Source of the DNA: Bacteroidota bacterium | Lineage (GTDB): Bacteria; Bacteroidota; Bacteroidia; Chitinophagales; LD1 | NCBI GenBank assembly: GCA_947476645.1 | Contig: CANJRM010000015.1 | Location: 1-48,595 of the forward strand | Direction: 5' to 3' | Length of the DNA: 48,595 nt | Part shown: piece by piece, positions 1-48,595 of the stretch | Layout: every line of letters starts with the position of its first letter | Numbering within the stretch: position 1 is the stretch's first letter | Program-made: the position numbers and the translations under genes | Notes under the pieces: generated by a model | Database searches by the model: none | Told to the model about the DNA's origin: nothing | The model's input: the letters and a program-made list of their open reading frames with translations, nothing else

Positions 1-552
1 AATGCGAAGGCAGCGAATATGCCGAAGGCAACGGTGGAGGCGGCTATTAAGAAGGCGAGTGCGAAGGATACTGCGGGTTATGAGGAGCATACGTATGAGG
101 GTTATGGTGCGCACGGTGTGGCGATAGTGGTGGATACGGCTACGGATAACCCCACGCGAACGATTGCGAACCTGCGCGTGATTTTTAATAAGAACAACGG
201 GGTGATAGGCACGCAGGGTTCGGTGGAGTATATGTTTAAGAAGAAGGCGATGTTTAAATTCAATAAGGGCAACTGGAATTTGGAAGAGCTGGAACTGGAG
301 TTGATTGACGGAGGGTTGATTGAAATAAATGAGGAAGAAGGATTGATAACTGCGTATGCCGAGTTTAATGATTTTGGAAATTTGGCGAAGGCTCTTGAAG
401 CAAAAAATATTGAGGTAACCGAAAGCGGTTATGATAAGACTCCTGATTTTTATAAGGAGCTAAGCGATGCAGAAGCGGAAGAGGTGATTAAGCTGATTGA
501 GAAATTAGAAGAAGACGATGATGTGCAGCAGGTGTTTAATAATATGAAGTAA
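1..552 (+). CDS. yebC: YebC/PmpR-family regulator, 3' part only
   Basis: This is the C-terminal part of a YebC/TACO1-family protein, which binds DNA or acts on ribosomes stalled at proline stretches depending on the member. The reading frame is open from base 1, so the gene starts before the window; the internal ATG at 19 is not the true start. The family pattern is clear: an AAIKKAS helix, then YEGYGAHGVA, the DNPTRT segment, and the acidic C-terminal domain with a GSVEYMFKKK-like strand. About 184 residues are visible of a usual 240 or so. It is a housekeeping gene and marks this end as host chromosome. Confidence 0.93.
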   Translation, partial: NAKAANMPKATVEAAIKKASAKDTAGYEEHTYEGYGAHGVAIVVDTATDNPTRTIANLRVIFNKNNGVIGTQGSVEYMFKKKAMFKFNKGNWNLEELELELIDGGLIEINEEEGLITAYAEFNDFGNLAKALEAKNIEVTESGYDKTPDFYKELSDAEAEEVIKLIEKLEEDDDVQQVFNNMK

Positions 553-772
553 GAGACTTTAGGCTGCACCCACCCACACCAACAGGCTGTAGATTCCTAC
601 AACCAGATTTACACTTTCTTTTTCTTGCACTCCTTTTTTTCATGGAGAAAATAATTTGAAAAATCCCTGTTTTAAGGGATGCCGAAGAAGAACTAAGCCT
701 GCATCTTTGCATCGTTAAAAAACAAATTCAGTTTATTCATTCCGTAAAACAATTTTTAAGCAAAGTAAAATC

Positions 773-1750
773 ATGAAAAACAAATTCTCCGTTATCCTCT
801 TTGCCCTTATCCTAACCATTGCGGGCTGCATAAAAGAAACAACTACACCAACAGACAATACCGTTGCCGGTGGACCGACTGTAACCACAGCCGAAGCGCA
901 AAGCATAACTACCACGTCTGCCGTATTAGGTGGCAATGTGATAGCCGAAGGCTCTTGCACAGTACTAACCAGCGGAGTTGTTTTTTCTACAGCTCATAAC
1001 CCTACCACCAACGATGTACTGCTACCTAACCCTAACACAGGAACTGGAAGTTTTAGCGTTTCTGCCACTGGTTTATTGCCCGCTACTACTTACTACGCTC
1101 GTGCTTTTGCCGCCAATTGCAAAGGCATCAACTATGGCAACGAAATACATTTTACCACACTCGGTGGCACAGGTGGAGGAGGGCAGGATACAACTTACTA
1201 TCTGCAACTAACTTTTAAAGGAGTAACATATGTATGTGCGGGTGTGGGTAGCGATAGTATTGTAGAAGCCGATGGCAACCGCGCGGCAACCTGCGCTGTT
1301 TACGGTGGCATATTTGTGATAGCAGGGGCTAGCTCTCATTATATTGATGATTCAAAATCAAATGGCTTTAGCTTTGGCGCTACCTGCTTGGGCATTACCG
1401 GAATAGGCACATACAGTTTTAATGATTTAACAGCTGACCCCAAAAGTTTCAACATGGGCGTGCGCGTTGCCCCGGGGCCTTCGAGTGCAGTACTGCCAAC
1501 CACGACTATAGTTTACAACAATTCCTTGAACGAAGAAAGACACCATGATATCAGCGGCAATTGCATTTCAACGGCAATAACGATTGCCACACAAACTCTA
1601 CATATTACACAATGGGGAAACAATCCCAACGATGTAGTTGAAGGAACTTTTTCGGGCACTATTTATGAAAATGGTAAAACTGCCTATGACTGCACCAATT
1701 CCGAAGCACAGTCATTTACCGGTAGCTTCAAGCTAAAACGTAGTATGTAA
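773..1750 (+). CDS. Secreted lipoprotein with a fibronectin-like domain
   Basis: A 325-residue predicted lipoprotein. The N-terminus is a signal peptide ending in a lipobox (TIAGC), so the mature protein should be anchored through Cys near residue 19. Residues around 30-130 (SITTTSAVLGGNV, then TTYYARAFAAN) match the fibronectin type III-like repeat common in Bacteroidota lipoproteins. The remainder is a Gly/Thr-rich beta domain that I cannot name. The next gene begins 50 bases downstream on the same strand and encodes a secreted protease, so the two may be co-expressed. The substrate is unknown. Confidence 0.7.
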   Translation: MKNKFSVILFALILTIAGCIKETTTPTDNTVAGGPTVTTAEAQSITTTSAVLGGNVIAEGSCTVLTSGVVFSTAHNPTTNDVLLPNPNTGTGSFSVSATGLLPATTYYARAFAANCKGINYGNEIHFTTLGGTGGGGQDTTYYLQLTFKGVTYVCAGVGSDSIVEADGNRAATCAVYGGIFVIAGASSHYIDDSKSNGFSFGATCLGITGIGTYSFNDLTADPKSFNMGVRVAPGPSSAVLPTTTIVYNNSLNEERHHDISGNCISTAITIATQTLHITQWGNNPNDVVEGTFSGTIYENGKTAYDCTNSEAQSFTGSFKLKRSM

Positions 1751-1799
1751 AATAACAAAGCAATTTTTTTAAAACAATTTTAAACCAAAACCCACTCTC

Positions 1800-3173
1800 A
1801 TGAAAAAAACAATTTTACTCTTCACCGCCATTTTAATGCTGTATTCAGCACAGGCGCAACATGCCGACAAATGTGGCACCAACGAAGCTTGGGAAATGCT
1901 AAAAGCAAAAGACCCCGATGCACAATTGCGCATGGAACAATTAGAGCAATACACTAAAACATTTATTGCCGAACACCCACAGGTGAATTACAAACGCGAT
2001 AATTCAGCCAATGCTTCGCGTGGGCAACGCGGTACCATTGTTACCATACCTGTAGTCGTACACGTTATTCATCATGGCGAAGCTTATGGCACAGGACCCA
2101 ATATTACTGATGACCAAATCTACTCGCAGATAGATGCGCTCAACGCAGATTTTCGATTGCTTAATTCCGATTCACTGCCCGATACGCACCCGTTTTGGAC
2201 ATACACCATGGATTGCAATATTGAATTTTGTTTGGCACAACGCGACCCTAATGGCAATGCCACCACAGGAATTGTTCGGGTAAACTCCAGTATGCCTTAT
2301 TTCACCGCACAAGAATTTAATCAAGGCAACATGCGTTACACGCAATATGGTGGCGATGATAATTGGGACCCTATCCACTATCTGAATGTTTGGACAGTAA
2401 AGCTAGAACCCGGATCGAGCGCTTTAGGCATAGGCACTTTTCCATCCAACTTAGCTTCCGACCCTGACCATGATGGAGTAGGTTGTCGCTACGATGCGTT
2501 TGGTACCGTTGGTCCAGATTTAATAAGCACCAATGCTTTGGGAAGAACCATGACGCACGAAGTAGGGCATTGGCTAAACCTAAAACATATTTGGGGTGAT
2601 GATTCTCCACAGGCTGACCAAAATGGAACCTGCGATGCAGGCGAGTGTGATGGTACAGATGAATGTGGTGATACTCCTCCGGCATGTGAACCAAATTATG
2701 GTTGCACACAAAGTTTTCCTTTCAATGCCTTTAATCCTTGTGGTAGCGATGCGGATGGTGAAATGTACATGAACTTTATGGACTATGGCGATGACCCTTG
2801 CATAGTGATGTTTACTTACAACCAATATGAAAGGACTTTTGCCACATTGAGCGGACCCAGAGTTGGTATCTTAAGTTCGCAAGGTTGCCAGGCACCTACA
2901 GCGGTAGCTAATGTAAGTGCAGAAAATAACAGCGTGCAGGTTTCACCAAATCCGAGCAAAGGAAATTTCAGCGTTCATTTTTCGCATGAAGAAAGCGAAC
3001 AACTTTCGCAATTGAATGTAACCAATGATTTAGGTATGACAGTAGCCAGCATAGCTCCAAGCAAAGCCGATAGTTATGGCATTAACTTGGGTTACTTACC
3101 CAACGGAATTTATTTTCTACACGCCACAGTAAACGGAAAAACAATTTCTAAAAAACTAATTCTTGCTAAATGA
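1800..3173 (+). CDS. M43-family (pappalysin-like) zinc metalloprotease, T9SS cargo
   Basis: A secreted metalloprotease of 457 residues. It has a signal peptide (ends around AQAQH), a catalytic domain with the zinc motif HEVGHWLNLKH (HExxHxxxxxH) near residue 250, and a following Met-turn-like YMNFMDY, as in M43 cytophagalysin enzymes. The last 80 residues form a type A T9SS sorting domain: VSPNPSKGNF, then GIYFLH, ending in KKLILAK. It should be exported by Sec and then through the outer membrane by T9SS. Its stop codon overlaps the start of the next gene (ATGA), which suggests translational coupling. Confidence 0.9.
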   Translation: MKKTILLFTAILMLYSAQAQHADKCGTNEAWEMLKAKDPDAQLRMEQLEQYTKTFIAEHPQVNYKRDNSANASRGQRGTIVTIPVVVHVIHHGEAYGTGPNITDDQIYSQIDALNADFRLLNSDSLPDTHPFWTYTMDCNIEFCLAQRDPNGNATTGIVRVNSSMPYFTAQEFNQGNMRYTQYGGDDNWDPIHYLNVWTVKLEPGSSALGIGTFPSNLASDPDHDGVGCRYDAFGTVGPDLISTNALGRTMTHEVGHWLNLKHIWGDDSPQADQNGTCDAGECDGTDECGDTPPACEPNYGCTQSFPFNAFNPCGSDADGEMYMNFMDYGDDPCIVMFTYNQYERTFATLSGPRVGILSSQGCQAPTAVANVSAENNSVQVSPNPSKGNFSVHFSHEESEQLSQLNVTNDLGMTVASIAPSKADSYGINLGYLPNGIYFLHATVNGKTISKKLILAK

Positions 3174-3520
3174 AAAACATAGTCATCCTTCTTCTGCTTT
3201 TTGCTTGCTCTTGTGCCACAAGCAAAACAGTACAATCAAATCCTGACAAAGCCTTGAGCGTGTCGTTCAATAGCATAGGCAGTGGTATAGATTACAAAGC
3301 ATTAAGCGCACTCGACAAATACATCGAACAATTTCAAACCGCGGAGAAAATAACCCTTGCGGTTACCAAGAACCAAAGGGGAAAAGAAGGCGAGCAGAGT
3401 TATTGCATCAATTTAAAACCATTGAAAGCCGCGCAACAAACCAAATTTATTGACGGAGCTAAACAGGTGTTGAGTTCAGGCAAATGGGTTACAGTGGCAG
3501 AGAAAGAAAAGTGTGAGTAA
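3170..3520 (+). CDS. Small putative lipoprotein
   Basis: A 116-residue protein with a short hydrophobic leader followed by a cysteine cluster (FACSCATSK), consistent with a lipoprotein signal. The rest is a small mixed fold of unknown function. It starts with the ATG overlapping the stop of the upstream metalloprotease, so it is almost certainly translated from the same mRNA. It could be a partner or inhibitor of that protease, but nothing in the sequence proves it. A strong terminator follows 28 bases later. Confidence 0.65.
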   Translation: MKNIVILLLLFACSCATSKTVQSNPDKALSVSFNSIGSGIDYKALSALDKYIEQFQTAEKITLAVTKNQRGKEGEQSYCINLKPLKAAQQTKFIDGAKQVLSSGKWVTVAEKEKCE

Positions 3521-3547
3521 CCCAATTAATTTATAGTTCCGAATAAA

Positions 3548-3580
3548 AAATCCCGATTGAGTGTTCAATCGGGATTTTTA
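3548..3580. terminator. Rho-independent terminator, probably bidirectional
   Basis: An inverted repeat AATCCCGATTGA / TCAATCGGGATT with a GTGT loop, flanked by an A-run on the left and a T-run on the right. It lies between the end of the lipoprotein gene and the convergent gene at 3613-4080, so it can stop transcription from both sides. Confidence 0.85.
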
Positions 3581-3612
3581 TTTGGGATGATTTGCTCAGT
3601 AATGACAGTCCT

Positions 3613-4080
3613 CTATTTTATCACATTGCATCCTAAATATTTCGCTAAACCTTCTTCGCCCCATTTCATAACTATATCATGATTCCATTCAAAGACTGGC
3701 TTTAGAATTGGCGTGAAAAAATTCATAAGCGCTGAATTTGTTTTCACCACCCAATAGTATTTCACTATAGTGATTCCGCTTTCGTTTTCAAAAACCCAGG
3801 TGCCTCTGCCTTCTAATTGTCCAATGGTAGTGCCTACTACTTTTTTGAGCGGCTCTACTTCCAATACCGTTCCTGTATAAGTGAGTGAATAGGGAAGCAC
3901 GCTTCTGGTTTTAAATTTCTTAACAGTGCCAACACCGAGTACATCACCGCGCTTAATGGTTTCCACTTTGCTTTGTCCTTTCCACCACAAGTGGTAATTA
4001 TCGGCATCGTGAATAGCATTGTAAACTTTTTCAAGCGGAGCATCGAATTTCCAGATAGTGAGAAAATTGTAATCAGCCAT
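3613..4080 (-). CDS. SRPBCC-family (polyketide cyclase/START-like) protein
   Basis: A 155-residue protein of the SRPBCC ligand-binding superfamily. The N-terminal strand and helix (FDAPLEKVYNAIHDADNYHLWW) and the C-terminal helix are typical, and the length fits a single domain. Such proteins bind hydrophobic ligands in a cavity; the ligand cannot be read from sequence. It is transcribed divergently from the SDR gene at 4150, and the 69-bp gap must hold both promoters. Other lipid- or steroid-like redox genes nearby hint at a hydrophobic substrate, which is inference. Confidence 0.75.
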   Translation of the reverse strand: MADYNFLTIWKFDAPLEKVYNAIHDADNYHLWWKGQSKVETIKRGDVLGVGTVKKFKTRSVLPYSLTYTGTVLEVEPLKKVVGTTIGQLEGRGTWVFENESGITIVKYYWVVKTNSALMNFFTPILKPVFEWNHDIVMKWGEEGLAKYLGCNVIK

Positions 4081-4149
4081 TGAAAGAATGCGGATTTTGG
4101 ATTTCGGATTTTAGAATGAAATTGCACCACATAAATATGAAACAAAACG

Positions 4150-4893
4150 ATGAGCAGATTTCAAAACAAAGTAGTGGTTATTACCGGTGGGGCTTCGGGC
4201 ATTGGAAAAGCAGCCGTTGAAAAATTTGCGCGCGAAGGTGCGGCAGTAGCTATTTGGGATGTGAGCGAAGTACAGGGAAAAGAATTAGAGTTGATTCTTT
4301 TGAACGAAGGCTTGATTGCCCGCTTTATAAAAGTAAACACCGCAAGTTTTGAAGAAGTAGAAAAAGCTACTCAAGAAGTAATTAAGCAATTCGGAAAGAT
4401 TGATGTGCTGATAAATAATGCAGGTATTACGCGCGATGCTTCGCTGCAAAAAATGACAGTCGAACAATGGCAACAGGTGATGGATGTAAACCTCACGGGC
4501 GTGTTCAATTGCACTAAAGCCATTTCGCCAAACATGATTCAAAATAATTTCGGGCGAATCATAAACACTTCGAGCATTGTAGGTTTGTATGGTAATTACG
4601 GTCAGTCGAATTATGCTGCTACGAAAGCCGGAGTAATTGCGCTCACCAAAACATGGGCGCGCGAGCTCGGCAAAAACAATATCACGGTAAATGCGGTGGC
4701 TCCCGGTTTCATTGCTACCGATATGATTAAAACCATTCCGGAAAAAGTGATTGAAATGATGAAAGAAAAAATTCCGTTGAAGAAATTGGGAACCGCTGAA
4801 GACGTGGCAAACGTCTATGTTTTTCTGGCAAGTAACGAAGCGCAATTTATTTCAGGAACCGTGATTAGTGTTGACGGAGGACTGACGATTTAA
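4150..4893 (+). CDS. Short-chain dehydrogenase, FabG/PhaB-like 3-oxoacyl reductase
   Basis: A 247-residue classical SDR that reduces a 3-oxoacyl (ACP or CoA) or similar carbonyl with NAD(P)H. It shows the cofactor motif TGGASGIG near residue 12, NNAG near residue 90, the catalytic Ser in TSSIVG, YAATK (Tyr/Lys) near residue 155, and the C-terminal SGTVISVDGG typical of FabG. It is followed after 9 bases by an extended SDR and then by a 5-alpha-reductase-like enzyme, so this looks like an operon of redox enzymes. FabG and acetoacetyl-CoA reductase cannot be separated here. Confidence 0.88.
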   Translation: MSRFQNKVVVITGGASGIGKAAVEKFAREGAAVAIWDVSEVQGKELELILLNEGLIARFIKVNTASFEEVEKATQEVIKQFGKIDVLINNAGITRDASLQKMTVEQWQQVMDVNLTGVFNCTKAISPNMIQNNFGRIINTSSIVGLYGNYGQSNYAATKAGVIALTKTWARELGKNNITVNAVAPGFIATDMIKTIPEKVIEMMKEKIPLKKLGTAEDVANVYVFLASNEAQFISGTVISVDGGLTI

Positions 4894-4902
4894 TTTTCAA
4901 AA

Positions 4903-5907
4903 ATGATTCTTGTAACAGGCGGCACCGGCTTTGTTGGTTCATACCTCATAAAAGATTTGCTCAAGAGCGGAGAGAAAGTGCGCGCCACCAAACGCGCCAC
5001 TTCAACGCTTGAATTGCTCGATGGTTATGTCGAACAAATAGAATGGGTAGAAGCAGATTTGAATGAGTTAAGCAAATTAGATGAACTACTTGAAGGGATA
5101 GATAAAGTTTATCACTGCGCGGGTTTGGTTTCATTTCAGTCGAACGATTATGAAAAGTTGATGAAGGTAAACGTAGAAGGCACCGCTAATTTGGTGAATG
5201 CCAGTTTGCATAACGGAGTAAAGAAATTGCTCTACGTAAGTTCGGTGGTTACACTCGGCATTCCTGAGAACAAAAAACTGATTGACGAAAATTACAACGC
5301 CCATACTTCGAAATTGCTGTTCGATTATTTTTTAAGTAAGCGGTTAGCAGAAATGGAAGTATGGCGCGCCAATGCCGAAGGATTAGATACAGTGATTGTA
5401 AACCCCGGTGGAATTATAGGCGCGGGTTTCTGGCATCACGAGCCGCTAAATGTTTTTGAAACGGTGTATGATGGTTTGAATTTTTATACCGAAGGCGCAA
5501 ACGGGTTTATTGATGTGCGCGATTTAAGCTCGCTGATGGTTCAACTCATGAACACCGAAACAAACGGAGAAAGATTTATTGCGGTGGCTGAAAGTCTTTC
5601 GCTTAAAGATTTTCTTTCGCTCATTGCCGATGCACTGAACAAACCTCAGCCAAAAATGAAAGTGAGCAAGTGGATGAGTGAAGTTGCATGGAGGTTTGAA
5701 GCTTTGCGAGCATGGCTTACACGAAGAGAACCCGATTACAGTCGCGATGATTTACGTGTAGCACGAATTCCTTTTTACTACAACAATGAGAAAGTAAAAG
5801 GCGTTTACAAAGGTGACTTCATTTCTATTAAACAATCAATTGAAGAGAGCGCAAAACGTTTCTTAGAATCGAAGAACAAAGGAACACGCTACGCTGTTTT
5901 TTATTGA
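4903..5907 (+). CDS. Extended SDR, NAD-dependent epimerase/dihydroflavonol-reductase-like
   Basis: A 334-residue extended SDR. The Rossmann motif TGGTGFVG lies at the N-terminus, the active-site Ser is in YVSSVV near residue 117, and a lysine sits where YxxxK is expected (DYFLSKRLAE). Such enzymes oxidise or reduce sugar nucleotides, sterols or flavonoid-like carbonyls. The neighbour to the right is a steroid 5-alpha-reductase-type membrane enzyme, so a terpenoid or sterol-like substrate is possible but unproven. It lies in the same run as the SDR upstream (9-bp gap). Confidence 0.85.
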   Translation: MILVTGGTGFVGSYLIKDLLKSGEKVRATKRATSTLELLDGYVEQIEWVEADLNELSKLDELLEGIDKVYHCAGLVSFQSNDYEKLMKVNVEGTANLVNASLHNGVKKLLYVSSVVTLGIPENKKLIDENYNAHTSKLLFDYFLSKRLAEMEVWRANAEGLDTVIVNPGGIIGAGFWHHEPLNVFETVYDGLNFYTEGANGFIDVRDLSSLMVQLMNTETNGERFIAVAESLSLKDFLSLIADALNKPQPKMKVSKWMSEVAWRFEALRAWLTRREPDYSRDDLRVARIPFYYNNEKVKGVYKGDFISIKQSIEESAKRFLESKNKGTRYAVFY

Positions 5908-5922
5908 AACAAAATTAATTCT

Positions 5923-6681
5923 ATGACACTTGAAACATTCACACTGATTACCGAAATTTGGATTGCTATAGGCATTGTTGCATTTCCATTTCTTCTCAGA
6001 CAAACCGCGCCTTACGGAAGACACGCATCTGAAAGTTGGGGACCAATGATTTCCAATCAAATTGGCTGGATGATTCAGGAAGGTGTTGCTCCTTTCTTCA
6101 TCAGCTTTTGGTTTTGGACAGGCAGCCTAGAAAAAACCCACGCCAGTTATTTTTTCTACTCGCTTTATATGGCGCACTACATTTATCGTTCTTATGTTTT
6201 TCCGTTTCGCACCAACACCAAAGGCAAAAAAATTCCTCTAGTGATTTGCGGCTCGGCTGTGTTCTTCAATGCGTGTAACACTTTTATCCTTGGTTATTTT
6301 CTAGGCAACATCGGAGGAAATTTTTTGGATGAATATTTTTTTAGTCCCCGATTTATTTTGGGCATCATCATTTTTATTACAGGTGTTTTCATCAATGTAA
6401 AAAGCGATAACATCCTGATTGCCCTTCGCAAACCCGGTGAAACCGGTTATAAAATTCCGCAAGGGTTTTTGTTCAAATACATTTCATGCCCCAATCTTTT
6501 TGGTGAAATGATGGAATGGTTTGGCTTTGCTTTAATGATTGGTTCATTAGCTGCTTATAGTTTTCCTATCTGGACAATTGTGAATTTACTTCCTCGTGCA
6601 CTAGACCATCACAAATGGTATCATCAAAAATTTGCTGATTATCCGAAAGAGAGAATGGCAGTGATTCCGTTTGTGTTATAA
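5923..6681 (+). CDS. Steroid 5-alpha-reductase-family membrane protein
   Basis: A 252-residue polytopic membrane protein. The C-terminal end (DHHKWYHQKFADYP, then IPFVL) and the GEMMEWFGFAL segment fit the 3-oxo-5-alpha-steroid 4-dehydrogenase C-terminal domain family, which reduces a C=C bond next to a ketone with NADPH. About six or seven hydrophobic stretches are visible. It follows the extended SDR by 15 bases and is probably in one operon with it. The true substrate in a bacterium is unknown. Confidence 0.82.
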   Translation: MTLETFTLITEIWIAIGIVAFPFLLRQTAPYGRHASESWGPMISNQIGWMIQEGVAPFFISFWFWTGSLEKTHASYFFYSLYMAHYIYRSYVFPFRTNTKGKKIPLVICGSAVFFNACNTFILGYFLGNIGGNFLDEYFFSPRFILGIIIFITGVFINVKSDNILIALRKPGETGYKIPQGFLFKYISCPNLFGEMMEWFGFALMIGSLAAYSFPIWTIVNLLPRALDHHKWYHQKFADYPKERMAVIPFVL

Positions 6682-6729
6682 GTACATTATCGCCTTGCAT
6701 AACTTGTATATTAGCATCAAAAACTCAAT

Positions 6730-8355
6730 TTGACCAAAATCGGTTTTTATTTCTTGCTGTTGTTCGCGCTATTTGCCTACGCGCTCAACCTGCGTTTAGA
6801 TGTAATGGAAGTAGATGCTGCGCAGTACGCGCAAATGAGTTGGCAAATGTTGCACGACAAAGAGTTCTTGCAAATTCATTGCGGGCAAAATACTTACTTA
6901 GATAAGCCGCCACTTTTATTTTGGTTGAATTCTCTAAGTTTCTGGTTGCTCGGCATCAGTAATTTTTCATACAAACTTCCTTCATTGCTTTTCGCATTGC
7001 TGGGAATCTACTCCAACTATCGCTTCTCAAAAATTTATTACACTGAAAAAATTGCGCAAACTACCGCGCTCATGCTGGCTAGTTCGCAAGCGATGTTTCT
7101 AATGACCAACGATGTGCGCACAGATACCATGCTCATGGGCGCGGTGATATTTTCTATCTGGCAATGGGCGCAGTTTTTTGAAACTTCAAAAACAAAAAAT
7201 CTTTTGCTCGGTAGTATGGGTGTCGCACTCGCGCTTCTTGCAAAAGGTCCTATCGGTTTAATCGTAACGGGTGCGGCATTGTTTCCTCATTTGTTATGGA
7301 AGAAAAAACTAAACCGGATTTTTGATGTGCGAATTGTGCTTTCCGTTTTTGTAATTGCGCTGTTACTTGCTCCTATGTGTATTGGCTTGTATCAGCAATT
7401 CGGCATGAAAGGTTTGAAGTTTTATTTCTGGACACAAAGTTTCGGACGCATAACCGGTGAAAGTGAATGGAACAATCATCCCGACCCATTCTTTTTAGTT
7501 CATAGCACTGCATGGGCATTTTTGCCATGGACGGTTTTCTTTTTTGTTGGATGGCTAAAATCTATTTGGAGTTTTGTGAGAAGTAAATTCTCGACAACAA
7601 CACAACCTGAAATTATTTCTCTCAGCGGTTTTACTTTGATTCTACTTTCTCTTTCACTCTCAAAATATCTACTGCCGCATTACATTTTTGTGGTGTTTCC
7701 TTTAGCTGCTGTTATTGCCGCTTCATATTTTGAAGAAGGAATGAACAATGCGCAGCTCAGAAAATTTATTGTTCCGCTTCAAAGCATTCTAATTTTCGGA
7801 TTGTGTTTGGTTGCTGCATTCTTGCAATACGCTTTCAAAGGCATTGAGCTGTTTTCGCTTTTGGTTTTGATAGCCATGCCAGTTTCGATTGGTGCTCTCT
7901 TTTTCAAAACAAAAAACTGGTTTTACGCTTCGGCTTTCGCTATCATTTATTTCAATGTATTGCTCAGCGGTTTTAATTACCCCGAGATTTTGAAGTATCA
8001 ACCGCAAAGCGAATTTGGAAAATACATGCACACACGGGCAGATGAGCAAATTGATTTTGTTTCCTATCAATCAGGCGTTAGTTTTTCACCTGTGTTTTAT
8101 GCGCAGCGTTTTTGTGCCGGTGAATTTACCGAGTGCGGAAAGTTGCATCAGTTTTTAGAGCAAAAAAAGAAGCTCTTTGTAATTACAAGTGAAAACGGAT
8201 TGGCAGATTTAAGGGCCGAAAACATTTCTTTCAAAATTATTTACGACAGAAAAACATTTCCTGTTTCTAAAATCAATGGAAGGTTTTTGAATCCCGCAAA
8301 ACGAGAGTCTGTCTGCGAAAAAATTTATTTGTTGGAAGCCGTAGCAGCGCAATAA
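6730..8355 (+). CDS. Glycosyltransferase family 39-type membrane protein (ArnT/PMT-like)
   Basis: A 541-residue integral membrane protein of the GT-C fold. The first loop holds the conserved acidic residues (MEVDAAQYAQMSWQ) and the YLDKPPLLFW motif seen in ArnT-like enzymes. Many hydrophobic helices follow, then a soluble C-terminal domain from about residue 430. These enzymes transfer a sugar from a lipid-linked donor to lipid A, protein or another lipid. The best start is TTG at 6730; I see no ATG close by. It is 48 bases after the reductase gene. Confidence 0.85.
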   Translation: MTKIGFYFLLLFALFAYALNLRLDVMEVDAAQYAQMSWQMLHDKEFLQIHCGQNTYLDKPPLLFWLNSLSFWLLGISNFSYKLPSLLFALLGIYSNYRFSKIYYTEKIAQTTALMLASSQAMFLMTNDVRTDTMLMGAVIFSIWQWAQFFETSKTKNLLLGSMGVALALLAKGPIGLIVTGAALFPHLLWKKKLNRIFDVRIVLSVFVIALLLAPMCIGLYQQFGMKGLKFYFWTQSFGRITGESEWNNHPDPFFLVHSTAWAFLPWTVFFFVGWLKSIWSFVRSKFSTTTQPEIISLSGFTLILLSLSLSKYLLPHYIFVVFPLAAVIAASYFEEGMNNAQLRKFIVPLQSILIFGLCLVAAFLQYAFKGIELFSLLVLIAMPVSIGALFFKTKNWFYASAFAIIYFNVLLSGFNYPEILKYQPQSEFGKYMHTRADEQIDFVSYQSGVSFSPVFYAQRFCAGEFTECGKLHQFLEQKKKLFVITSENGLADLRAENISFKIIYDRKTFPVSKINGRFLNPAKRESVCEKIYLLEAVAAQ

Positions 8356-8357
8356 TT

Positions 8358-9215
8358 TTATTTCTCCTTAAATTCTACCGGAGTGCTTCCTGTTTTTTGC
8401 TTAAAGAAATTAGTGAAATGTGCCGCATCGGTAAAGTGCAAGTCGTAAGCAATTTGCTTAATAGGTTTGTGGCTGTATTTCAATAAACGTTTTGCTTCAA
8501 TCGTAATTCGCGCATGAATAAATTCAAGCGCGCTCAAGCCCGTGTGCGCGCGACAAAGTTCGTTTAGTTGCTTGGTAGAGATATGAAGCATCTCTGCATA
8601 TTCCGCTACGGTGTGAATTACTCTGAAATTTTTCTCCACTGCATGCCTAAGCTGAATGTAATGCATTGAGTCAGGTGCAGAACTTGGCAACTGCGGCAAC
8701 CGCAAAGCGCTGTTGCACTTACTTATAAAAACAGAAAGCAAGTCAAGCAAAACAACACCTTTACTTTCGCTGTGACTTTCGTATTCGTGTTTTATCAATT
8801 GAAGCAACGAACCAAAAAATTCTTTCTCGGCTTTGGTAATGTCGAACGCTACCGCTTCTCCCGCATCCATAAATTTAAATAAGCGCATCAGCAACTTGGT
8901 AGTTTCATCGCGCATCAGAAAAAAGTCTTCGGTAAAAATGAGCGCATGCGCTAGAAAGTTTTTGCCGCCATGCAATGCGTGAACCTGCCCCGGCAAAACA
9001 ATGTGAATGCTTCCGGGTTTCACTTTTACTTCTTTAAAATCGATTACGTGTTTGCCTTTGCCTTCTAAGAAAATGAAAACGGTCCAGTAACCATGACGGT
9101 GTTCTACATCGGGTGTTTCGAAACTTTGTTCGGTGATGGTTATAAAGCGAAAATTGATTTCGCTGGAAGAAGAAAAACGATGAACAGGCGTAGAGATTTC
9201 ATTCGTTCTGTTCAT
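8358..9215 (-). CDS. AraC-family transcriptional regulator
   Basis: A 285-residue regulator. The N-terminal half is a cupin-like sensor domain (the VKPGSIHIVLPGQVH region near residue 70). The C-terminal 100 residues carry the two AraC helix-turn-helix motifs, ending with the family signature IAYDLHFTDAAHFTNFFKQKTGSTPVEF split over two helices. It converges on the glycosyltransferase gene (2-base gap) and lies downstream of the T9SS protein gene on the same strand. Its targets cannot be told from sequence. Confidence 0.92.
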   Translation of the reverse strand: MNRTNEISTPVHRFSSSSEINFRFITITEQSFETPDVEHRHGYWTVFIFLEGKGKHVIDFKEVKVKPGSIHIVLPGQVHALHGGKNFLAHALIFTEDFFLMRDETTKLLMRLFKFMDAGEAVAFDITKAEKEFFGSLLQLIKHEYESHSESKGVVLLDLLSVFISKCNSALRLPQLPSSAPDSMHYIQLRHAVEKNFRVIHTVAEYAEMLHISTKQLNELCRAHTGLSALEFIHARITIEAKRLLKYSHKPIKQIAYDLHFTDAAHFTNFFKQKTGSTPVEFKEK

Positions 9216-9237
9216 CGCTTTATTTTTTTTGACAATA

Positions 9238-10911
9238 CTATTTTACTAAAACCAATTTTTTTGTGCCCGTCACTTTTCCGTTTTCAGAAAGCGTGGCGCA
9301 ATAATTTCCTGCTGCAAGTGAAGAAAGTTTGAGCGTAGTTGTTTCATTTTGCAAAACTGTTTTAGAAACTACTTGTGCGCTTACATTGGTAATAGCAATC
9401 TGCTGGTCGCAGTAACCGTTGTTGCTTGTTTTTACAGTTACTTCTCCCTTCGCAGGATTCGGAAATAAGGAGAAAGTGTTTCCGTTTTGTGTTTGAACAA
9501 TTCCTGTTGCTGCTTCGGGTTCATAAATCCAAAACTCTCTTCCTGCATCGGTAAAGTTTGCAGGCACAATTACTTTGTTGCCCCACATTTTAAAATCAAA
9601 CACATCAAGCGTTCCGCAACCCGAAATAAAATTAAACGGATGCTCGGTATTTGCTCCCAGTGGCATAACTACCTGGGTGCCTGATTGCGTGCCATCGCTT
9701 TCCACAAACACTTGCTTGTTGCTTGCACTATCATATGCCTGAAAGAAAAATTTTCCGTTTGCACCTGCTAAGAAAGTTTGCTCACTGCCAAAAAAATTCG
9801 GAAGGATAAACCCGCTCATCGAAAATGTACTGTGCGAAAATCCATTGAGGTCAATGCTGTGAATTTGATTAGCGCCATCAGCAAAAAAATACAACTTGTC
9901 ATTAGCAAAACTCAAATTGGTAATCCAACTGTAAGCCGCACCAGGCATCAACTCAACTGGCGTGTTATTTCCTTCGCCTATTCTGAAAATATTTTGCGAA
10001 GTCATAGTTGATGCGGTGAAATAAACTGCATTGTTGTAGAGCTTCATATTAGTAGGATACGAATTTCCTCCCGTTGCAATTACAATTCGCTGAAGCGTGT
10101 CACCTACATTTCCGTTGAATGAAAACAAATCAAAACCTTGTCCACTTGTTGCTGCCACCAAAAACAATTTGTTGTTGAATGCCAACATTGATTCAGTGCT
10201 TATAATGTGATACGGAGTTGTAGCAAGATTCAGAATTTGTTCCGTGCCGGCTACAGTTCCATCAGTTCTCCATAATTCCTGATTGCCGTTTCCATTCGGA
10301 AGCAGGAAATAAACTTTGTTGTTCAATTCGCAGTAGCCAAAGCCTTGAGAGTAAGAACTGATTGCCTGAATTGAATCGGTTCCCGCAGCAGTGCCATCGG
10401 TAATTATCAATTGGTCTTGTGTGCAAAAAAGCAATCTGCTTCCCATCACCGAAATGTTTTGTGGAGACAGAGCGCCATTCCATGATTGATTGAGCTCAGC
10501 AATTTTTGTAGTGCCGTTGTCACTTCCATCGCTAGTCCATAAATCGTAATCGGAACCATTATCAGTTGCCATAAAGAAAAGTTTACCTCCTGCCACAGCA
10601 ATATTTCCAATACCTGCCGAGCCAGTTGCGTTTATTTCTTTCACCAGCGAAGTGCCGCCAGTAGTTCCATCGCTCATCCATAGTTCTGTATTGTCGGGCG
10701 CATTTTGTGCAGCGAAATAAAGTTTGCTGTTGAACTCGGCAAAGTTGTTCAACTCTCCCGCACCGTAAAATGTTTTTGCGCTGTCGGTAAAGAAAAAGCT
10801 TTGTGTGCCTTGAAGCGGATTAATTTCTATTAAAGAAAAATTTCCGATAGCCATTGTTGCCTGCGAAATTATCAGCAGTGCAAAAAAGATTTTAGTTGTT
10901 TTCATAATCAT
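9238..10911 (-). CDS. T9SS cargo protein with ELK/WxxDGTxxGT repeats
   Basis: A 557-residue secreted protein. It has a signal peptide, then repeats of the ELWMSDGTTGGT type (WxxDGTxxGT) through residues 70-430, which are expected to form a beta-propeller-like fold. A T9SS sorting domain closes it: FSLFPNPAKGEV, then AAGNYCATL, ending in KKLVLVK. It is probably exported to the cell surface; the function is unknown. A 22-bp gap separates its end from the AraC gene, so the two may share a transcript. Confidence 0.88.
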   Translation of the reverse strand: MIMKTTKIFFALLIISQATMAIGNFSLIEINPLQGTQSFFFTDSAKTFYGAGELNNFAEFNSKLYFAAQNAPDNTELWMSDGTTGGTSLVKEINATGSAGIGNIAVAGGKLFFMATDNGSDYDLWTSDGSDNGTTKIAELNQSWNGALSPQNISVMGSRLLFCTQDQLIITDGTAAGTDSIQAISSYSQGFGYCELNNKVYFLLPNGNGNQELWRTDGTVAGTEQILNLATTPYHIISTESMLAFNNKLFLVAATSGQGFDLFSFNGNVGDTLQRIVIATGGNSYPTNMKLYNNAVYFTASTMTSQNIFRIGEGNNTPVELMPGAAYSWITNLSFANDKLYFFADGANQIHSIDLNGFSHSTFSMSGFILPNFFGSEQTFLAGANGKFFFQAYDSASNKQVFVESDGTQSGTQVVMPLGANTEHPFNFISGCGTLDVFDFKMWGNKVIVPANFTDAGREFWIYEPEAATGIVQTQNGNTFSLFPNPAKGEVTVKTSNNGYCDQQIAITNVSAQVVSKTVLQNETTTLKLSSLAAGNYCATLSENGKVTGTKKLVLVK

Positions 10912-10989
10912 TCATTTTGTTGAGCACAAAGCAATCATACATTGGCCACACGGCATTGTAAATTACGGCTGAATTGTTGTAAGCCGAAA

Positions 10990-12060
10990 CTATTGCTTGG
11001 TTATTCGTTTTGCTACTCCACCAACTTTCAAAACATAAATGCCTTTTGAAAAAAGCGAAATGTCCAAAGTAAAATTTGAAACAACAATTCTTTGCTTTAT
11101 CAAAATTCTTCCACTCAAATCACACACCGAAATTTCTTTCCCAATCAATTCATCATCTACAACCACATTCAAATTTTCTGTTGCAGGGTTTGGAAAAATT
11201 TGAATTCCAAAATCTGAATTTTGCGCTTCTGTTATTCCCGAAACAGTAACTGCTACAGCATTAGAAGTTGCAAAACATCCATGCTCATCAGTTACCGCCA
11301 CTGTGTAATTTCCCGATTGCACAGCTATGTAAATTGAATCGGTAGCATTCAGAATTAAATTTCCGTTTCTATACCACAGATACGAATTTCCGTTGTGTGC
11401 AGTGAGCGTATCGCCATTCACCGAAATAAAAACTGGCGGCAGTGGGTAAACACTTATTGCCTTGTGACCTGAAGCAGAACAACTATTTACATCGGTAGCT
11501 GTTACATAATAATTGCCTGCACTGTGAACCGTAATACAATTTGTGGTTGCTCCTGTGCTCCACAAATACGAAATAAAGTTCCCGTTCGTACAACAAATTT
11601 GTGTTGAATCGCTGGCACATATCAATGAGTCAAGCGCTATAACCGTTGCGCTTCCGGCACCCGTAGAAACTAAAGTAAACGAAGTATCAATTACACATCC
11701 ATTCTGATCAGTGGCTTCAAATGTATAGATGCCTGCACCAATATTCGTAATCGAATTTGCTGTACCTATTTGTGCTGCGCTAATTGTCCATGAGTAAGTA
11801 TATGTTGGCGTTCCGCCTGCAACACCCACATTATTTATAGAGCCGTTGTTCGCTCCGCACGAAGGACTTATAACACTCAACGAAGCAGTTACAAAATGCG
11901 GTGGCGTTGGTTGAGTAAGCGTAACTGCTTTTACAATGGAGTCAGCACTGCCGGGCATGGAGTCGCGCAGCAAAACATTGTTGATAGCAACTGAAGGGTC
12001 GGTGCCCGCACCATCATCGTTGTTCACCCAGTTGAACCGCACCATAAAGCTACTGAGCTT
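10990..12060 (-). pseudogene. T9SS surface protein, C-terminal fragment cut by the island
   Basis: About 355 codons of a secreted protein in the minus-strand frame. Visible are a segment MVRFNWVNNDDGAGTDPS at the upstream edge, a SprB/PKD-like beta-rich region with repeated SYLW motifs, and a T9SS sorting domain (IQIFPNPATENL, GIYVLKV). There is no signal peptide and no N-terminal domain. The frame stays open into the recombinase gene, but those residues only shadow it. The most direct reading is that the 5' part was separated when the island inserted, and should lie at the island's other end. Confidence 0.82.
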
Positions 12061-12075
12061 GCTCTGTAATATGGA
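12040..12075. other. Inferred left island junction (attachment region)
   Basis: Host-type coding sense of the T9SS gene stops and the recombinase C-terminus begins within these bases: the recombinase stop codon is at 12050-12052, while the host frame's MVRFNW segment ends right beside it. Large serine recombinases usually integrate with their gene at one element end, which fits. The crossover core cannot be fixed without the right junction or the empty site. Confidence 0.6.
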
Positions 12076-13729
12076 GCTGTGGCTGATAATTGACTTTGCG
12101 TCTAAATAGTTTGCTAAAAAACTGAACTTGGTCGCCACTCCAAAAAGCGGTCGGTTTCGATTCTTTAGTCTTCTTACCTATAGGGAGCATAATGGCCTTC
12201 TTCTGGTAGTTAAAGCCATTTACTGAAAAGGTTAGGTCAATATTATGGGTGCGGTCCTTAGCATTCCAGGTAACAAGGATATTCGCGCCGAGCTGATGAA
12301 GCAACTCCCGTTTTTCTTTAAACGCCATCTTATCCAATTCTTTGCGAACGTTCCATAATCCCTTAAGCCCTGCAAATAAATCTTCTGTTTGATTTTTGAT
12401 TTGTGCTAATGCCAGTCCCCGCTGCTCTTCATTTTTCAGTTTGCTCAGCAATATTTTTTTCTCTTTTTTAATTGCTGTATTTCGGCTATCAAAATTCTCA
12501 ATGTCTATCCGGCCAAGCTCATATAACTCAAATAGTTTTTGTTCCCTGACATCAAGCATATCAAGTTCAGACTTAAATCCTGCAATATCGTTATCAGATG
12601 TTTTGATGGCGGCATCATTACCATGTTCATTCCACTCAGATTGTATCTGAGATAAGTATTCACCGGAGTTTATTACTCTATCCCAAACAATAGCTTCGAG
12701 CCGGTCGAGATTTGGAGAGCGCAAGCCGCATGACTTGTAGCGCTTGGAGGAGCACATATAAGTTCGCTCATTTGATTTTATTTTACCATATAGATTTGCT
12801 CCACATACACCGCAGCGCAACAATCCTTTAAGTAGGTAATCATGAACGCCGTGGTTAAAGGCGCAGTTTCTGTTTTTTTTCAACTGTAGTTGCACTCTTT
12901 CCCATGTTTTCTCATCAATTATTTTTGGGGCAGGGTATATTTCACCTTTATACTTTCTTTCACCTTTATGGATAGGGCAGGTAAGTAGGCAATAAACTGT
13001 GCCTGGCCGCCAAACAAACTCCTCATTGGTAACCTGTCTAACGGAATTGGTATATCGGTTTCTAACCTTTGTGCCATTTAGCATAACCTTTCTTCCTCGT
13101 GTGGCAATATTCAGCGAGTTCAACTTCTTCGCGATAGTATTAGTTCCGTCCCCCGATAAACACCAAGCAACCATTTGTCGATAGATTTCTGCTTCTTCAT
13201 CATCTATGACCATAATTTTATTAGCATCCTTTCTATAACCGTAAGGGATTATCAATCCAATCCACCTCCCTTTTTTTACTGCCTCAATCATACCTCTGAT
13301 TGAACGAGCTGACTTTAAGCTGTTCTCCCTTTTATTGATAAGCGCCTTTATATCGGCCATGAATTCCTGGTCGTAATTGTTGTAATCAATGGAACCGGAT
13401 AGCGTATGGAGGATAATATTATGACGCATAAACTTAACCTTCAGTTTGGAGTGCAGTTCTGGGGAACGTGTCAACCGGTCAGTTTCAGTCACGAAAATAT
13501 CGGAAACCTCACCGGCATCAACCAACCGCAGCAATTCAGTAAGGGCCGGTCTGTTGCTGATGTCCTCATCCTTCGCGCTCTTGCCACCATCCTCATGCAA
13601 TTTATAGGTGAAGTCCAATTGCTTTGACTTTTCAATACCTGCAAGTTTCTGTGCCTGCAAGGAGTAACCTTGCAACTGCACATCCGAGCTTACCCGGCAA
13701 TAAATATGTAGAACTTTTTTTTCGTTCAT
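12050..13729 (-). CDS. Large serine recombinase (resolvase/integrase)
   Basis: A 559-residue site-specific recombinase. The N-terminal resolvase domain begins with the catalytic signature YCRVSS, with Ser14 the likely nucleophile, and contains FVTETDRLTRSP. A recombinase domain follows (IPYGYRKD, then a GTVYCLLTCPIHKGE segment), then a zinc-ribbon near residue 300 (CGVCGANLYG, later Cys residues), a coiled-coil stretch and a basic tail. This order fits large serine integrases of phages and mobile elements. It lies exactly at the break in the host T9SS gene and is the most likely integrase of the whole island. Confidence 0.92.
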   Translation of the reverse strand: MNEKKVLHIYCRVSSDVQLQGYSLQAQKLAGIEKSKQLDFTYKLHEDGGKSAKDEDISNRPALTELLRLVDAGEVSDIFVTETDRLTRSPELHSKLKVKFMRHNIILHTLSGSIDYNNYDQEFMADIKALINKRENSLKSARSIRGMIEAVKKGRWIGLIIPYGYRKDANKIMVIDDEEAEIYRQMVAWCLSGDGTNTIAKKLNSLNIATRGRKVMLNGTKVRNRYTNSVRQVTNEEFVWRPGTVYCLLTCPIHKGERKYKGEIYPAPKIIDEKTWERVQLQLKKNRNCAFNHGVHDYLLKGLLRCGVCGANLYGKIKSNERTYMCSSKRYKSCGLRSPNLDRLEAIVWDRVINSGEYLSQIQSEWNEHGNDAAIKTSDNDIAGFKSELDMLDVREQKLFELYELGRIDIENFDSRNTAIKKEKKILLSKLKNEEQRGLALAQIKNQTEDLFAGLKGLWNVRKELDKMAFKEKRELLHQLGANILVTWNAKDRTHNIDLTFSVNGFNYQKKAIMLPIGKKTKESKPTAFWSGDQVQFFSKLFRRKVNYQPQLHITEQAQ

Positions 13730-13804
13730 TGTTGTTGTGTTTATACGAGTTTAGCTTTTGGTTTTACAATAGAATAGTAAGTCCCGTCATTTTAATTAGG
13801 GCTT

Positions 13805-14821
13805 TTAAGTATTGGCGGAGTAAAGAATACCCGCCTTTTGTTTTTTAGTAGGGTCTTCAATATTTGTTGGCATCGGCAAAGCATTCACCGGTGGGTAACC
13901 GAGTATTTCCGTGCGGATATACACTGCCAGGTGATACATCAGCATCGGTGGAACACCGTTGCCGATTAACTTACACTTTAAAGCGGTGGAAGCATCCAGC
14001 TCAAAGTCCTCTGGAAACGAACTAAATCGTTTCAAGTAAGATTCGTTCTCTGCCAAGGGTGTCCATACATCATTTTCGAAATAGTAAACGCCTTCGGTAG
14101 CGGTAATGGTGCACATAAATTCACGGGGCGTGCGTATAATGCGCTTGCTCTGCCCAAAGTGAATCTGCCTGATAGCGGGTGCTATTTTTCCGATGGTGAA
14201 TCTGCCGATATTAGGTGTGGCAGCAAGAAACAATGGCGAAAATTTAAAGATGTCCTTGCGAATGCAAAGGTAGATTAAGCGCTCCCTGTCAGTCGGAGCA
14301 CCAAAGAAGAGAGCATTTACCTGAAAACAGAAAATGTAATACTCCGAAAGCTGCTCCTTAAAACGCAACTTGATTTCGTTCATTATCGGAGTCATCTCAG
14401 GGCGTAACATACCCGGCACATTTTCAAAGAGGATTATTTTCGGACGTATAGCCGCTGCAATTTCAATACCTTTTAGGAAAAGCGCATTCCTGGGGTCCAA
14501 GGGGTTTGCCTTACCGGAAGCAATACTGAATCCCTGGCAAGGTGCCGTAATGACCAGCAACGCGAGTTCACCTGCGTATATTAACGCCTTAGTCATTATC
14601 TCCTCCGCAGATAGCTTCATTATATCTGCATTCAAAAAAGGAATGTGTCCATACTTACCGTCTCGGAAGTTGAGTTCAAAATTTCTTTGAGCCACATGCC
14701 AGTTATCAATAGATAGCAGTTCCTTAAATCCCGCCCACAGCAAACCAAGCGATGAGCCGCCTACTCCGCAAAACAGCACCATCGCTGTGGGGAGTGAATT
14801 CATAATTATGTTCATTGTCAT
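13805..14821 (-). CDS. DNA cytosine-C5 methyltransferase, orphan
   Basis: A 338-residue C5 methyltransferase. Motif I is FCGVGGSSLG, the catalytic Cys95 lies in APCQGFS, motif VI is LFENVPG, motif VIII is DRERLIYL and the last motif is GNGVPP. No restriction enzyme is adjacent; the neighbours are the serine recombinase and a ParB-like gene on the same strand. An orphan methyltransferase at an element end can protect incoming DNA from host restriction, which is inference. The start could also be the third or seventh residue (both Met). Confidence 0.9.
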   Translation of the reverse strand: MTMNIIMNSLPTAMVLFCGVGGSSLGLLWAGFKELLSIDNWHVAQRNFELNFRDGKYGHIPFLNADIMKLSAEEIMTKALIYAGELALLVITAPCQGFSIASGKANPLDPRNALFLKGIEIAAAIRPKIILFENVPGMLRPEMTPIMNEIKLRFKEQLSEYYIFCFQVNALFFGAPTDRERLIYLCIRKDIFKFSPLFLAATPNIGRFTIGKIAPAIRQIHFGQSKRIIRTPREFMCTITATEGVYYFENDVWTPLAENESYLKRFSSFPEDFELDASTALKCKLIGNGVPPMLMYHLAVYIRTEILGYPPVNALPMPTNIEDPTKKQKAGILYSANT

Positions 14822-14913
14822 TTGTTTTTTAGATTTTAAATAATTCTATAGATGCAGCAGAAGTTTCAGTTTTATGGCGCGCGTATTTTTGTTTCTATTT
14901 TCATGGGTGGGTT

Positions 14914-15636
14914 TTAGCGATAGAAGAGTTCAGTCCCGGATTCTGCTTCGCGCATATCAATGCGTTTAGTTTTCGAGGAATGACAAAAGGGGCATTCGCA
15001 CATCGCAAGGTCTATTATCTGCACCGCCAGGTACTTACTGAGGTCTGGTGTTTTGCCTGTATCTTTTCTTACTTTGGCTGCAAGAGGAGTCAATTTCACG
15101 TTGTCACCATCAATAGTGTCGAGCAGGGTGGCATCGTGGTCACCTACCGTTACCAGGTCACGAACCTCACTTTCCGCGATGTCCATCTTTTCAGCGATGG
15201 CCTTTCTACGGTCGCGCTTCTCTTCACCTTCAATGTCACTTCGTTTGCCCTGGCGCTTCGGTAGTTCTACTTCGTAGAGTTTGATTTCGTAGTATTTTTC
15301 GCGGGGTGTCTTCTCACGGTAGTTGTTGCATTCAACGACAAACAATGCTTCATCTTCTTCTGGCAAATCCTCCATGACTTCCACGAACATGTACTCCCAG
15401 CCCAACATTCGGCAAGCGAGCACTCTTCGCCAACCAGATAAGACTGGGAATTTTCCATCCTTATTTGGTTTTGCAGCCTTGGGATTGTTTATGAGCCCTC
15501 CAAATTCGGTGATTGATTCTGCGAGAGGTTTTATACCTCTTGCAGTGTATATCCATGCAGAAGCCGGATGCTGAACCAGGTCGCTGAGATATAATTTTGT
15601 GTAAGAACCTTTAAATTTTTTACTTGAATTATCCAT
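14914..15636 (-). CDS. ParB-like domain protein with C-terminal Cys motif
   Basis: A protein of about 240 residues with a ParB/Spo0J N-terminal domain: LSDLVQHPASAW, then SITEFGGLI, and the nucleotide-binding-like PVLSGWRRVLACRMLGW. The middle has a helix-turn-helix-like segment (AIAEKMDIAESEVRDLV). Near the C-terminus is CECPFCHSS, which looks like half of a zinc-binding knuckle. I chose the Met at 15636 (MDNSSKKF) because the 17 residues before it look non-coding. No ParA is seen. Such proteins often act as regulators or in stabilising mobile elements. Confidence 0.75.
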   Translation of the reverse strand: MDNSSKKFKGSYTKLYLSDLVQHPASAWIYTARGIKPLAESITEFGGLINNPKAAKPNKDGKFPVLSGWRRVLACRMLGWEYMFVEVMEDLPEEDEALFVVECNNYREKTPREKYYEIKLYEVELPKRQGKRSDIEGEEKRDRRKAIAEKMDIAESEVRDLVTVGDHDATLLDTIDGDNVKLTPLAAKVRKDTGKTPDLSKYLAVQIIDLAMCECPFCHSSKTKRIDMREAESGTELFYR

Positions 15637-15710
15637 AGATTTATACTTAGTGTTTGACAGTTGTAGAAATGATAAACGGGGAATCAAATTTTAATGCAGC
15701 ACCAGGAGCA

Positions 15711-15727
15711 CCCTCTCATTGAGAGGG
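15711..15727. repeat. Short perfect hairpin CCCTCTC/GAGAGGG
   Basis: A 7-bp perfect inverted repeat with a 3-base loop in the gap between the ParB-like gene and the small upstream gene. There is no T-run on either side, so it is not a standard terminator. It may be a processing site or an operator. Confidence 0.35.
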
Positions 15728-15757
15728 GCTTTGGTGAAGATGAATTAGAGATAAGTT

Positions 15758-15970
15758 TTAATTGTAACTTATAGCTAAGTCGTTAACAAGGTTTTCCAGA
15801 AAAATCAACTCCTCTTCACGAGAGTAAATGCCGAGAGCTTCGTTAGAGTCAGCTTTTGTTACAGTCGTTAGAAAAGCATTAAGAGGTATGGCCTGAAAGT
15901 TTGATGATGGAACCGGGGCATACTGAAACTTTTGGAAGGGTGTTTCGACCTTTTTAATATCCTTTTTCAT
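15758..15970 (-). CDS. Small hypothetical protein
   Basis: About 70 residues if translation begins at the Met at 15970 (MKKDIKKVETPF); a longer frame to 16030 is open but looks like upstream sequence. There is no recognisable motif; the C-terminal half is acidic and leucine-rich (EEELIFLENLVNDL). It precedes the ParB-like gene on the same strand with about 120 bases between them and may be co-transcribed. Confidence 0.5.
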   Translation of the reverse strand: MKKDIKKVETPFQKFQYAPVPSSNFQAIPLNAFLTTVTKADSNEALGIYSREEELIFLENLVNDLAISYN

Positions 15971-16189
15971 GGTATTAAATTTTGGGTTTAAGGAAAAATG
16001 ATGAAATGAAACATTGGCTTTGCAAAGCATACTCGAAGGTAGACATAGGGGTGCGTGAGCTAACCCGACAATAGAGCAATCGGAATGGCTTTAATTGGAA
16101 ATGCCCGATAGACGGGCGTTTCAAGGAGAAAATATTTTAATTGGGGAGTAGTATTGTCGGGGGCATTGTCAGGATTAGGGCTGACATTG

Positions 16190-17467
16190 TCAGGTGTTAG
16201 TTACCTGTTTTTTATACCGTTCAATCTTTTGGTATGGCTGCAATCGCTCAAATATCTCATCCATCTTTTCCATCCACGGTTGTTTGGTGCGCTTAATTAC
16301 GCTTTTCTTAAGTTTTAATGTTTGTGATTGATTTAGACCTTCATTTTTCAAACCATTCACTATCTCATGAAAGCGTTTTTTAATAGTGTCAATTAAGATA
16401 ATTTCTTTGGACTCCACCAAAAAATAGTAAGGGAGTGGTTTAAATAAATATGGTTTATTGCCCTTTCCTTTCTCAATAAGTGCATAAACATCCCAAGCCA
16501 AATACATAAAGTAAAGCAAGTTGCTTACGCCTTCCCCTTTTCGAACCCAGTCGATTTTATTTCCTTTTAAGTAACCGGTGCGGAATGTCCGTCCAAGGGT
16601 AGTTCCGTCTCCATAGTCAATGAATCCTTCTGATTTTAGTTTTTGACCGATTTCATTCAATATGTTTTCACTAACCATTGAATCTCCAAACGGTGTTAGT
16701 TTTAATAGTTGTTTCGGAATCCGTATTTCATCTGGCTTAATATCGGCATCCAACCTTTGCGTTTCTAAGGATTTAGCTTTTGATTTTACTTCACCAAGAA
16801 AATGCGTCAAAGCCATTGCATAAGCGATACTACTAACAGGATTAGCGATAGGAATTTTTAAACTAACACCTTCTGCAAAAATTGCTTTTTCAGGAAATAT
16901 TTCACCGCTTGAATAAATCAGCACATGGTGGGGAGAGTATTCAATCTCAGTGGAACTTACAGAAACAGAATACTTCTCCTCAAGGGATTTGAAAAATGCT
17001 TCTGGAGTGCTTTCATCTTTGAGTTTCCGCAGTTGAAGAACGCTGTATTTCTTTTTTGTTTTTCTATCCTTGTAAGATGCTTTTTGCAACATTTTTAGCG
17101 TAGGAAGCACCACAAAATCTACCACCGGTCGCTTTTTACCATCCTCTATTTCACTTAAAAGACTGTCAAAGAATTTTTGAAATTCTGATTTCCTAAATAT
17201 TTCCGCAAAAAACTTTTCTAATCTGTCAGATATGTTTTCATCAGTTAAGTCTCGCCATTCCTGAATTTTTTCTAATTCGATTAACTTCTCCTTATGTAGC
17301 TCTTTACAAAACTTTAATTCATCTCTTTTCGTTGGATACCGATTCAATTTCAATTTGAACTCGTTCTCAAATTTACTCGAAATCACCTCTAACTCCGATT
17401 CATAAGTATGCATACAGAGTTCTACTAAATTTTGGAGTATCTCTCTAAGCAATCTTTCTTTTGTCAT
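16190..17467 (-). CDS. Hypothetical protein, 425 residues
   Basis: I do not recognise a family. The N-terminal 130 residues are highly charged and helical (coiled-coil-like); the middle has a mixed alpha/beta stretch with SSTEIEYSPHHVLIYSSG and PIANPVSSIAYAMALTHFLG, and the C-terminus is basic. There is no signal peptide or membrane segment. Proteins of this size and charge are frequent at mobile-element ends in Bacteroidota, but no function can be assigned. It is divergent from the nuclease gene at 17574, with a 106-bp shared promoter region. Confidence 0.75.
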   Translation of the reverse strand: MTKERLLREILQNLVELCMHTYESELEVISSKFENEFKLKLNRYPTKRDELKFCKELHKEKLIELEKIQEWRDLTDENISDRLEKFFAEIFRKSEFQKFFDSLLSEIEDGKKRPVVDFVVLPTLKMLQKASYKDRKTKKKYSVLQLRKLKDESTPEAFFKSLEEKYSVSVSSTEIEYSPHHVLIYSSGEIFPEKAIFAEGVSLKIPIANPVSSIAYAMALTHFLGEVKSKAKSLETQRLDADIKPDEIRIPKQLLKLTPFGDSMVSENILNEIGQKLKSEGFIDYGDGTTLGRTFRTGYLKGNKIDWVRKGEGVSNLLYFMYLAWDVYALIEKGKGNKPYLFKPLPYYFLVESKEIILIDTIKKRFHEIVNGLKNEGLNQSQTLKLKKSVIKRTKQPWMEKMDEIFERLQPYQKIERYKKQVTNT

Positions 17468-17573
17468 AAAATAAATTTATGAATGTGGTTCCCAAAATAG
17501 AAAATTAAACGCACGGAATATTTCATAGCCGGCTAATCTTTTCCCTTACACACTTTACTCCTATCTTCAACGC

Positions 17574-19061
17574 ATGAGCACCAATACAGAAAAACATATT
17601 CTCAGCAAGAGCACTTTCATAAAAGGCACCGTTTGTCCGAAAGCATTATGGCTTTACAAAAACAGACGTGACCTGATTCCGCCTACACCGGCAACAACGC
17701 AATTTGTTTTTGACCAAGGTCATGAAATTGGAAAGCTCGCGCAACAACTATTCCCAGACGGGTTAGATGCAAGCCCGAAAACATTTTTTGATTACGGTCC
17801 CTCGCTCGAACTCACGAAGCAGTTAATCAAAGACGGGCAACCGGTAATATATGAAGCGGCATTCCAACACAACGGAGTGCTGGCAGCACTTGATATACTT
17901 GTGAAGAAAAATGACGGTTGGTTTGGATACGAGGTAAAGTCCAGCACAAAAGCGCACGACATCCAACTACACGATTGCGCCCTCCAATATTTTGTGATGA
18001 AGGAATCAGGATTGGAATTAAAGGACATGTGCCTCATTCATATTAACTCAGAGTATGAACGGTCGGGCGAGATAGAACCGGATAAGTTGTTTAAAATAGA
18101 AAGCATCTATTATCTGGTAGTGGCGCTGCAAGACGAGATTGCCGAAAAGATAAATGAGTTGAAAAAAGTTGCGATAAGCAAGATTTCTCCCGACACTAAA
18201 ATCGGTCGTCAATGCACGCAACCTTATACATGCGAGTTCAAGGAGCATTGCTGGAAAGACGTTCCGAAAGAATCAATTCTTGACTTCACCTGTTACCGGT
18301 TGAACGAAAGATTCGAGCTGTTTCACGCAGGAACGAAACGTATCGCTGATTTAACGAATTGGGAAACACTTAAAGAACCGGAGAGGTATGTGGTCGAGTG
18401 CCACCGTAACAACGGCATCTATATAAATGCCGATATGCTCAGAGCATTCATACAGTCATTCAATTACCCGCTTTACTTCATGGATTTCGAAACGATTCGG
18501 TTTGCACTACCTCCGTTTGATAAGAGCAGTCCCTACGAGCAGATACCGTTTCAATATAGCATACACGTGTTGGAAAGTGAGAATGCCGAACCGATTCACT
18601 ATTCTTTTCTTGCGAGCGCACATAGCGACTTCAGAGAGAAATTTATTCGGGAGTTATTGCGTGACTTAGGCGACACCGGAACTGTGTTCGTGTATAATAG
18701 AGGGTTTGAGAAAGGCCGGCTGAATACGCTGTCGCAAATATTCCCGCAGTATGAAGAACAAATCAATGCCGTCATCAACCGGTTGATTGATTTAGCCGAC
18801 CCATTTTCCAAGCGTTGGTATTATGACAATAAATTTTCTTGCTCCTACTCAATAAAAAATGTGCTACCGGTTGTCGCGCCAAAACTGAGTTACAAAAATC
18901 TACCGGTGAACAACGGTGAACTGGCCAGTCAAATTTTCATGCAAATGATGAAGCAGCCGTCAGCCGACTGGTCAGCACAGCGCGAACACTTGTTGGAATA
19001 TTGTGCTCTGGATACTCAGGCGATGGTTGAGATATTCAGATTCCTGAACACGATTGTTTAA
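17574..19061 (+). CDS. DUF2779 protein: Cas4-like nuclease plus exonuclease-like domain
   Basis: A 495-residue protein with two parts. The N-terminal half resembles the Cas4/RecB-type PD-(D/E)XK nucleases: the FGYEVKSS strand near residue 120 carries the E-x-K signature. Cys residues at TVCPK and in GRQCTQPYTCEFKEHCW could bind an Fe-S cluster, as in Cas4. The C-terminal half matches DUF2779, whose YFMDFET and CALDTQAMVEI motifs look like a DnaQ-type 3'-5' exonuclease core. So it probably processes DNA ends with two activities. The next gene is 63 bases downstream. Confidence 0.85.
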   Translation: MSTNTEKHILSKSTFIKGTVCPKALWLYKNRRDLIPPTPATTQFVFDQGHEIGKLAQQLFPDGLDASPKTFFDYGPSLELTKQLIKDGQPVIYEAAFQHNGVLAALDILVKKNDGWFGYEVKSSTKAHDIQLHDCALQYFVMKESGLELKDMCLIHINSEYERSGEIEPDKLFKIESIYYLVVALQDEIAEKINELKKVAISKISPDTKIGRQCTQPYTCEFKEHCWKDVPKESILDFTCYRLNERFELFHAGTKRIADLTNWETLKEPERYVVECHRNNGIYINADMLRAFIQSFNYPLYFMDFETIRFALPPFDKSSPYEQIPFQYSIHVLESENAEPIHYSFLASAHSDFREKFIRELLRDLGDTGTVFVYNRGFEKGRLNTLSQIFPQYEEQINAVINRLIDLADPFSKRWYYDNKFSCSYSIKNVLPVVAPKLSYKNLPVNNGELASQIFMQMMKQPSADWSAQREHLLEYCALDTQAMVEIFRFLNTIV

Positions 19062-19124
19062 CCTTCGTCTTTGGTAACAGAAGTTCTATTTTTCCCTGTC
19101 GTCCTACCGCACTAATTTTACTGC

Positions 19125-19676
19125 ATGCGACCGAATCATCAAGAGCATTCCCCAATAGAGACTGGCACACAGAAAGAAAACCATGAGCATATATTATTGT
19201 ATGGAGGTCTGCTGAAGTTCGGCATCAGTTTGTTTGAACCGGACGGCAAAGCAAACGGTGGGATAGTATACTTACTGACGTTGCTAAGATATTTTGAGAA
19301 GATAGAATCCTACGGCAGATGTGCACGTATTCGTGACTGGATGAAAGAATACCGGAAGCGCTGGCCGTATAAATTCGTAAAGAAGAAACCTGCCGAATTA
19401 GAACTTACAGAAGAAGAGAAGCTACGTATAGCAGTCTTCTCACACTATTCGGATAACCGCAATAGGCTGAGGCGCTACCGGATGAAGTGCTTCGATGAAC
19501 AGGGGCGAGTGAAAATCGTAGATAAGAATGGGAAGGAGGAACTAAGGGACGGTCGGGATTTCATCTTAGAGAATTTGGCATTTTTCGAAGGCGAGGACAA
19601 ATCATACTGCTACAGAATTTGCGCGGAGTTGAAACCGGTGCTCGATGAATACGATAAGGCCTTTCCCAAGAAATAA
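19125..19676 (+). CDS. GG-motif protein with internal duplication
   Basis: A 183-residue protein of unknown function. Residues around 25-80 contain GISLFEPDGKANGG, then LLRYFEKIESYGRCARIRDW, then EY. Residues around 105-180 repeat a looser version: CFDEQGR, then FFEGEDKSYCYRICAEL, then LDEY. The same pattern makes up the two small proteins at 38690-38977 and 38989-39291, so this protein looks like two copies of that unit. It is strongly charged with no signal peptide. It follows the DUF2779 nuclease gene by 63 bases. Confidence 0.7.
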   Translation: MRPNHQEHSPIETGTQKENHEHILLYGGLLKFGISLFEPDGKANGGIVYLLTLLRYFEKIESYGRCARIRDWMKEYRKRWPYKFVKKKPAELELTEEEKLRIAVFSHYSDNRNRLRRYRMKCFDEQGRVKIVDKNGKEELRDGRDFILENLAFFEGEDKSYCYRICAELKPVLDEYDKAFPKK

Positions 19677-19701
19677 TTTTACGGTTCGGCAACGGCAACT
19701 C

Positions 19702-20373
19702 TTAAACTAACGTTACACATACACCAATGTGGTCGCTCAGTTTTTTATCCTGATTCCAAACTGATGTTACCGGTTTCAGAGATTTCAAAAAGGACATAGA
19801 GATAGCGATGTGGTCAATATTTTCAGGAATGCGTTCCGTCATATTTTCAATCTTCAACTCGTTGAAGCAGTCATTTATTTTTTGGCGACCATCCTTTGTA
19901 TAATAGTAGTTGTCACCGAAAGAAATATTGAAATCGCCTGCTACGCAGATGTTGCCGCCTGCGCAGATTCTTTTCCAATCACCAATTTGTTTATTGAGGT
20001 CAGCATCGAAACTCTCTCTTCTGTTGCCGTGTATGCCGATGACGGTCCCATATACATTCAAGTCGCCCAACGGAGTTTTGATACCGGTGCAGATACTGGT
20101 GAAGCCATCGTATGTTTCCAAATACTGACTCGCGGCATACTTACTCCAGATGGTTGTCCGGTTCTCGTCTACCTTGTAATATGACTCATACAAGAGCAGT
20201 AGTGAAGTTGTGGCAAACGGACTGTATTCATCACCGGGATGGATTATCGCATTGGTCTCCGTCAGAATTAAAATATCCGCGTCAACTTCTTTCAGCGCGT
20301 CAATAATTTTCGCGTTCCGCGTTTTGGAAGAATCACTCGGTCGCTCTACATTCCATGTCGCAATTTTCATCAT
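19702..20373 (-). CDS. Endonuclease/exonuclease/phosphatase-family protein
   Basis: A 223-residue EEP-fold metal-dependent phosphodiesterase. The active-site motifs are in order: IATWNVE (Asn), ILTETN (Glu), VAGDFNIS (Asp and Asn), NIDHIAIS (Asp/His) and the final SDHIG. No signal peptide is seen, so it acts in the cytoplasm. DNA repair nucleases, RNases and small phosphodiesterases share this fold, so the substrate is open. The gene converges on the GG-motif gene, with a 25-bp gap. Confidence 0.88.
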   Translation of the reverse strand: MMKIATWNVERPSDSSKTRNAKIIDALKEVDADILILTETNAIIHPGDEYSPFATTSLLLLYESYYKVDENRTTIWSKYAASQYLETYDGFTSICTGIKTPLGDLNVYGTVIGIHGNRRESFDADLNKQIGDWKRICAGGNICVAGDFNISFGDNYYYTKDGRQKINDCFNELKIENMTERIPENIDHIAISMSFLKSLKPVTSVWNQDKKLSDHIGVCVTLV

Positions 20374-20590
20374 CTAAATATATGTATTAGTAGTTCCGGC
20401 TCGATTGATACATATATTCTTCACTACGGATGAACAACTTTTGTCTCCGAAGACATAGGTAACTTTGATAAGAACCGGTGCCCGCCCCTGGAAATATTTT
20501 CACCTCACTGTTCCTGGAGTCGAAAGTATCTCGCATACTCAGGATGCACGTTTCGCAGGTAGCGAGACTAAAAAGGCAACAATAAAGAAT

Positions 20591-21025
20591 ATGGAAAAGA
20601 CAAAAGAAGTCGGGGGATTTAAGCCTTACTATGAAGTAAGGGAAAAAATAATCCGCTTGAACGCGGCAGGCAAGCCCATTGCGATTGAGAGGAAGAAAGA
20701 ATTTCCAAACAAAACACTAATTGGTGGAAGGGCTAATGCTATATTCCACTGCTTCAAGACGTTTACTTCAGTCATGGTAAGTTGGCGTGATGGTGACGTT
20801 GATTATCGGGAGATATTAAATGTCGAAGATTTCGACTCGTGGATATTGACGAGCGGTAAATACGAGTTTGAAATCTGGTTGATAAATGGAGAATCCGAAA
20901 CTGACCACATAAGGACATGGGACTCTAAATATATGGGAAACATTAACGGATTTATTCTGGTGGAGGCAGGACTCTTAGACGACCTGACTAAACCTCTGTA
21001 TTTGAAGACAGAAGTTATGTCGTGA
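20591..21025 (+). CDS. Hypothetical protein, about 144 residues
   Basis: The likely start is the ATG at 20591 (MEKTKEVGGF); an open frame runs 42 codons further upstream from a TTG but reads like non-coding sequence. The protein is mixed alpha/beta with many aromatic residues (FTSVMVSWRDGD, WILTSGKYEFEIWLING) and no motif I can name. It lies 217 bases from the divergent EEP gene. No function can be proposed. Confidence 0.6.
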   Translation: MEKTKEVGGFKPYYEVREKIIRLNAAGKPIAIERKKEFPNKTLIGGRANAIFHCFKTFTSVMVSWRDGDVDYREILNVEDFDSWILTSGKYEFEIWLINGESETDHIRTWDSKYMGNINGFILVEAGLLDDLTKPLYLKTEVMS

Positions 21026-21193
21026 GGATTTTGGTTCACTCCCTCGAGCGAATGGAAATCATTTGCTAAGGAATTTTTGTTTGTCACCGGGTTCTGCTTT
21101 AATCATGGTAACCACATTGCAGGCAAAAACTACAGGCGCCGGTAAGGAGAGCAAGCGGGGTGGGAAAAAATTAAATAACAAAATCAAAAAAAA

Positions 21194-21442
21194 ATGAAGC
21201 ATTTAAAAAAAGAAGAGGTCGAAGAACTTTTGAAGTCCAGACCCAGACGAAGAGGTGTAGTCGAATTCGCTGACCAGATTGCCGCACTTAAACAAGGGGA
21301 AGGACTACAGATTTCCTTGTCTGAATGGAAGCGGAAGACTCCACCCACCCACTACTTCGCAACGAAGTTTAATAAGGGTGGCGCACGAGTCGTATCAATC
21401 TCAAAGATTGGCAATGATGAGTTTCTGGTAGAGAAACTCTGA
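21194..21442 (+). CDS. Small protein, EW-T-HYF family (copy 1)
   Basis: An 82-residue protein. Its core LKQGEGLQISLSEWKRKTPP, then HYFATKFNKGG, then VVSISKIGND, matches the protein at 24917-25147 (EWRKRTSIPHYFLGKYN, VSVLRLGDYYYV). So the island has at least two members of a small family of unknown function. The highly basic N-terminus suggests nucleic acid or protein binding, which is speculative. An A-rich leader precedes the start. Confidence 0.65.
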   Translation: MKHLKKEEVEELLKSRPRRRGVVEFADQIAALKQGEGLQISLSEWKRKTPPTHYFATKFNKGGARVVSISKIGNDEFLVEKL

Positions 21443-21543
21443 CAAGTCGTATGCAGGAGGGCTACAACATTTCTGTGTAGTCTTCCTTGCATACACCTGT
21501 TTACTACCGAATAAATATTGTATCAAATATCAACACAAAAAAA

Positions 21544-21765
21544 ATGAGAAAAAGAAAACACAAGAACTTTTATGCCTTAAAGAAAGGCGGGAAGAGAGGC
21601 ATCTATAATTCTTACGAAGAATGCGTCCGAAACTTTACACCCGGATGGAACAAGCCACTACACAAAGGATTTGATACCTACGAAGAGGCGTATAACTGGT
21701 TGAACGATATTACACCGCCAACGCCACCTCGTAAACCAGAACCGAAGGTCATACCACTGTTTTAA
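21544..21765 (+). CDS. Stand-alone RNase H1 N-terminal (viroplasmin) domain protein
   Basis: A 73-residue protein starting at the ATG at 21544. The sequence KNFYALKKGGKRGIYNSYEE, then NKPLHKGFDTYEEAYNWL, fits the caulimovirus viroplasmin/RNase H1 N-terminal domain (PF01693 type), which binds RNA-DNA hybrid or dsRNA. The catalytic RNase H domain is absent; the protein ends in a Pro-rich tail (TPPTPPRKPEPK). It could bind hybrids during replication of the element, but that is inference. A second open frame overlaps its end on the other strand. Confidence 0.82.
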   Translation: MRKRKHKNFYALKKGGKRGIYNSYEECVRNFTPGWNKPLHKGFDTYEEAYNWLNDITPPTPPRKPEPKVIPLF

Positions 21766-22058
21766 TCATCCGCTTCATCACAGGTATCCTGTTGAATAAA
21801 CAGTCGGTATGAGGTATTCGGGTCTATATTCTTCTTTGTTGTTTGATGTAGCTTCTGAAGTTTCATCAACCGTTCCGACCAGGAGAGGCTCGGTTTTTCA
21901 GACGAAGTCCTACTTTGTATAGTAAGTGGGACTTCTAAAATTCGCGCAAGTGCTTGGCAATCAGCACTCCCGAAGCAAAACAGCCTCTTCCGATGGATTT
22001 CATAGTCCTGTTTAGCATCAATTAGCGAACTAAACGGGACTATTCTGACTACTTCACG
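21762..22058 (-). pseudogene. Antisense open frame without a start codon, possible gene remnant
   Basis: This fills most of the gap between two plus-strand genes. The minus-strand frame is open for 98 codons (TGA to TAA) and reads like protein: LIDAKQDYEIHRKRLFCFG, then ADCQALARILEVPLTIQ, then SWSERLMKLQKLHQ. I see no ATG, GTG or TTG near its beginning, so it is either a truncated gene or starts unusually. No family is recognised. Nothing else is evident in 21766-22072. Confidence 0.35.
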
Positions 22059-22072
22059 TCAACCAAAACAAA

Positions 22073-22666
22073 TTGACTATGGGAAGAGCAGGAATGAAAA
22101 CCACGACAAGCGGCATGGACTGGAACGTGATGCTGGGATTGACGCACCGGTTGAAGCACGACCGGAACATGAAATTTTATCTGCTGATACTTACCGGCTG
22201 TTACTTCGGACTCAGAGCGGGCGACTTGCTAAATCTGCGGTGGAGTGATTTACTCGACAAGGACGACTTCACCGTGAAAGAGCAGAAGACGGGCAAGCTC
22301 AGAAAAATCACCGTCAATCCCGCGGTGAAAGACGCACTCATACATGTGAGTAGAGAACTAACAAAGGTGGGCAGGTATGTGGAAGACGATTATGTGTTTG
22401 CCAACCGATGGGGCGCACCACTTACCATCAGCTACGTCAACAAACAACTGCACAAGATTTTTCCGAAGTATAGCGTCAAGGTCCAGAACCCGAGCACACA
22501 CACACTGCGTAAGACCTTTGGACGGAGAATCTGGGAGATGGATAACAAGAGCGAGCGCAGCCTAATCTACCTGAGCGAAATATTCAGCCACAACTCGATT
22601 GCGACCACCAGGAAGTATATCGGAGTGACGGAAAGACAGATTGCTGATGTATACCTCAAACTGTAG
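22073..22666 (+). CDS. Tyrosine recombinase, catalytic domain only
   Basis: A 197-residue phage-integrase-family protein. The catalytic residues are visible: Arg in TGCYFGLRAGDLL, Lys in KEQKTGKLRK, HTLRKTF (His-x-x-Arg), His in FSHNS, and the nucleophile in TRKYIG. The usual N-terminal core-binding domain (around 100 residues) and arm-binding domain are missing, because the frame begins only 30 residues before the catalytic domain. It may be a truncated integrase or a resolvase-like XerC/D helper. The start may be the TTG at 22073 or the ATG at 22079. Confidence 0.87.
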   Translation: MTMGRAGMKTTTSGMDWNVMLGLTHRLKHDRNMKFYLLILTGCYFGLRAGDLLNLRWSDLLDKDDFTVKEQKTGKLRKITVNPAVKDALIHVSRELTKVGRYVEDDYVFANRWGAPLTISYVNKQLHKIFPKYSVKVQNPSTHTLRKTFGRRIWEMDNKSERSLIYLSEIFSHNSIATTRKYIGVTERQIADVYLKL

Positions 22667-22672
22667 CCGACC

Positions 22673-22870
22673 TCAGCTATTTTTCCCTCTTCGCTTCGGA
22701 TAAGTTTTCTCCGGTGATTTATTCAACTGCTCTTCGGTCAGCTTCTTATTAAGTGTTCTGTAAATCACATTCTGTTCCTGCAAAAGCTGTATACGTTCAT
22801 TCAGGGCTTCGATGTTATCAAGCTGTCGGTATAGCAATACTTCGATTTGTTTCTTGGTGTATGGTCGCAT
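22673..22870 (-). CDS. Small coiled-coil protein
   Basis: A 65-residue protein with a predicted helix and heptad-like spacing (LLYRQLDNIEALNERIQLLQ) and a basic tail (KTYPKRRGKN). It is convergent with the recombinase gene, with a 6-base gap. No family is recognised. It might be a small regulator of the neighbouring replication-like region. Confidence 0.5.
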   Translation of the reverse strand: MRPYTKKQIEVLLYRQLDNIEALNERIQLLQEQNVIYRTLNKKLTEEQLNKSPEKTYPKRRGKNS

Positions 22871-23063
22871 ACGTTTTTGTTCAGCCGGCTAAGCTGTGCA
22901 CAGAAAAGTAAAGGGGCTGACCTCGGCAAAAATTATTTCGACCGGTTAATACGCAGGTCTTACGGCAGACCAAAGTGTAAGACTATTAAGGGCTACCGCC
23001 TGTGAAGTGTCTGTAGGAGTCTCTACATTAAGTTTCTTCTGATTGCTCGGTAAAGACTGTTAG

Positions 23064-23084
23064 ACATCAGCTGCTCGCTGATGT
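23064..23084. repeat. Perfect hairpin ACATCAGC/GCTGATGT
   Basis: An 8-bp perfect stem with a 5-base loop (TGCTC) within the intergenic region upstream of the polymerase-like gene. No T-run follows. It could be a structural element of an origin or an RNA leader. Confidence 0.5.
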
Positions 23085-23167
23085 GGTCTGCTGTCTCGCA
23101 GCCGACCGCAATCTCCGATGAAGTAAGTTGAGTTCCCGAAAAAGGGAATCCCCATATAGGCGCTATT

Positions 23168-23209
23168 ATGTGTCGCGTTTCCAACTACTTTATTATATGT
23201 GTCGCGTTT
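23168..23209. repeat. Two 13-bp direct repeats, iteron-like
   Basis: ATGTGTCGCGTTT occurs at 23168-23180 and again at 23197-23209, 29 bases apart, and the second copy ends 26 bases before the polymerase-like start codon. Direct repeats of this kind before a rep gene are typical of iterons or of a binding site for autoregulation. Only two copies are visible. Confidence 0.6.
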
Positions 23210-23235
23210 TCACTCTCTGCGAAGATATATAGAGA

Positions 23236-24642
23236 ATGGAAACAACTTTTATCTACCCGCACGAAAGACAAACAAAAAGTCTTGATGTCCGCGTTCCCGC
23301 ATGGATTTCATCAATCGAAGACATCGCTTCAAAACAAAGTTTAGAGGCCGACCGGTTCCGAGTTCTGCTTCACCAGTTCTTCTTATGTTATTTGAAGAAT
23401 TCAAAATTCAGAAGAAGTAAAGCAGGAAAGAATTTCTTACCCGACTTCTTTCCGGTAAGTTCTGTTCTGCTCCGGCAAACATGCACCGACAATTATATCA
23501 GATACATCAACGCACTTATTGAGGAAGGAGTTATTGAAAAACGGATGAATGAAAACGGAACACCGTCTTATCTGTCCGGTGGTCATGCACAGCTTTACCG
23601 GTGGCTAATACCGAATACTTTTGATAGCGGATGTTCTTTTAGAAAAGAAAGTATCACCGGATGGAAACAGATTAAATCCGTATTGAGAACGCGCGACCAG
23701 TATGCGAAAGCTTGCTCAGATGCAGCAATAAAATTTTCGAAGAACAATTCTGTCTACACTGAACTCTTAAGCTGTTTGAATGATGTTGTATTGGCCAAAG
23801 ACTTCTTAGAAGAATCAGAATCTTTTCATGTCACCGGTGATATTCGATTTCTTGAATGCGAGGCGTGGGCAAACCATGACTTCGCCTGGTTCACCATTGA
23901 TGACTTTGGGCGCAGATTACACCATCCCATTGCAACAATGCCTAAAGAGTATCGGAAGCACCTGAGATTTAAAGAGCACCCGGACTTAGAACTTTCCGTT
24001 CTCGACATCAGAAACTCTCAACCGTATTTTTCATCGGTGATTTCAAATGAGTGTTTAATTCAAAGCCACCTTCCTGAATTTATGCCTCTAATAAAGCATA
24101 TAGTGGTTTTTGAAAATGAACCCGACTTTCTTCTATATAGAAAACTGTGTATCGAAGGAAGATTCTATGAATTCCTGATGCAAGGCATGGGACTAAATCC
24201 AAAAGACGAGAGTGCGCGAAAAAAAATAAAGGAGTTATTCTTTGCTTCTGTTTTATTCAGCAGAACACGTGTTACTGGTGAGAACAGCCGGTTCAGAGAG
24301 TCATTTAGAAAGCAGTTTCCAAGTGCTCACGCTATGTTTCAAATGATAAAGCAGATGGATGAAATTGTATTGCCCGAACTGACAGATGTAATAAAGCAGC
24401 CAAATAAAAAATTCAGATACGAGAAAAGCAACGATGCTTACAAACTTGTTTCCTGCATGATGCAGCGAGCAGAATCAGCGATGATGTATCGAGAAATAGC
24501 CCCCAATTTAATTGCTGCGGGAATTAAATTCGTCACCGTTCACGACAGTTTCTTGTTGCTGCCGGATGACGTTGAAAGAACTCGAAGCATCATCACTGAT
24601 TCATTCGAAAGACTGGACCTTCCGGTGCCGCTGTTAATGTGA
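23236..24642 (+). CDS. Winged-helix plus family A polymerase-like protein
   Basis: A 468-residue protein. Residues about 30-125 look like a winged helix (RFRVLLHQFFLCYLK, then RYINALIEEGVIEKRM). Residues about 220-465 follow the layout of family A polymerases and single-subunit RNA polymerases: motif A-like VLDIRNSQPYF with Asp257; motif B-like ARKKIKELFFASVLFS; a segment FRESFRKQFPSAHAMF; a helix MMQRAESAMMYRE like the QG-x-AA helix; and motif C-like VTVHDSFLLLP with Asp437. No exonuclease domain or fingers insertion of usual size is present. A role in replication or priming of the island is inferred. Confidence 0.65.
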   Translation: METTFIYPHERQTKSLDVRVPAWISSIEDIASKQSLEADRFRVLLHQFFLCYLKNSKFRRSKAGKNFLPDFFPVSSVLLRQTCTDNYIRYINALIEEGVIEKRMNENGTPSYLSGGHAQLYRWLIPNTFDSGCSFRKESITGWKQIKSVLRTRDQYAKACSDAAIKFSKNNSVYTELLSCLNDVVLAKDFLEESESFHVTGDIRFLECEAWANHDFAWFTIDDFGRRLHHPIATMPKEYRKHLRFKEHPDLELSVLDIRNSQPYFSSVISNECLIQSHLPEFMPLIKHIVVFENEPDFLLYRKLCIEGRFYEFLMQGMGLNPKDESARKKIKELFFASVLFSRTRVTGENSRFRESFRKQFPSAHAMFQMIKQMDEIVLPELTDVIKQPNKKFRYEKSNDAYKLVSCMMQRAESAMMYREIAPNLIAAGIKFVTVHDSFLLLPDDVERTRSIITDSFERLDLPVPLLM

Positions 24643-24654
24643 ATTTTCATTCGG

Positions 24655-24876
24655 TTATTGCTTTGGCGGTGTATCAGCCTTGGCCTGCTGTAAGAACTCT
24701 TCAGGAGTGATACAAACAGTTTCGAGCAGCCACTTCACGAGCCGCATGACTGTCTGCTTACGAACTTCTGACAGTTCCAGTTTATCGTCAAACAGTGGGA
24801 AAAACGAATAAAGCACTACTTCATTGTCTGGCCAAGTCTCATCTTCTGTATCTTCAAATGTCTTTAGGTTCTTCAT
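24655..24876 (-). CDS. Small acidic hypothetical protein
   Basis: 73 residues from the Met at 24876 (MKNLKTFEDTED). It is strongly acidic at the N-terminus, with an alpha-helical C-terminal half (LVKWLLETVCITPEEFLQQ). No family is recognised. It follows the EW-T-HYF protein gene on the same strand and is probably co-transcribed with it. Confidence 0.5.
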   Translation of the reverse strand: MKNLKTFEDTEDETWPDNEVVLYSFFPLFDDKLELSEVRKQTVMRLVKWLLETVCITPEEFLQQAKADTPPKQ

Positions 24877-24916
24877 AGCGGTGGTATATTTTGAGAACAG
24901 GAGCAACCGGAACGGC

Positions 24917-25147
24917 TTACAGACGAATGACATAATAATAATCACCAAGTCTCAGCACACTTACCGTTTTCTCATCGCGGTTATACTTGCCTAAAAAGTA
25001 GTGGGGGATACTTGTTCGCTTTCGCCATTCTTTAGGCGAAATACACAAAGCTTGTCCTTTTTGGAGCGTTTTAATCGCTTTGTTGAATTCCCCTTTTTTC
25101 TTGTCATCTATCATCTGGCTGACAAACTCCTGCGTTACAATTTCCAT
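24917..25147 (-). CDS. Small protein, EW-T-HYF family (copy 2)
   Basis: 76 residues from the Met at 25147 (MEIVTQEF). The core GQALCISPKEWRKRTSIPHY, then FLGKYN, then VSVLRLGD, matches the protein at 21194-21442 across most of its length. The N-terminal part is a charged helix. The function is unknown; the two copies have diverged well, so they are an old duplication or separate acquisitions. Confidence 0.65.
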   Translation of the reverse strand: MEIVTQEFVSQMIDDKKKGEFNKAIKTLQKGQALCISPKEWRKRTSIPHYFLGKYNRDEKTVSVLRLGDYYYVIRL

Positions 25148-25375
25148 GCTTCTGGTTTTACTTATATACCTCCTGAAACTGGGTTTGTGACTAATCAGAT
25201 TGGAATTTGATTTTGATTTGAAACAGAAGCACCGGTGGTGAAACCATTCTGTATAAACTACGGGCATCGATTTTCCAAATCTTTAAACCAGTTAATCGAA
25301 ATCATACACTTAGGAAAAGATTATTTAAGAAATATAAAATTTATTACTTTAGTCCTACATCCAAAAATGATAGGT

Positions 25376-25516
25376 ATGGCTAAATCTAAATCCGCTCTCC
25401 GTAAACAAGTTATTGATAGAAGCACAACCACCGGTCGATTCGTATCTGCAAAATTTGCAAAAACTCATCCCAAAACTACAGCAAAAGGAACCCTTAAAAT
25501 CAGTAAGGAGAAGTAG
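25376..25516 (+). CDS. Very small basic protein
   Basis: 46 residues from the Met at 25376 (MAKSKSALRKQVIDRST); the Met at 25367 is an alternative. It is lysine-rich with a TTGRFVSAKFAKTHPKTT segment seen in a widespread class of tiny basic proteins near bacterial toxin or phage genes, whose function is not settled. It precedes the vsr gene by 83 bases on the same strand. Confidence 0.55.
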   Translation: MAKSKSALRKQVIDRSTTTGRFVSAKFAKTHPKTTAKGTLKISKEK

Positions 25517-25599
25517 TTGAGCTTTTCTCTTTTCGGTTTCATAAATTTGTTTGTTGCCTATATTATTTCGGAAACAGATAAACGTGATTTTCCATTTTT

Positions 25600-26043
25600 A
25601 TGGATAAACTATCAAAAGAGCAGAGGAGGAGAAATATGACAGCCGTTAAATCTACAGGCTCGAAAATCGAAACTACTTTAGCCAAGTCCCTATTTGCACG
25701 CGGACACCGGTATCGTAAAAATGACAAAACTGTTTTTGGCAAACCCGATTTGACATTTAAAAGACTTAAAATTGCGATATTCGTTGACAGCGAATTTTGG
25801 CACGGTAAAAATTGGGAAACAAAAAAATTTGACCTTAAAACCAATAAAGAATTTTGGTTAAAAAAAATTGAACGCAATATTGCGAGAGATAAGGAAGTAA
25901 ATTTGCAACTATTAAAAGACGATTGGGCTGTATTACGAATATGGGGTTCTGTAATAATGAAGGATATTGATGGTTGTGTGAAAGCAATCGAAAAGTTAAT
26001 ACACAAAAGGGAAAGAGAACTGAACTATGGCAAATTCAAATAA
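25600..26043 (+). CDS. vsr: Vsr-type very short patch repair endonuclease
   Basis: A 147-residue mismatch endonuclease that nicks at T:G mismatches made by deamination of 5-methylcytosine. The family pattern is seen: RRRNMTAVKSTGSKIE at the start, then a GKPDLTFKRLKIAIFVDSEFWHG segment split over the active site with the catalytic Asp, then KIERNIARDKEVN. The Cys residues of the E. coli Vsr zinc site (GCFWH...C and WECA) are replaced by Ser/Glu and Gly/Ser. It overlaps the following methyltransferase gene by 17 bases, which fits a functional pair. Confidence 0.93.
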   Translation: MDKLSKEQRRRNMTAVKSTGSKIETTLAKSLFARGHRYRKNDKTVFGKPDLTFKRLKIAIFVDSEFWHGKNWETKKFDLKTNKEFWLKKIERNIARDKEVNLQLLKDDWAVLRIWGSVIMKDIDGCVKAIEKLIHKRERELNYGKFK

Positions 26044-27109
26044 AAAACAGCCTTCGACAACACTTCGCTTCATTGATTTGTTTGCAGGCATTGGCGGCAT
26101 TCGATTGGGATTTCAAAAAGCTGCGGAGGAATTACAAGTTGGTGCAGAGTGTGTTTATACAAGTGAGATTGATGCCCAAGCATGCAAAACTTACAGTAGT
26201 AATTTTCCGTGTGATAACCATAATCCTCTAAATAGCATCACCGAAATTGATGAAAAAAAATTACCTGATTTCGATGTTTTACTCGCTGGCTTTCCATGTC
26301 AGGCATTTTCAATAGCCGGTAAAAGAGGAGGATTCGAAGATACGCGCGGAACTCTTTTTTTTGATGTAGCACGTATCATAAAAGAAAAAAAACCAAAGGC
26401 ATTTCTGCTCGAAAATGTAAAGGGTCTCGTTAATCATAAGGGGGGCAAAACGCTATCCACCATTCTAAATGTTTTGGAAAATGAGTTGGGCTATAAGTCA
26501 ACTCAATTTAAAGTCTTGAACGCACGGAATTACGGCTTGGCGCAAAATCGCGAGCGAATTTATATTGTAGGGTTTAAAGAAGGTGGGGGAGGTTTTAAAT
26601 ATCCGAGTTCAACCGACAGTTCAAAATGTATCGGGGATATTATTGAATCCGAAACCGTTAGCGTAAAGTATTATTTGTCGGAGACGTATGTCGCCTCAAT
26701 GCGCAAGCATAAAGAAAGACACCAGTCTAAAGGGAATGGTTTCGGGTATGAAATAAAAAAATACACGGACGTTGCCAACGCTGTTGTAGTGGGCGGAATG
26801 GGGAAAGAAAGGAATCTGCTTATAGATAAGCGTCTAACGGACTTCAATCCAATTACTCACATAAAAGGCAAAGTAAACAGAGAAGGTATAAGAAGAATGA
26901 CACCGACAGAATGGGAAAGACTTCAAGGCTTTCCTGATACTTGGACAGCTTGTGTTGCAGATGCCTCTCGGTATAAGCAGTTGGGGAATTCCGTTGCTGT
27001 TCCTGTAATCCAGAGTCTTTGTTTAAATATAATTCCAGAAATTTTAAACCCGATTCCGTTCGCAAAGAAAAAGGAACCCCAAATATCTCTCTTCGCGAAT
27101 GAAATCTGA
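26027..27109 (+). CDS. DNA cytosine-C5 methyltransferase 1 of the R-M block
   Basis: A 360-residue methyltransferase. Motif I is DLFAGIGGIRLGF, the catalytic Cys91 is in AGFPCQAFS, motif VI is LLENVKGL, motif VIII is GLAQNRERIYIVGF, and the final motifs are WERLQGFP and QLGNSVAVPV. The target-recognition region lies around residues 190-290. It overlaps vsr upstream by 17 bases and the second methyltransferase downstream by 11 bases, so the three form one translation-coupled unit. Confidence 0.94.
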   Translation: MANSNKKQPSTTLRFIDLFAGIGGIRLGFQKAAEELQVGAECVYTSEIDAQACKTYSSNFPCDNHNPLNSITEIDEKKLPDFDVLLAGFPCQAFSIAGKRGGFEDTRGTLFFDVARIIKEKKPKAFLLENVKGLVNHKGGKTLSTILNVLENELGYKSTQFKVLNARNYGLAQNRERIYIVGFKEGGGGFKYPSSTDSSKCIGDIIESETVSVKYYLSETYVASMRKHKERHQSKGNGFGYEIKKYTDVANAVVVGGMGKERNLLIDKRLTDFNPITHIKGKVNREGIRRMTPTEWERLQGFPDTWTACVADASRYKQLGNSVAVPVIQSLCLNIIPEILNPIPFAKKKEPQISLFANEI

Positions 27110-27932
27110 GTTCAAGTTTATTGATTTATTCTCTGGTATAGGAGGATTTCATTCGGGTCTATCTTCTTTAGGCGGCGAGTGTGTAATGGCGTCTGATATT
27201 CATCCTGCCGCAAATGAAACTTATTATCGAAATTATGGTTTGAGACCAATGGGCGATATAACGAAGGTAGAATCTAAAGCAATACCGAAGTTTGATTTAC
27301 TGTGCGCGGGATTTCCATGTCAGTCGTTTAGTAACATCGGGCCGAGAGGCGGCTTGAATGATTCAAGAGGAGAATTAGTATATGAAATATTTAGAATTCT
27401 TGAAGACAAAAAACCGAAAGCATTTATTCTCGAAAACGTAAAAGGATTAGTTTCTCATGATGGCGGAAAAACATTTTCTTATATTATTCAGACATTAAAT
27501 CAATTGAATTATGAAGTGCAGTATAAAATTTTAGAGGCTAAAGATTATGGTCTTCCTCAGATAAGAAAAAGATTATTTATAGTTGGGGTTCATAAATCCA
27601 TAAAAAAGAAGTTTGAGTTTCCTCAACCTACCAAATTAAAATATACGCTTTCTAAAGTTTTAGGAGGTAAGGTCGAAAGAGATTACGCATTCACAATTAG
27701 AATTGGAGGAAGAGGGTCCGGCATCAATAATCGGTTTAACTGGGATTCGTATATGGTTGATGGGGTTGTTCGCGTAATTACTCCTGAAGAATGTCTTTTG
27801 TTACAAGGCTTCAAAAAATCATTTAAACTTTCTGGCAAGACGAACGAAAAATATTATCAGGTAGGGAATACGGTTCCTGTTTCGGTAGTAAATGCAATCG
27901 GAAAACAACTGATAAGCGCAGGAATTATTTAG
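27099..27932 (+). CDS. DNA cytosine-C5 methyltransferase 2 of the R-M block
   Basis: A 277-residue methyltransferase. Motif I is DLFSGIGGFHSGL, the catalytic Cys74 is in AGFPCQSFS, motif VI is ILENVKGL, motif VIII is LPQIRKRLFIVGV, and the last motifs are LLLQGF and YQVGNTVPVSVV. It is short, with a small recognition domain around residues 170-235 that includes TIRIGGRGSG. Two different C5 enzymes side by side usually mean an asymmetric recognition site with each enzyme treating one strand, which is inference here. Confidence 0.93.
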   Translation: MKSEFKFIDLFSGIGGFHSGLSSLGGECVMASDIHPAANETYYRNYGLRPMGDITKVESKAIPKFDLLCAGFPCQSFSNIGPRGGLNDSRGELVYEIFRILEDKKPKAFILENVKGLVSHDGGKTFSYIIQTLNQLNYEVQYKILEAKDYGLPQIRKRLFIVGVHKSIKKKFEFPQPTKLKYTLSKVLGGKVERDYAFTIRIGGRGSGINNRFNWDSYMVDGVVRVITPEECLLLQGFKKSFKLSGKTNEKYYQVGNTVPVSVVNAIGKQLISAGII

Positions 27933-27943
27933 TAATTATAATG

Positions 27944-28927
27944 CTATTGCCCTTTTTCAAAAAAATGTATCTCGCTTAAGTATTCTTTAGGCTTCATGAG
28001 TATGGCCTTTACGGCGTTATAAGGTTCATAGGTCGTTGATGCTGTAAAAGAATTGCACAAGCGCATTATGTATTTGTCAGAGTACAAATACCATCCTGCA
28101 ATAACTTCTATTTCAAAATCAATATCCTTTTCTAATTGTCGTAAATCATTTCCTAACGTCCCGATTTTTATTTCAAGTTCTGATATTCTGTTTGAAATAT
28201 TTTCTCTGGCTTTAACTGCATTTACTGATGTAAGTGATAGTTTTTCCTTTAGCTTCTTAACCATTAACGATGATGTATTCAAAGATTTTATTTTTTGGTC
28301 GTGTGACCTTGCTAATTCTGTTTTTAAAGGACATAATACATGAATGCCATTAGGCAATTCGCCCCTCTGTCCTGTTACTCGCTCTATGTCATGAGGCAGA
28401 CCTCGGTCCGAAAATTGGAAGAGCCAGATTCTGAATATTTTGCCCTTAAATTCAAGAAGAATATCGGTATGGTCAGCAGCATCTTGTATGGGGCAGGTGG
28501 ATGTTTTAACTTTGGGGTCGCTATTTTTCAGATGCCGTTCCAGTTTTTCGGCAAAAACGGGCTCCCGTAATAGAGATGATAATGTTCTTAATCCGCGTGC
28601 TAAAAAACCGCTCAAATCATTTTCATCGGGGTTTTTATTTTTAAACGCCTGAACCAACCTAACCAAATAAAGAACCGGTGTAAATTCTTCAACTTTTATT
28701 GAATGAAAAATTTCCGTGTAGCTTATCTTGCCTGCTTTCGTTTCATCCGTTTTGGGCAAACCCTGAACCGAATAACCGTCAACTCTTTTATCAGTTAACT
28801 CCAATTGTTCAAAATGGCCCGCGACTTCTTGATGAAGAATTTTATTTATAACCCCTTTTGCAAGTAAGTCATCCAATAACTCTTTATATGTTGATTGTTG
28901 CCACTTTCTTATTTCAGACTCGTCCAC
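27944..28927 (-). CDS. R-M-associated protein with a nuclease-like core
   Basis: A 327-residue protein starting with GTG. Residues around 145-205 hold DHTDILLEFKGKIFRIWLFQ, then GLPHDIERVTGQRG, then HVLCPL, which resembles the strands of a PD-(D/E)XK fold, but the E-x-K position reads WLFQ. So it could be an inactive nuclease or a different fold. The C-terminal part has a coiled coil (ISELEIKIGTLGNDLRQLEK). It converges on the second methyltransferase gene, with an 11-base gap, and is probably part of this R-M system. Confidence 0.6.
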   Translation of the reverse strand: MDESEIRKWQQSTYKELLDDLLAKGVINKILHQEVAGHFEQLELTDKRVDGYSVQGLPKTDETKAGKISYTEIFHSIKVEEFTPVLYLVRLVQAFKNKNPDENDLSGFLARGLRTLSSLLREPVFAEKLERHLKNSDPKVKTSTCPIQDAADHTDILLEFKGKIFRIWLFQFSDRGLPHDIERVTGQRGELPNGIHVLCPLKTELARSHDQKIKSLNTSSLMVKKLKEKLSLTSVNAVKARENISNRISELEIKIGTLGNDLRQLEKDIDFEIEVIAGWYLYSDKYIMRLCNSFTASTTYEPYNAVKAILMKPKEYLSEIHFFEKGQ

Positions 28928-29019
28928 TTTACCTTTTATTTTTTTTCATTTAACCTCTTAAAAATCAAAACCTATAGTTGAACTGGTAACTAAAAAACTT
29001 TTTTATAGTCTATAAATTA

Positions 29020-29805
29020 TTATTTACTTCTTATATGTAATGCTCCTCTGTAGCCTCCATCAATGTATGTGGTCCACATTTTATAGCTGGATAGTAAAGG
29101 CCTTAGTCTCGGGCTTACGTTGGGGTAATTTTTAGGCATTCCCTTTTTCGCTCTTAGGCAAAAAATCAAATCATCCCATAAAGTATCAAGAGCATTGGAC
29201 TCATCATATAATGACCATGTGTTGAGTAATAGCGGGTCCGAAAAACCGATTATATGTTTTGCCGGATATTTTGAATCTCCCTTTCCAGTTCCCTGAAACA
29301 GAAAATAATTTAGAATCGGCCTGAAAAATTCTTTGTGCTGATAAAACGGACTATTAGAATGATGATTGGCAGTATCCTCAGAGATAATCCCCAAATTACG
29401 TAAACGCCAATATTCCGCTATAATGCCGTCAAGCTTATCTATTTTTGCCCCTACCCTGTTACAGACTTTTTCAAAGCCCGGACGTGCTGTATGGTTTATC
29501 AAGGCAGGCGGAGCTTTTCTGTTTGATTTTATCGAATACCCTATGCCGTTAATAAAAACGTCAGCTTTCGCAAGTGCGGGGGCTTTATTTACACCGAGCG
29601 TTCGTCCAACTTTTCCGAGTTGGGCATCATCCATTTTTGATAGCCCAGCTATATTAAAGCCCTTTGGAAGCGACAAAAATTCTTTGCCTGCAAATCCGAC
29701 ACTTTTTACCGGCTTACCGAACAAAAAGCCACCGGTATCTCGTAATTCAATCAACTTAATATTTGCAATCAATTCGTCTTCCTCTCCAGTGTTTTTAGTT
29801 GCCAT
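29020..29805 (-). CDS. Candidate type II restriction endonuclease
   Basis: A 261-residue protein, of the size of many type II enzymes. Residues around 80-105 read ALAKADVFINGIGYSIKSNR, a strand pair with Asp and S-x-K spacing of PD-(D/E)XK nucleases (Ser in place of the usual Glu occurs in some). The following APPALINHTARPGF is distinctive. Position next to two methyltransferases and vsr is the main support. The recognition site is unknown. It is 92 bases upstream of the 327-residue gene on the same strand. Confidence 0.65.
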   Translation of the reverse strand: MATKNTGEEDELIANIKLIELRDTGGFLFGKPVKSVGFAGKEFLSLPKGFNIAGLSKMDDAQLGKVGRTLGVNKAPALAKADVFINGIGYSIKSNRKAPPALINHTARPGFEKVCNRVGAKIDKLDGIIAEYWRLRNLGIISEDTANHHSNSPFYQHKEFFRPILNYFLFQGTGKGDSKYPAKHIIGFSDPLLLNTWSLYDESNALDTLWDDLIFCLRAKKGMPKNYPNVSPRLRPLLSSYKMWTTYIDGGYRGALHIRSK

Positions 29806-29855
29806 AGGGTATTTTTTTAAATGCTTGGTTTACTTCCAGGTTCGATAGAATCTTA

Positions 29856-30497
29856 TTACTGCTGTTTAAGTGCTGATAAAATTTCTTTATATTCCTTTTC
29901 GCCATAGAGAAAAAACTTGCCGCACACAACGCTTCCTTTAAAATCGACAGGCAGTTCGATGTAGTTTACGTTCTCAAATTTTGTATGACGCGATTCTTTC
30001 TTTTTTCTACCCTGATGAGCCCTTTTTGTATTTGTGTAAAGATTTATGCCCCAGTAGCGGTCGGCATAAACAATAAGTACATCAATACCCTCTTCAACGT
30101 CAAGCTTTCTGTTGTAGATAATTTCGGATTCCGTGAATTCTTTTTTAAGAAAAGTTGCGAAGTGAATATCCCGAACCAGTGATGGATATGTCCGGTAGAC
30201 CCTTGCTTTAAGACCATCTAAGATTGTCTGACTGAAATTATTTGTGGAAAAAAACTCTTTGTTTTCACTTAAATAATATTTCCAGAATTCCTCCTGTTTC
30301 AACAGCTTATTTGTCTGATAGACATATTTGTAAAAGGGAGTTAGGAACATCGGAAACTCCATGCCCCATTCAACAGTTTCATTTCTTGTCTCACTAAATG
30401 AGAGGGGATAATTTTTTATCGCCTGTTCAATATCATTGCAACTTATAGTTATGCTGCCAAGAAGATTGGGATAATCTTGTTTGATAAAAGATTTCAT
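29856..30497 (-). CDS. Hypothetical protein, possibly nuclease-like
   Basis: A 213-residue protein of unknown family. Residues around 130-175 contain EEGIDVLIVYADRYWGINLY, then TNTKRAHQGRKKK, with the Asp-rich strand followed by a Thr/Lys/Arg cluster, as in some PD-(D/E)XK relatives. The C-terminus YIELPVDFKGS, then FFLYGEKEY is also beta-rich. It lies 50 bases upstream of the candidate restriction enzyme on the same strand and may be a third component of the system. Confidence 0.55.
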   Translation of the reverse strand: MKSFIKQDYPNLLGSITISCNDIEQAIKNYPLSFSETRNETVEWGMEFPMFLTPFYKYVYQTNKLLKQEEFWKYYLSENKEFFSTNNFSQTILDGLKARVYRTYPSLVRDIHFATFLKKEFTESEIIYNRKLDVEEGIDVLIVYADRYWGINLYTNTKRAHQGRKKKESRHTKFENVNYIELPVDFKGSVVCGKFFLYGEKEYKEILSALKQQ

Positions 30498-30698
30498 GAC
30501 CGTTGCGCGAGTTAGAATAGCGTGTCGTGAGAACCAATTTTTAAAGGCTTCTCAAATCGGAAAATAAGGAAATGAGGAGATTTCCCATTATTACTTCCGG
30601 AAATAGAAAAAGGCTGGCCTAACCCTATATAGAATTGACCTTAATAATATGTCTCTATGTAGACCGTGATTGGTCGCGTGGTTGGAATTAGTTACGAA

Positions 30699-31235
30699 TT
30701 AGTTTAGCCGTGTTGCAACAGACCATATCCAGCTACCGCTGCCAATAGCATAAACATGAATTGTCGTTCCGTCAACCATAATATCTTCACCGGTATACTC
30801 GACCGGTTCGTTCTCGTCTTCTTCTAAAAGTTCCTGAATGATAAAAGTATCCGTTGCCTCATCGTAAACGGCTTTTGATTCTTCGTCATCGGACCCGGCC
30901 GGTTGAATTTCCAGTTTCACTTCTTCCGGTTTAATCTTCACTCCGTTTGCTGTGAGATAATATCCCTGGCGCTTGAACTTGTTCGAGAACTCTTGAATAA
31001 AAGCATATGCCTCATTTTTCGAAATTACAGGAGTAGCGATTATCCCATCTGTAAGATTCACTACTTCCCACTTATCATTTTCTTCTGCATTCAAATACTC
31101 GCACAATCGCTTGCCCTGTTCTAAAGTGAAATAGGGAAGAGCAAATCCGTTCCAGTCTTCACCAATAAGAACGTAGGCCGGAAAGTAGGTCTGGTCATCT
31201 ATAGTTACATTCAATAACTGATATTCTCTCATCAT
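30699..31235 (-). CDS. Hypothetical acidic protein
   Basis: About 178 residues from the first Met of MMREYQLLNV at 31235. The N-terminal half has strands and helices (FALPYFTLEQGKRLCEYL, IATPVISKNEAYAFI); the second half is very acidic (EELLEEDENEPVEYTGED). No family is recognised. The acidity could suit a DNA mimic, but that is speculation. It is divergent from the S1/P1 nuclease gene. The 201 bases on its other side (30498-30698) hold nothing I can identify. Confidence 0.6.
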   Translation of the reverse strand: MMREYQLLNVTIDDQTYFPAYVLIGEDWNGFALPYFTLEQGKRLCEYLNAEENDKWEVVNLTDGIIATPVISKNEAYAFIQEFSNKFKRQGYYLTANGVKIKPEEVKLEIQPAGSDDEESKAVYDEATDTFIIQELLEEDENEPVEYTGEDIMVDGTTIHVYAIGSGSWIWSVATRLN

Positions 31236-31339
31236 TAAATTTTGGGTCGCGGACAAATATACAACAACAGTGTCTTTGTTCTGGAATCATTACCACTTTT
31301 GGTTTAAGAAATCTATACTTTCACTGTCAAATAAATTCA

Positions 31340-32113
31340 ATGAACGGTATAAATTTGATTGCTTTAGGAATGATGTTCCTTTTAAGTCCACTCTTTTCAT
31401 TTGCATGGGGTTGTGAAGGTCATAAGATTACAGATGCTATCGCCTATAACCATCTTAGTCAACCGGTGAAAGATTCTGCTGCCGCATACCTTGACGGAGT
31501 GAATTTCGAAGACGCCGGTTGCTGGATGGACGAGATACGGAGCAATCATGATTTCGATTATCTCAAGCCTTGTCACTATATCAATGTTGAGAAAGGAGAA
31601 TCCTATAAACCTTCAACCGGTGACAACATCATTAACGAACTCAACAAAGTTATTTCTCAGCTTAAAGAAAGGAGTAAACATTCGAAAGAAGAGAACGCAA
31701 TTGCACTGAAAATTCTTTTGCACCTAATGGCCGACCTTCATCAGCCCTTGCATGTTGGATACGGTATTGACAAAGGAGGAAATACTGTGGAGCTTTCTTT
31801 CGCCGGTCATAATTCCAATCTGCATAAAGTATGGGACAGTGAAATAATCCGGCAGAGCAAAATAACCGCGGCGGATTGTTTGCGCATTTCATCATCGTAC
31901 TTTCCGAATGAAATTTCTTCGATAGAAAAGATTGATGTATTAGGTTGGATGAATGACAGCCGCTCTCATCTCGTGGAGGTATACGGGTTTGCCGATGGCA
32001 CTGTCAGTGAAACTTATATCACTAAAAACACTCCAGTTATTGAGAAGCAACTTATTGCAGGAGGTCTTCGCTTGTCGGCGTTGCTTAGTGAGATTTTCGG
32101 TAAAAAGGGGTAG
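31340..32113 (+). CDS. S1/P1-type secreted nuclease
   Basis: A 257-residue zinc nuclease that degrades single-stranded DNA and RNA. A signal peptide (IALGMMFLLSPLFSFA) is followed by the mature N-terminal WGCEGHKITD, where Trp1 is a zinc ligand in this family. HLMADLHQPLHVG, with the zinc-binding His/Asp pattern, lies near residue 137, and HNSNLHKVWD follows. It should act in the periplasm or outside. A secreted nuclease in a DNA-processing island is unusual; it may scavenge phosphate or nucleosides. It has its own upstream region, divergent from the acidic protein gene. Confidence 0.92.
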   Translation: MNGINLIALGMMFLLSPLFSFAWGCEGHKITDAIAYNHLSQPVKDSAAAYLDGVNFEDAGCWMDEIRSNHDFDYLKPCHYINVEKGESYKPSTGDNIINELNKVISQLKERSKHSKEENAIALKILLHLMADLHQPLHVGYGIDKGGNTVELSFAGHNSNLHKVWDSEIIRQSKITAADCLRISSSYFPNEISSIEKIDVLGWMNDSRSHLVEVYGFADGTVSETYITKNTPVIEKQLIAGGLRLSALLSEIFGKKG

Positions 32114-32205
32114 TCGATAATATTATAAATGTTGTTTAAGCAATAACCAAAACATTGCTTTTTATTTAGAATCTATAATTACCTATTTAAATCGGTTTCA
32201 TATAA

Positions 32206-33171
32206 ATGCAAGAACAGTTATCGAAATACCTTAAGGCTTTTAGAAGACTACGAATTGACCGTTCTCATGGAGGAGCGGCACCGCATAAACCGATTCTGCT
32301 TCTCTCCGTCTGCCAGGCATACGAGCAGGGATTATTCACATCGGACAGGATTTTCCTTTCTCCTGACTTGGTTACGTTGTTCAAAGTAAACTGGAATCTA
32401 CTTGTCGTAACAAAGCACGACTGTCGGATTGCCTATCCTTTCTTTTACATGAAGAGTGAGGGATTTTGGCGGCTGATTACATTTCCGGAATATGGAAACT
32501 TCATCACGACAAATACTGTCATTAAAGGATTCAACCAACTTCGAGCAGTCGTTGATTATGCGGAAATTGATTATGAATTATTTCAATTGTTCAATGACCC
32601 AGTAAGCAATAAAGTCTTGCAGCATTTTTTGCTGGACGAATATTTCCCTTCTACGAAAATGAAGTTCAGTCAATCGGAAGTTGAGCAGGGTAAACTCTTC
32701 GATGACCTGGAAGGAAAGATATTAAATGAAGATGCCCTTAAATACAGTTTGGAGATAAATGAACTCCTTCAACAAAATGATGAAGAGGAAATATTTCTGC
32801 GCGGTAGCATGTTCAAACGGGAAATACCTAAAATCTACAATTACTCTTGCTGTATCAGCGGCATGAGGATAAATGTCGCTTCTAATATAAGTATGGTTGA
32901 TGCGTGCCACATTATTCCGTTTAGCGAAAGTCATGATGATACTATTACTAACGGAATTGCTCTCTGTCCAAACCTGCACAGGGCATTTGACCGGAGATTG
33001 ATTGGTATTGACAACGAATACCGAGTTGTTGTATCAAAAGCATTTAAAGAGGTTGAAAGCGACTACGGGATATTAAGATTTGAAGGAAAAGAGATTCAGT
33101 TGCCACATGAAAAAAAATACTGGCCTGACCAACAAAAACTGAGCCAACACAACCAAAATCTTCTAAGTTAA
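32206..33171 (+). CDS. HNH endonuclease, McrA-like
   Basis: A 321-residue protein. The C-terminal HNH motif is VDACHIIPFSESH, then NGIALCPNLHRAFDRR, as in the HNH_2 (PF13391) family. The N-terminal 150 residues (RSHGGAAPHKPILLLSVCQAY, RLITFP) are typical of restriction-type HNH proteins that sense modified or foreign DNA. It is a single gene with no adjacent methyltransferase and may be a modification-dependent restriction enzyme. It is 92 bases downstream of the S1/P1 gene on the same strand. Confidence 0.85.
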   Translation: MQEQLSKYLKAFRRLRIDRSHGGAAPHKPILLLSVCQAYEQGLFTSDRIFLSPDLVTLFKVNWNLLVVTKHDCRIAYPFFYMKSEGFWRLITFPEYGNFITTNTVIKGFNQLRAVVDYAEIDYELFQLFNDPVSNKVLQHFLLDEYFPSTKMKFSQSEVEQGKLFDDLEGKILNEDALKYSLEINELLQQNDEEEIFLRGSMFKREIPKIYNYSCCISGMRINVASNISMVDACHIIPFSESHDDTITNGIALCPNLHRAFDRRLIGIDNEYRVVVSKAFKEVESDYGILRFEGKEIQLPHEKKYWPDQQKLSQHNQNLLS

Positions 33172-33329
33172 TAGTGTGTCTTGTGCGCTTTATGAGCTCC
33201 GGTTGCAAATGAATCCAGATACCCTTTCTTCCAATGCGTCAAATCATTTCCATATTTTTCTCTTGATTTCTCTGTTAACTCTGCAAGGTGTGGGCTCGGA
33301 AGGAAAATTTATTCAACAGCAGCGGATAT

Positions 33330-33818
33330 TTACTCCGTTCGTTGTAACTCACCACTCATCGTAAAAAATCGCCTATTCGCTGCCAAAATTTTAGCGGGCA
33401 TCTCCGTTTCTTCATCCGATTCATAATCATACTCGGAGACACCCTGATAATCATCTAAGACAATTGGTGGTCCACCCATAAAATATTTTTCGTCCTCATA
33501 GGAGGCGCGTTCCTTATGCAGGTTGTCAATTTCAAAACAGAGATAAAAATCACGCTCAGCTATTTCCTCCTTGTCATAATCTTCCAAAGGCCAAAGTGTA
33601 AGAGAGCACAGTTCATCATATTGGCCGGAATCATCGCAAAATAACAGCACAATTCTCTGTGTGGTATTTGATTTTGGTGAAAGAGAAAGCAAATAATCAA
33701 AAGCATTACTGCGTGCAGTTAGAGGCTCATCGTCCTCAAAAAAATACTCCTCCTTGTTGTTAAAGATGTCACCGTTGGGAAACGTTTGAGTTGAACTGAC
33801 TTCTACTTTATAGTCCAT
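33330..33818 (-). CDS. Hypothetical acidic protein, 162 residues
   Basis: No family is recognised. The protein is rich in Asp, Glu and Tyr (VLDDYQGVSEYDYESDEETE) with some beta-type stretches (TTQRIVLLFCDDSG). There is no signal or membrane segment. It lies between the HNH gene (convergent) and the xseB gene on the same strand, 109 bases downstream of xseB. It could be an inhibitor or a DNA mimic; neither is supported by a motif. Confidence 0.55.
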   Translation of the reverse strand: MDYKVEVSSTQTFPNGDIFNNKEEYFFEDDEPLTARSNAFDYLLSLSPKSNTTQRIVLLFCDDSGQYDELCSLTLWPLEDYDKEEIAERDFYLCFEIDNLHKERASYEDEKYFMGGPPIVLDDYQGVSEYDYESDEETEMPAKILAANRRFFTMSGELQRTE

Positions 33819-33927
33819 TGCTGATATTCTACTGATAATGGTTTAGAACAACTAAAACTAAATAAAATTCCAGATTGGCTCGGCCTTCGAATGTAAATTC
33901 AGATTTGAAAAACCATGTTTAATTGCA

Positions 33928-34146
33928 CTACTCTTTCGGATTAGTCGTCCCTTTTTCCATTTGCTTGATGATATTAGTTACCTCAAGCTCTGTAGCCCGA
34001 AGTTTAGACTGGCAGAACGTAATCAATTCGGATGCTCTTTTAACTTTGGCTGCCAACACATCAACTGATACAGATTCTGTTTCAATTTCACCGGCTATTT
34101 GTTTGAGCTCCTTGTAGGCGGCCTCATAGGTTAAATTCTGTTCCAT
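33928..34146 (-). CDS. xseB: Exodeoxyribonuclease VII small subunit
   Basis: A 72-residue helical protein with the small-subunit pattern: TYEAAYKELKQIAGEIE, then VSVDVLAAKVKRASELI, then CQSKLRATE. It forms part of ExoVII, which degrades single-stranded DNA from both ends. Its start codon overlaps the end of xseA by 23 bases, so the subunits are coupled. Confidence 0.9.
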   Translation of the reverse strand: MEQNLTYEAAYKELKQIAGEIETESVSVDVLAAKVKRASELITFCQSKLRATELEVTNIIKQMEKGTTNPKE

Positions 34147-35563
34147 CGTTTTGTTTTTTGGATTTTACTTTTGCTGATAATTGTGTGTTTGATAGCCGGA
34201 CTTCTATATCTGAACCTTCCGATATTTTCTCCGCGTTACTCACGATTTTGCCCTGAAAATAAACAATCGCGAAACCTTTCTTAAGAATATTGACGGGACT
34301 CATTAGCCTGACCACAGATTCGTAATGACGGAGATAGCCGCCTTGATTGATGAAATACTTTCGGTTATTCATCTCCAGATTCGCGCTCAGATTTTTTAAG
34401 TCGTTCATCTTATTTGATGTGATGATTTTCGGTTTGGCAATAAGCTGATTGGCGATTTTCACCAGACCCGATTTATTGTCAAATAATATTGTCTTAGTTG
34501 CATTAACAACGGCGTTATTAAACGATGTCAGGCCTTCTTTAAAAGCGGCCACTAAATTTCTCGCCTTGTTTACTACCGTTGAGTTAATCGCTGAGAGTGA
34601 CTGAAAATGCTTCGAGAAAATTTGTTGTGACTTAATAATCACAGACTGCTGAGCTTGTATCACCGCATCCTCAAACGCTTTATTATGTGATACAATGAAT
34701 TCGGCAGCTTGAGTTGGAGTTTTAGTGTGCGAGTGAGCCATTAAATCTACTATGCTAACATCCTCATGGTGGCCAAGCCCGGTAATGATGGGTATAGGGA
34801 ATTTCGCAATAGCTCGTGAAAGACTATACGTATCAAAGACCAGAAAGTCAGTCTTGTTTCCACCACCTCTAATGATAACTACAGCATCGTATTTCTTTCC
34901 CGAATTGTAAACCTGGACCAATGCCTTTACGAGCTCGCGTTCGGCTTCGACACCCTGAACCACCGAGAAATAATTATCAATGGCAAACGAATAATGAAAC
35001 CGGTTCGTTCGAATTGTATTTAGAAAATCCGTATAGCCCATAGAATTGACCGATGCGATTAACGCAATTTTTTGGATTACGATAGCGTGCTCGATTTTCT
35101 TATTTGCGGTGATATACTCTCCATCAACGAGCGTAATAAATTCAGGGTTCTCCTTAACAAGTTTCTCTAACGTTGCAAGCCTCTGTTTCTCTATGTTGCC
35201 TATAGTAAATGAGGCATCAATATCAAGTAAGGTAAGCGATAATTCATAGACCGGGTGAAATTCCACCTTGACTTTAATTAAAACCTGAATCGCATTCGTG
35301 AACTTTTGCCCTGACACCCTTTCGAATTCCTTGATTCTGGCGCTGCCCGGTTTCCAGGATTTACCCTTAATTTTTGCCACCTCAACATTAGACGTTTCTA
35401 CCTTCTCTACTAAGGTGAAATAATGCCAATCATTATTCGAATAATACTTGTGACCGCTTACTTCAGCAACTATCCAAAACGTTTTATCTGAAAAGGCACT
35501 GTTTATTACCTGCTCAATCTTTTTGTTTAGCTCTGAGAGTTTGATGTATTCTATTTCTGGCAT
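34124..35563 (-). CDS. xseA: Exodeoxyribonuclease VII large subunit
   Basis: A 479-residue catalytic subunit. An N-terminal OB-fold (FWIVAEVSGHKYY) is followed by the nuclease core, with VVIIRGGGNKTDF and IITGLGHHEDVSIVDLMAHS, where the common GHE-x-D motif reads GHHEDVS, then KTPTQAAEFIV. The helical C-terminal half is for subunit contact. It pairs with xseB downstream. The protein is rather divergent from typical host XseA, so this is probably an island copy, and a separate chromosomal copy would be expected elsewhere. Confidence 0.92.
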   Translation of the reverse strand: MPEIEYIKLSELNKKIEQVINSAFSDKTFWIVAEVSGHKYYSNNDWHYFTLVEKVETSNVEVAKIKGKSWKPGSARIKEFERVSGQKFTNAIQVLIKVKVEFHPVYELSLTLLDIDASFTIGNIEKQRLATLEKLVKENPEFITLVDGEYITANKKIEHAIVIQKIALIASVNSMGYTDFLNTIRTNRFHYSFAIDNYFSVVQGVEAERELVKALVQVYNSGKKYDAVVIIRGGGNKTDFLVFDTYSLSRAIAKFPIPIITGLGHHEDVSIVDLMAHSHTKTPTQAAEFIVSHNKAFEDAVIQAQQSVIIKSQQIFSKHFQSLSAINSTVVNKARNLVAAFKEGLTSFNNAVVNATKTILFDNKSGLVKIANQLIAKPKIITSNKMNDLKNLSANLEMNNRKYFINQGGYLRHYESVVRLMSPVNILKKGFAIVYFQGKIVSNAEKISEGSDIEVRLSNTQLSAKVKSKKQNDGTEFNL

Positions 35564-35651
35564 CCTATTAGGCGAACAATCGTAGTAAATCTAAATTTAT
35601 TTTGACCATTATCACTGCTGCCGCTTCGCTGTCCGATGTAATCGGTAGTCT

Positions 35652-36284
35652 TCAATTTAATTCAAGCGTGTTCATGAACTCCTCTCTGCTGATAAATTTC
35701 GCTCCCATTTTTTCAAGGTGTGGCGTGTATACCTGGCAGTCTATCAAACCAAACTTACCAGAACGGCATAAAGCAATCAGAGCGAGTTTGGATGTATTCG
35801 GCAGTATGCTGAACATACTTTCGCCGCAGAACACCTTGCCAACCACGACACCATAAAGACCTCCGACAAGAGCTTCATCTTGCCACACTTCAACAGACTG
35901 AGCAATCTTTTTATCGTGCAGCCGAGTATATGCGTTTATCATATCATCGTGTATCCATGTCCCATGCTGTCCGTTGCGCCTGATACTTGAGCAGTAGGTA
36001 ATCACTTCTTTAAATGCGGTGTTCCATTTTACTTCATACTTCGAGGAATTGATAAGCTGACGCATACTTTGTGATACCTTCACCTCACTCGGCACAATTA
36101 CAAATCGTTCGTGCGGACTATACCAAAGCACGGGTTCCTCCTGTGAGTACCAAGGGAAAATGCCGTTTCTGTATGCTGTCAGCAACCGCTCTTCCGAGAG
36201 GTCACCACCTATTGCAAGCAGACCATCATCATCTGCGAGAGAAGGGTCAGGGAAAATAATTTCATTGGTGAGTCGGAAGTGCAT
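35652..36284 (-). CDS. aat: Leucyl/phenylalanyl-tRNA-protein transferase
   Basis: A 210-residue aminoacyltransferase that adds Leu or Phe to N-terminal Lys or Arg of proteins and marks them for ClpAP via the N-degron pathway. The family features are visible: FPDPSLADDDGLLAIGGDLS at the start, NGIFPWYSQEEPVLWYSPHER, GTWI, VGGLYGVVVGKVFCGESMFS and LIDCQVYTPHLEKMGA. It is complete. Its presence between xseAB and a GIY-YIG gene in the island is unexpected. It is 88 bases upstream of xseA on the same strand. Confidence 0.95.
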   Translation of the reverse strand: MHFRLTNEIIFPDPSLADDDGLLAIGGDLSEERLLTAYRNGIFPWYSQEEPVLWYSPHERFVIVPSEVKVSQSMRQLINSSKYEVKWNTAFKEVITYCSSIRRNGQHGTWIHDDMINAYTRLHDKKIAQSVEVWQDEALVGGLYGVVVGKVFCGESMFSILPNTSKLALIALCRSGKFGLIDCQVYTPHLEKMGAKFISREEFMNTLELN

Positions 36285-36362
36285 AACGAAACGAAGACGA
36301 AAATAAAGTTTGTGTTATTACTTGACTGGCACGGTTACGAATGAGGAGCCGTTATACCAAAT

Positions 36363-37187
36363 TTAATTACCTAACTCTTTAAAGTCTACGTCAAATTTAT
36401 TTTCTAATAATCTTAAAGTTTCCTGTTGATTTTTTAAAGATGCCACGACATTTTGGTTTGAAAAAATATTGCTTTCCCTGATTGCATCTTCTCTCTCGAC
36501 AGTTTTAATCCACGTTACCTTCGCAAGGTACTCAGACTTATCGTTATTGCAATTGTCAAAAATATTTGGGGCTCTAAGCTTTAATTTTTTCAGCGACTTC
36601 CCGTTTACTTGAAAGTCATTCACTCTCACAGCCTTTTCCTCGACCCTGCCTATTCCAACATAGCCGTTATATGGGTTCAAGCCTTTTCTTTTAGGAACGT
36701 AGACTGCTACTATATCCCCGACTTCAAGTTTTTCAATTTTGTTACTGTATTTTCTATCCTGACCGGCCGGTAGAAATCCGAATTCCACGCAATCTTCCCA
36801 ACTATGCTGTTCGCAAATATCCAAGTTGACCAGGTATACTCCGTTTTGCGAATCGAAACCCGGATAGTGAAGGTGCATTGTGTTTTGTGGCCTAAATTTA
36901 TTCGCAAAATGTCCCGATGATTTGTTTGTTAACCGGCTGCCGAGTTTCCAGATTAAAGTTTTCTCGATTAAGAGTGCTTCAGGCTCTAACAGATTCCTCG
37001 CAATTACTTTGATTATCGGTTCAAGCCCTGCCTTTCTTATAGCTTTAATCCTGTTTACCTTTTTGGATTCACCAGTGTCTTTTAGATGGGCGTTTTTTCT
37101 ATTCCCCTTTCCTTTCCCGTAATAAAACTCTTCGAAATTTCTCGGGTCTATGTAAACATAGACATAGTGTTCCCTTTTAATTTTCAT
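36363..37187 (-). CDS. LEM-3-like GIY-YIG endonuclease-family protein
   Basis: A 274-residue protein. The N-terminal 100 residues form a GIY-YIG domain of the LEM-3 type: HYVYVYIDPRNFEEFYYGKG, then NRIKAIRKAGLEP, with Glu in EALLIEKTLIW. The C-terminal half has a beta-rich region (EVGDIVAVYVPKRKGLNPY, then VGIGRVEEKAVRV) that resembles an EVE/PUA-type modified-base reader, though weakly. So it may be a restriction enzyme for modified DNA. It is on the same strand as aat but with about 78 bases between. Confidence 0.78.
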   Translation of the reverse strand: MKIKREHYVYVYIDPRNFEEFYYGKGKGNRKNAHLKDTGESKKVNRIKAIRKAGLEPIIKVIARNLLEPEALLIEKTLIWKLGSRLTNKSSGHFANKFRPQNTMHLHYPGFDSQNGVYLVNLDICEQHSWEDCVEFGFLPAGQDRKYSNKIEKLEVGDIVAVYVPKRKGLNPYNGYVGIGRVEEKAVRVNDFQVNGKSLKKLKLRAPNIFDNCNNDKSEYLAKVTWIKTVEREDAIRESNIFSNQNVVASLKNQQETLRLLENKFDVDFKELGN

Positions 37188-37325
37188 ATCCTGTTATTTG
37201 CAGCGAATCTATGGATTACAGAAATACAACTGAATTTCAGCAAATTTTAGCACTGGAAACTTCCACGGTTCCACGGTTTCCTGCACACTCGTGTTGTAAT
37301 TATTTTTTAATTAAAACAAGAAAAG

Positions 37326-37928
37326 ATGAAAATCGAAACAGCAGTAAAAAAGGTGGTTGAGTTCCTTGAAAACAACCCCGCTTCCTCTAAGGAAGTAATC
37401 GGAACTAAGACAAAGGTTAAAGGACTCGAACTGACAAACGTGCTCAAAGCACTGCGCAAACAGGAACGTTTGGTGGAAGATGGTGAAGGCAAGGAAGTAA
37501 CGTTCTCTGTCAAAGCGGAAGCCGCACCAGTAGCAGAAGAGCCGGTGGTTGAAGAAACTGAACCGGTTGTCAAGGAGAAGGTGAAGACTGGCCGGAACAA
37601 CGATAAGTACCAGTTCAACGGAAACTCCTACGGCAAAGGGCCGCTTGTTCGCGAAGTGGTAAGACAGTATGTTACCGGTCATCCGAAAGTTACAACCAAG
37701 CAATTGAAGGAAGTATTTCCCGATGAACTGCTTCATCGCTTCGGAATTTTTCAGGAAGAATCTATCGCCCGTAGTTTATCAGGTGCACGCGACCGCTACT
37801 TCTTTAAGGAAGAACACCAAATTAAACTCGGTGATAAAAAAGTGGTTGTTGTATGTAACCAGTTCACTGCGGGAAATATCATCCCGTTTCTTGCCGCTGC
37901 AAAGAAGGCCGGATTTAAAATCAAGTAA
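37326..37928 (+). CDS. Two-domain protein with a winged-helix N-terminus
   Basis: A 200-residue protein. Residues 1-65 look like a winged helix (VVEFLENNPASSKEVIGTKT, then ALRKQERLVED). A Glu/Pro/Val-rich linker follows (residues 68-85). The C-terminal 110 residues (QFNGNSYGKGPLVREVVRQY, then ELLHRFGIF, RYFF and VVVCNQF) form a domain I have seen in many uncharacterised proteins but cannot name. It has a clear terminator downstream and so is a single-gene unit. A DNA-binding role is inferred. Confidence 0.7.
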   Translation: MKIETAVKKVVEFLENNPASSKEVIGTKTKVKGLELTNVLKALRKQERLVEDGEGKEVTFSVKAEAAPVAEEPVVEETEPVVKEKVKTGRNNDKYQFNGNSYGKGPLVREVVRQYVTGHPKVTTKQLKEVFPDELLHRFGIFQEESIARSLSGARDRYFFKEEHQIKLGDKKVVVVCNQFTAGNIIPFLAAAKKAGFKIK

Positions 37929-37958
37929 GATTTCTTTTTTTTGTCATGCTATTCACTG

Positions 37959-37986
37959 AAACGGCCTCATTTGATGAGGCCGTTTT
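37959..37986 (+). terminator. Rho-independent terminator
   Basis: Perfect stem AAACGGCCTCAT / ATGAGGCCGTTT with a TTG loop, followed by TTTTCATTT. It starts 31 bases after the winged-helix gene and closes that unit. Confidence 0.85.
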
Positions 37987-38121
37987 CATTTCGCCTATTC
38001 CCACCTTACCCGTCCGATTTACAGGGCGGAACTTATGTCTTTCGAGACGAAGGTTGACTAAAACGTCAGCCGAGAACGTAATCGAACCCGACCATTCATC
38101 CAAACTTGCTTCCTGGTCTCA

Positions 38122-38670
38122 TTAGGACTCTTCTGGCGCACGTTTTCGGTCGGACAAGCTATTCGGGTTGTTTGGAATCTTAAACGTCCCAGGAGCGAAA
38201 AGAAGAGAAGTCCAGGCGGTCAGCATATCGGTCTGGCTAAGCGAAATCTCCTGCTCACAATCCGAAACGGTATAGGAACTGACCCCTTCTTTGTTCCCCC
38301 AGATTACAGTATCCTGACCATGTCTTGTTCCGAGAAGGAGAAGTGCACCAAGCCTTATTTCGGCCACAAAGAGCAGCGGTTGTTCAATCCGAGTTACCTT
38401 GTCTCCTTCCATGTAACTGTAACCTGAGACAAACCTGATATAGCCGAGTCTCATCCGAATTAGTTCGTGTTCCAACTTCTCCTGCCGTTTAAAATTTGTC
38501 TGATTGTCTTCAAAGGGACTGTAAGCGGTAATGATGCCGAACGGGTCGTCAGGAAAATTTTGAATTAGTTTCCATACCCGATTTACCTTGGTCAGGTTCT
38601 CGGCTTTTGTAATGACGCTGTTGTTATCCTCAAGAATGTTTTGGTGAAATGCCTGCATGTATTTTTTCAT
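38122..38670 (-). CDS. DUF3293-like hypothetical protein
   Basis: About 182 residues from the Met at 38670 (MKKYMQAF); starting at 38709 would overlap the upstream gene. FGIITAYSPFEDNQTNFKRQ, then IRMRLGYIRFVSGYSY, then LLFVAEIRLGALLLLGTRHG, resemble the DUF3293 fold, but I could not verify that. It follows two GG-motif genes on the same strand, all closely spaced, so they probably form one operon. The function is unknown. Confidence 0.6.
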   Translation of the reverse strand: MKKYMQAFHQNILEDNNSVITKAENLTKVNRVWKLIQNFPDDPFGIITAYSPFEDNQTNFKRQEKLEHELIRMRLGYIRFVSGYSYMEGDKVTRIEQPLLFVAEIRLGALLLLGTRHGQDTVIWGNKEGVSSYTVSDCEQEISLSQTDMLTAWTSLLFAPGTFKIPNNPNSLSDRKRAPEES

Positions 38671-38689
38671 GCTGTATATATTCCCGCTA

Positions 38690-38977
38690 TCAGTCCGTGA
38701 ATGGTCCATCCTTTTGTAGCAACCATTCCCGTTGATGATACTCGTCTATCCGGTCGCTTATTACAGCGCAACGTTCATAATGTTCTTTGCCGATGAAGTA
38801 GTTCAACACTTTCTTCATCACTTCTAACCCCGGCTGACCTCCAATTGTTCCGTCTTTTTCTAAACAGGATAGACCCTCATCCCTAAATCTGACAAATAGC
38901 CAAACGTAAGCCGCGTTTGTATTGTATTCTTCCAGTCGTTCTTCTACAAGAATTTCATTGTTACTTGGATGTGTCAT
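38690..38977 (-). CDS. GG-motif small protein (single unit, copy 2)
   Basis: A 95-residue protein. FRDEGLSCLEKDGTIGGQPG, then VLNYFIGKEHYERCAVISDR, then IDEY, is the same unit as in the proteins at 38989-39291 and 19125-19676. It is charged and cytoplasmic. It is 11 bases downstream of its paralogue and 19 bases upstream of the DUF3293-like gene. The unit may be a small alpha-helical domain; the conserved Cys and Asp/Glu residues could bind something, which is speculation. Confidence 0.65.
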   Translation of the reverse strand: MTHPSNNEILVEERLEEYNTNAAYVWLFVRFRDEGLSCLEKDGTIGGQPGLEVMKKVLNYFIGKEHYERCAVISDRIDEYHQREWLLQKDGPFTD

Positions 38978-38988
38978 TCTTCATTTTT

Positions 38989-39291
38989 TTAAGTAATAAC
39001 CGAAATACCTCCCCAACGATTGCCGCATAATTCAGAAGATACCGGTTGGTCAGTCGGACGAAATTTACTTCGGTATTCTACGAGAAAGTCTCGCAAGAAT
39101 GCGCAGTCCTTATACATCTCCAATTGCTCAAAAACAATCAGTATACCGGCAATAATTATTTCACCGTCATATCCTCCATAGTTGCCTTTTTCATCAAAAC
39201 CACTTAATCCGTGGCGCTCGAAGTCGTTGCAAACGCGACAGTAGGAACTAAAATTCTTCGGTAGGACTGTATCATCTTTGTGTGTTGCCAT
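38989..39291 (-). CDS. GG-motif small protein (single unit, copy 3)
   Basis: A 100-residue protein. CNDFERHGLSGFDEKGNYGG, then ILIVFEQLEMYKDCAFLRDF, then LVEYRSKF, is the third example of the unit. The Cys-Ala pair, the acidic residue two before the Tyr and the closing Glu-Tyr are shared with the other members. It begins an operon of at least three genes on the minus strand. A perfect inverted repeat lies 30 bases upstream, perhaps an operator. Confidence 0.65.
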   Translation of the reverse strand: MATHKDDTVLPKNFSSYCRVCNDFERHGLSGFDEKGNYGGYDGEIIIAGILIVFEQLEMYKDCAFLRDFLVEYRSKFRPTDQPVSSELCGNRWGGISVIT

Positions 39292-39320
39292 AGCAGGTTA
39301 TTTATCTCGCGTCTACACTG

Positions 39321-39346
39321 AACCTGTGTTCGTTTGAACACAGGTT
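39321..39346. promoter_or_regulatory. Perfect inverted repeat, possible operator
   Basis: AACCTGTGTTC / GAACACAGGTT, 11-bp arms with a 4-base loop, in the gap between the gene at 39360-39578 and the GG-motif operon. There is no T-run on either side, so a repressor site or mRNA structure is more likely than a terminator. Confidence 0.5.
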
Positions 39347-39359
39347 GTTACACGGTTCA

Positions 39360-39578
39360 CTACTCTCCCTGCTGATAATTCTTCAGTTTTTTGAGAAATA
39401 GTTTGAAAACAACTCCCATCGCTTCCGCTTCACTATTTAAGTAATGCTCGGGACTAATAATATTATGCGGGTCGAGTGCTTTCAACTCCTTGATAACCGG
39501 CAGATACTCCGGCTTCACTACCTTTTCTAATTGGCTGATGTAATCGGAATACCCGTTGATGAATTCTATTGCGTCCAT
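39360..39578 (-). CDS. Small hypothetical protein
   Basis: 72 residues from the Met at 39578 (MDAIEFINGYSDYI). It is mostly helical with a Lys-rich end (LFLKKLKNYQQ). No family is recognised. It precedes the GG-motif operon on the same strand but is separated from it by the perfect inverted repeat. The start could be further upstream at 39623. Confidence 0.5.
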   Translation of the reverse strand: MDAIEFINGYSDYISQLEKVVKPEYLPVIKELKALDPHNIISPEHYLNSEAEAMGVVFKLFLKKLKNYQQGE

Positions 39579-39747
39579 TGTGTCATCATTTTTGGACGCA
39601 AAGTATTGCACGGAAAGAAACAAGAAAGCTTATACTTCAGAAATTAAAAAAAACAGAATTGATTATTATAAACTAACTTTATTATGAAGTTTGTATTCCA
39701 AATATGGATACCAAACTCACCAATTACTTACCCGTAACATAAACCCT

Positions 39748-40347
39748 ATGAGTTCAAAGAACAAGACTAAGCCAAGTGTTTTTATAATTGAAAGTTTAAA
39801 ATTTGAAGATGAAGAGAAAGATAATTTTGAAGGACAAATAATTTCACGAATTCTCAAAATGTCTGGAATTGAACATAAATACTTCTATATACGAACGGGG
39901 AATGAATTACAAGTGCTTTTAGAAAAGTTTTGTGCATTAAACTATCGTTACCTACATATATCGTGTCACGGCAATTCCGAATTGATTTGCACCACACTTG
40001 ATGAAATAAGATTTGCCCCCCTCGCCGAATTATTGGATAATAACCTTTACCAAAAGCGATTATTTCTATCGGCTTGTTTATCTGCTAATGAACAATTAGC
40101 AGATGCAGTTTTCAAAAGGACAGGCTGCTATTCACTTATCGGCTCCCACAAAAAAATTCGTATTGATGATGCTGCAATATTTTGGGCATCGTTTTATCAA
40201 CGAATGTTTAGGCAAAATCCTCGGGCAATGAAACTCGACGTAATAAAGCCGACTTTGCAACAACTGGTAGATGTCCATAAAGTTCCAATAAGGTATTTTA
40301 CTACTAAAAAAAACAAAAGAGGCTGGGAAGAAATTAAGTTAACTTGA
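39748..40347 (+). CDS. Stand-alone caspase/CHAT-like protease
   Basis: A 199-residue protein from the Met at 39748 (MSSKNKTKPS). RYLHISCHGNSE carries His74 after a hydrophobic strand, and LFLSACLSANEQLAD has Cys110, the His-Cys dyad order of caspase-fold CHAT peptidases, followed by a GSHKK loop and helices (IFWASFYQRMF). There is no signal peptide and no attached sensor domain. Proteases of this type act as effectors in several anti-phage systems and in Bacteroidota cell-death pathways. The upstream sequence is very AT-rich (about 39640-39740). Confidence 0.75.
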   Translation: MSSKNKTKPSVFIIESLKFEDEEKDNFEGQIISRILKMSGIEHKYFYIRTGNELQVLLEKFCALNYRYLHISCHGNSELICTTLDEIRFAPLAELLDNNLYQKRLFLSACLSANEQLADAVFKRTGCYSLIGSHKKIRIDDAAIFWASFYQRMFRQNPRAMKLDVIKPTLQQLVDVHKVPIRYFTTKKNKRGWEEIKLT

Positions 40348-40477
40348 AGCGTATTGAAACTTTTAAGTGGCTCATATCGTTTGAGCTGCTGCCAATTTGG
40401 TTACAAGCAGTATTTATTGTGAGCCGTCTACGTCAACAATCCTTTACATTGCTATCAAAAATCTATTGTAATGGTCA

Positions 40478-41122
40478 TTACTTAGATGAGTCAATCTGAA
40501 TGGCTCGCCTTATCTGCCATATCAAACGTTCACGTGACCCTTTATCTAAAGCTCGTTGACCGGATAGCATTGAACTAAAGAAAACAGGTATTCCGTTCCA
40601 TCTGTAAGTTCCAATTTCATCGTCAAAAGTAAATTCATAATCAAGCCATACATCCTGATTTTTGGCTTTATCCTTTTCCTTACCAAGAAATATTCCCGCC
40701 AATACATTCGATACTACAATAACTTTAGGACCCGCCAGTCGAATGAGCTTATCGGATAGCTCCAGTTGTTTAGAGATAAATGGCACCCCGTTTTGTTGCC
40801 TCAGAATTTTATGGATGTAGCTTTGGTCGGTTTCTCGCAGGAATAACAAATCAAGATGGGTCCAGTCGGTGTCACATAGTGTGGCAACTTCGTTAAGCTT
40901 CTTGAAATATGGTATTTTATTGTCTGTTTTTTCCAAAGGATAGCTTATTACGTGAGCAGTATCATCGGAGTAGCCAGGATTTATACCTATGAAAAGTAGA
41001 ACGTTTGTATCAATAGTTTCTGGGTATAAAAAGTTCCGTTCGTTTAAAAGATGCGTAAATGACTCCTCCTGCCAAATTTCTTTTAGGTCTTCCTCAATGT
41101 GAGCTTTTGTTTCTAATACCAT
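40478..41122 (-). CDS. Uracil-DNA-glycosylase-like protein
   Basis: About 214 residues from the Met at 41122 (MVLETKAHIEED). The motif LLFIGINPGYSDD is the N-terminal signature of the UDG superfamily. In the C-terminal part VFFSSMLSGQRALDKGSRER sits where the catalytic His-Pro-Ser loop would be, and no His is seen there. So this is a UDG-fold protein, possibly without base-excision activity. It may bind modified bases or nucleotides. It is convergent with the protease gene, with 130 bases between. Confidence 0.65.
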   Translation of the reverse strand: MVLETKAHIEEDLKEIWQEESFTHLLNERNFLYPETIDTNVLLFIGINPGYSDDTAHVISYPLEKTDNKIPYFKKLNEVATLCDTDWTHLDLLFLRETDQSYIHKILRQQNGVPFISKQLELSDKLIRLAGPKVIVVSNVLAGIFLGKEKDKAKNQDVWLDYEFTFDDEIGTYRWNGIPVFFSSMLSGQRALDKGSRERLIWQIRRAIQIDSSK

Positions 41123-41159
41123 ACCAATGTTTTGGATGAGCAATTAAATAAAATACGAA

Positions 41160-41396
41160 TTAGGCACCAAGGCTTAACGCGTCAAACAGCACTTCCTTAT
41201 CATCGTAGAGAAATGCGGCAACATTATTCGGAAGGACTAAAAGAATCCGGCCGTCATTAAATTGGTAAGGGGTGTATTGTAATCCTGCTGCCTTAATGAT
41301 GCTGGTGAGATGCACCTCAATCGTTCCTCCGTATTTTGCTATTCCCTTCTCAATGTGTTCGGGGGAAACTGATACTACACCTTTATTGTTTTTCAT
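41160..41396 (-). CDS. Small hypothetical protein
   Basis: 78 residues with no recognised family (KGIAKYGGTIEVHLTSIIKA, then RILLVLPNNVAAFLYDDKE). It has beta-rich strands and an acidic end. It lies 37 bases upstream of the UDG-like gene on the same strand and 79 bases from the end of the kinase gene. It may belong to the UDG-like gene's transcript. Confidence 0.45.
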   Translation of the reverse strand: MKNNKGVVSVSPEHIEKGIAKYGGTIEVHLTSIIKAAGLQYTPYQFNDGRILLVLPNNVAAFLYDDKEVLFDALSLGA

Positions 41397-41475
41397 AAGA
41401 TAACTAAAGTCAAAAATATTTCTTTCTCACTGAAACCAGCTATGAAAATGACCTCCTGATGGCGAGATGTTTTTC

Positions 41476-41994
41476 TTAATTAAGTTGGCGATAAATTTTT
41501 TCTGCTGTCTGCATTGGTAAAAGTCCTGTCGTATCAATTTGAAATTCTGTGTCGTATTTTATTTTTATCACATCGTCATTTAATCGTTTGCAAATTCCGA
41601 AATCTCTGAACTCTTCGTTTGAACGCAACTCTAATCTTCTTCTCAACTCGTCATCGGTTGTGAATAGTCCGAAAACTTTCATTGAAAGGTCTTTGTCCAA
41701 TTGATAAAGTGCGTCAAGATATTTATTGATTTTATCTCCGCTGAAAGTGTCAACGACAATTACAGGATTGAAACCAAATTTGAGAAAGTCATAAACTAAA
41801 CCTGTTGACACTTGTAAGAGGTTGATGTGTTCTTGTTGATTTTTCCAATCAACCGAAATTACCATTTGTCGTAAAGTGTCAACTTCCAACCTCACACCCT
41901 TAGGAAAAAATTGAGATAAGCTTTTCGCTGTTTGCGATTTGCCCGAAGCAGGACAACCTCTAAGAATTATTATGTCAATTTTTTCGTCTTGCAT
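41476..41994 (-). CDS. P-loop kinase (polynucleotide-kinase/zeta-like)
   Basis: 172 residues from the Met at 41994, whose ATG overlaps the stop of the radical SAM gene (TAATG). The Walker A motif is GCPASGKSQTAKS at residues 13-25, a LEVDTLRQM acidic motif follows, then PVIVVDTFSG as Walker B-like, and RRRLELRSNEE as a LID-like Arg cluster. It resembles small polynucleotide, zeta or nucleotide kinases. As the last gene of a four-gene operon with a radical SAM enzyme and a glycosyltransferase, it may phosphorylate a small molecule or RNA. Confidence 0.8.
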   Translation of the reverse strand: MQDEKIDIIILRGCPASGKSQTAKSLSQFFPKGVRLEVDTLRQMVISVDWKNQQEHINLLQVSTGLVYDFLKFGFNPVIVVDTFSGDKINKYLDALYQLDKDLSMKVFGLFTTDDELRRRLELRSNEEFRDFGICKRLNDDVIKIKYDTEFQIDTTGLLPMQTAEKIYRQLN

Positions 41995-43019
41995 TAGTTG
42001 AATAGAAGTGTTTGCGGTTTGTTGCACGACATATTTTTGCAAGGGAAATCACAAGTCTTCATGATTTTAGAAATCTCTGTTGAACGCTTAGTGGAAAGTA
42101 TTTCAATAATGTCTTGCTTGGCAATGTTACCCAATGGTTGTTTGGCCAATGGAATTCTACGGTGGTCAAAACATTTTACAACATCACCGTTTGGATAAAC
42201 GCAAATGTTTTTTCGTGCTGCACATGGTGTGTCATTATCGTAATTTACTTTTTCGGTTGTTGTTGGATTGCGCCAATTGTAAGCACCGAAGTCCTGATAG
42301 AATTGTGTGTTGTGTTGAATACCTTGTTGCTTACACCACTCAATTACTTTTGGAATTTCTTCTGCTGATTCTTTTGAAAGCACTGATTGAATTCTAAGTT
42401 GGTCGCCTAAAATTTCTTTTGCAAGCATAATCTTAGGCATTACAATGTCAAAATTTATTTTGCCTCTGAACTCATTCCATTTTTCTCTCTCAACTGAATC
42501 AACTGAAATTACAAGTATGTGTCCAAGCTGTTTGTATCTCGTTAAAAATTCCTCGTCAAGAAATCTTGCGTTTGAAACTATTACCATTGGAACATCTAAC
42601 TTCTTTGCTTCTTCGGCTATGAGCATTACATCTCTTTTGAAAAGTAGCGGTTCGCCTCCGGTCAATGTAACTTGATATAAATTGTGATGAAGTCTTTTTA
42701 AGCAAGTGATAAAATGCTCAATCATTAAATGTTGGTCTCTCGGTTCTGGCTTTTCCCAAATTCCACATTTGGGGCAACGGTCATTACATGCGTTTGTAAT
42801 CATGTAAATAAGTTCGTTGCCTTTCACTCCGTAAAATCTTCTGATTGGAGTTTTATACCACCTGTAAATACTCCACTCAATTGTCTTGAGCAAAACCATA
42901 GGAGCAACTAAGAGAGGATTCTTCACTCTCTTTGCGAATGGTCGCATCTCTCCAAGGTAATCACCGATTACATGAGTAACTCCTTGCTTGTTTTTTTTAA
43001 GACTGTATATTAGACTCAT
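41994..43019 (-). CDS. Radical SAM enzyme with SPASM-like C-terminus
   Basis: A 341-residue protein. The 4Fe-4S motif CNDRCPKC lies at residues 78-85, followed by the GGEPLL and VISVDS strands of the TIM barrel. The C-terminal part holds further Cys residues (CAARKNICVYPNGDVVKCFDH, then CDFPCKNMSC), as in SPASM or twitch domains for auxiliary clusters. The N-terminal 60 residues are hydrophobic and basic (MVLLKTIEWSIYRWYK), perhaps a membrane-associated helix. Its start overlaps the upstream GT2 gene by 23 bases, and it runs into the kinase gene. Confidence 0.9.
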   Translation of the reverse strand: MSLIYSLKKNKQGVTHVIGDYLGEMRPFAKRVKNPLLVAPMVLLKTIEWSIYRWYKTPIRRFYGVKGNELIYMITNACNDRCPKCGIWEKPEPRDQHLMIEHFITCLKRLHHNLYQVTLTGGEPLLFKRDVMLIAEEAKKLDVPMVIVSNARFLDEEFLTRYKQLGHILVISVDSVEREKWNEFRGKINFDIVMPKIMLAKEILGDQLRIQSVLSKESAEEIPKVIEWCKQQGIQHNTQFYQDFGAYNWRNPTTTEKVNYDNDTPCAARKNICVYPNGDVVKCFDHRRIPLAKQPLGNIAKQDIIEILSTKRSTEISKIMKTCDFPCKNMSCNKPQTLLFN

Positions 43020-43770
43020 GGATGTTTCCTTTATAAATTGATTCTGATGCGTCCCACATTAAAACGGTGTGTCCCTCGTAAACGGTGGCACTTGAACTTT
43101 TATACTTCTTAAACAACTTCATAAACTTGTTGAAACCTGAAATAGAATTTTTGTAACCGTAGTCGTGCCACAACTTTGCTTCAGGGCAAAAGCCAATTTT
43201 ATATTTGCTACGCATACGCAAACACAAATCAACATCTTCACCTGCTGCTGTCGGAAATCTTTCGTCAAAACCGAACTGCTCAACAACAAAAGATTTGATT
43301 CCGAAATTTAATGAAGGCATATACCACAACTCTTTTCTGTCGGGGAGTAACCACTTGCCTGCAAGTGTTCCGTTAATGTCGTGGTAATAATCAAGAAGCG
43401 TTTTGCCCCACGAATAAGTCATTCCTCCAACTGCACCGAAATCGGATTGCATAAGGAACGAAGTCATTTTTTCATTCCACTCTTTATCTAAAATACAATC
43501 GTGGTCGGTGAACAAAAGACAATCAGCACCTGCGGTGCTGATTGCTTTTTCTATTCCGATGTTTCTTGCTCTTGCAGGTCCACCGTTTTCGTCTAATGCT
43601 GTGAAGTCAACGAAGTCGTGTTTGAGTTTATACTTTAATGGGCTTGCATCGTCAATGAGATAAACCTTGTCAAAGCGTTGCGTTTGATTTTGCACGCTGT
43701 CAAGCAACCTGTCAAGACAGTTAATGTCCCACTGTGTTTTGATGTAACAAGGAATAATTAAGGCGGTCAT
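42997..43770 (-). CDS. Family 2 glycosyltransferase (GT-A fold)
   Basis: A 257-residue cytoplasmic glycosyltransferase. It has an IPCYIK start, LIDDASP (nucleotide-sugar site), NGGPARARNIGI, the metal-binding LLFTDHDC (Asp89/His90/Asp91) and the catalytic-loop TAAGEDVDLCLRMR. It has no membrane segment of its own. It overlaps the radical SAM gene by 23 bases. Alone it could be a surface-polysaccharide enzyme, but its tight coupling to a kinase and a radical SAM gene suggests it modifies a specific target in this operon. Confidence 0.9.
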   Translation of the reverse strand: MTALIIPCYIKTQWDINCLDRLLDSVQNQTQRFDKVYLIDDASPLKYKLKHDFVDFTALDENGGPARARNIGIEKAISTAGADCLLFTDHDCILDKEWNEKMTSFLMQSDFGAVGGMTYSWGKTLLDYYHDINGTLAGKWLLPDRKELWYMPSLNFGIKSFVVEQFGFDERFPTAAGEDVDLCLRMRSKYKIGFCPEAKLWHDYGYKNSISGFNKFMKLFKKYKSSSATVYEGHTVLMWDASESIYKGNIHESNIQS

Positions 43771-43803
43771 TTTACCGTTGTTTTATTCGCAATAATGTTC
43801 ATG

Positions 43804-45744
43804 TCATGTCCATAAACTAATGTTGCCCTTTAATTTTTGCAAATATTTTCTGTAACTGCTTTTCCTTCTTTTAAAAATCCAGGTCACAATCTTTTTGTAT
43901 TTGAGTAAGGGAAAGAGGTCAGAAATTATCAAGCAACATAATCCAATAATGTCTGCAACACTGTCGGTTAAATTTGTAACACTTATACTTAGTTTGTAAA
44001 TAGAATAACCCGTTGCAGAAACAAGTCCCAACAGTAAAACATGAAAGAGAATTAGAAACGAATAAAATTCAAACCATGCCAAAGCCTTTGCTGGTCTTTT
44101 CTTTTTTACCCACTCTGCCGCATCTCTTTTTCTAAGTTCTTCTTTTGCAAGTTCACCCTCTTCAACTTTTCGCAGCAAGACGCTTTTTTCTTGTAAATGC
44201 TTTTCAATGTTGTCATCGTTTAAGAAAGCTAACGATTCGTCAATTATGGCTGGGGTAATATCTTCTGGTTTGATTGCCCTCTCTCTTAAATCATAGTTTA
44301 ATGAAATAGCTTGTTCCTTAGTTATTTCTCCTCGCTTAAATTTTTCGGTGAGTCTTGTGTACTCTTTTGAAACAGTATGTTTCAATTGTGTGGAAAGGAC
44401 AATTTGTGCTTTCGTGATAATGTCAAAAGACTTGGGAAGATTTGCTTTGTCGCTAAATCCTTTTTTGAGTTTAAACCAAAATTTATCAGTGATAAAATCA
44501 ATGCCAGTCGCAAATGGAATATCTCTTTCATTTATTTTGACTGCGTTGTTGTGAGCCAAAAAATGGGCAACATAGTTACCTGATAATAGAATAAAACCAG
44601 TCCGTTCAAAACCATTACTGCTCACTCCCTTTCTTAGAGCATTTATCTTTGTGTAAAGTTTTAGATAGTGGATACATTCTTCCTCGTCAAAATATTTGTT
44701 TCTTTCTGCTGATTGCTTCCTTAAACTTTCTAAAACTTTTTCTCCTTCGACTATGTAAACGTGGTTTTTGTAGTAGTCAACTCTTTCTTCTTGGTTAATT
44801 CCTTTATACTTTAACTCTTGAAAAAATTTTGACTTCTTAGCTAAAATTTCACTTGGTGTTTTGCACCCGTTCACGATTGATTGCATTGCTGTTTTTGCAG
44901 GATTAAGGTTGGTTTGTCCTTCTACAATTTTTTCACCTACATAGAAAAAGCCATCTACCTCTGATTTTGTTTCATCAAAATATTTTAGTTCAATTTTCTT
45001 TTTCCCTCCTTTATTCTTGCTGCTTTGATTTATGTCATGAACCAACTTGAAGAAATCATCAAATATTTCAGAATACAGAATACCATTATAGCCAACGGCA
45101 TTGAACAAATGCTCGGTGTCAAGAAAGATTGTCATTTCGGAATTCCAAGTTCCTAAGTCATTGAGGTCTGCTGTGTATCTAATACCTGTATAAAGTATCA
45201 AACCCTCCTTGATAGCGTTTAACCTTTCCGTGAAATGAGGTTCGGATTGTTTTTCAATTATGAAAAAACTTATGTATTGCAAATACTTGTCTGAAACATT
45301 ATCATCAAGAAGGTAGGCGTTGAAATTGGAATTTAATTCCGCTCTTTCATTTTCGTTTAGTTTCTTTTCTTGTTTTGATTCCATGTATGAAACCAAATCT
45401 TCAAAAGTATTGGAATAGTTAGTTTGAGCTTGAGTAAACTCAATTGTCAATTTATCTTCTTTCTTTATCTCTTCGGATGTTACAGTATAAATGCCATTCT
45501 CAAATGATAAGACTCCGTCTCGTTTTAAACGGTTTTTTAAAACAGATTTAATAACTCCATCAGGTAGTTTGAAATCAAAGGTCTTTTCTAAAAGTTGCGA
45601 AACATCAGATGCGTTGAATGTCCATTTAGCTTCTGAAACAATTGCCGCTTTAATAAACTCACCAATGACATCATAAATGTCCTTTTTATTGTCGTAGAGT
45701 TCACTGAAAAGTGCAACTGAAGCAAGTATTTTATTCTCTTTCAT
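43804..45744 (-). CDS. Large membrane protein with a PIN-like region, first gene of operon
   Basis: A 646-residue protein of no family I can name. Residues 45-90 look like a winged helix (LLEKTFDFKLP, then FENGIYTVTS). Residues about 200-265 read TIFLDTEHLFNAVGY, then DDFFKLVHDI, then FDETKSEVDGFFYVG, with acidic residues spaced as in PIN nucleases (Asp209, Asp257, Glu258). The C-terminal 90 residues have two or three transmembrane helices, with a basic tail. It is 33 bases upstream of the GT2 gene. It may be a membrane-tethered nuclease; that is inference. Confidence 0.75.
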   Translation of the reverse strand: MKENKILASVALFSELYDNKKDIYDVIGEFIKAAIVSEAKWTFNASDVSQLLEKTFDFKLPDGVIKSVLKNRLKRDGVLSFENGIYTVTSEEIKKEDKLTIEFTQAQTNYSNTFEDLVSYMESKQEKKLNENERAELNSNFNAYLLDDNVSDKYLQYISFFIIEKQSEPHFTERLNAIKEGLILYTGIRYTADLNDLGTWNSEMTIFLDTEHLFNAVGYNGILYSEIFDDFFKLVHDINQSSKNKGGKKKIELKYFDETKSEVDGFFYVGEKIVEGQTNLNPAKTAMQSIVNGCKTPSEILAKKSKFFQELKYKGINQEERVDYYKNHVYIVEGEKVLESLRKQSAERNKYFDEEECIHYLKLYTKINALRKGVSSNGFERTGFILLSGNYVAHFLAHNNAVKINERDIPFATGIDFITDKFWFKLKKGFSDKANLPKSFDIITKAQIVLSTQLKHTVSKEYTRLTEKFKRGEITKEQAISLNYDLRERAIKPEDITPAIIDESLAFLNDDNIEKHLQEKSVLLRKVEEGELAKEELRKRDAAEWVKKKRPAKALAWFEFYSFLILFHVLLLGLVSATGYSIYKLSISVTNLTDSVADIIGLCCLIISDLFPLLKYKKIVTWIFKRRKSSYRKYLQKLKGNISLWT

Positions 45745-45955
45745 GTTATGATTTCAATTGTCGATTTTATTTTTAAAAATGTTCGTTCAATGCACGTCAG
45801 TTCAAAGTTAGAACTTTCCTCAACGGTTGTAGCTAACATTCTAATATAGTTACTAAACTAAAATTTATGAAGGTATTCAAATAACAACGACTGCTTCGTG
45901 AAGCGCAAGACAGACTATATTAAGAGAAGCTTACCCTAATTCTCCCTGAAGTCAT

Positions 45956-46039
45956 TTAAAATATCAGCCTGACTTCCCTAACTTGCGGCTCCATACGTTT
46001 CAACTCCGGCAATGACACAACGAGCTTCATCTTCAACAA
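45956..46039 (-). pseudogene. Remnant of a short gene 3' end
   Basis: In the minus strand the sequence reads MKLVVSLPELKRMEPQVRE, then VRLIF and a stop. The same peptide, with conservative changes (Met/Leu, Arg/Lys, Ile/Leu, Phe/Tyr), ends the open frame at the right edge (48487-48595). The frame here has no proper start and is cut after a few codons upstream by a stop. So it is a copied tail of that gene. Confidence 0.6.
45972..46039. repeat. 68-bp direct repeat, left copy
   Basis: This copy matches 48503-48570 at 65 of 68 positions by my alignment. The two copies bracket a 2.46 kb unit with four genes (46100-48470). The three differences fall at sites that are synonymous or conservative in the minus-strand reading. 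Confidence 0.85.
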
Positions 46040-46099
46040 ACGTTAGTGGGTGGTAAAATCCAAACTAAGAGGATATTTTAGTCTCTTACACTGAGGAGA

Positions 46100-47188
46100 A
46101 TGAAACCAATAAAATTTACAAGAAACGAACTTTACAATTTAGTATGGCGGGAATCGCTGCCGTCACTTTCGAAAAAATACGACATTACTTATAGTGATTT
46201 GCGAAAGACGTGTGTTGCCATGAATATTCCTTTGCCGAAGGCTGGTTACTGGCAAAACCTGTGGTTGGGAAAACAGGTGCCGGTTGAGCCGCTGCCCGAA
46301 ACGTCTACTGGTCAACAGGAAGCAACTTTAAATTTTTTGGAAGAAGGTGATGAGCGCACAGTGAAGAGTAAGGCAGCAGCAAAAATACAGAAGGAAAAGA
46401 TAGAGGAAGACCCGAAGTTGAACTTTACAGTTCCAAGTAAAATTTCCAAACCAGATGCTTTAGTAGAAGCCGCAAGAAAAGACTTGCTGAATAAAAAATC
46501 TTGGGGTTTCGGACATGGTGCCGGCTTGGTTATGTGCTCAGGTAACATCTTTGATATTAGCGTCTCACCACAAAATGTTGGTCGCGCCCTTAGGTTTATG
46601 GATGCTTTTATTAAACTATTAAAAAGCCGCAGCAACAGTATAATTACAGAACACGGAAAGACTTACGCAGTGGTTGAAGGAGAAAAAGTAAAAATTAGCA
46701 TTAAGGAGAAATCTAAGCGTTTTGTAATTAAGGAGACCAGTGGATATGAAAACTCGGAATATAAGCCGACCGGTGTTATGTCCTTTAAGATGGTAATATT
46801 CTATAAAGACACTGAGTGGAAAGATGGTAAGCACTCTTTAGAAGACCAGCTTTCTCTAATTGTTTCTACGATGGAGGTTAAAGCAAGGGAGCATAAGCAA
46901 GAAATGTTGCGTTGGGAAAAAGAAAGGGAGAAAGATGCAGAAGAAAGACGACTCATCCGTGAACGGGAAGAGCGAAAGGCAAAGGAACTGGCCGCCTTTA
47001 AACGTTTATTAGATGAGGCTCAAGAATGGCATCGTGTCGCCATACTCAGGGAATACATTGATAAAGTGGAGGCGAGGGCTATTGCAAAAAGTGGAGCCTC
47101 CGAAGACTTGAAAACTTGGTTATCGTGGGCGCGAGGAATGGCAGACGCACATGACCCTCTGAATAATGACTATAAACCTTATTTTTAG
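46100..47188 (+). CDS. Hypothetical protein with N-terminal HTH, mobile-element type
   Basis: A 362-residue protein. The first 55 residues carry a helix-turn-helix-like unit common to an uncharacterised family found in many islands: FTRNELYNLVWRESLPSLSK, then DLRKTCVAMNIPLPKAGYW. The middle has a long region with beta segments; the C-terminal 100 residues are a charged coiled coil (EKEREKDAEERRLIRERE) ending with SWARGMADAHDPL, also typical for that family. A DNA-binding role is likely; the target is unknown. It is the first gene in the repeat-flanked cassette. Confidence 0.75.
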   Translation: MKPIKFTRNELYNLVWRESLPSLSKKYDITYSDLRKTCVAMNIPLPKAGYWQNLWLGKQVPVEPLPETSTGQQEATLNFLEEGDERTVKSKAAAKIQKEKIEEDPKLNFTVPSKISKPDALVEAARKDLLNKKSWGFGHGAGLVMCSGNIFDISVSPQNVGRALRFMDAFIKLLKSRSNSIITEHGKTYAVVEGEKVKISIKEKSKRFVIKETSGYENSEYKPTGVMSFKMVIFYKDTEWKDGKHSLEDQLSLIVSTMEVKAREHKQEMLRWEKEREKDAEERRLIREREERKAKELAAFKRLLDEAQEWHRVAILREYIDKVEARAIAKSGASEDLKTWLSWARGMADAHDPLNNDYKPYF

Positions 47189-47218
47189 CGCTGAACATAC
47201 TTCGTTCATTTCGATAAC

Positions 47219-47446
47219 ATGGAAAAAGAAATATTACTTGTAACAACACTTACTGATATTTCAGCGGAAGTTGTCGGTTACACAACTATGAAGGAAATTT
47301 CTCGAGAACCTAAAATGTCATTAACTTGGATACAAGGTGAACAAAAGGGCTCCTTAAAACCTTACGAAATAATTGACATTACGGACAAGTTAATAATTAG
47401 TAAAGCGGGTAAGTCATTCGTGAAACTTTTAGTGGAGTTAGAGTGA
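47219..47446 (+). CDS. Small hypothetical protein
   Basis: 75 residues with no recognised family (MEKEILLVTTLTDISAEVVG). It is beta-rich in the N-terminal half. It lies 30 bases downstream of the HTH gene on the same strand and is likely co-transcribed. There is no signal peptide. Confidence 0.5.
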   Translation: MEKEILLVTTLTDISAEVVGYTTMKEISREPKMSLTWIQGEQKGSLKPYEIIDITDKLIISKAGKSFVKLLVELE

Positions 47447-47509
47447 AATGTACCCCATGATTAGAATTCGTTTTGTTTGATAATTTTAATAGTAGAATTC
47501 AGACTCAAA

Positions 47510-47971
47510 ATGGTGCATCATCTTGTTTCATCTCTTGTTACATTGTCCGGTCAAATTAGCCCATTCTTTGATTTACTAAAGCATTTTGGTTTTACTTTTG
47601 AAACGAGTAGAGTCAGCGATAGCGCAGTTATTCACCAATTAGAGATTGACAAAATTCAACGGACATGGGATGCAAAGAGCGATGTATTGATTAAGCAAAC
47701 AGCTTTTATTCAAACCTATGGTGCCATGGAGTTGGAAAGATTAGACAAGAACATTATTCTTTCTTATCTCTGCGAAAGAAAATTGACCTTCCTGCGTGAA
47801 ATAAGCACTAATTCTTATTTCCCACTGGAAACAAGAACCAATGCTGCAAATGCACAAATTCAGTTATGTACTTATAATCTTGAATTATCGCAATCTTCCC
47901 TTGCTTCCCTTAAAAGCGCCTATAACATTACCTTTGATTTTGGGGATTTTGAGTTCCCCGCATTAAACTAA
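47510..47971 (+). CDS. Hypothetical helical protein
   Basis: About 153 residues from the Met at 47510 (MVHHLVSSLVTLSG); an earlier TTG at 47477 is possible. The protein is mostly helical with several Cys and aromatic residues (YLCERKLTFLREISTN). It stops 4 bases before the next gene, so the two are translationally close and probably function together. No family is known to me. Confidence 0.55.
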   Translation: MVHHLVSSLVTLSGQISPFFDLLKHFGFTFETSRVSDSAVIHQLEIDKIQRTWDAKSDVLIKQTAFIQTYGAMELERLDKNIILSYLCERKLTFLREISTNSYFPLETRTNAANAQIQLCTYNLELSQSSLASLKSAYNITFDFGDFEFPALN

Positions 47972-47975
47972 TTTT

Positions 47976-48470
47976 ATGATACCCCTTTTTATTCTGGGAA
48001 AAATTGCTGCTGCCGTCTTAGCCTTAAATGAGGTTCGGAAAGAAATTTCTACTGCTAAAACAGGCGTACAAACTCGGACCGAAGAGGTAACTAATATGCG
48101 CAATTCTGAGTTGCGGGATTTAGAACAGAATTTACAAAACAAGAATCGTCATCAGCAATTAAAACATCTTTACGAACGAAAGGATTATTTTAAAGGAATT
48201 GCGGATGGATATTTTCGGGAAAAGCAACTACTTTTTAAAAAACTGGATTCTACATACGCACAAATTCGGGAAATAAATGGTTTAAAAAATGACCTCTTTA
48301 AATCAGGACAACATTCGGCCGTTAAAGAGTTAAAGCAAAAAACTGATGAACTATATGCTTTAACTGAAAAGGTCAAGGCTGAGTTCGAAGAATTTGGCGT
48401 TCAAGTAAAAGGATATAATAATATGGTGCAAGAGATTTCATCTCAAATAAGAAGTATCCGGTCTTCATGA
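47976..48470 (+). CDS. Coiled-coil hypothetical protein
   Basis: A 164-residue protein. An N-terminal hydrophobic stretch (IPLFILGKIAAAVLALN) may be a membrane anchor, followed by a long coiled coil (NEVRKEISTAKTGVQTRTEE, ELKQKTDELYALTEKVKAE). It follows the helical protein by 4 bases and ends the cassette just before the right-hand repeat. The function is unknown; a membrane-tethered partner of the preceding protein is possible. Confidence 0.55.
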   Translation: MIPLFILGKIAAAVLALNEVRKEISTAKTGVQTRTEEVTNMRNSELRDLEQNLQNKNRHQQLKHLYERKDYFKGIADGYFREKQLLFKKLDSTYAQIREINGLKNDLFKSGQHSAVKELKQKTDELYALTEKVKAEFEEFGVQVKGYNNMVQEISSQIRSIRSS

Positions 48471-48486
48471 GCTAACGATTAGGCAA

Positions 48487-48595
48487 TCAATACAAGAGCT
48501 TAACTTCTCTAACTTGCGGCTCCAAACGTTTCAACTCCGGCAATGACACAACAAGCTTCATCTTCAACAACTCCATATTACACCGTAAGCGATGT
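48487..48595 (-). CDS. 3' end of a gene (runs off the right edge)
   Basis: The minus-strand frame is open from the window edge to a stop at 48487 and reads MELLKMKLVVSLPELKRLEP, then QVREVKLLY. A possible ATG lies at 48574-48576, but the frame is open further upstream, so the real start is probably beyond the window. The same tail is duplicated at 45956-46039. No family is recognised. The pattern of silent and conservative changes between the two copies supports that this is coding. Confidence 0.5.
   Translation of the reverse strand, partial: HRLRCNMELLKMKLVVSLPELKRLEPQVREVKLLY
48503..48570. repeat. 68-bp direct repeat, right copy
   Basis: The matching copy to 45972-46039. It lies inside the 3' end of the open frame at the right edge, so the cassette seems to have inserted at, or been duplicated with, that gene end, as with elements that target gene 3' ends. 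Confidence 0.85.

Follow-up and report, generated by a model that had tools for sequence, protein, structure and literature searches.

The four minus-strand genes between positions 41476 and 45744 of the window (the whole 48,595-nucleotide stretch of DNA that was analysed) probably constitute two independent pieces: a mobile biosynthetic cassette, made up of a GT2 glycosyltransferase, a radical SAM/SPASM enzyme (rSAM) and a P-loop kinase-like protein (KIN), and a separate accessory gene for a protein of 646 amino acids. The initial annotation had joined all four in one operon. The layout itself is real, and its features are as follows.

43804-45744, minus strand: 646-aa protein with hydrophobic C-terminal stretches; a neighbour outside the conserved unit, probably a defence-type accessory gene by its relatives' places
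43771-43803, minus strand: gap of 33 nt between the 646-aa gene and GT2; the other trio loci become homologous from its GT2 end (43774-43770)
42997-43770, minus strand: GT2 (GT-A fold) glycosyltransferase, 257 aa (Pfam, alignment, GT-A-like model)
41994-43019, minus strand: radical SAM/SPASM enzyme, 341 aa (Pfam, alignment)
41476-41994, minus strand: P-loop kinase-like protein (Pfam, alignment)
45966-46039, plus strand: 74-bp repeat upstream of the 646-aa gene, with a second copy at 48497-48570 (93%)

Within the trio the packing is as tight as was originally claimed, GT2 and rSAM overlapping by 23 nt and the rSAM and kinase genes meeting in a shared TAATG, with the kinase ATG at 41994 (a listed TTG at 42042 would give a longer ORF). 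The 646-aa gene, on the other hand, does not overlap GT2. Scans of the region were uninformative for both promoters (19 promoter-like sites against 14.3 expected) and terminators (5 terminator-like sites against 3.3); the Bacteroidota-type promoter pattern occurred 4 times against 3.26 expected, and never on the operon strand. The setting is fairly described as defence-rich, as PADLOC models match 4 of the 10 further window ORFs that were examined; the flanking ORFs at 40478-41143, 41160-41396 and 46100-47188 gave no PADLOC match.

The last three genes recur together more than chance would explain, which does not hold for their link to the 646-aa gene. A pattern scan of one genome per species, covering 84,980 species, gave 28 rSAM loci, in 24 of which ORFs matching all three proteins lie in the order GT2–rSAM–kinase. 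Two of the exceptions are cut by contig ends, and the other two, the archaeal loci L026 and L027, have in place of the kinase a methyltransferase-like gene, so labelled from motifs read by eye (the L026 ORF has no NCBIfam match). The proposal that kinase, glycosyltransferase and radical SAM enzyme belong together is strongly supported, and the three genes form a self-contained biosynthetic cassette that has been kept as one unit. DNA homology between the trio loci and the window is confined to 43774-41466, from GT2 start to kinase end, and the neighbours differ between most loci. Homologues dispersed as separate genes in polysaccharide clusters, which the initial annotation had named as evidence against such a set, were not seen among close relatives, in which the trio stays together. 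The link between GT2 and rSAM is old, since in a distant locus (G776, L066) belonging to the order of Methanoperedens an rSAM and a GT2, 35% and 36% identical respectively, occur together alongside another rSAM. As had been supposed, no described system with this set was recognised in a literature search for the set or its parts, as far as the accessible portions of the sources extend.

The assigned identities of the three enzymes also hold, each lying above its Pfam cut-offs. GT2 matches Glycos_transf_2 (2.7e-14), its predicted model is GT-A-like, and the DxD motif (D89/D91) and catalytic acid (E178/D179) that mark the family are invariant in 22/22 rows from bacteria and archaea, over which mean column identity is 80%. 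In rSAM, which matches Radical_SAM (1.5e-16) and SPASM (3e-05), the CX3CX2C cysteines C78, C82 and C85 and the SPASM-region cysteines 266, 283, 323, 327 and 332 are invariant in 25/25 rows. An N-terminal segment of ~65 residues is also conserved; a segment that it seemed to share with the N-terminus of the distant GT2 was dropped, its score being equalled by 372 of 1000 shuffles. The kinase is of the CPT/AAA_33 P-loop type, matching AAA_33 (1.5e-08; 35.5 bits against a cut-off of 27) and CPT (5e-06; 26.9 against 22), with a Walker A motif and with G13, G18, K19, D39, R42 and D82 invariant in 25 rows; its closest PDB chain is BH3686 (9.3e-10), other PDB matches being weak. Given these invariant catalytic residues and the low dN/dS of the trio genes (0.037-0.149), the enzymes are evidently under selection. 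Copies are nevertheless rare, patchy and mostly single, and a few are broken. High conservation combined with such a distribution implies that the product is useful and independent of any partner specific to the host.

The 646-aa gene behaves quite differently. That it forms one system with the trio, the membrane protein sensing or executing and the trio making its signal or modification, is a reading favoured by the common strand and by a gap of 33 nt with nothing between it and GT2. It is nonetheless very improbable and largely refuted: the 646-aa family is absent from all 19 other trio genomes searched (E 1e-10) and from the available sequence of all 28 trio loci, homology to the other loci stops at the GT2 start, and relatives of the protein occur on enterobacterial plasmids and in prophages, without the trio in the regions examined. 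The proposed search of genomes for the same set recovered the trio and, outside the window, never the four genes together. The 646-aa gene is independent of the trio, a single-gene accessory gene that lies upstream by chance here, where the two may share one transcript. A tidy operon should, therefore, not be taken as one system before other genomes have been compared.

The nature of the 646-aa protein is less sharply defined. The winged helix and PIN-like region attributed to it were not confirmed: nothing in Pfam, NCBIfam or PADLOC lies above cut-off, and no PIN profile matches. The suggested structure prediction, an AF2 model from two sequences, has a mean pLDDT of 40.7, with only parts of residues 21-180 reaching 60-80. 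Two residues, D209 and E262, are invariant in 7/7 aligned proteins of the family; with a pair of hydrophobic segments towards the C-terminus (about 554-614), they would fit a PIN-like domain plus membrane helices. One of the 7 relatives touches HamA1, at 4e-4. From the places of its relatives the gene is probably of defence type, since, in the manner of single-gene prophage and plasmid defence genes, they lie singly between P2-like prophage genes and on plasmids; it differs from such genes in that its family has no PADLOC or Pfam match above cut-off. Their place in the prophage also differs from the P2 hotspot, which is cos-proximal in the available part of its published description (PMC9122126).

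As regards the product of the trio, the most likely candidate is a glycoside that the radical SAM enzyme modifies and that phosphorylation (or methylation) then caps. The GT-A enzyme would transfer a hexose from a nucleotide sugar to an acceptor; the radical SAM/SPASM enzyme would then, aided by auxiliary Fe-S chemistry, oxidise, epimerise or cross-link either the sugar or the acceptor; and the kinase would phosphorylate the product as the last tailoring step, one that the methyltransferase-like gene may replace in the two archaeal loci. Sugar-nucleotide genes adjoin the trio in at least 3 of the 28 loci: L025 has nucleotide-sugar dehydrogenase, GalU-like and epimerase-like genes, and in L020 and L029 fragments resembling epimerase genes lie at the ends of contigs. 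Two products are equally credible, each put forward tentatively: a glycan or glycolipid on the surface of the cell itself, and a glycosylated small molecule that is soluble and resembles a nucleoside or cyclitol. A modified peptide or protein is rather unlikely, some other product less likely still, and a nucleic acid most improbable. Identification of the product could reveal a radical SAM reaction not yet described, with sugars or small molecules as its substrates.

Three possible readings of the pathway may be considered. Decoration of a surface glycan, such that phage or predators fail to recognise the cell, is possible, if on balance unlikely. The pairing of GT2 with a kinase or methyltransferase-like tailoring enzyme and the sugar-nucleotide neighbours would suit such a role, the structural matches of GT2 include teichoic-acid and rhamnosyl transferases, and on a Gloeothece plasmid glycosyltransferase, LicD and sulfotransferase genes surround a weak relative (28%) of the distant GT2. 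Against this, no such neighbour except the epimerase group recurs between loci, a SPASM radical SAM enzyme would be unusual in surface-glycan decoration, and the hosts include archaea. None of these neighbours is among the 25 listed of 102 Pfam families found in 89 neighbours, an absence that carries little weight because the other 80 neighbours were incompletely scanned. A pathway of the RiPP type, in which radical SAM/SPASM enzyme and GT2 act on a short peptide, is improbable. Its precedent is the mycofactocin system, which combines the radical SAM/SPASM enzyme MftC with the GT2 enzyme MftF; the trio shares a SPASM enzyme and a GT2, and the top NCBIfam match for its GT2 is MftF (E 1.9e-16). 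The scores, however, fall far below cut-offs (60 against 280 bits for MftF), the trio has an extra kinase, and no recurrent small ORF, as would be expected of a precursor, lies within 700 bp of it across 26 loci, which include the window and some loci whose flanks are short; set aside here are the epimerase, the attC-like repeats, pairs of close sisters and sporadic matches between two loci in GC-rich flanks.

That the trio, somewhat like viperin and its kinase, produces a small molecule active against viruses is doubtful, but the idea has several points in its favour. Type I restriction genes adjoin L011, GmrSD-type and D12 methylase genes lie within the L016 array, and AbiE, DpdF and restriction models are matched among other trio neighbours, although this tally is uncontrolled and PADLOC includes many general methylase and helicase models. 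Patchy, mostly single-copy and at times broken genes are also consistent with such a role. Like prokaryotic viperin (pVip), the trio has a radical SAM core, a kinase neighbour and defence-type settings, and the rSAM core matches prokaryotic viperin models at E 2.3e-17; the match, however, covers only residues 72-188, the shared core, and in NCBIfam it spans residues 72-180 and scores 59.7 against a cut-off of 180 bits. Membership of the viperin family was rejected on these grounds and on the presence of the SPASM domain, and the GT2 and the CPT/AAA_33-like kinase are further differences. The second-ranked Foldseek match of the GT2 model is AvpGT, identified as a nucleoside 3'-O-glucosyltransferase in the accessible text of PMC11959488; AvpGT and NucGT share with the trio enzyme the GT2 family and GT-A fold, yet identity is only 18%, AvpGT stands among 698 PDB matches at E<=0.001, and no nucleoside pathway genes were noticed in passing. 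At the limits used, no rSAM relatives were found in viral contigs, phage or plasmid records, nor GT2 relatives in viral contigs. A bolder extension, unlikely to hold, would make the trio a cross-domain mobile defence module of a new class, one that produces the altered, phosphorylated (or methylated) glycoside and moves among bacteria and archaea, in part as an integron cassette of three genes.

Returning to the trio as a mobile biosynthetic cassette, its distribution, trees, junctions and repeats suggest wide spread by horizontal transfer. Hosts belong to several bacterial phyla and the archaea. Against this, the GT2, rSAM and KIN trees disagree in places, and on its starred branches the GT2 tree, unlike the other two, requires no more than a single change for Bacteroidota. 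Since most loci derive from MAGs, mis-binned contigs may also account for some of the cross-phylum cases. Less open to this doubt are the complete genome of Anaeromyxobacter oryzae, in which the GT2 match stops at residue 182, the isolate Magnetospirillum molischianum, whose rSAM has a broken frame, and a Phycisphaeraceae MAG contig 3.49 Mb long.

The same lines of evidence point to an integron-type gene cassette in some Bacteroidota. Of 31 sources run through the attC model, three gave attC-like sites, none of them the window or an archaeal locus. Repeats elsewhere were rejected: those of L024 lack AAC...GTT arms, in L022/L038 the arms sit within the outer stem, those beside the trio in L031 were read by eye only and not counted, and the L027/L028 junction shows a short direct repeat. 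The window's 74-bp repeats show no attC-like fold, folding no better than shuffles. An integron integrase over the family cut-off occurs in 2 of 19 genomes (the hosts of L022 and L019) and 0 of 14 controls; the hosts of L015 and L016 and the window's genome have none. In this respect, and in carrying several genes, the trio differs from typical integron gene cassettes and CALINs. In L011, L015 and L016 the trio sits inside a flanking array of palindromic, attC-like repeats of ~130 bp with AAC...GTT arms, which follow the trio and other genes alike. These arrays suggest that whole short pathways can travel in integron-type cassettes; homology in all three begins at the repeat's GTT, and the L016 array runs in one direction.

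The four minus-strand reading frames lie at the positions in which the initial annotation had placed them, and they are closely packed in the window:

45744-43804, minus strand: P646, a protein of 646 residues
33 nt after the P646 gene end, minus strand: GT2 glycosyltransferase, 257 residues
overlapping GT2 by 23 nt, minus strand: radical SAM/SPASM protein (rSAM), 341 residues
sharing TAATG with the rSAM end, minus strand: P-loop kinase

In Pfam, the GT2, radical SAM plus SPASM and AAA_33/CPT-type P-loop kinase assignments all exceed the cut-off; P646 has no match over cut-off in Pfam or NCBIfam, and none in PADLOC at E 1. Of the single four-gene operon originally proposed, GT2, rSAM and kinase (the trio) are a real unit, and the P646 gene is separate from it.

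A pattern scan of genome contigs with the rSAM protein as query, the reach of which is restricted to close relatives, gave 28 loci (L-numbers). Their bacterial hosts belong to Bacteroidota, Chlorobiota, Verrucomicrobiota, Planctomycetota, Myxococcota/delta, Pseudomonadota and candidate division LCP-89, and seven loci are archaeal (three titled Methanoperedens or Methanoperedenaceae, three 'uncultured archaeon' and one Euryarchaeota). The three genes occur in the same order at 24 of the 28 loci, mostly overlapping or adjoining, a count which includes a split GT2 (L019), a GT2 cut by the contig start (L023), a GT2 matched only as far as residue 182 (L033) and an rSAM spread over two ORFs (L021). 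Contig ends cut the trio in L013 and L037, and in L026 and L027 the kinase's place is taken by an ORF labelled methyltransferase-like from its motifs, that of L026 having no NCBIfam match. DNA homology to the trio loci is enclosed by window positions 43774-41466, reaching 88% for L011. In L028 the flank and the trio are separated by a 212-aa ORF (6611-7249) that L027 lacks, and a short direct repeat marks the junction. When L022 9648-11409 is set against L038 9657-9731, the trio blocks are near-identical (94.5%) in hosts named as different phyla, and L022 carries an additional ~1.6 kb after the trio with a second repeat copy at its end.

The catalytic residues are invariant (25 aligned rows for rSAM, 22 for GT2 and 25 for the kinase), and dN/dS between the window and L011, L012 and L015 is 0.037-0.089 for GT2, 0.049-0.065 for rSAM and 0.116-0.149 for the kinase. 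Phyla are intermixed in the trio trees, part of which mixing can come from mis-binned contigs. Starred branches require Bacteroidota to change at least three times in the rSAM tree and in the kinase tree, and only once in the less resolved GT2 tree (4/19 branches starred). Since trio GC, which spans 0.318-0.656 over 12 loci, stays within about 0.13 of the flanks, many of the transfers are probably not recent. The unit is also rare. At E 1e-30 the only rSAM relative among 296 genomes of the phylum sample is that of the window's own genome; in the order sample (E 1e-15) there are two in 348, the second being G010 of the same genus. Sampling the phyla of the L024 and L020 hosts gave 1/294 and 1/288, each the host itself, and the order of Methanoperedens gave 6/185, including the distant genome G776. 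Host genomes hold one rSAM copy in 17 of 18 cases and two in the other, with no further match at E 1e-20. No rSAM match was found in plasmid records (1e-20) or phage records (1e-10), nor any of rSAM or GT2 in viral contigs.

P646 has a different distribution. No relative is present in the sequence available for any of the 28 trio loci, and in a search of the window's genome together with 19 further trio genomes (a set outside which the host of L011 falls) it was found only in the former. Relatives occur in seven of 72,556 plasmid records (Pantoea, Duffyella, four Citrobacter and Klebsiella, at 21.7-40% identity), in one of 50,697 phage records (a Helicobacter pullorum prophage), on one IMG/VR contig and in one other genome among 40 related genomes, in which BLAST did not find the trio; two plasmid relatives used as queries matched in four and two of 5,426 E. 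coli genomes. Surroundings were examined for eight of the 14 plasmid, phage and E. coli records, gene tables in PLSDB being incomplete, and the trio is absent from all eight (five by BLAST, three E. coli loci by annotation). In E. coli FDAARGOS_1337 the relative is flanked by genes for tail sheath and for tail-fibre assembly, in a region read as a P2-like prophage, at what we take to be the place of P2 gene Z/fun. The P2 hotspot described in a published account is at the cos site, unlike this position (PMC9122126). An AF2 model of P646 is of low confidence (mean pLDDT 40.7). D209, E262 and W423 are invariant in seven of seven aligned family members, a pattern that is compatible with a PIN-like domain, though not proof of one.

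How the trio might move is indicated by three loci, L011, L015 and L016, which have in common a leader that begins with GTTACCGGCAAGC and ~130-bp repeats. In the RNAalifold consensus of nine copies there are 25 pairs, of which 15 show a two-sided change at least once (uncorrected for relatedness), and the outermost arms are AAC and GTT; folded singly, three of four copies fold better than their shuffled versions (z -2.5 to -3.2) and the fourth does not (z -0.6). A covariance model detects 12 sites on the plus strand (E <= 4e-6) in these loci, three of them outside its training copies, and four weaker matches to the same palindromes on the opposite strand; it finds no site in the remaining 28 of 31 sources, and the window alone yields one match at chance level (E 2.2). 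In L016, one site (7064-7195) runs up to the trio leader and another (9526-9648) covers the kinase end, and ORFs of >100 aa between sites, GmrSD-type and D12 methylase genes among them, share one direction. Among 19 genomes, an integron integrase exceeds the family cut-off only in those that carry L022 and L019; none of 14 control genomes has one, and all of these have weaker recombinase matches. In view of these results the repeats are termed attC-like, and the trio as an integron-type cassette is well supported for the three loci and unproven elsewhere. The archaeal trio loci contain no site of the model; integrons do exist in archaea, and the main text of a study on them makes no mention of Methanoperedens (PMC9668308). 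L024 contains four 67-bp repeats without attC ends (315-381, 4015-4081, 5876-5942 and 9545-9611), one at the trio's 3' end, and L031 four 130-bp repeats (9677-9806, 9995-10124, 12097-12226 and 13071-13200), the first just past the trio.

With regard to function, the trio has sugar-nucleotide genes as direct neighbours at no fewer than three loci (L025, L020 and L029). The distant locus L066, in G776, has the order rSAM–rSAM–GT2, and in L029 a short second rSAM ORF overlaps GT2 with 49% identity over 134 residues to the first rSAM of L066; GT2 plus rSAM therefore appears to be the old core, to which the third gene would add a tailoring step. The GT2 structure model is of GT-A type (pLDDT 73.6, low at residues 132-150 and 222-257), and its top Foldseek matches, which include a Leptospira GT, AvpGT, RmlT, TarP and GalNAc transferases, are too mixed for the predicted fold to name an acceptor; profile matches to the PDB are weak (best 7.8e-4). 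The closest profile match of the kinase is BH3686 (9.3e-10), with weak further matches to a Leishmania AAA protein, Pnkp1, adenylate kinase and PSTK. The trio most likely forms a glycoside, which would then undergo radical alteration and finally be capped with phosphate.

As to the defence-rich setting of the initial annotation, four of the ten window ORFs tested have PADLOC matches (two type II methyltransferase-like, one HNH and one PDC-S11-like), and restriction, AbiE and DpdF models occur among trio neighbours, with matches pooled over loci and without a control set. Two type II methyltransferase-like ORFs at 26027-27109 and 27099-27932 are adjacent and overlapping on one strand, and ORF 36363-37187 matches PDC-S11 in its C-terminal half and PD-T4-3 in its N-terminal part. 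A 74-bp direct repeat (45966-46039 and 48497-48570, 93%) has its second copy at the contig end, and the stretch recurs at bases 51-124 of C80 and C148, other contigs of the same genome, which suggests an assembly branch point.
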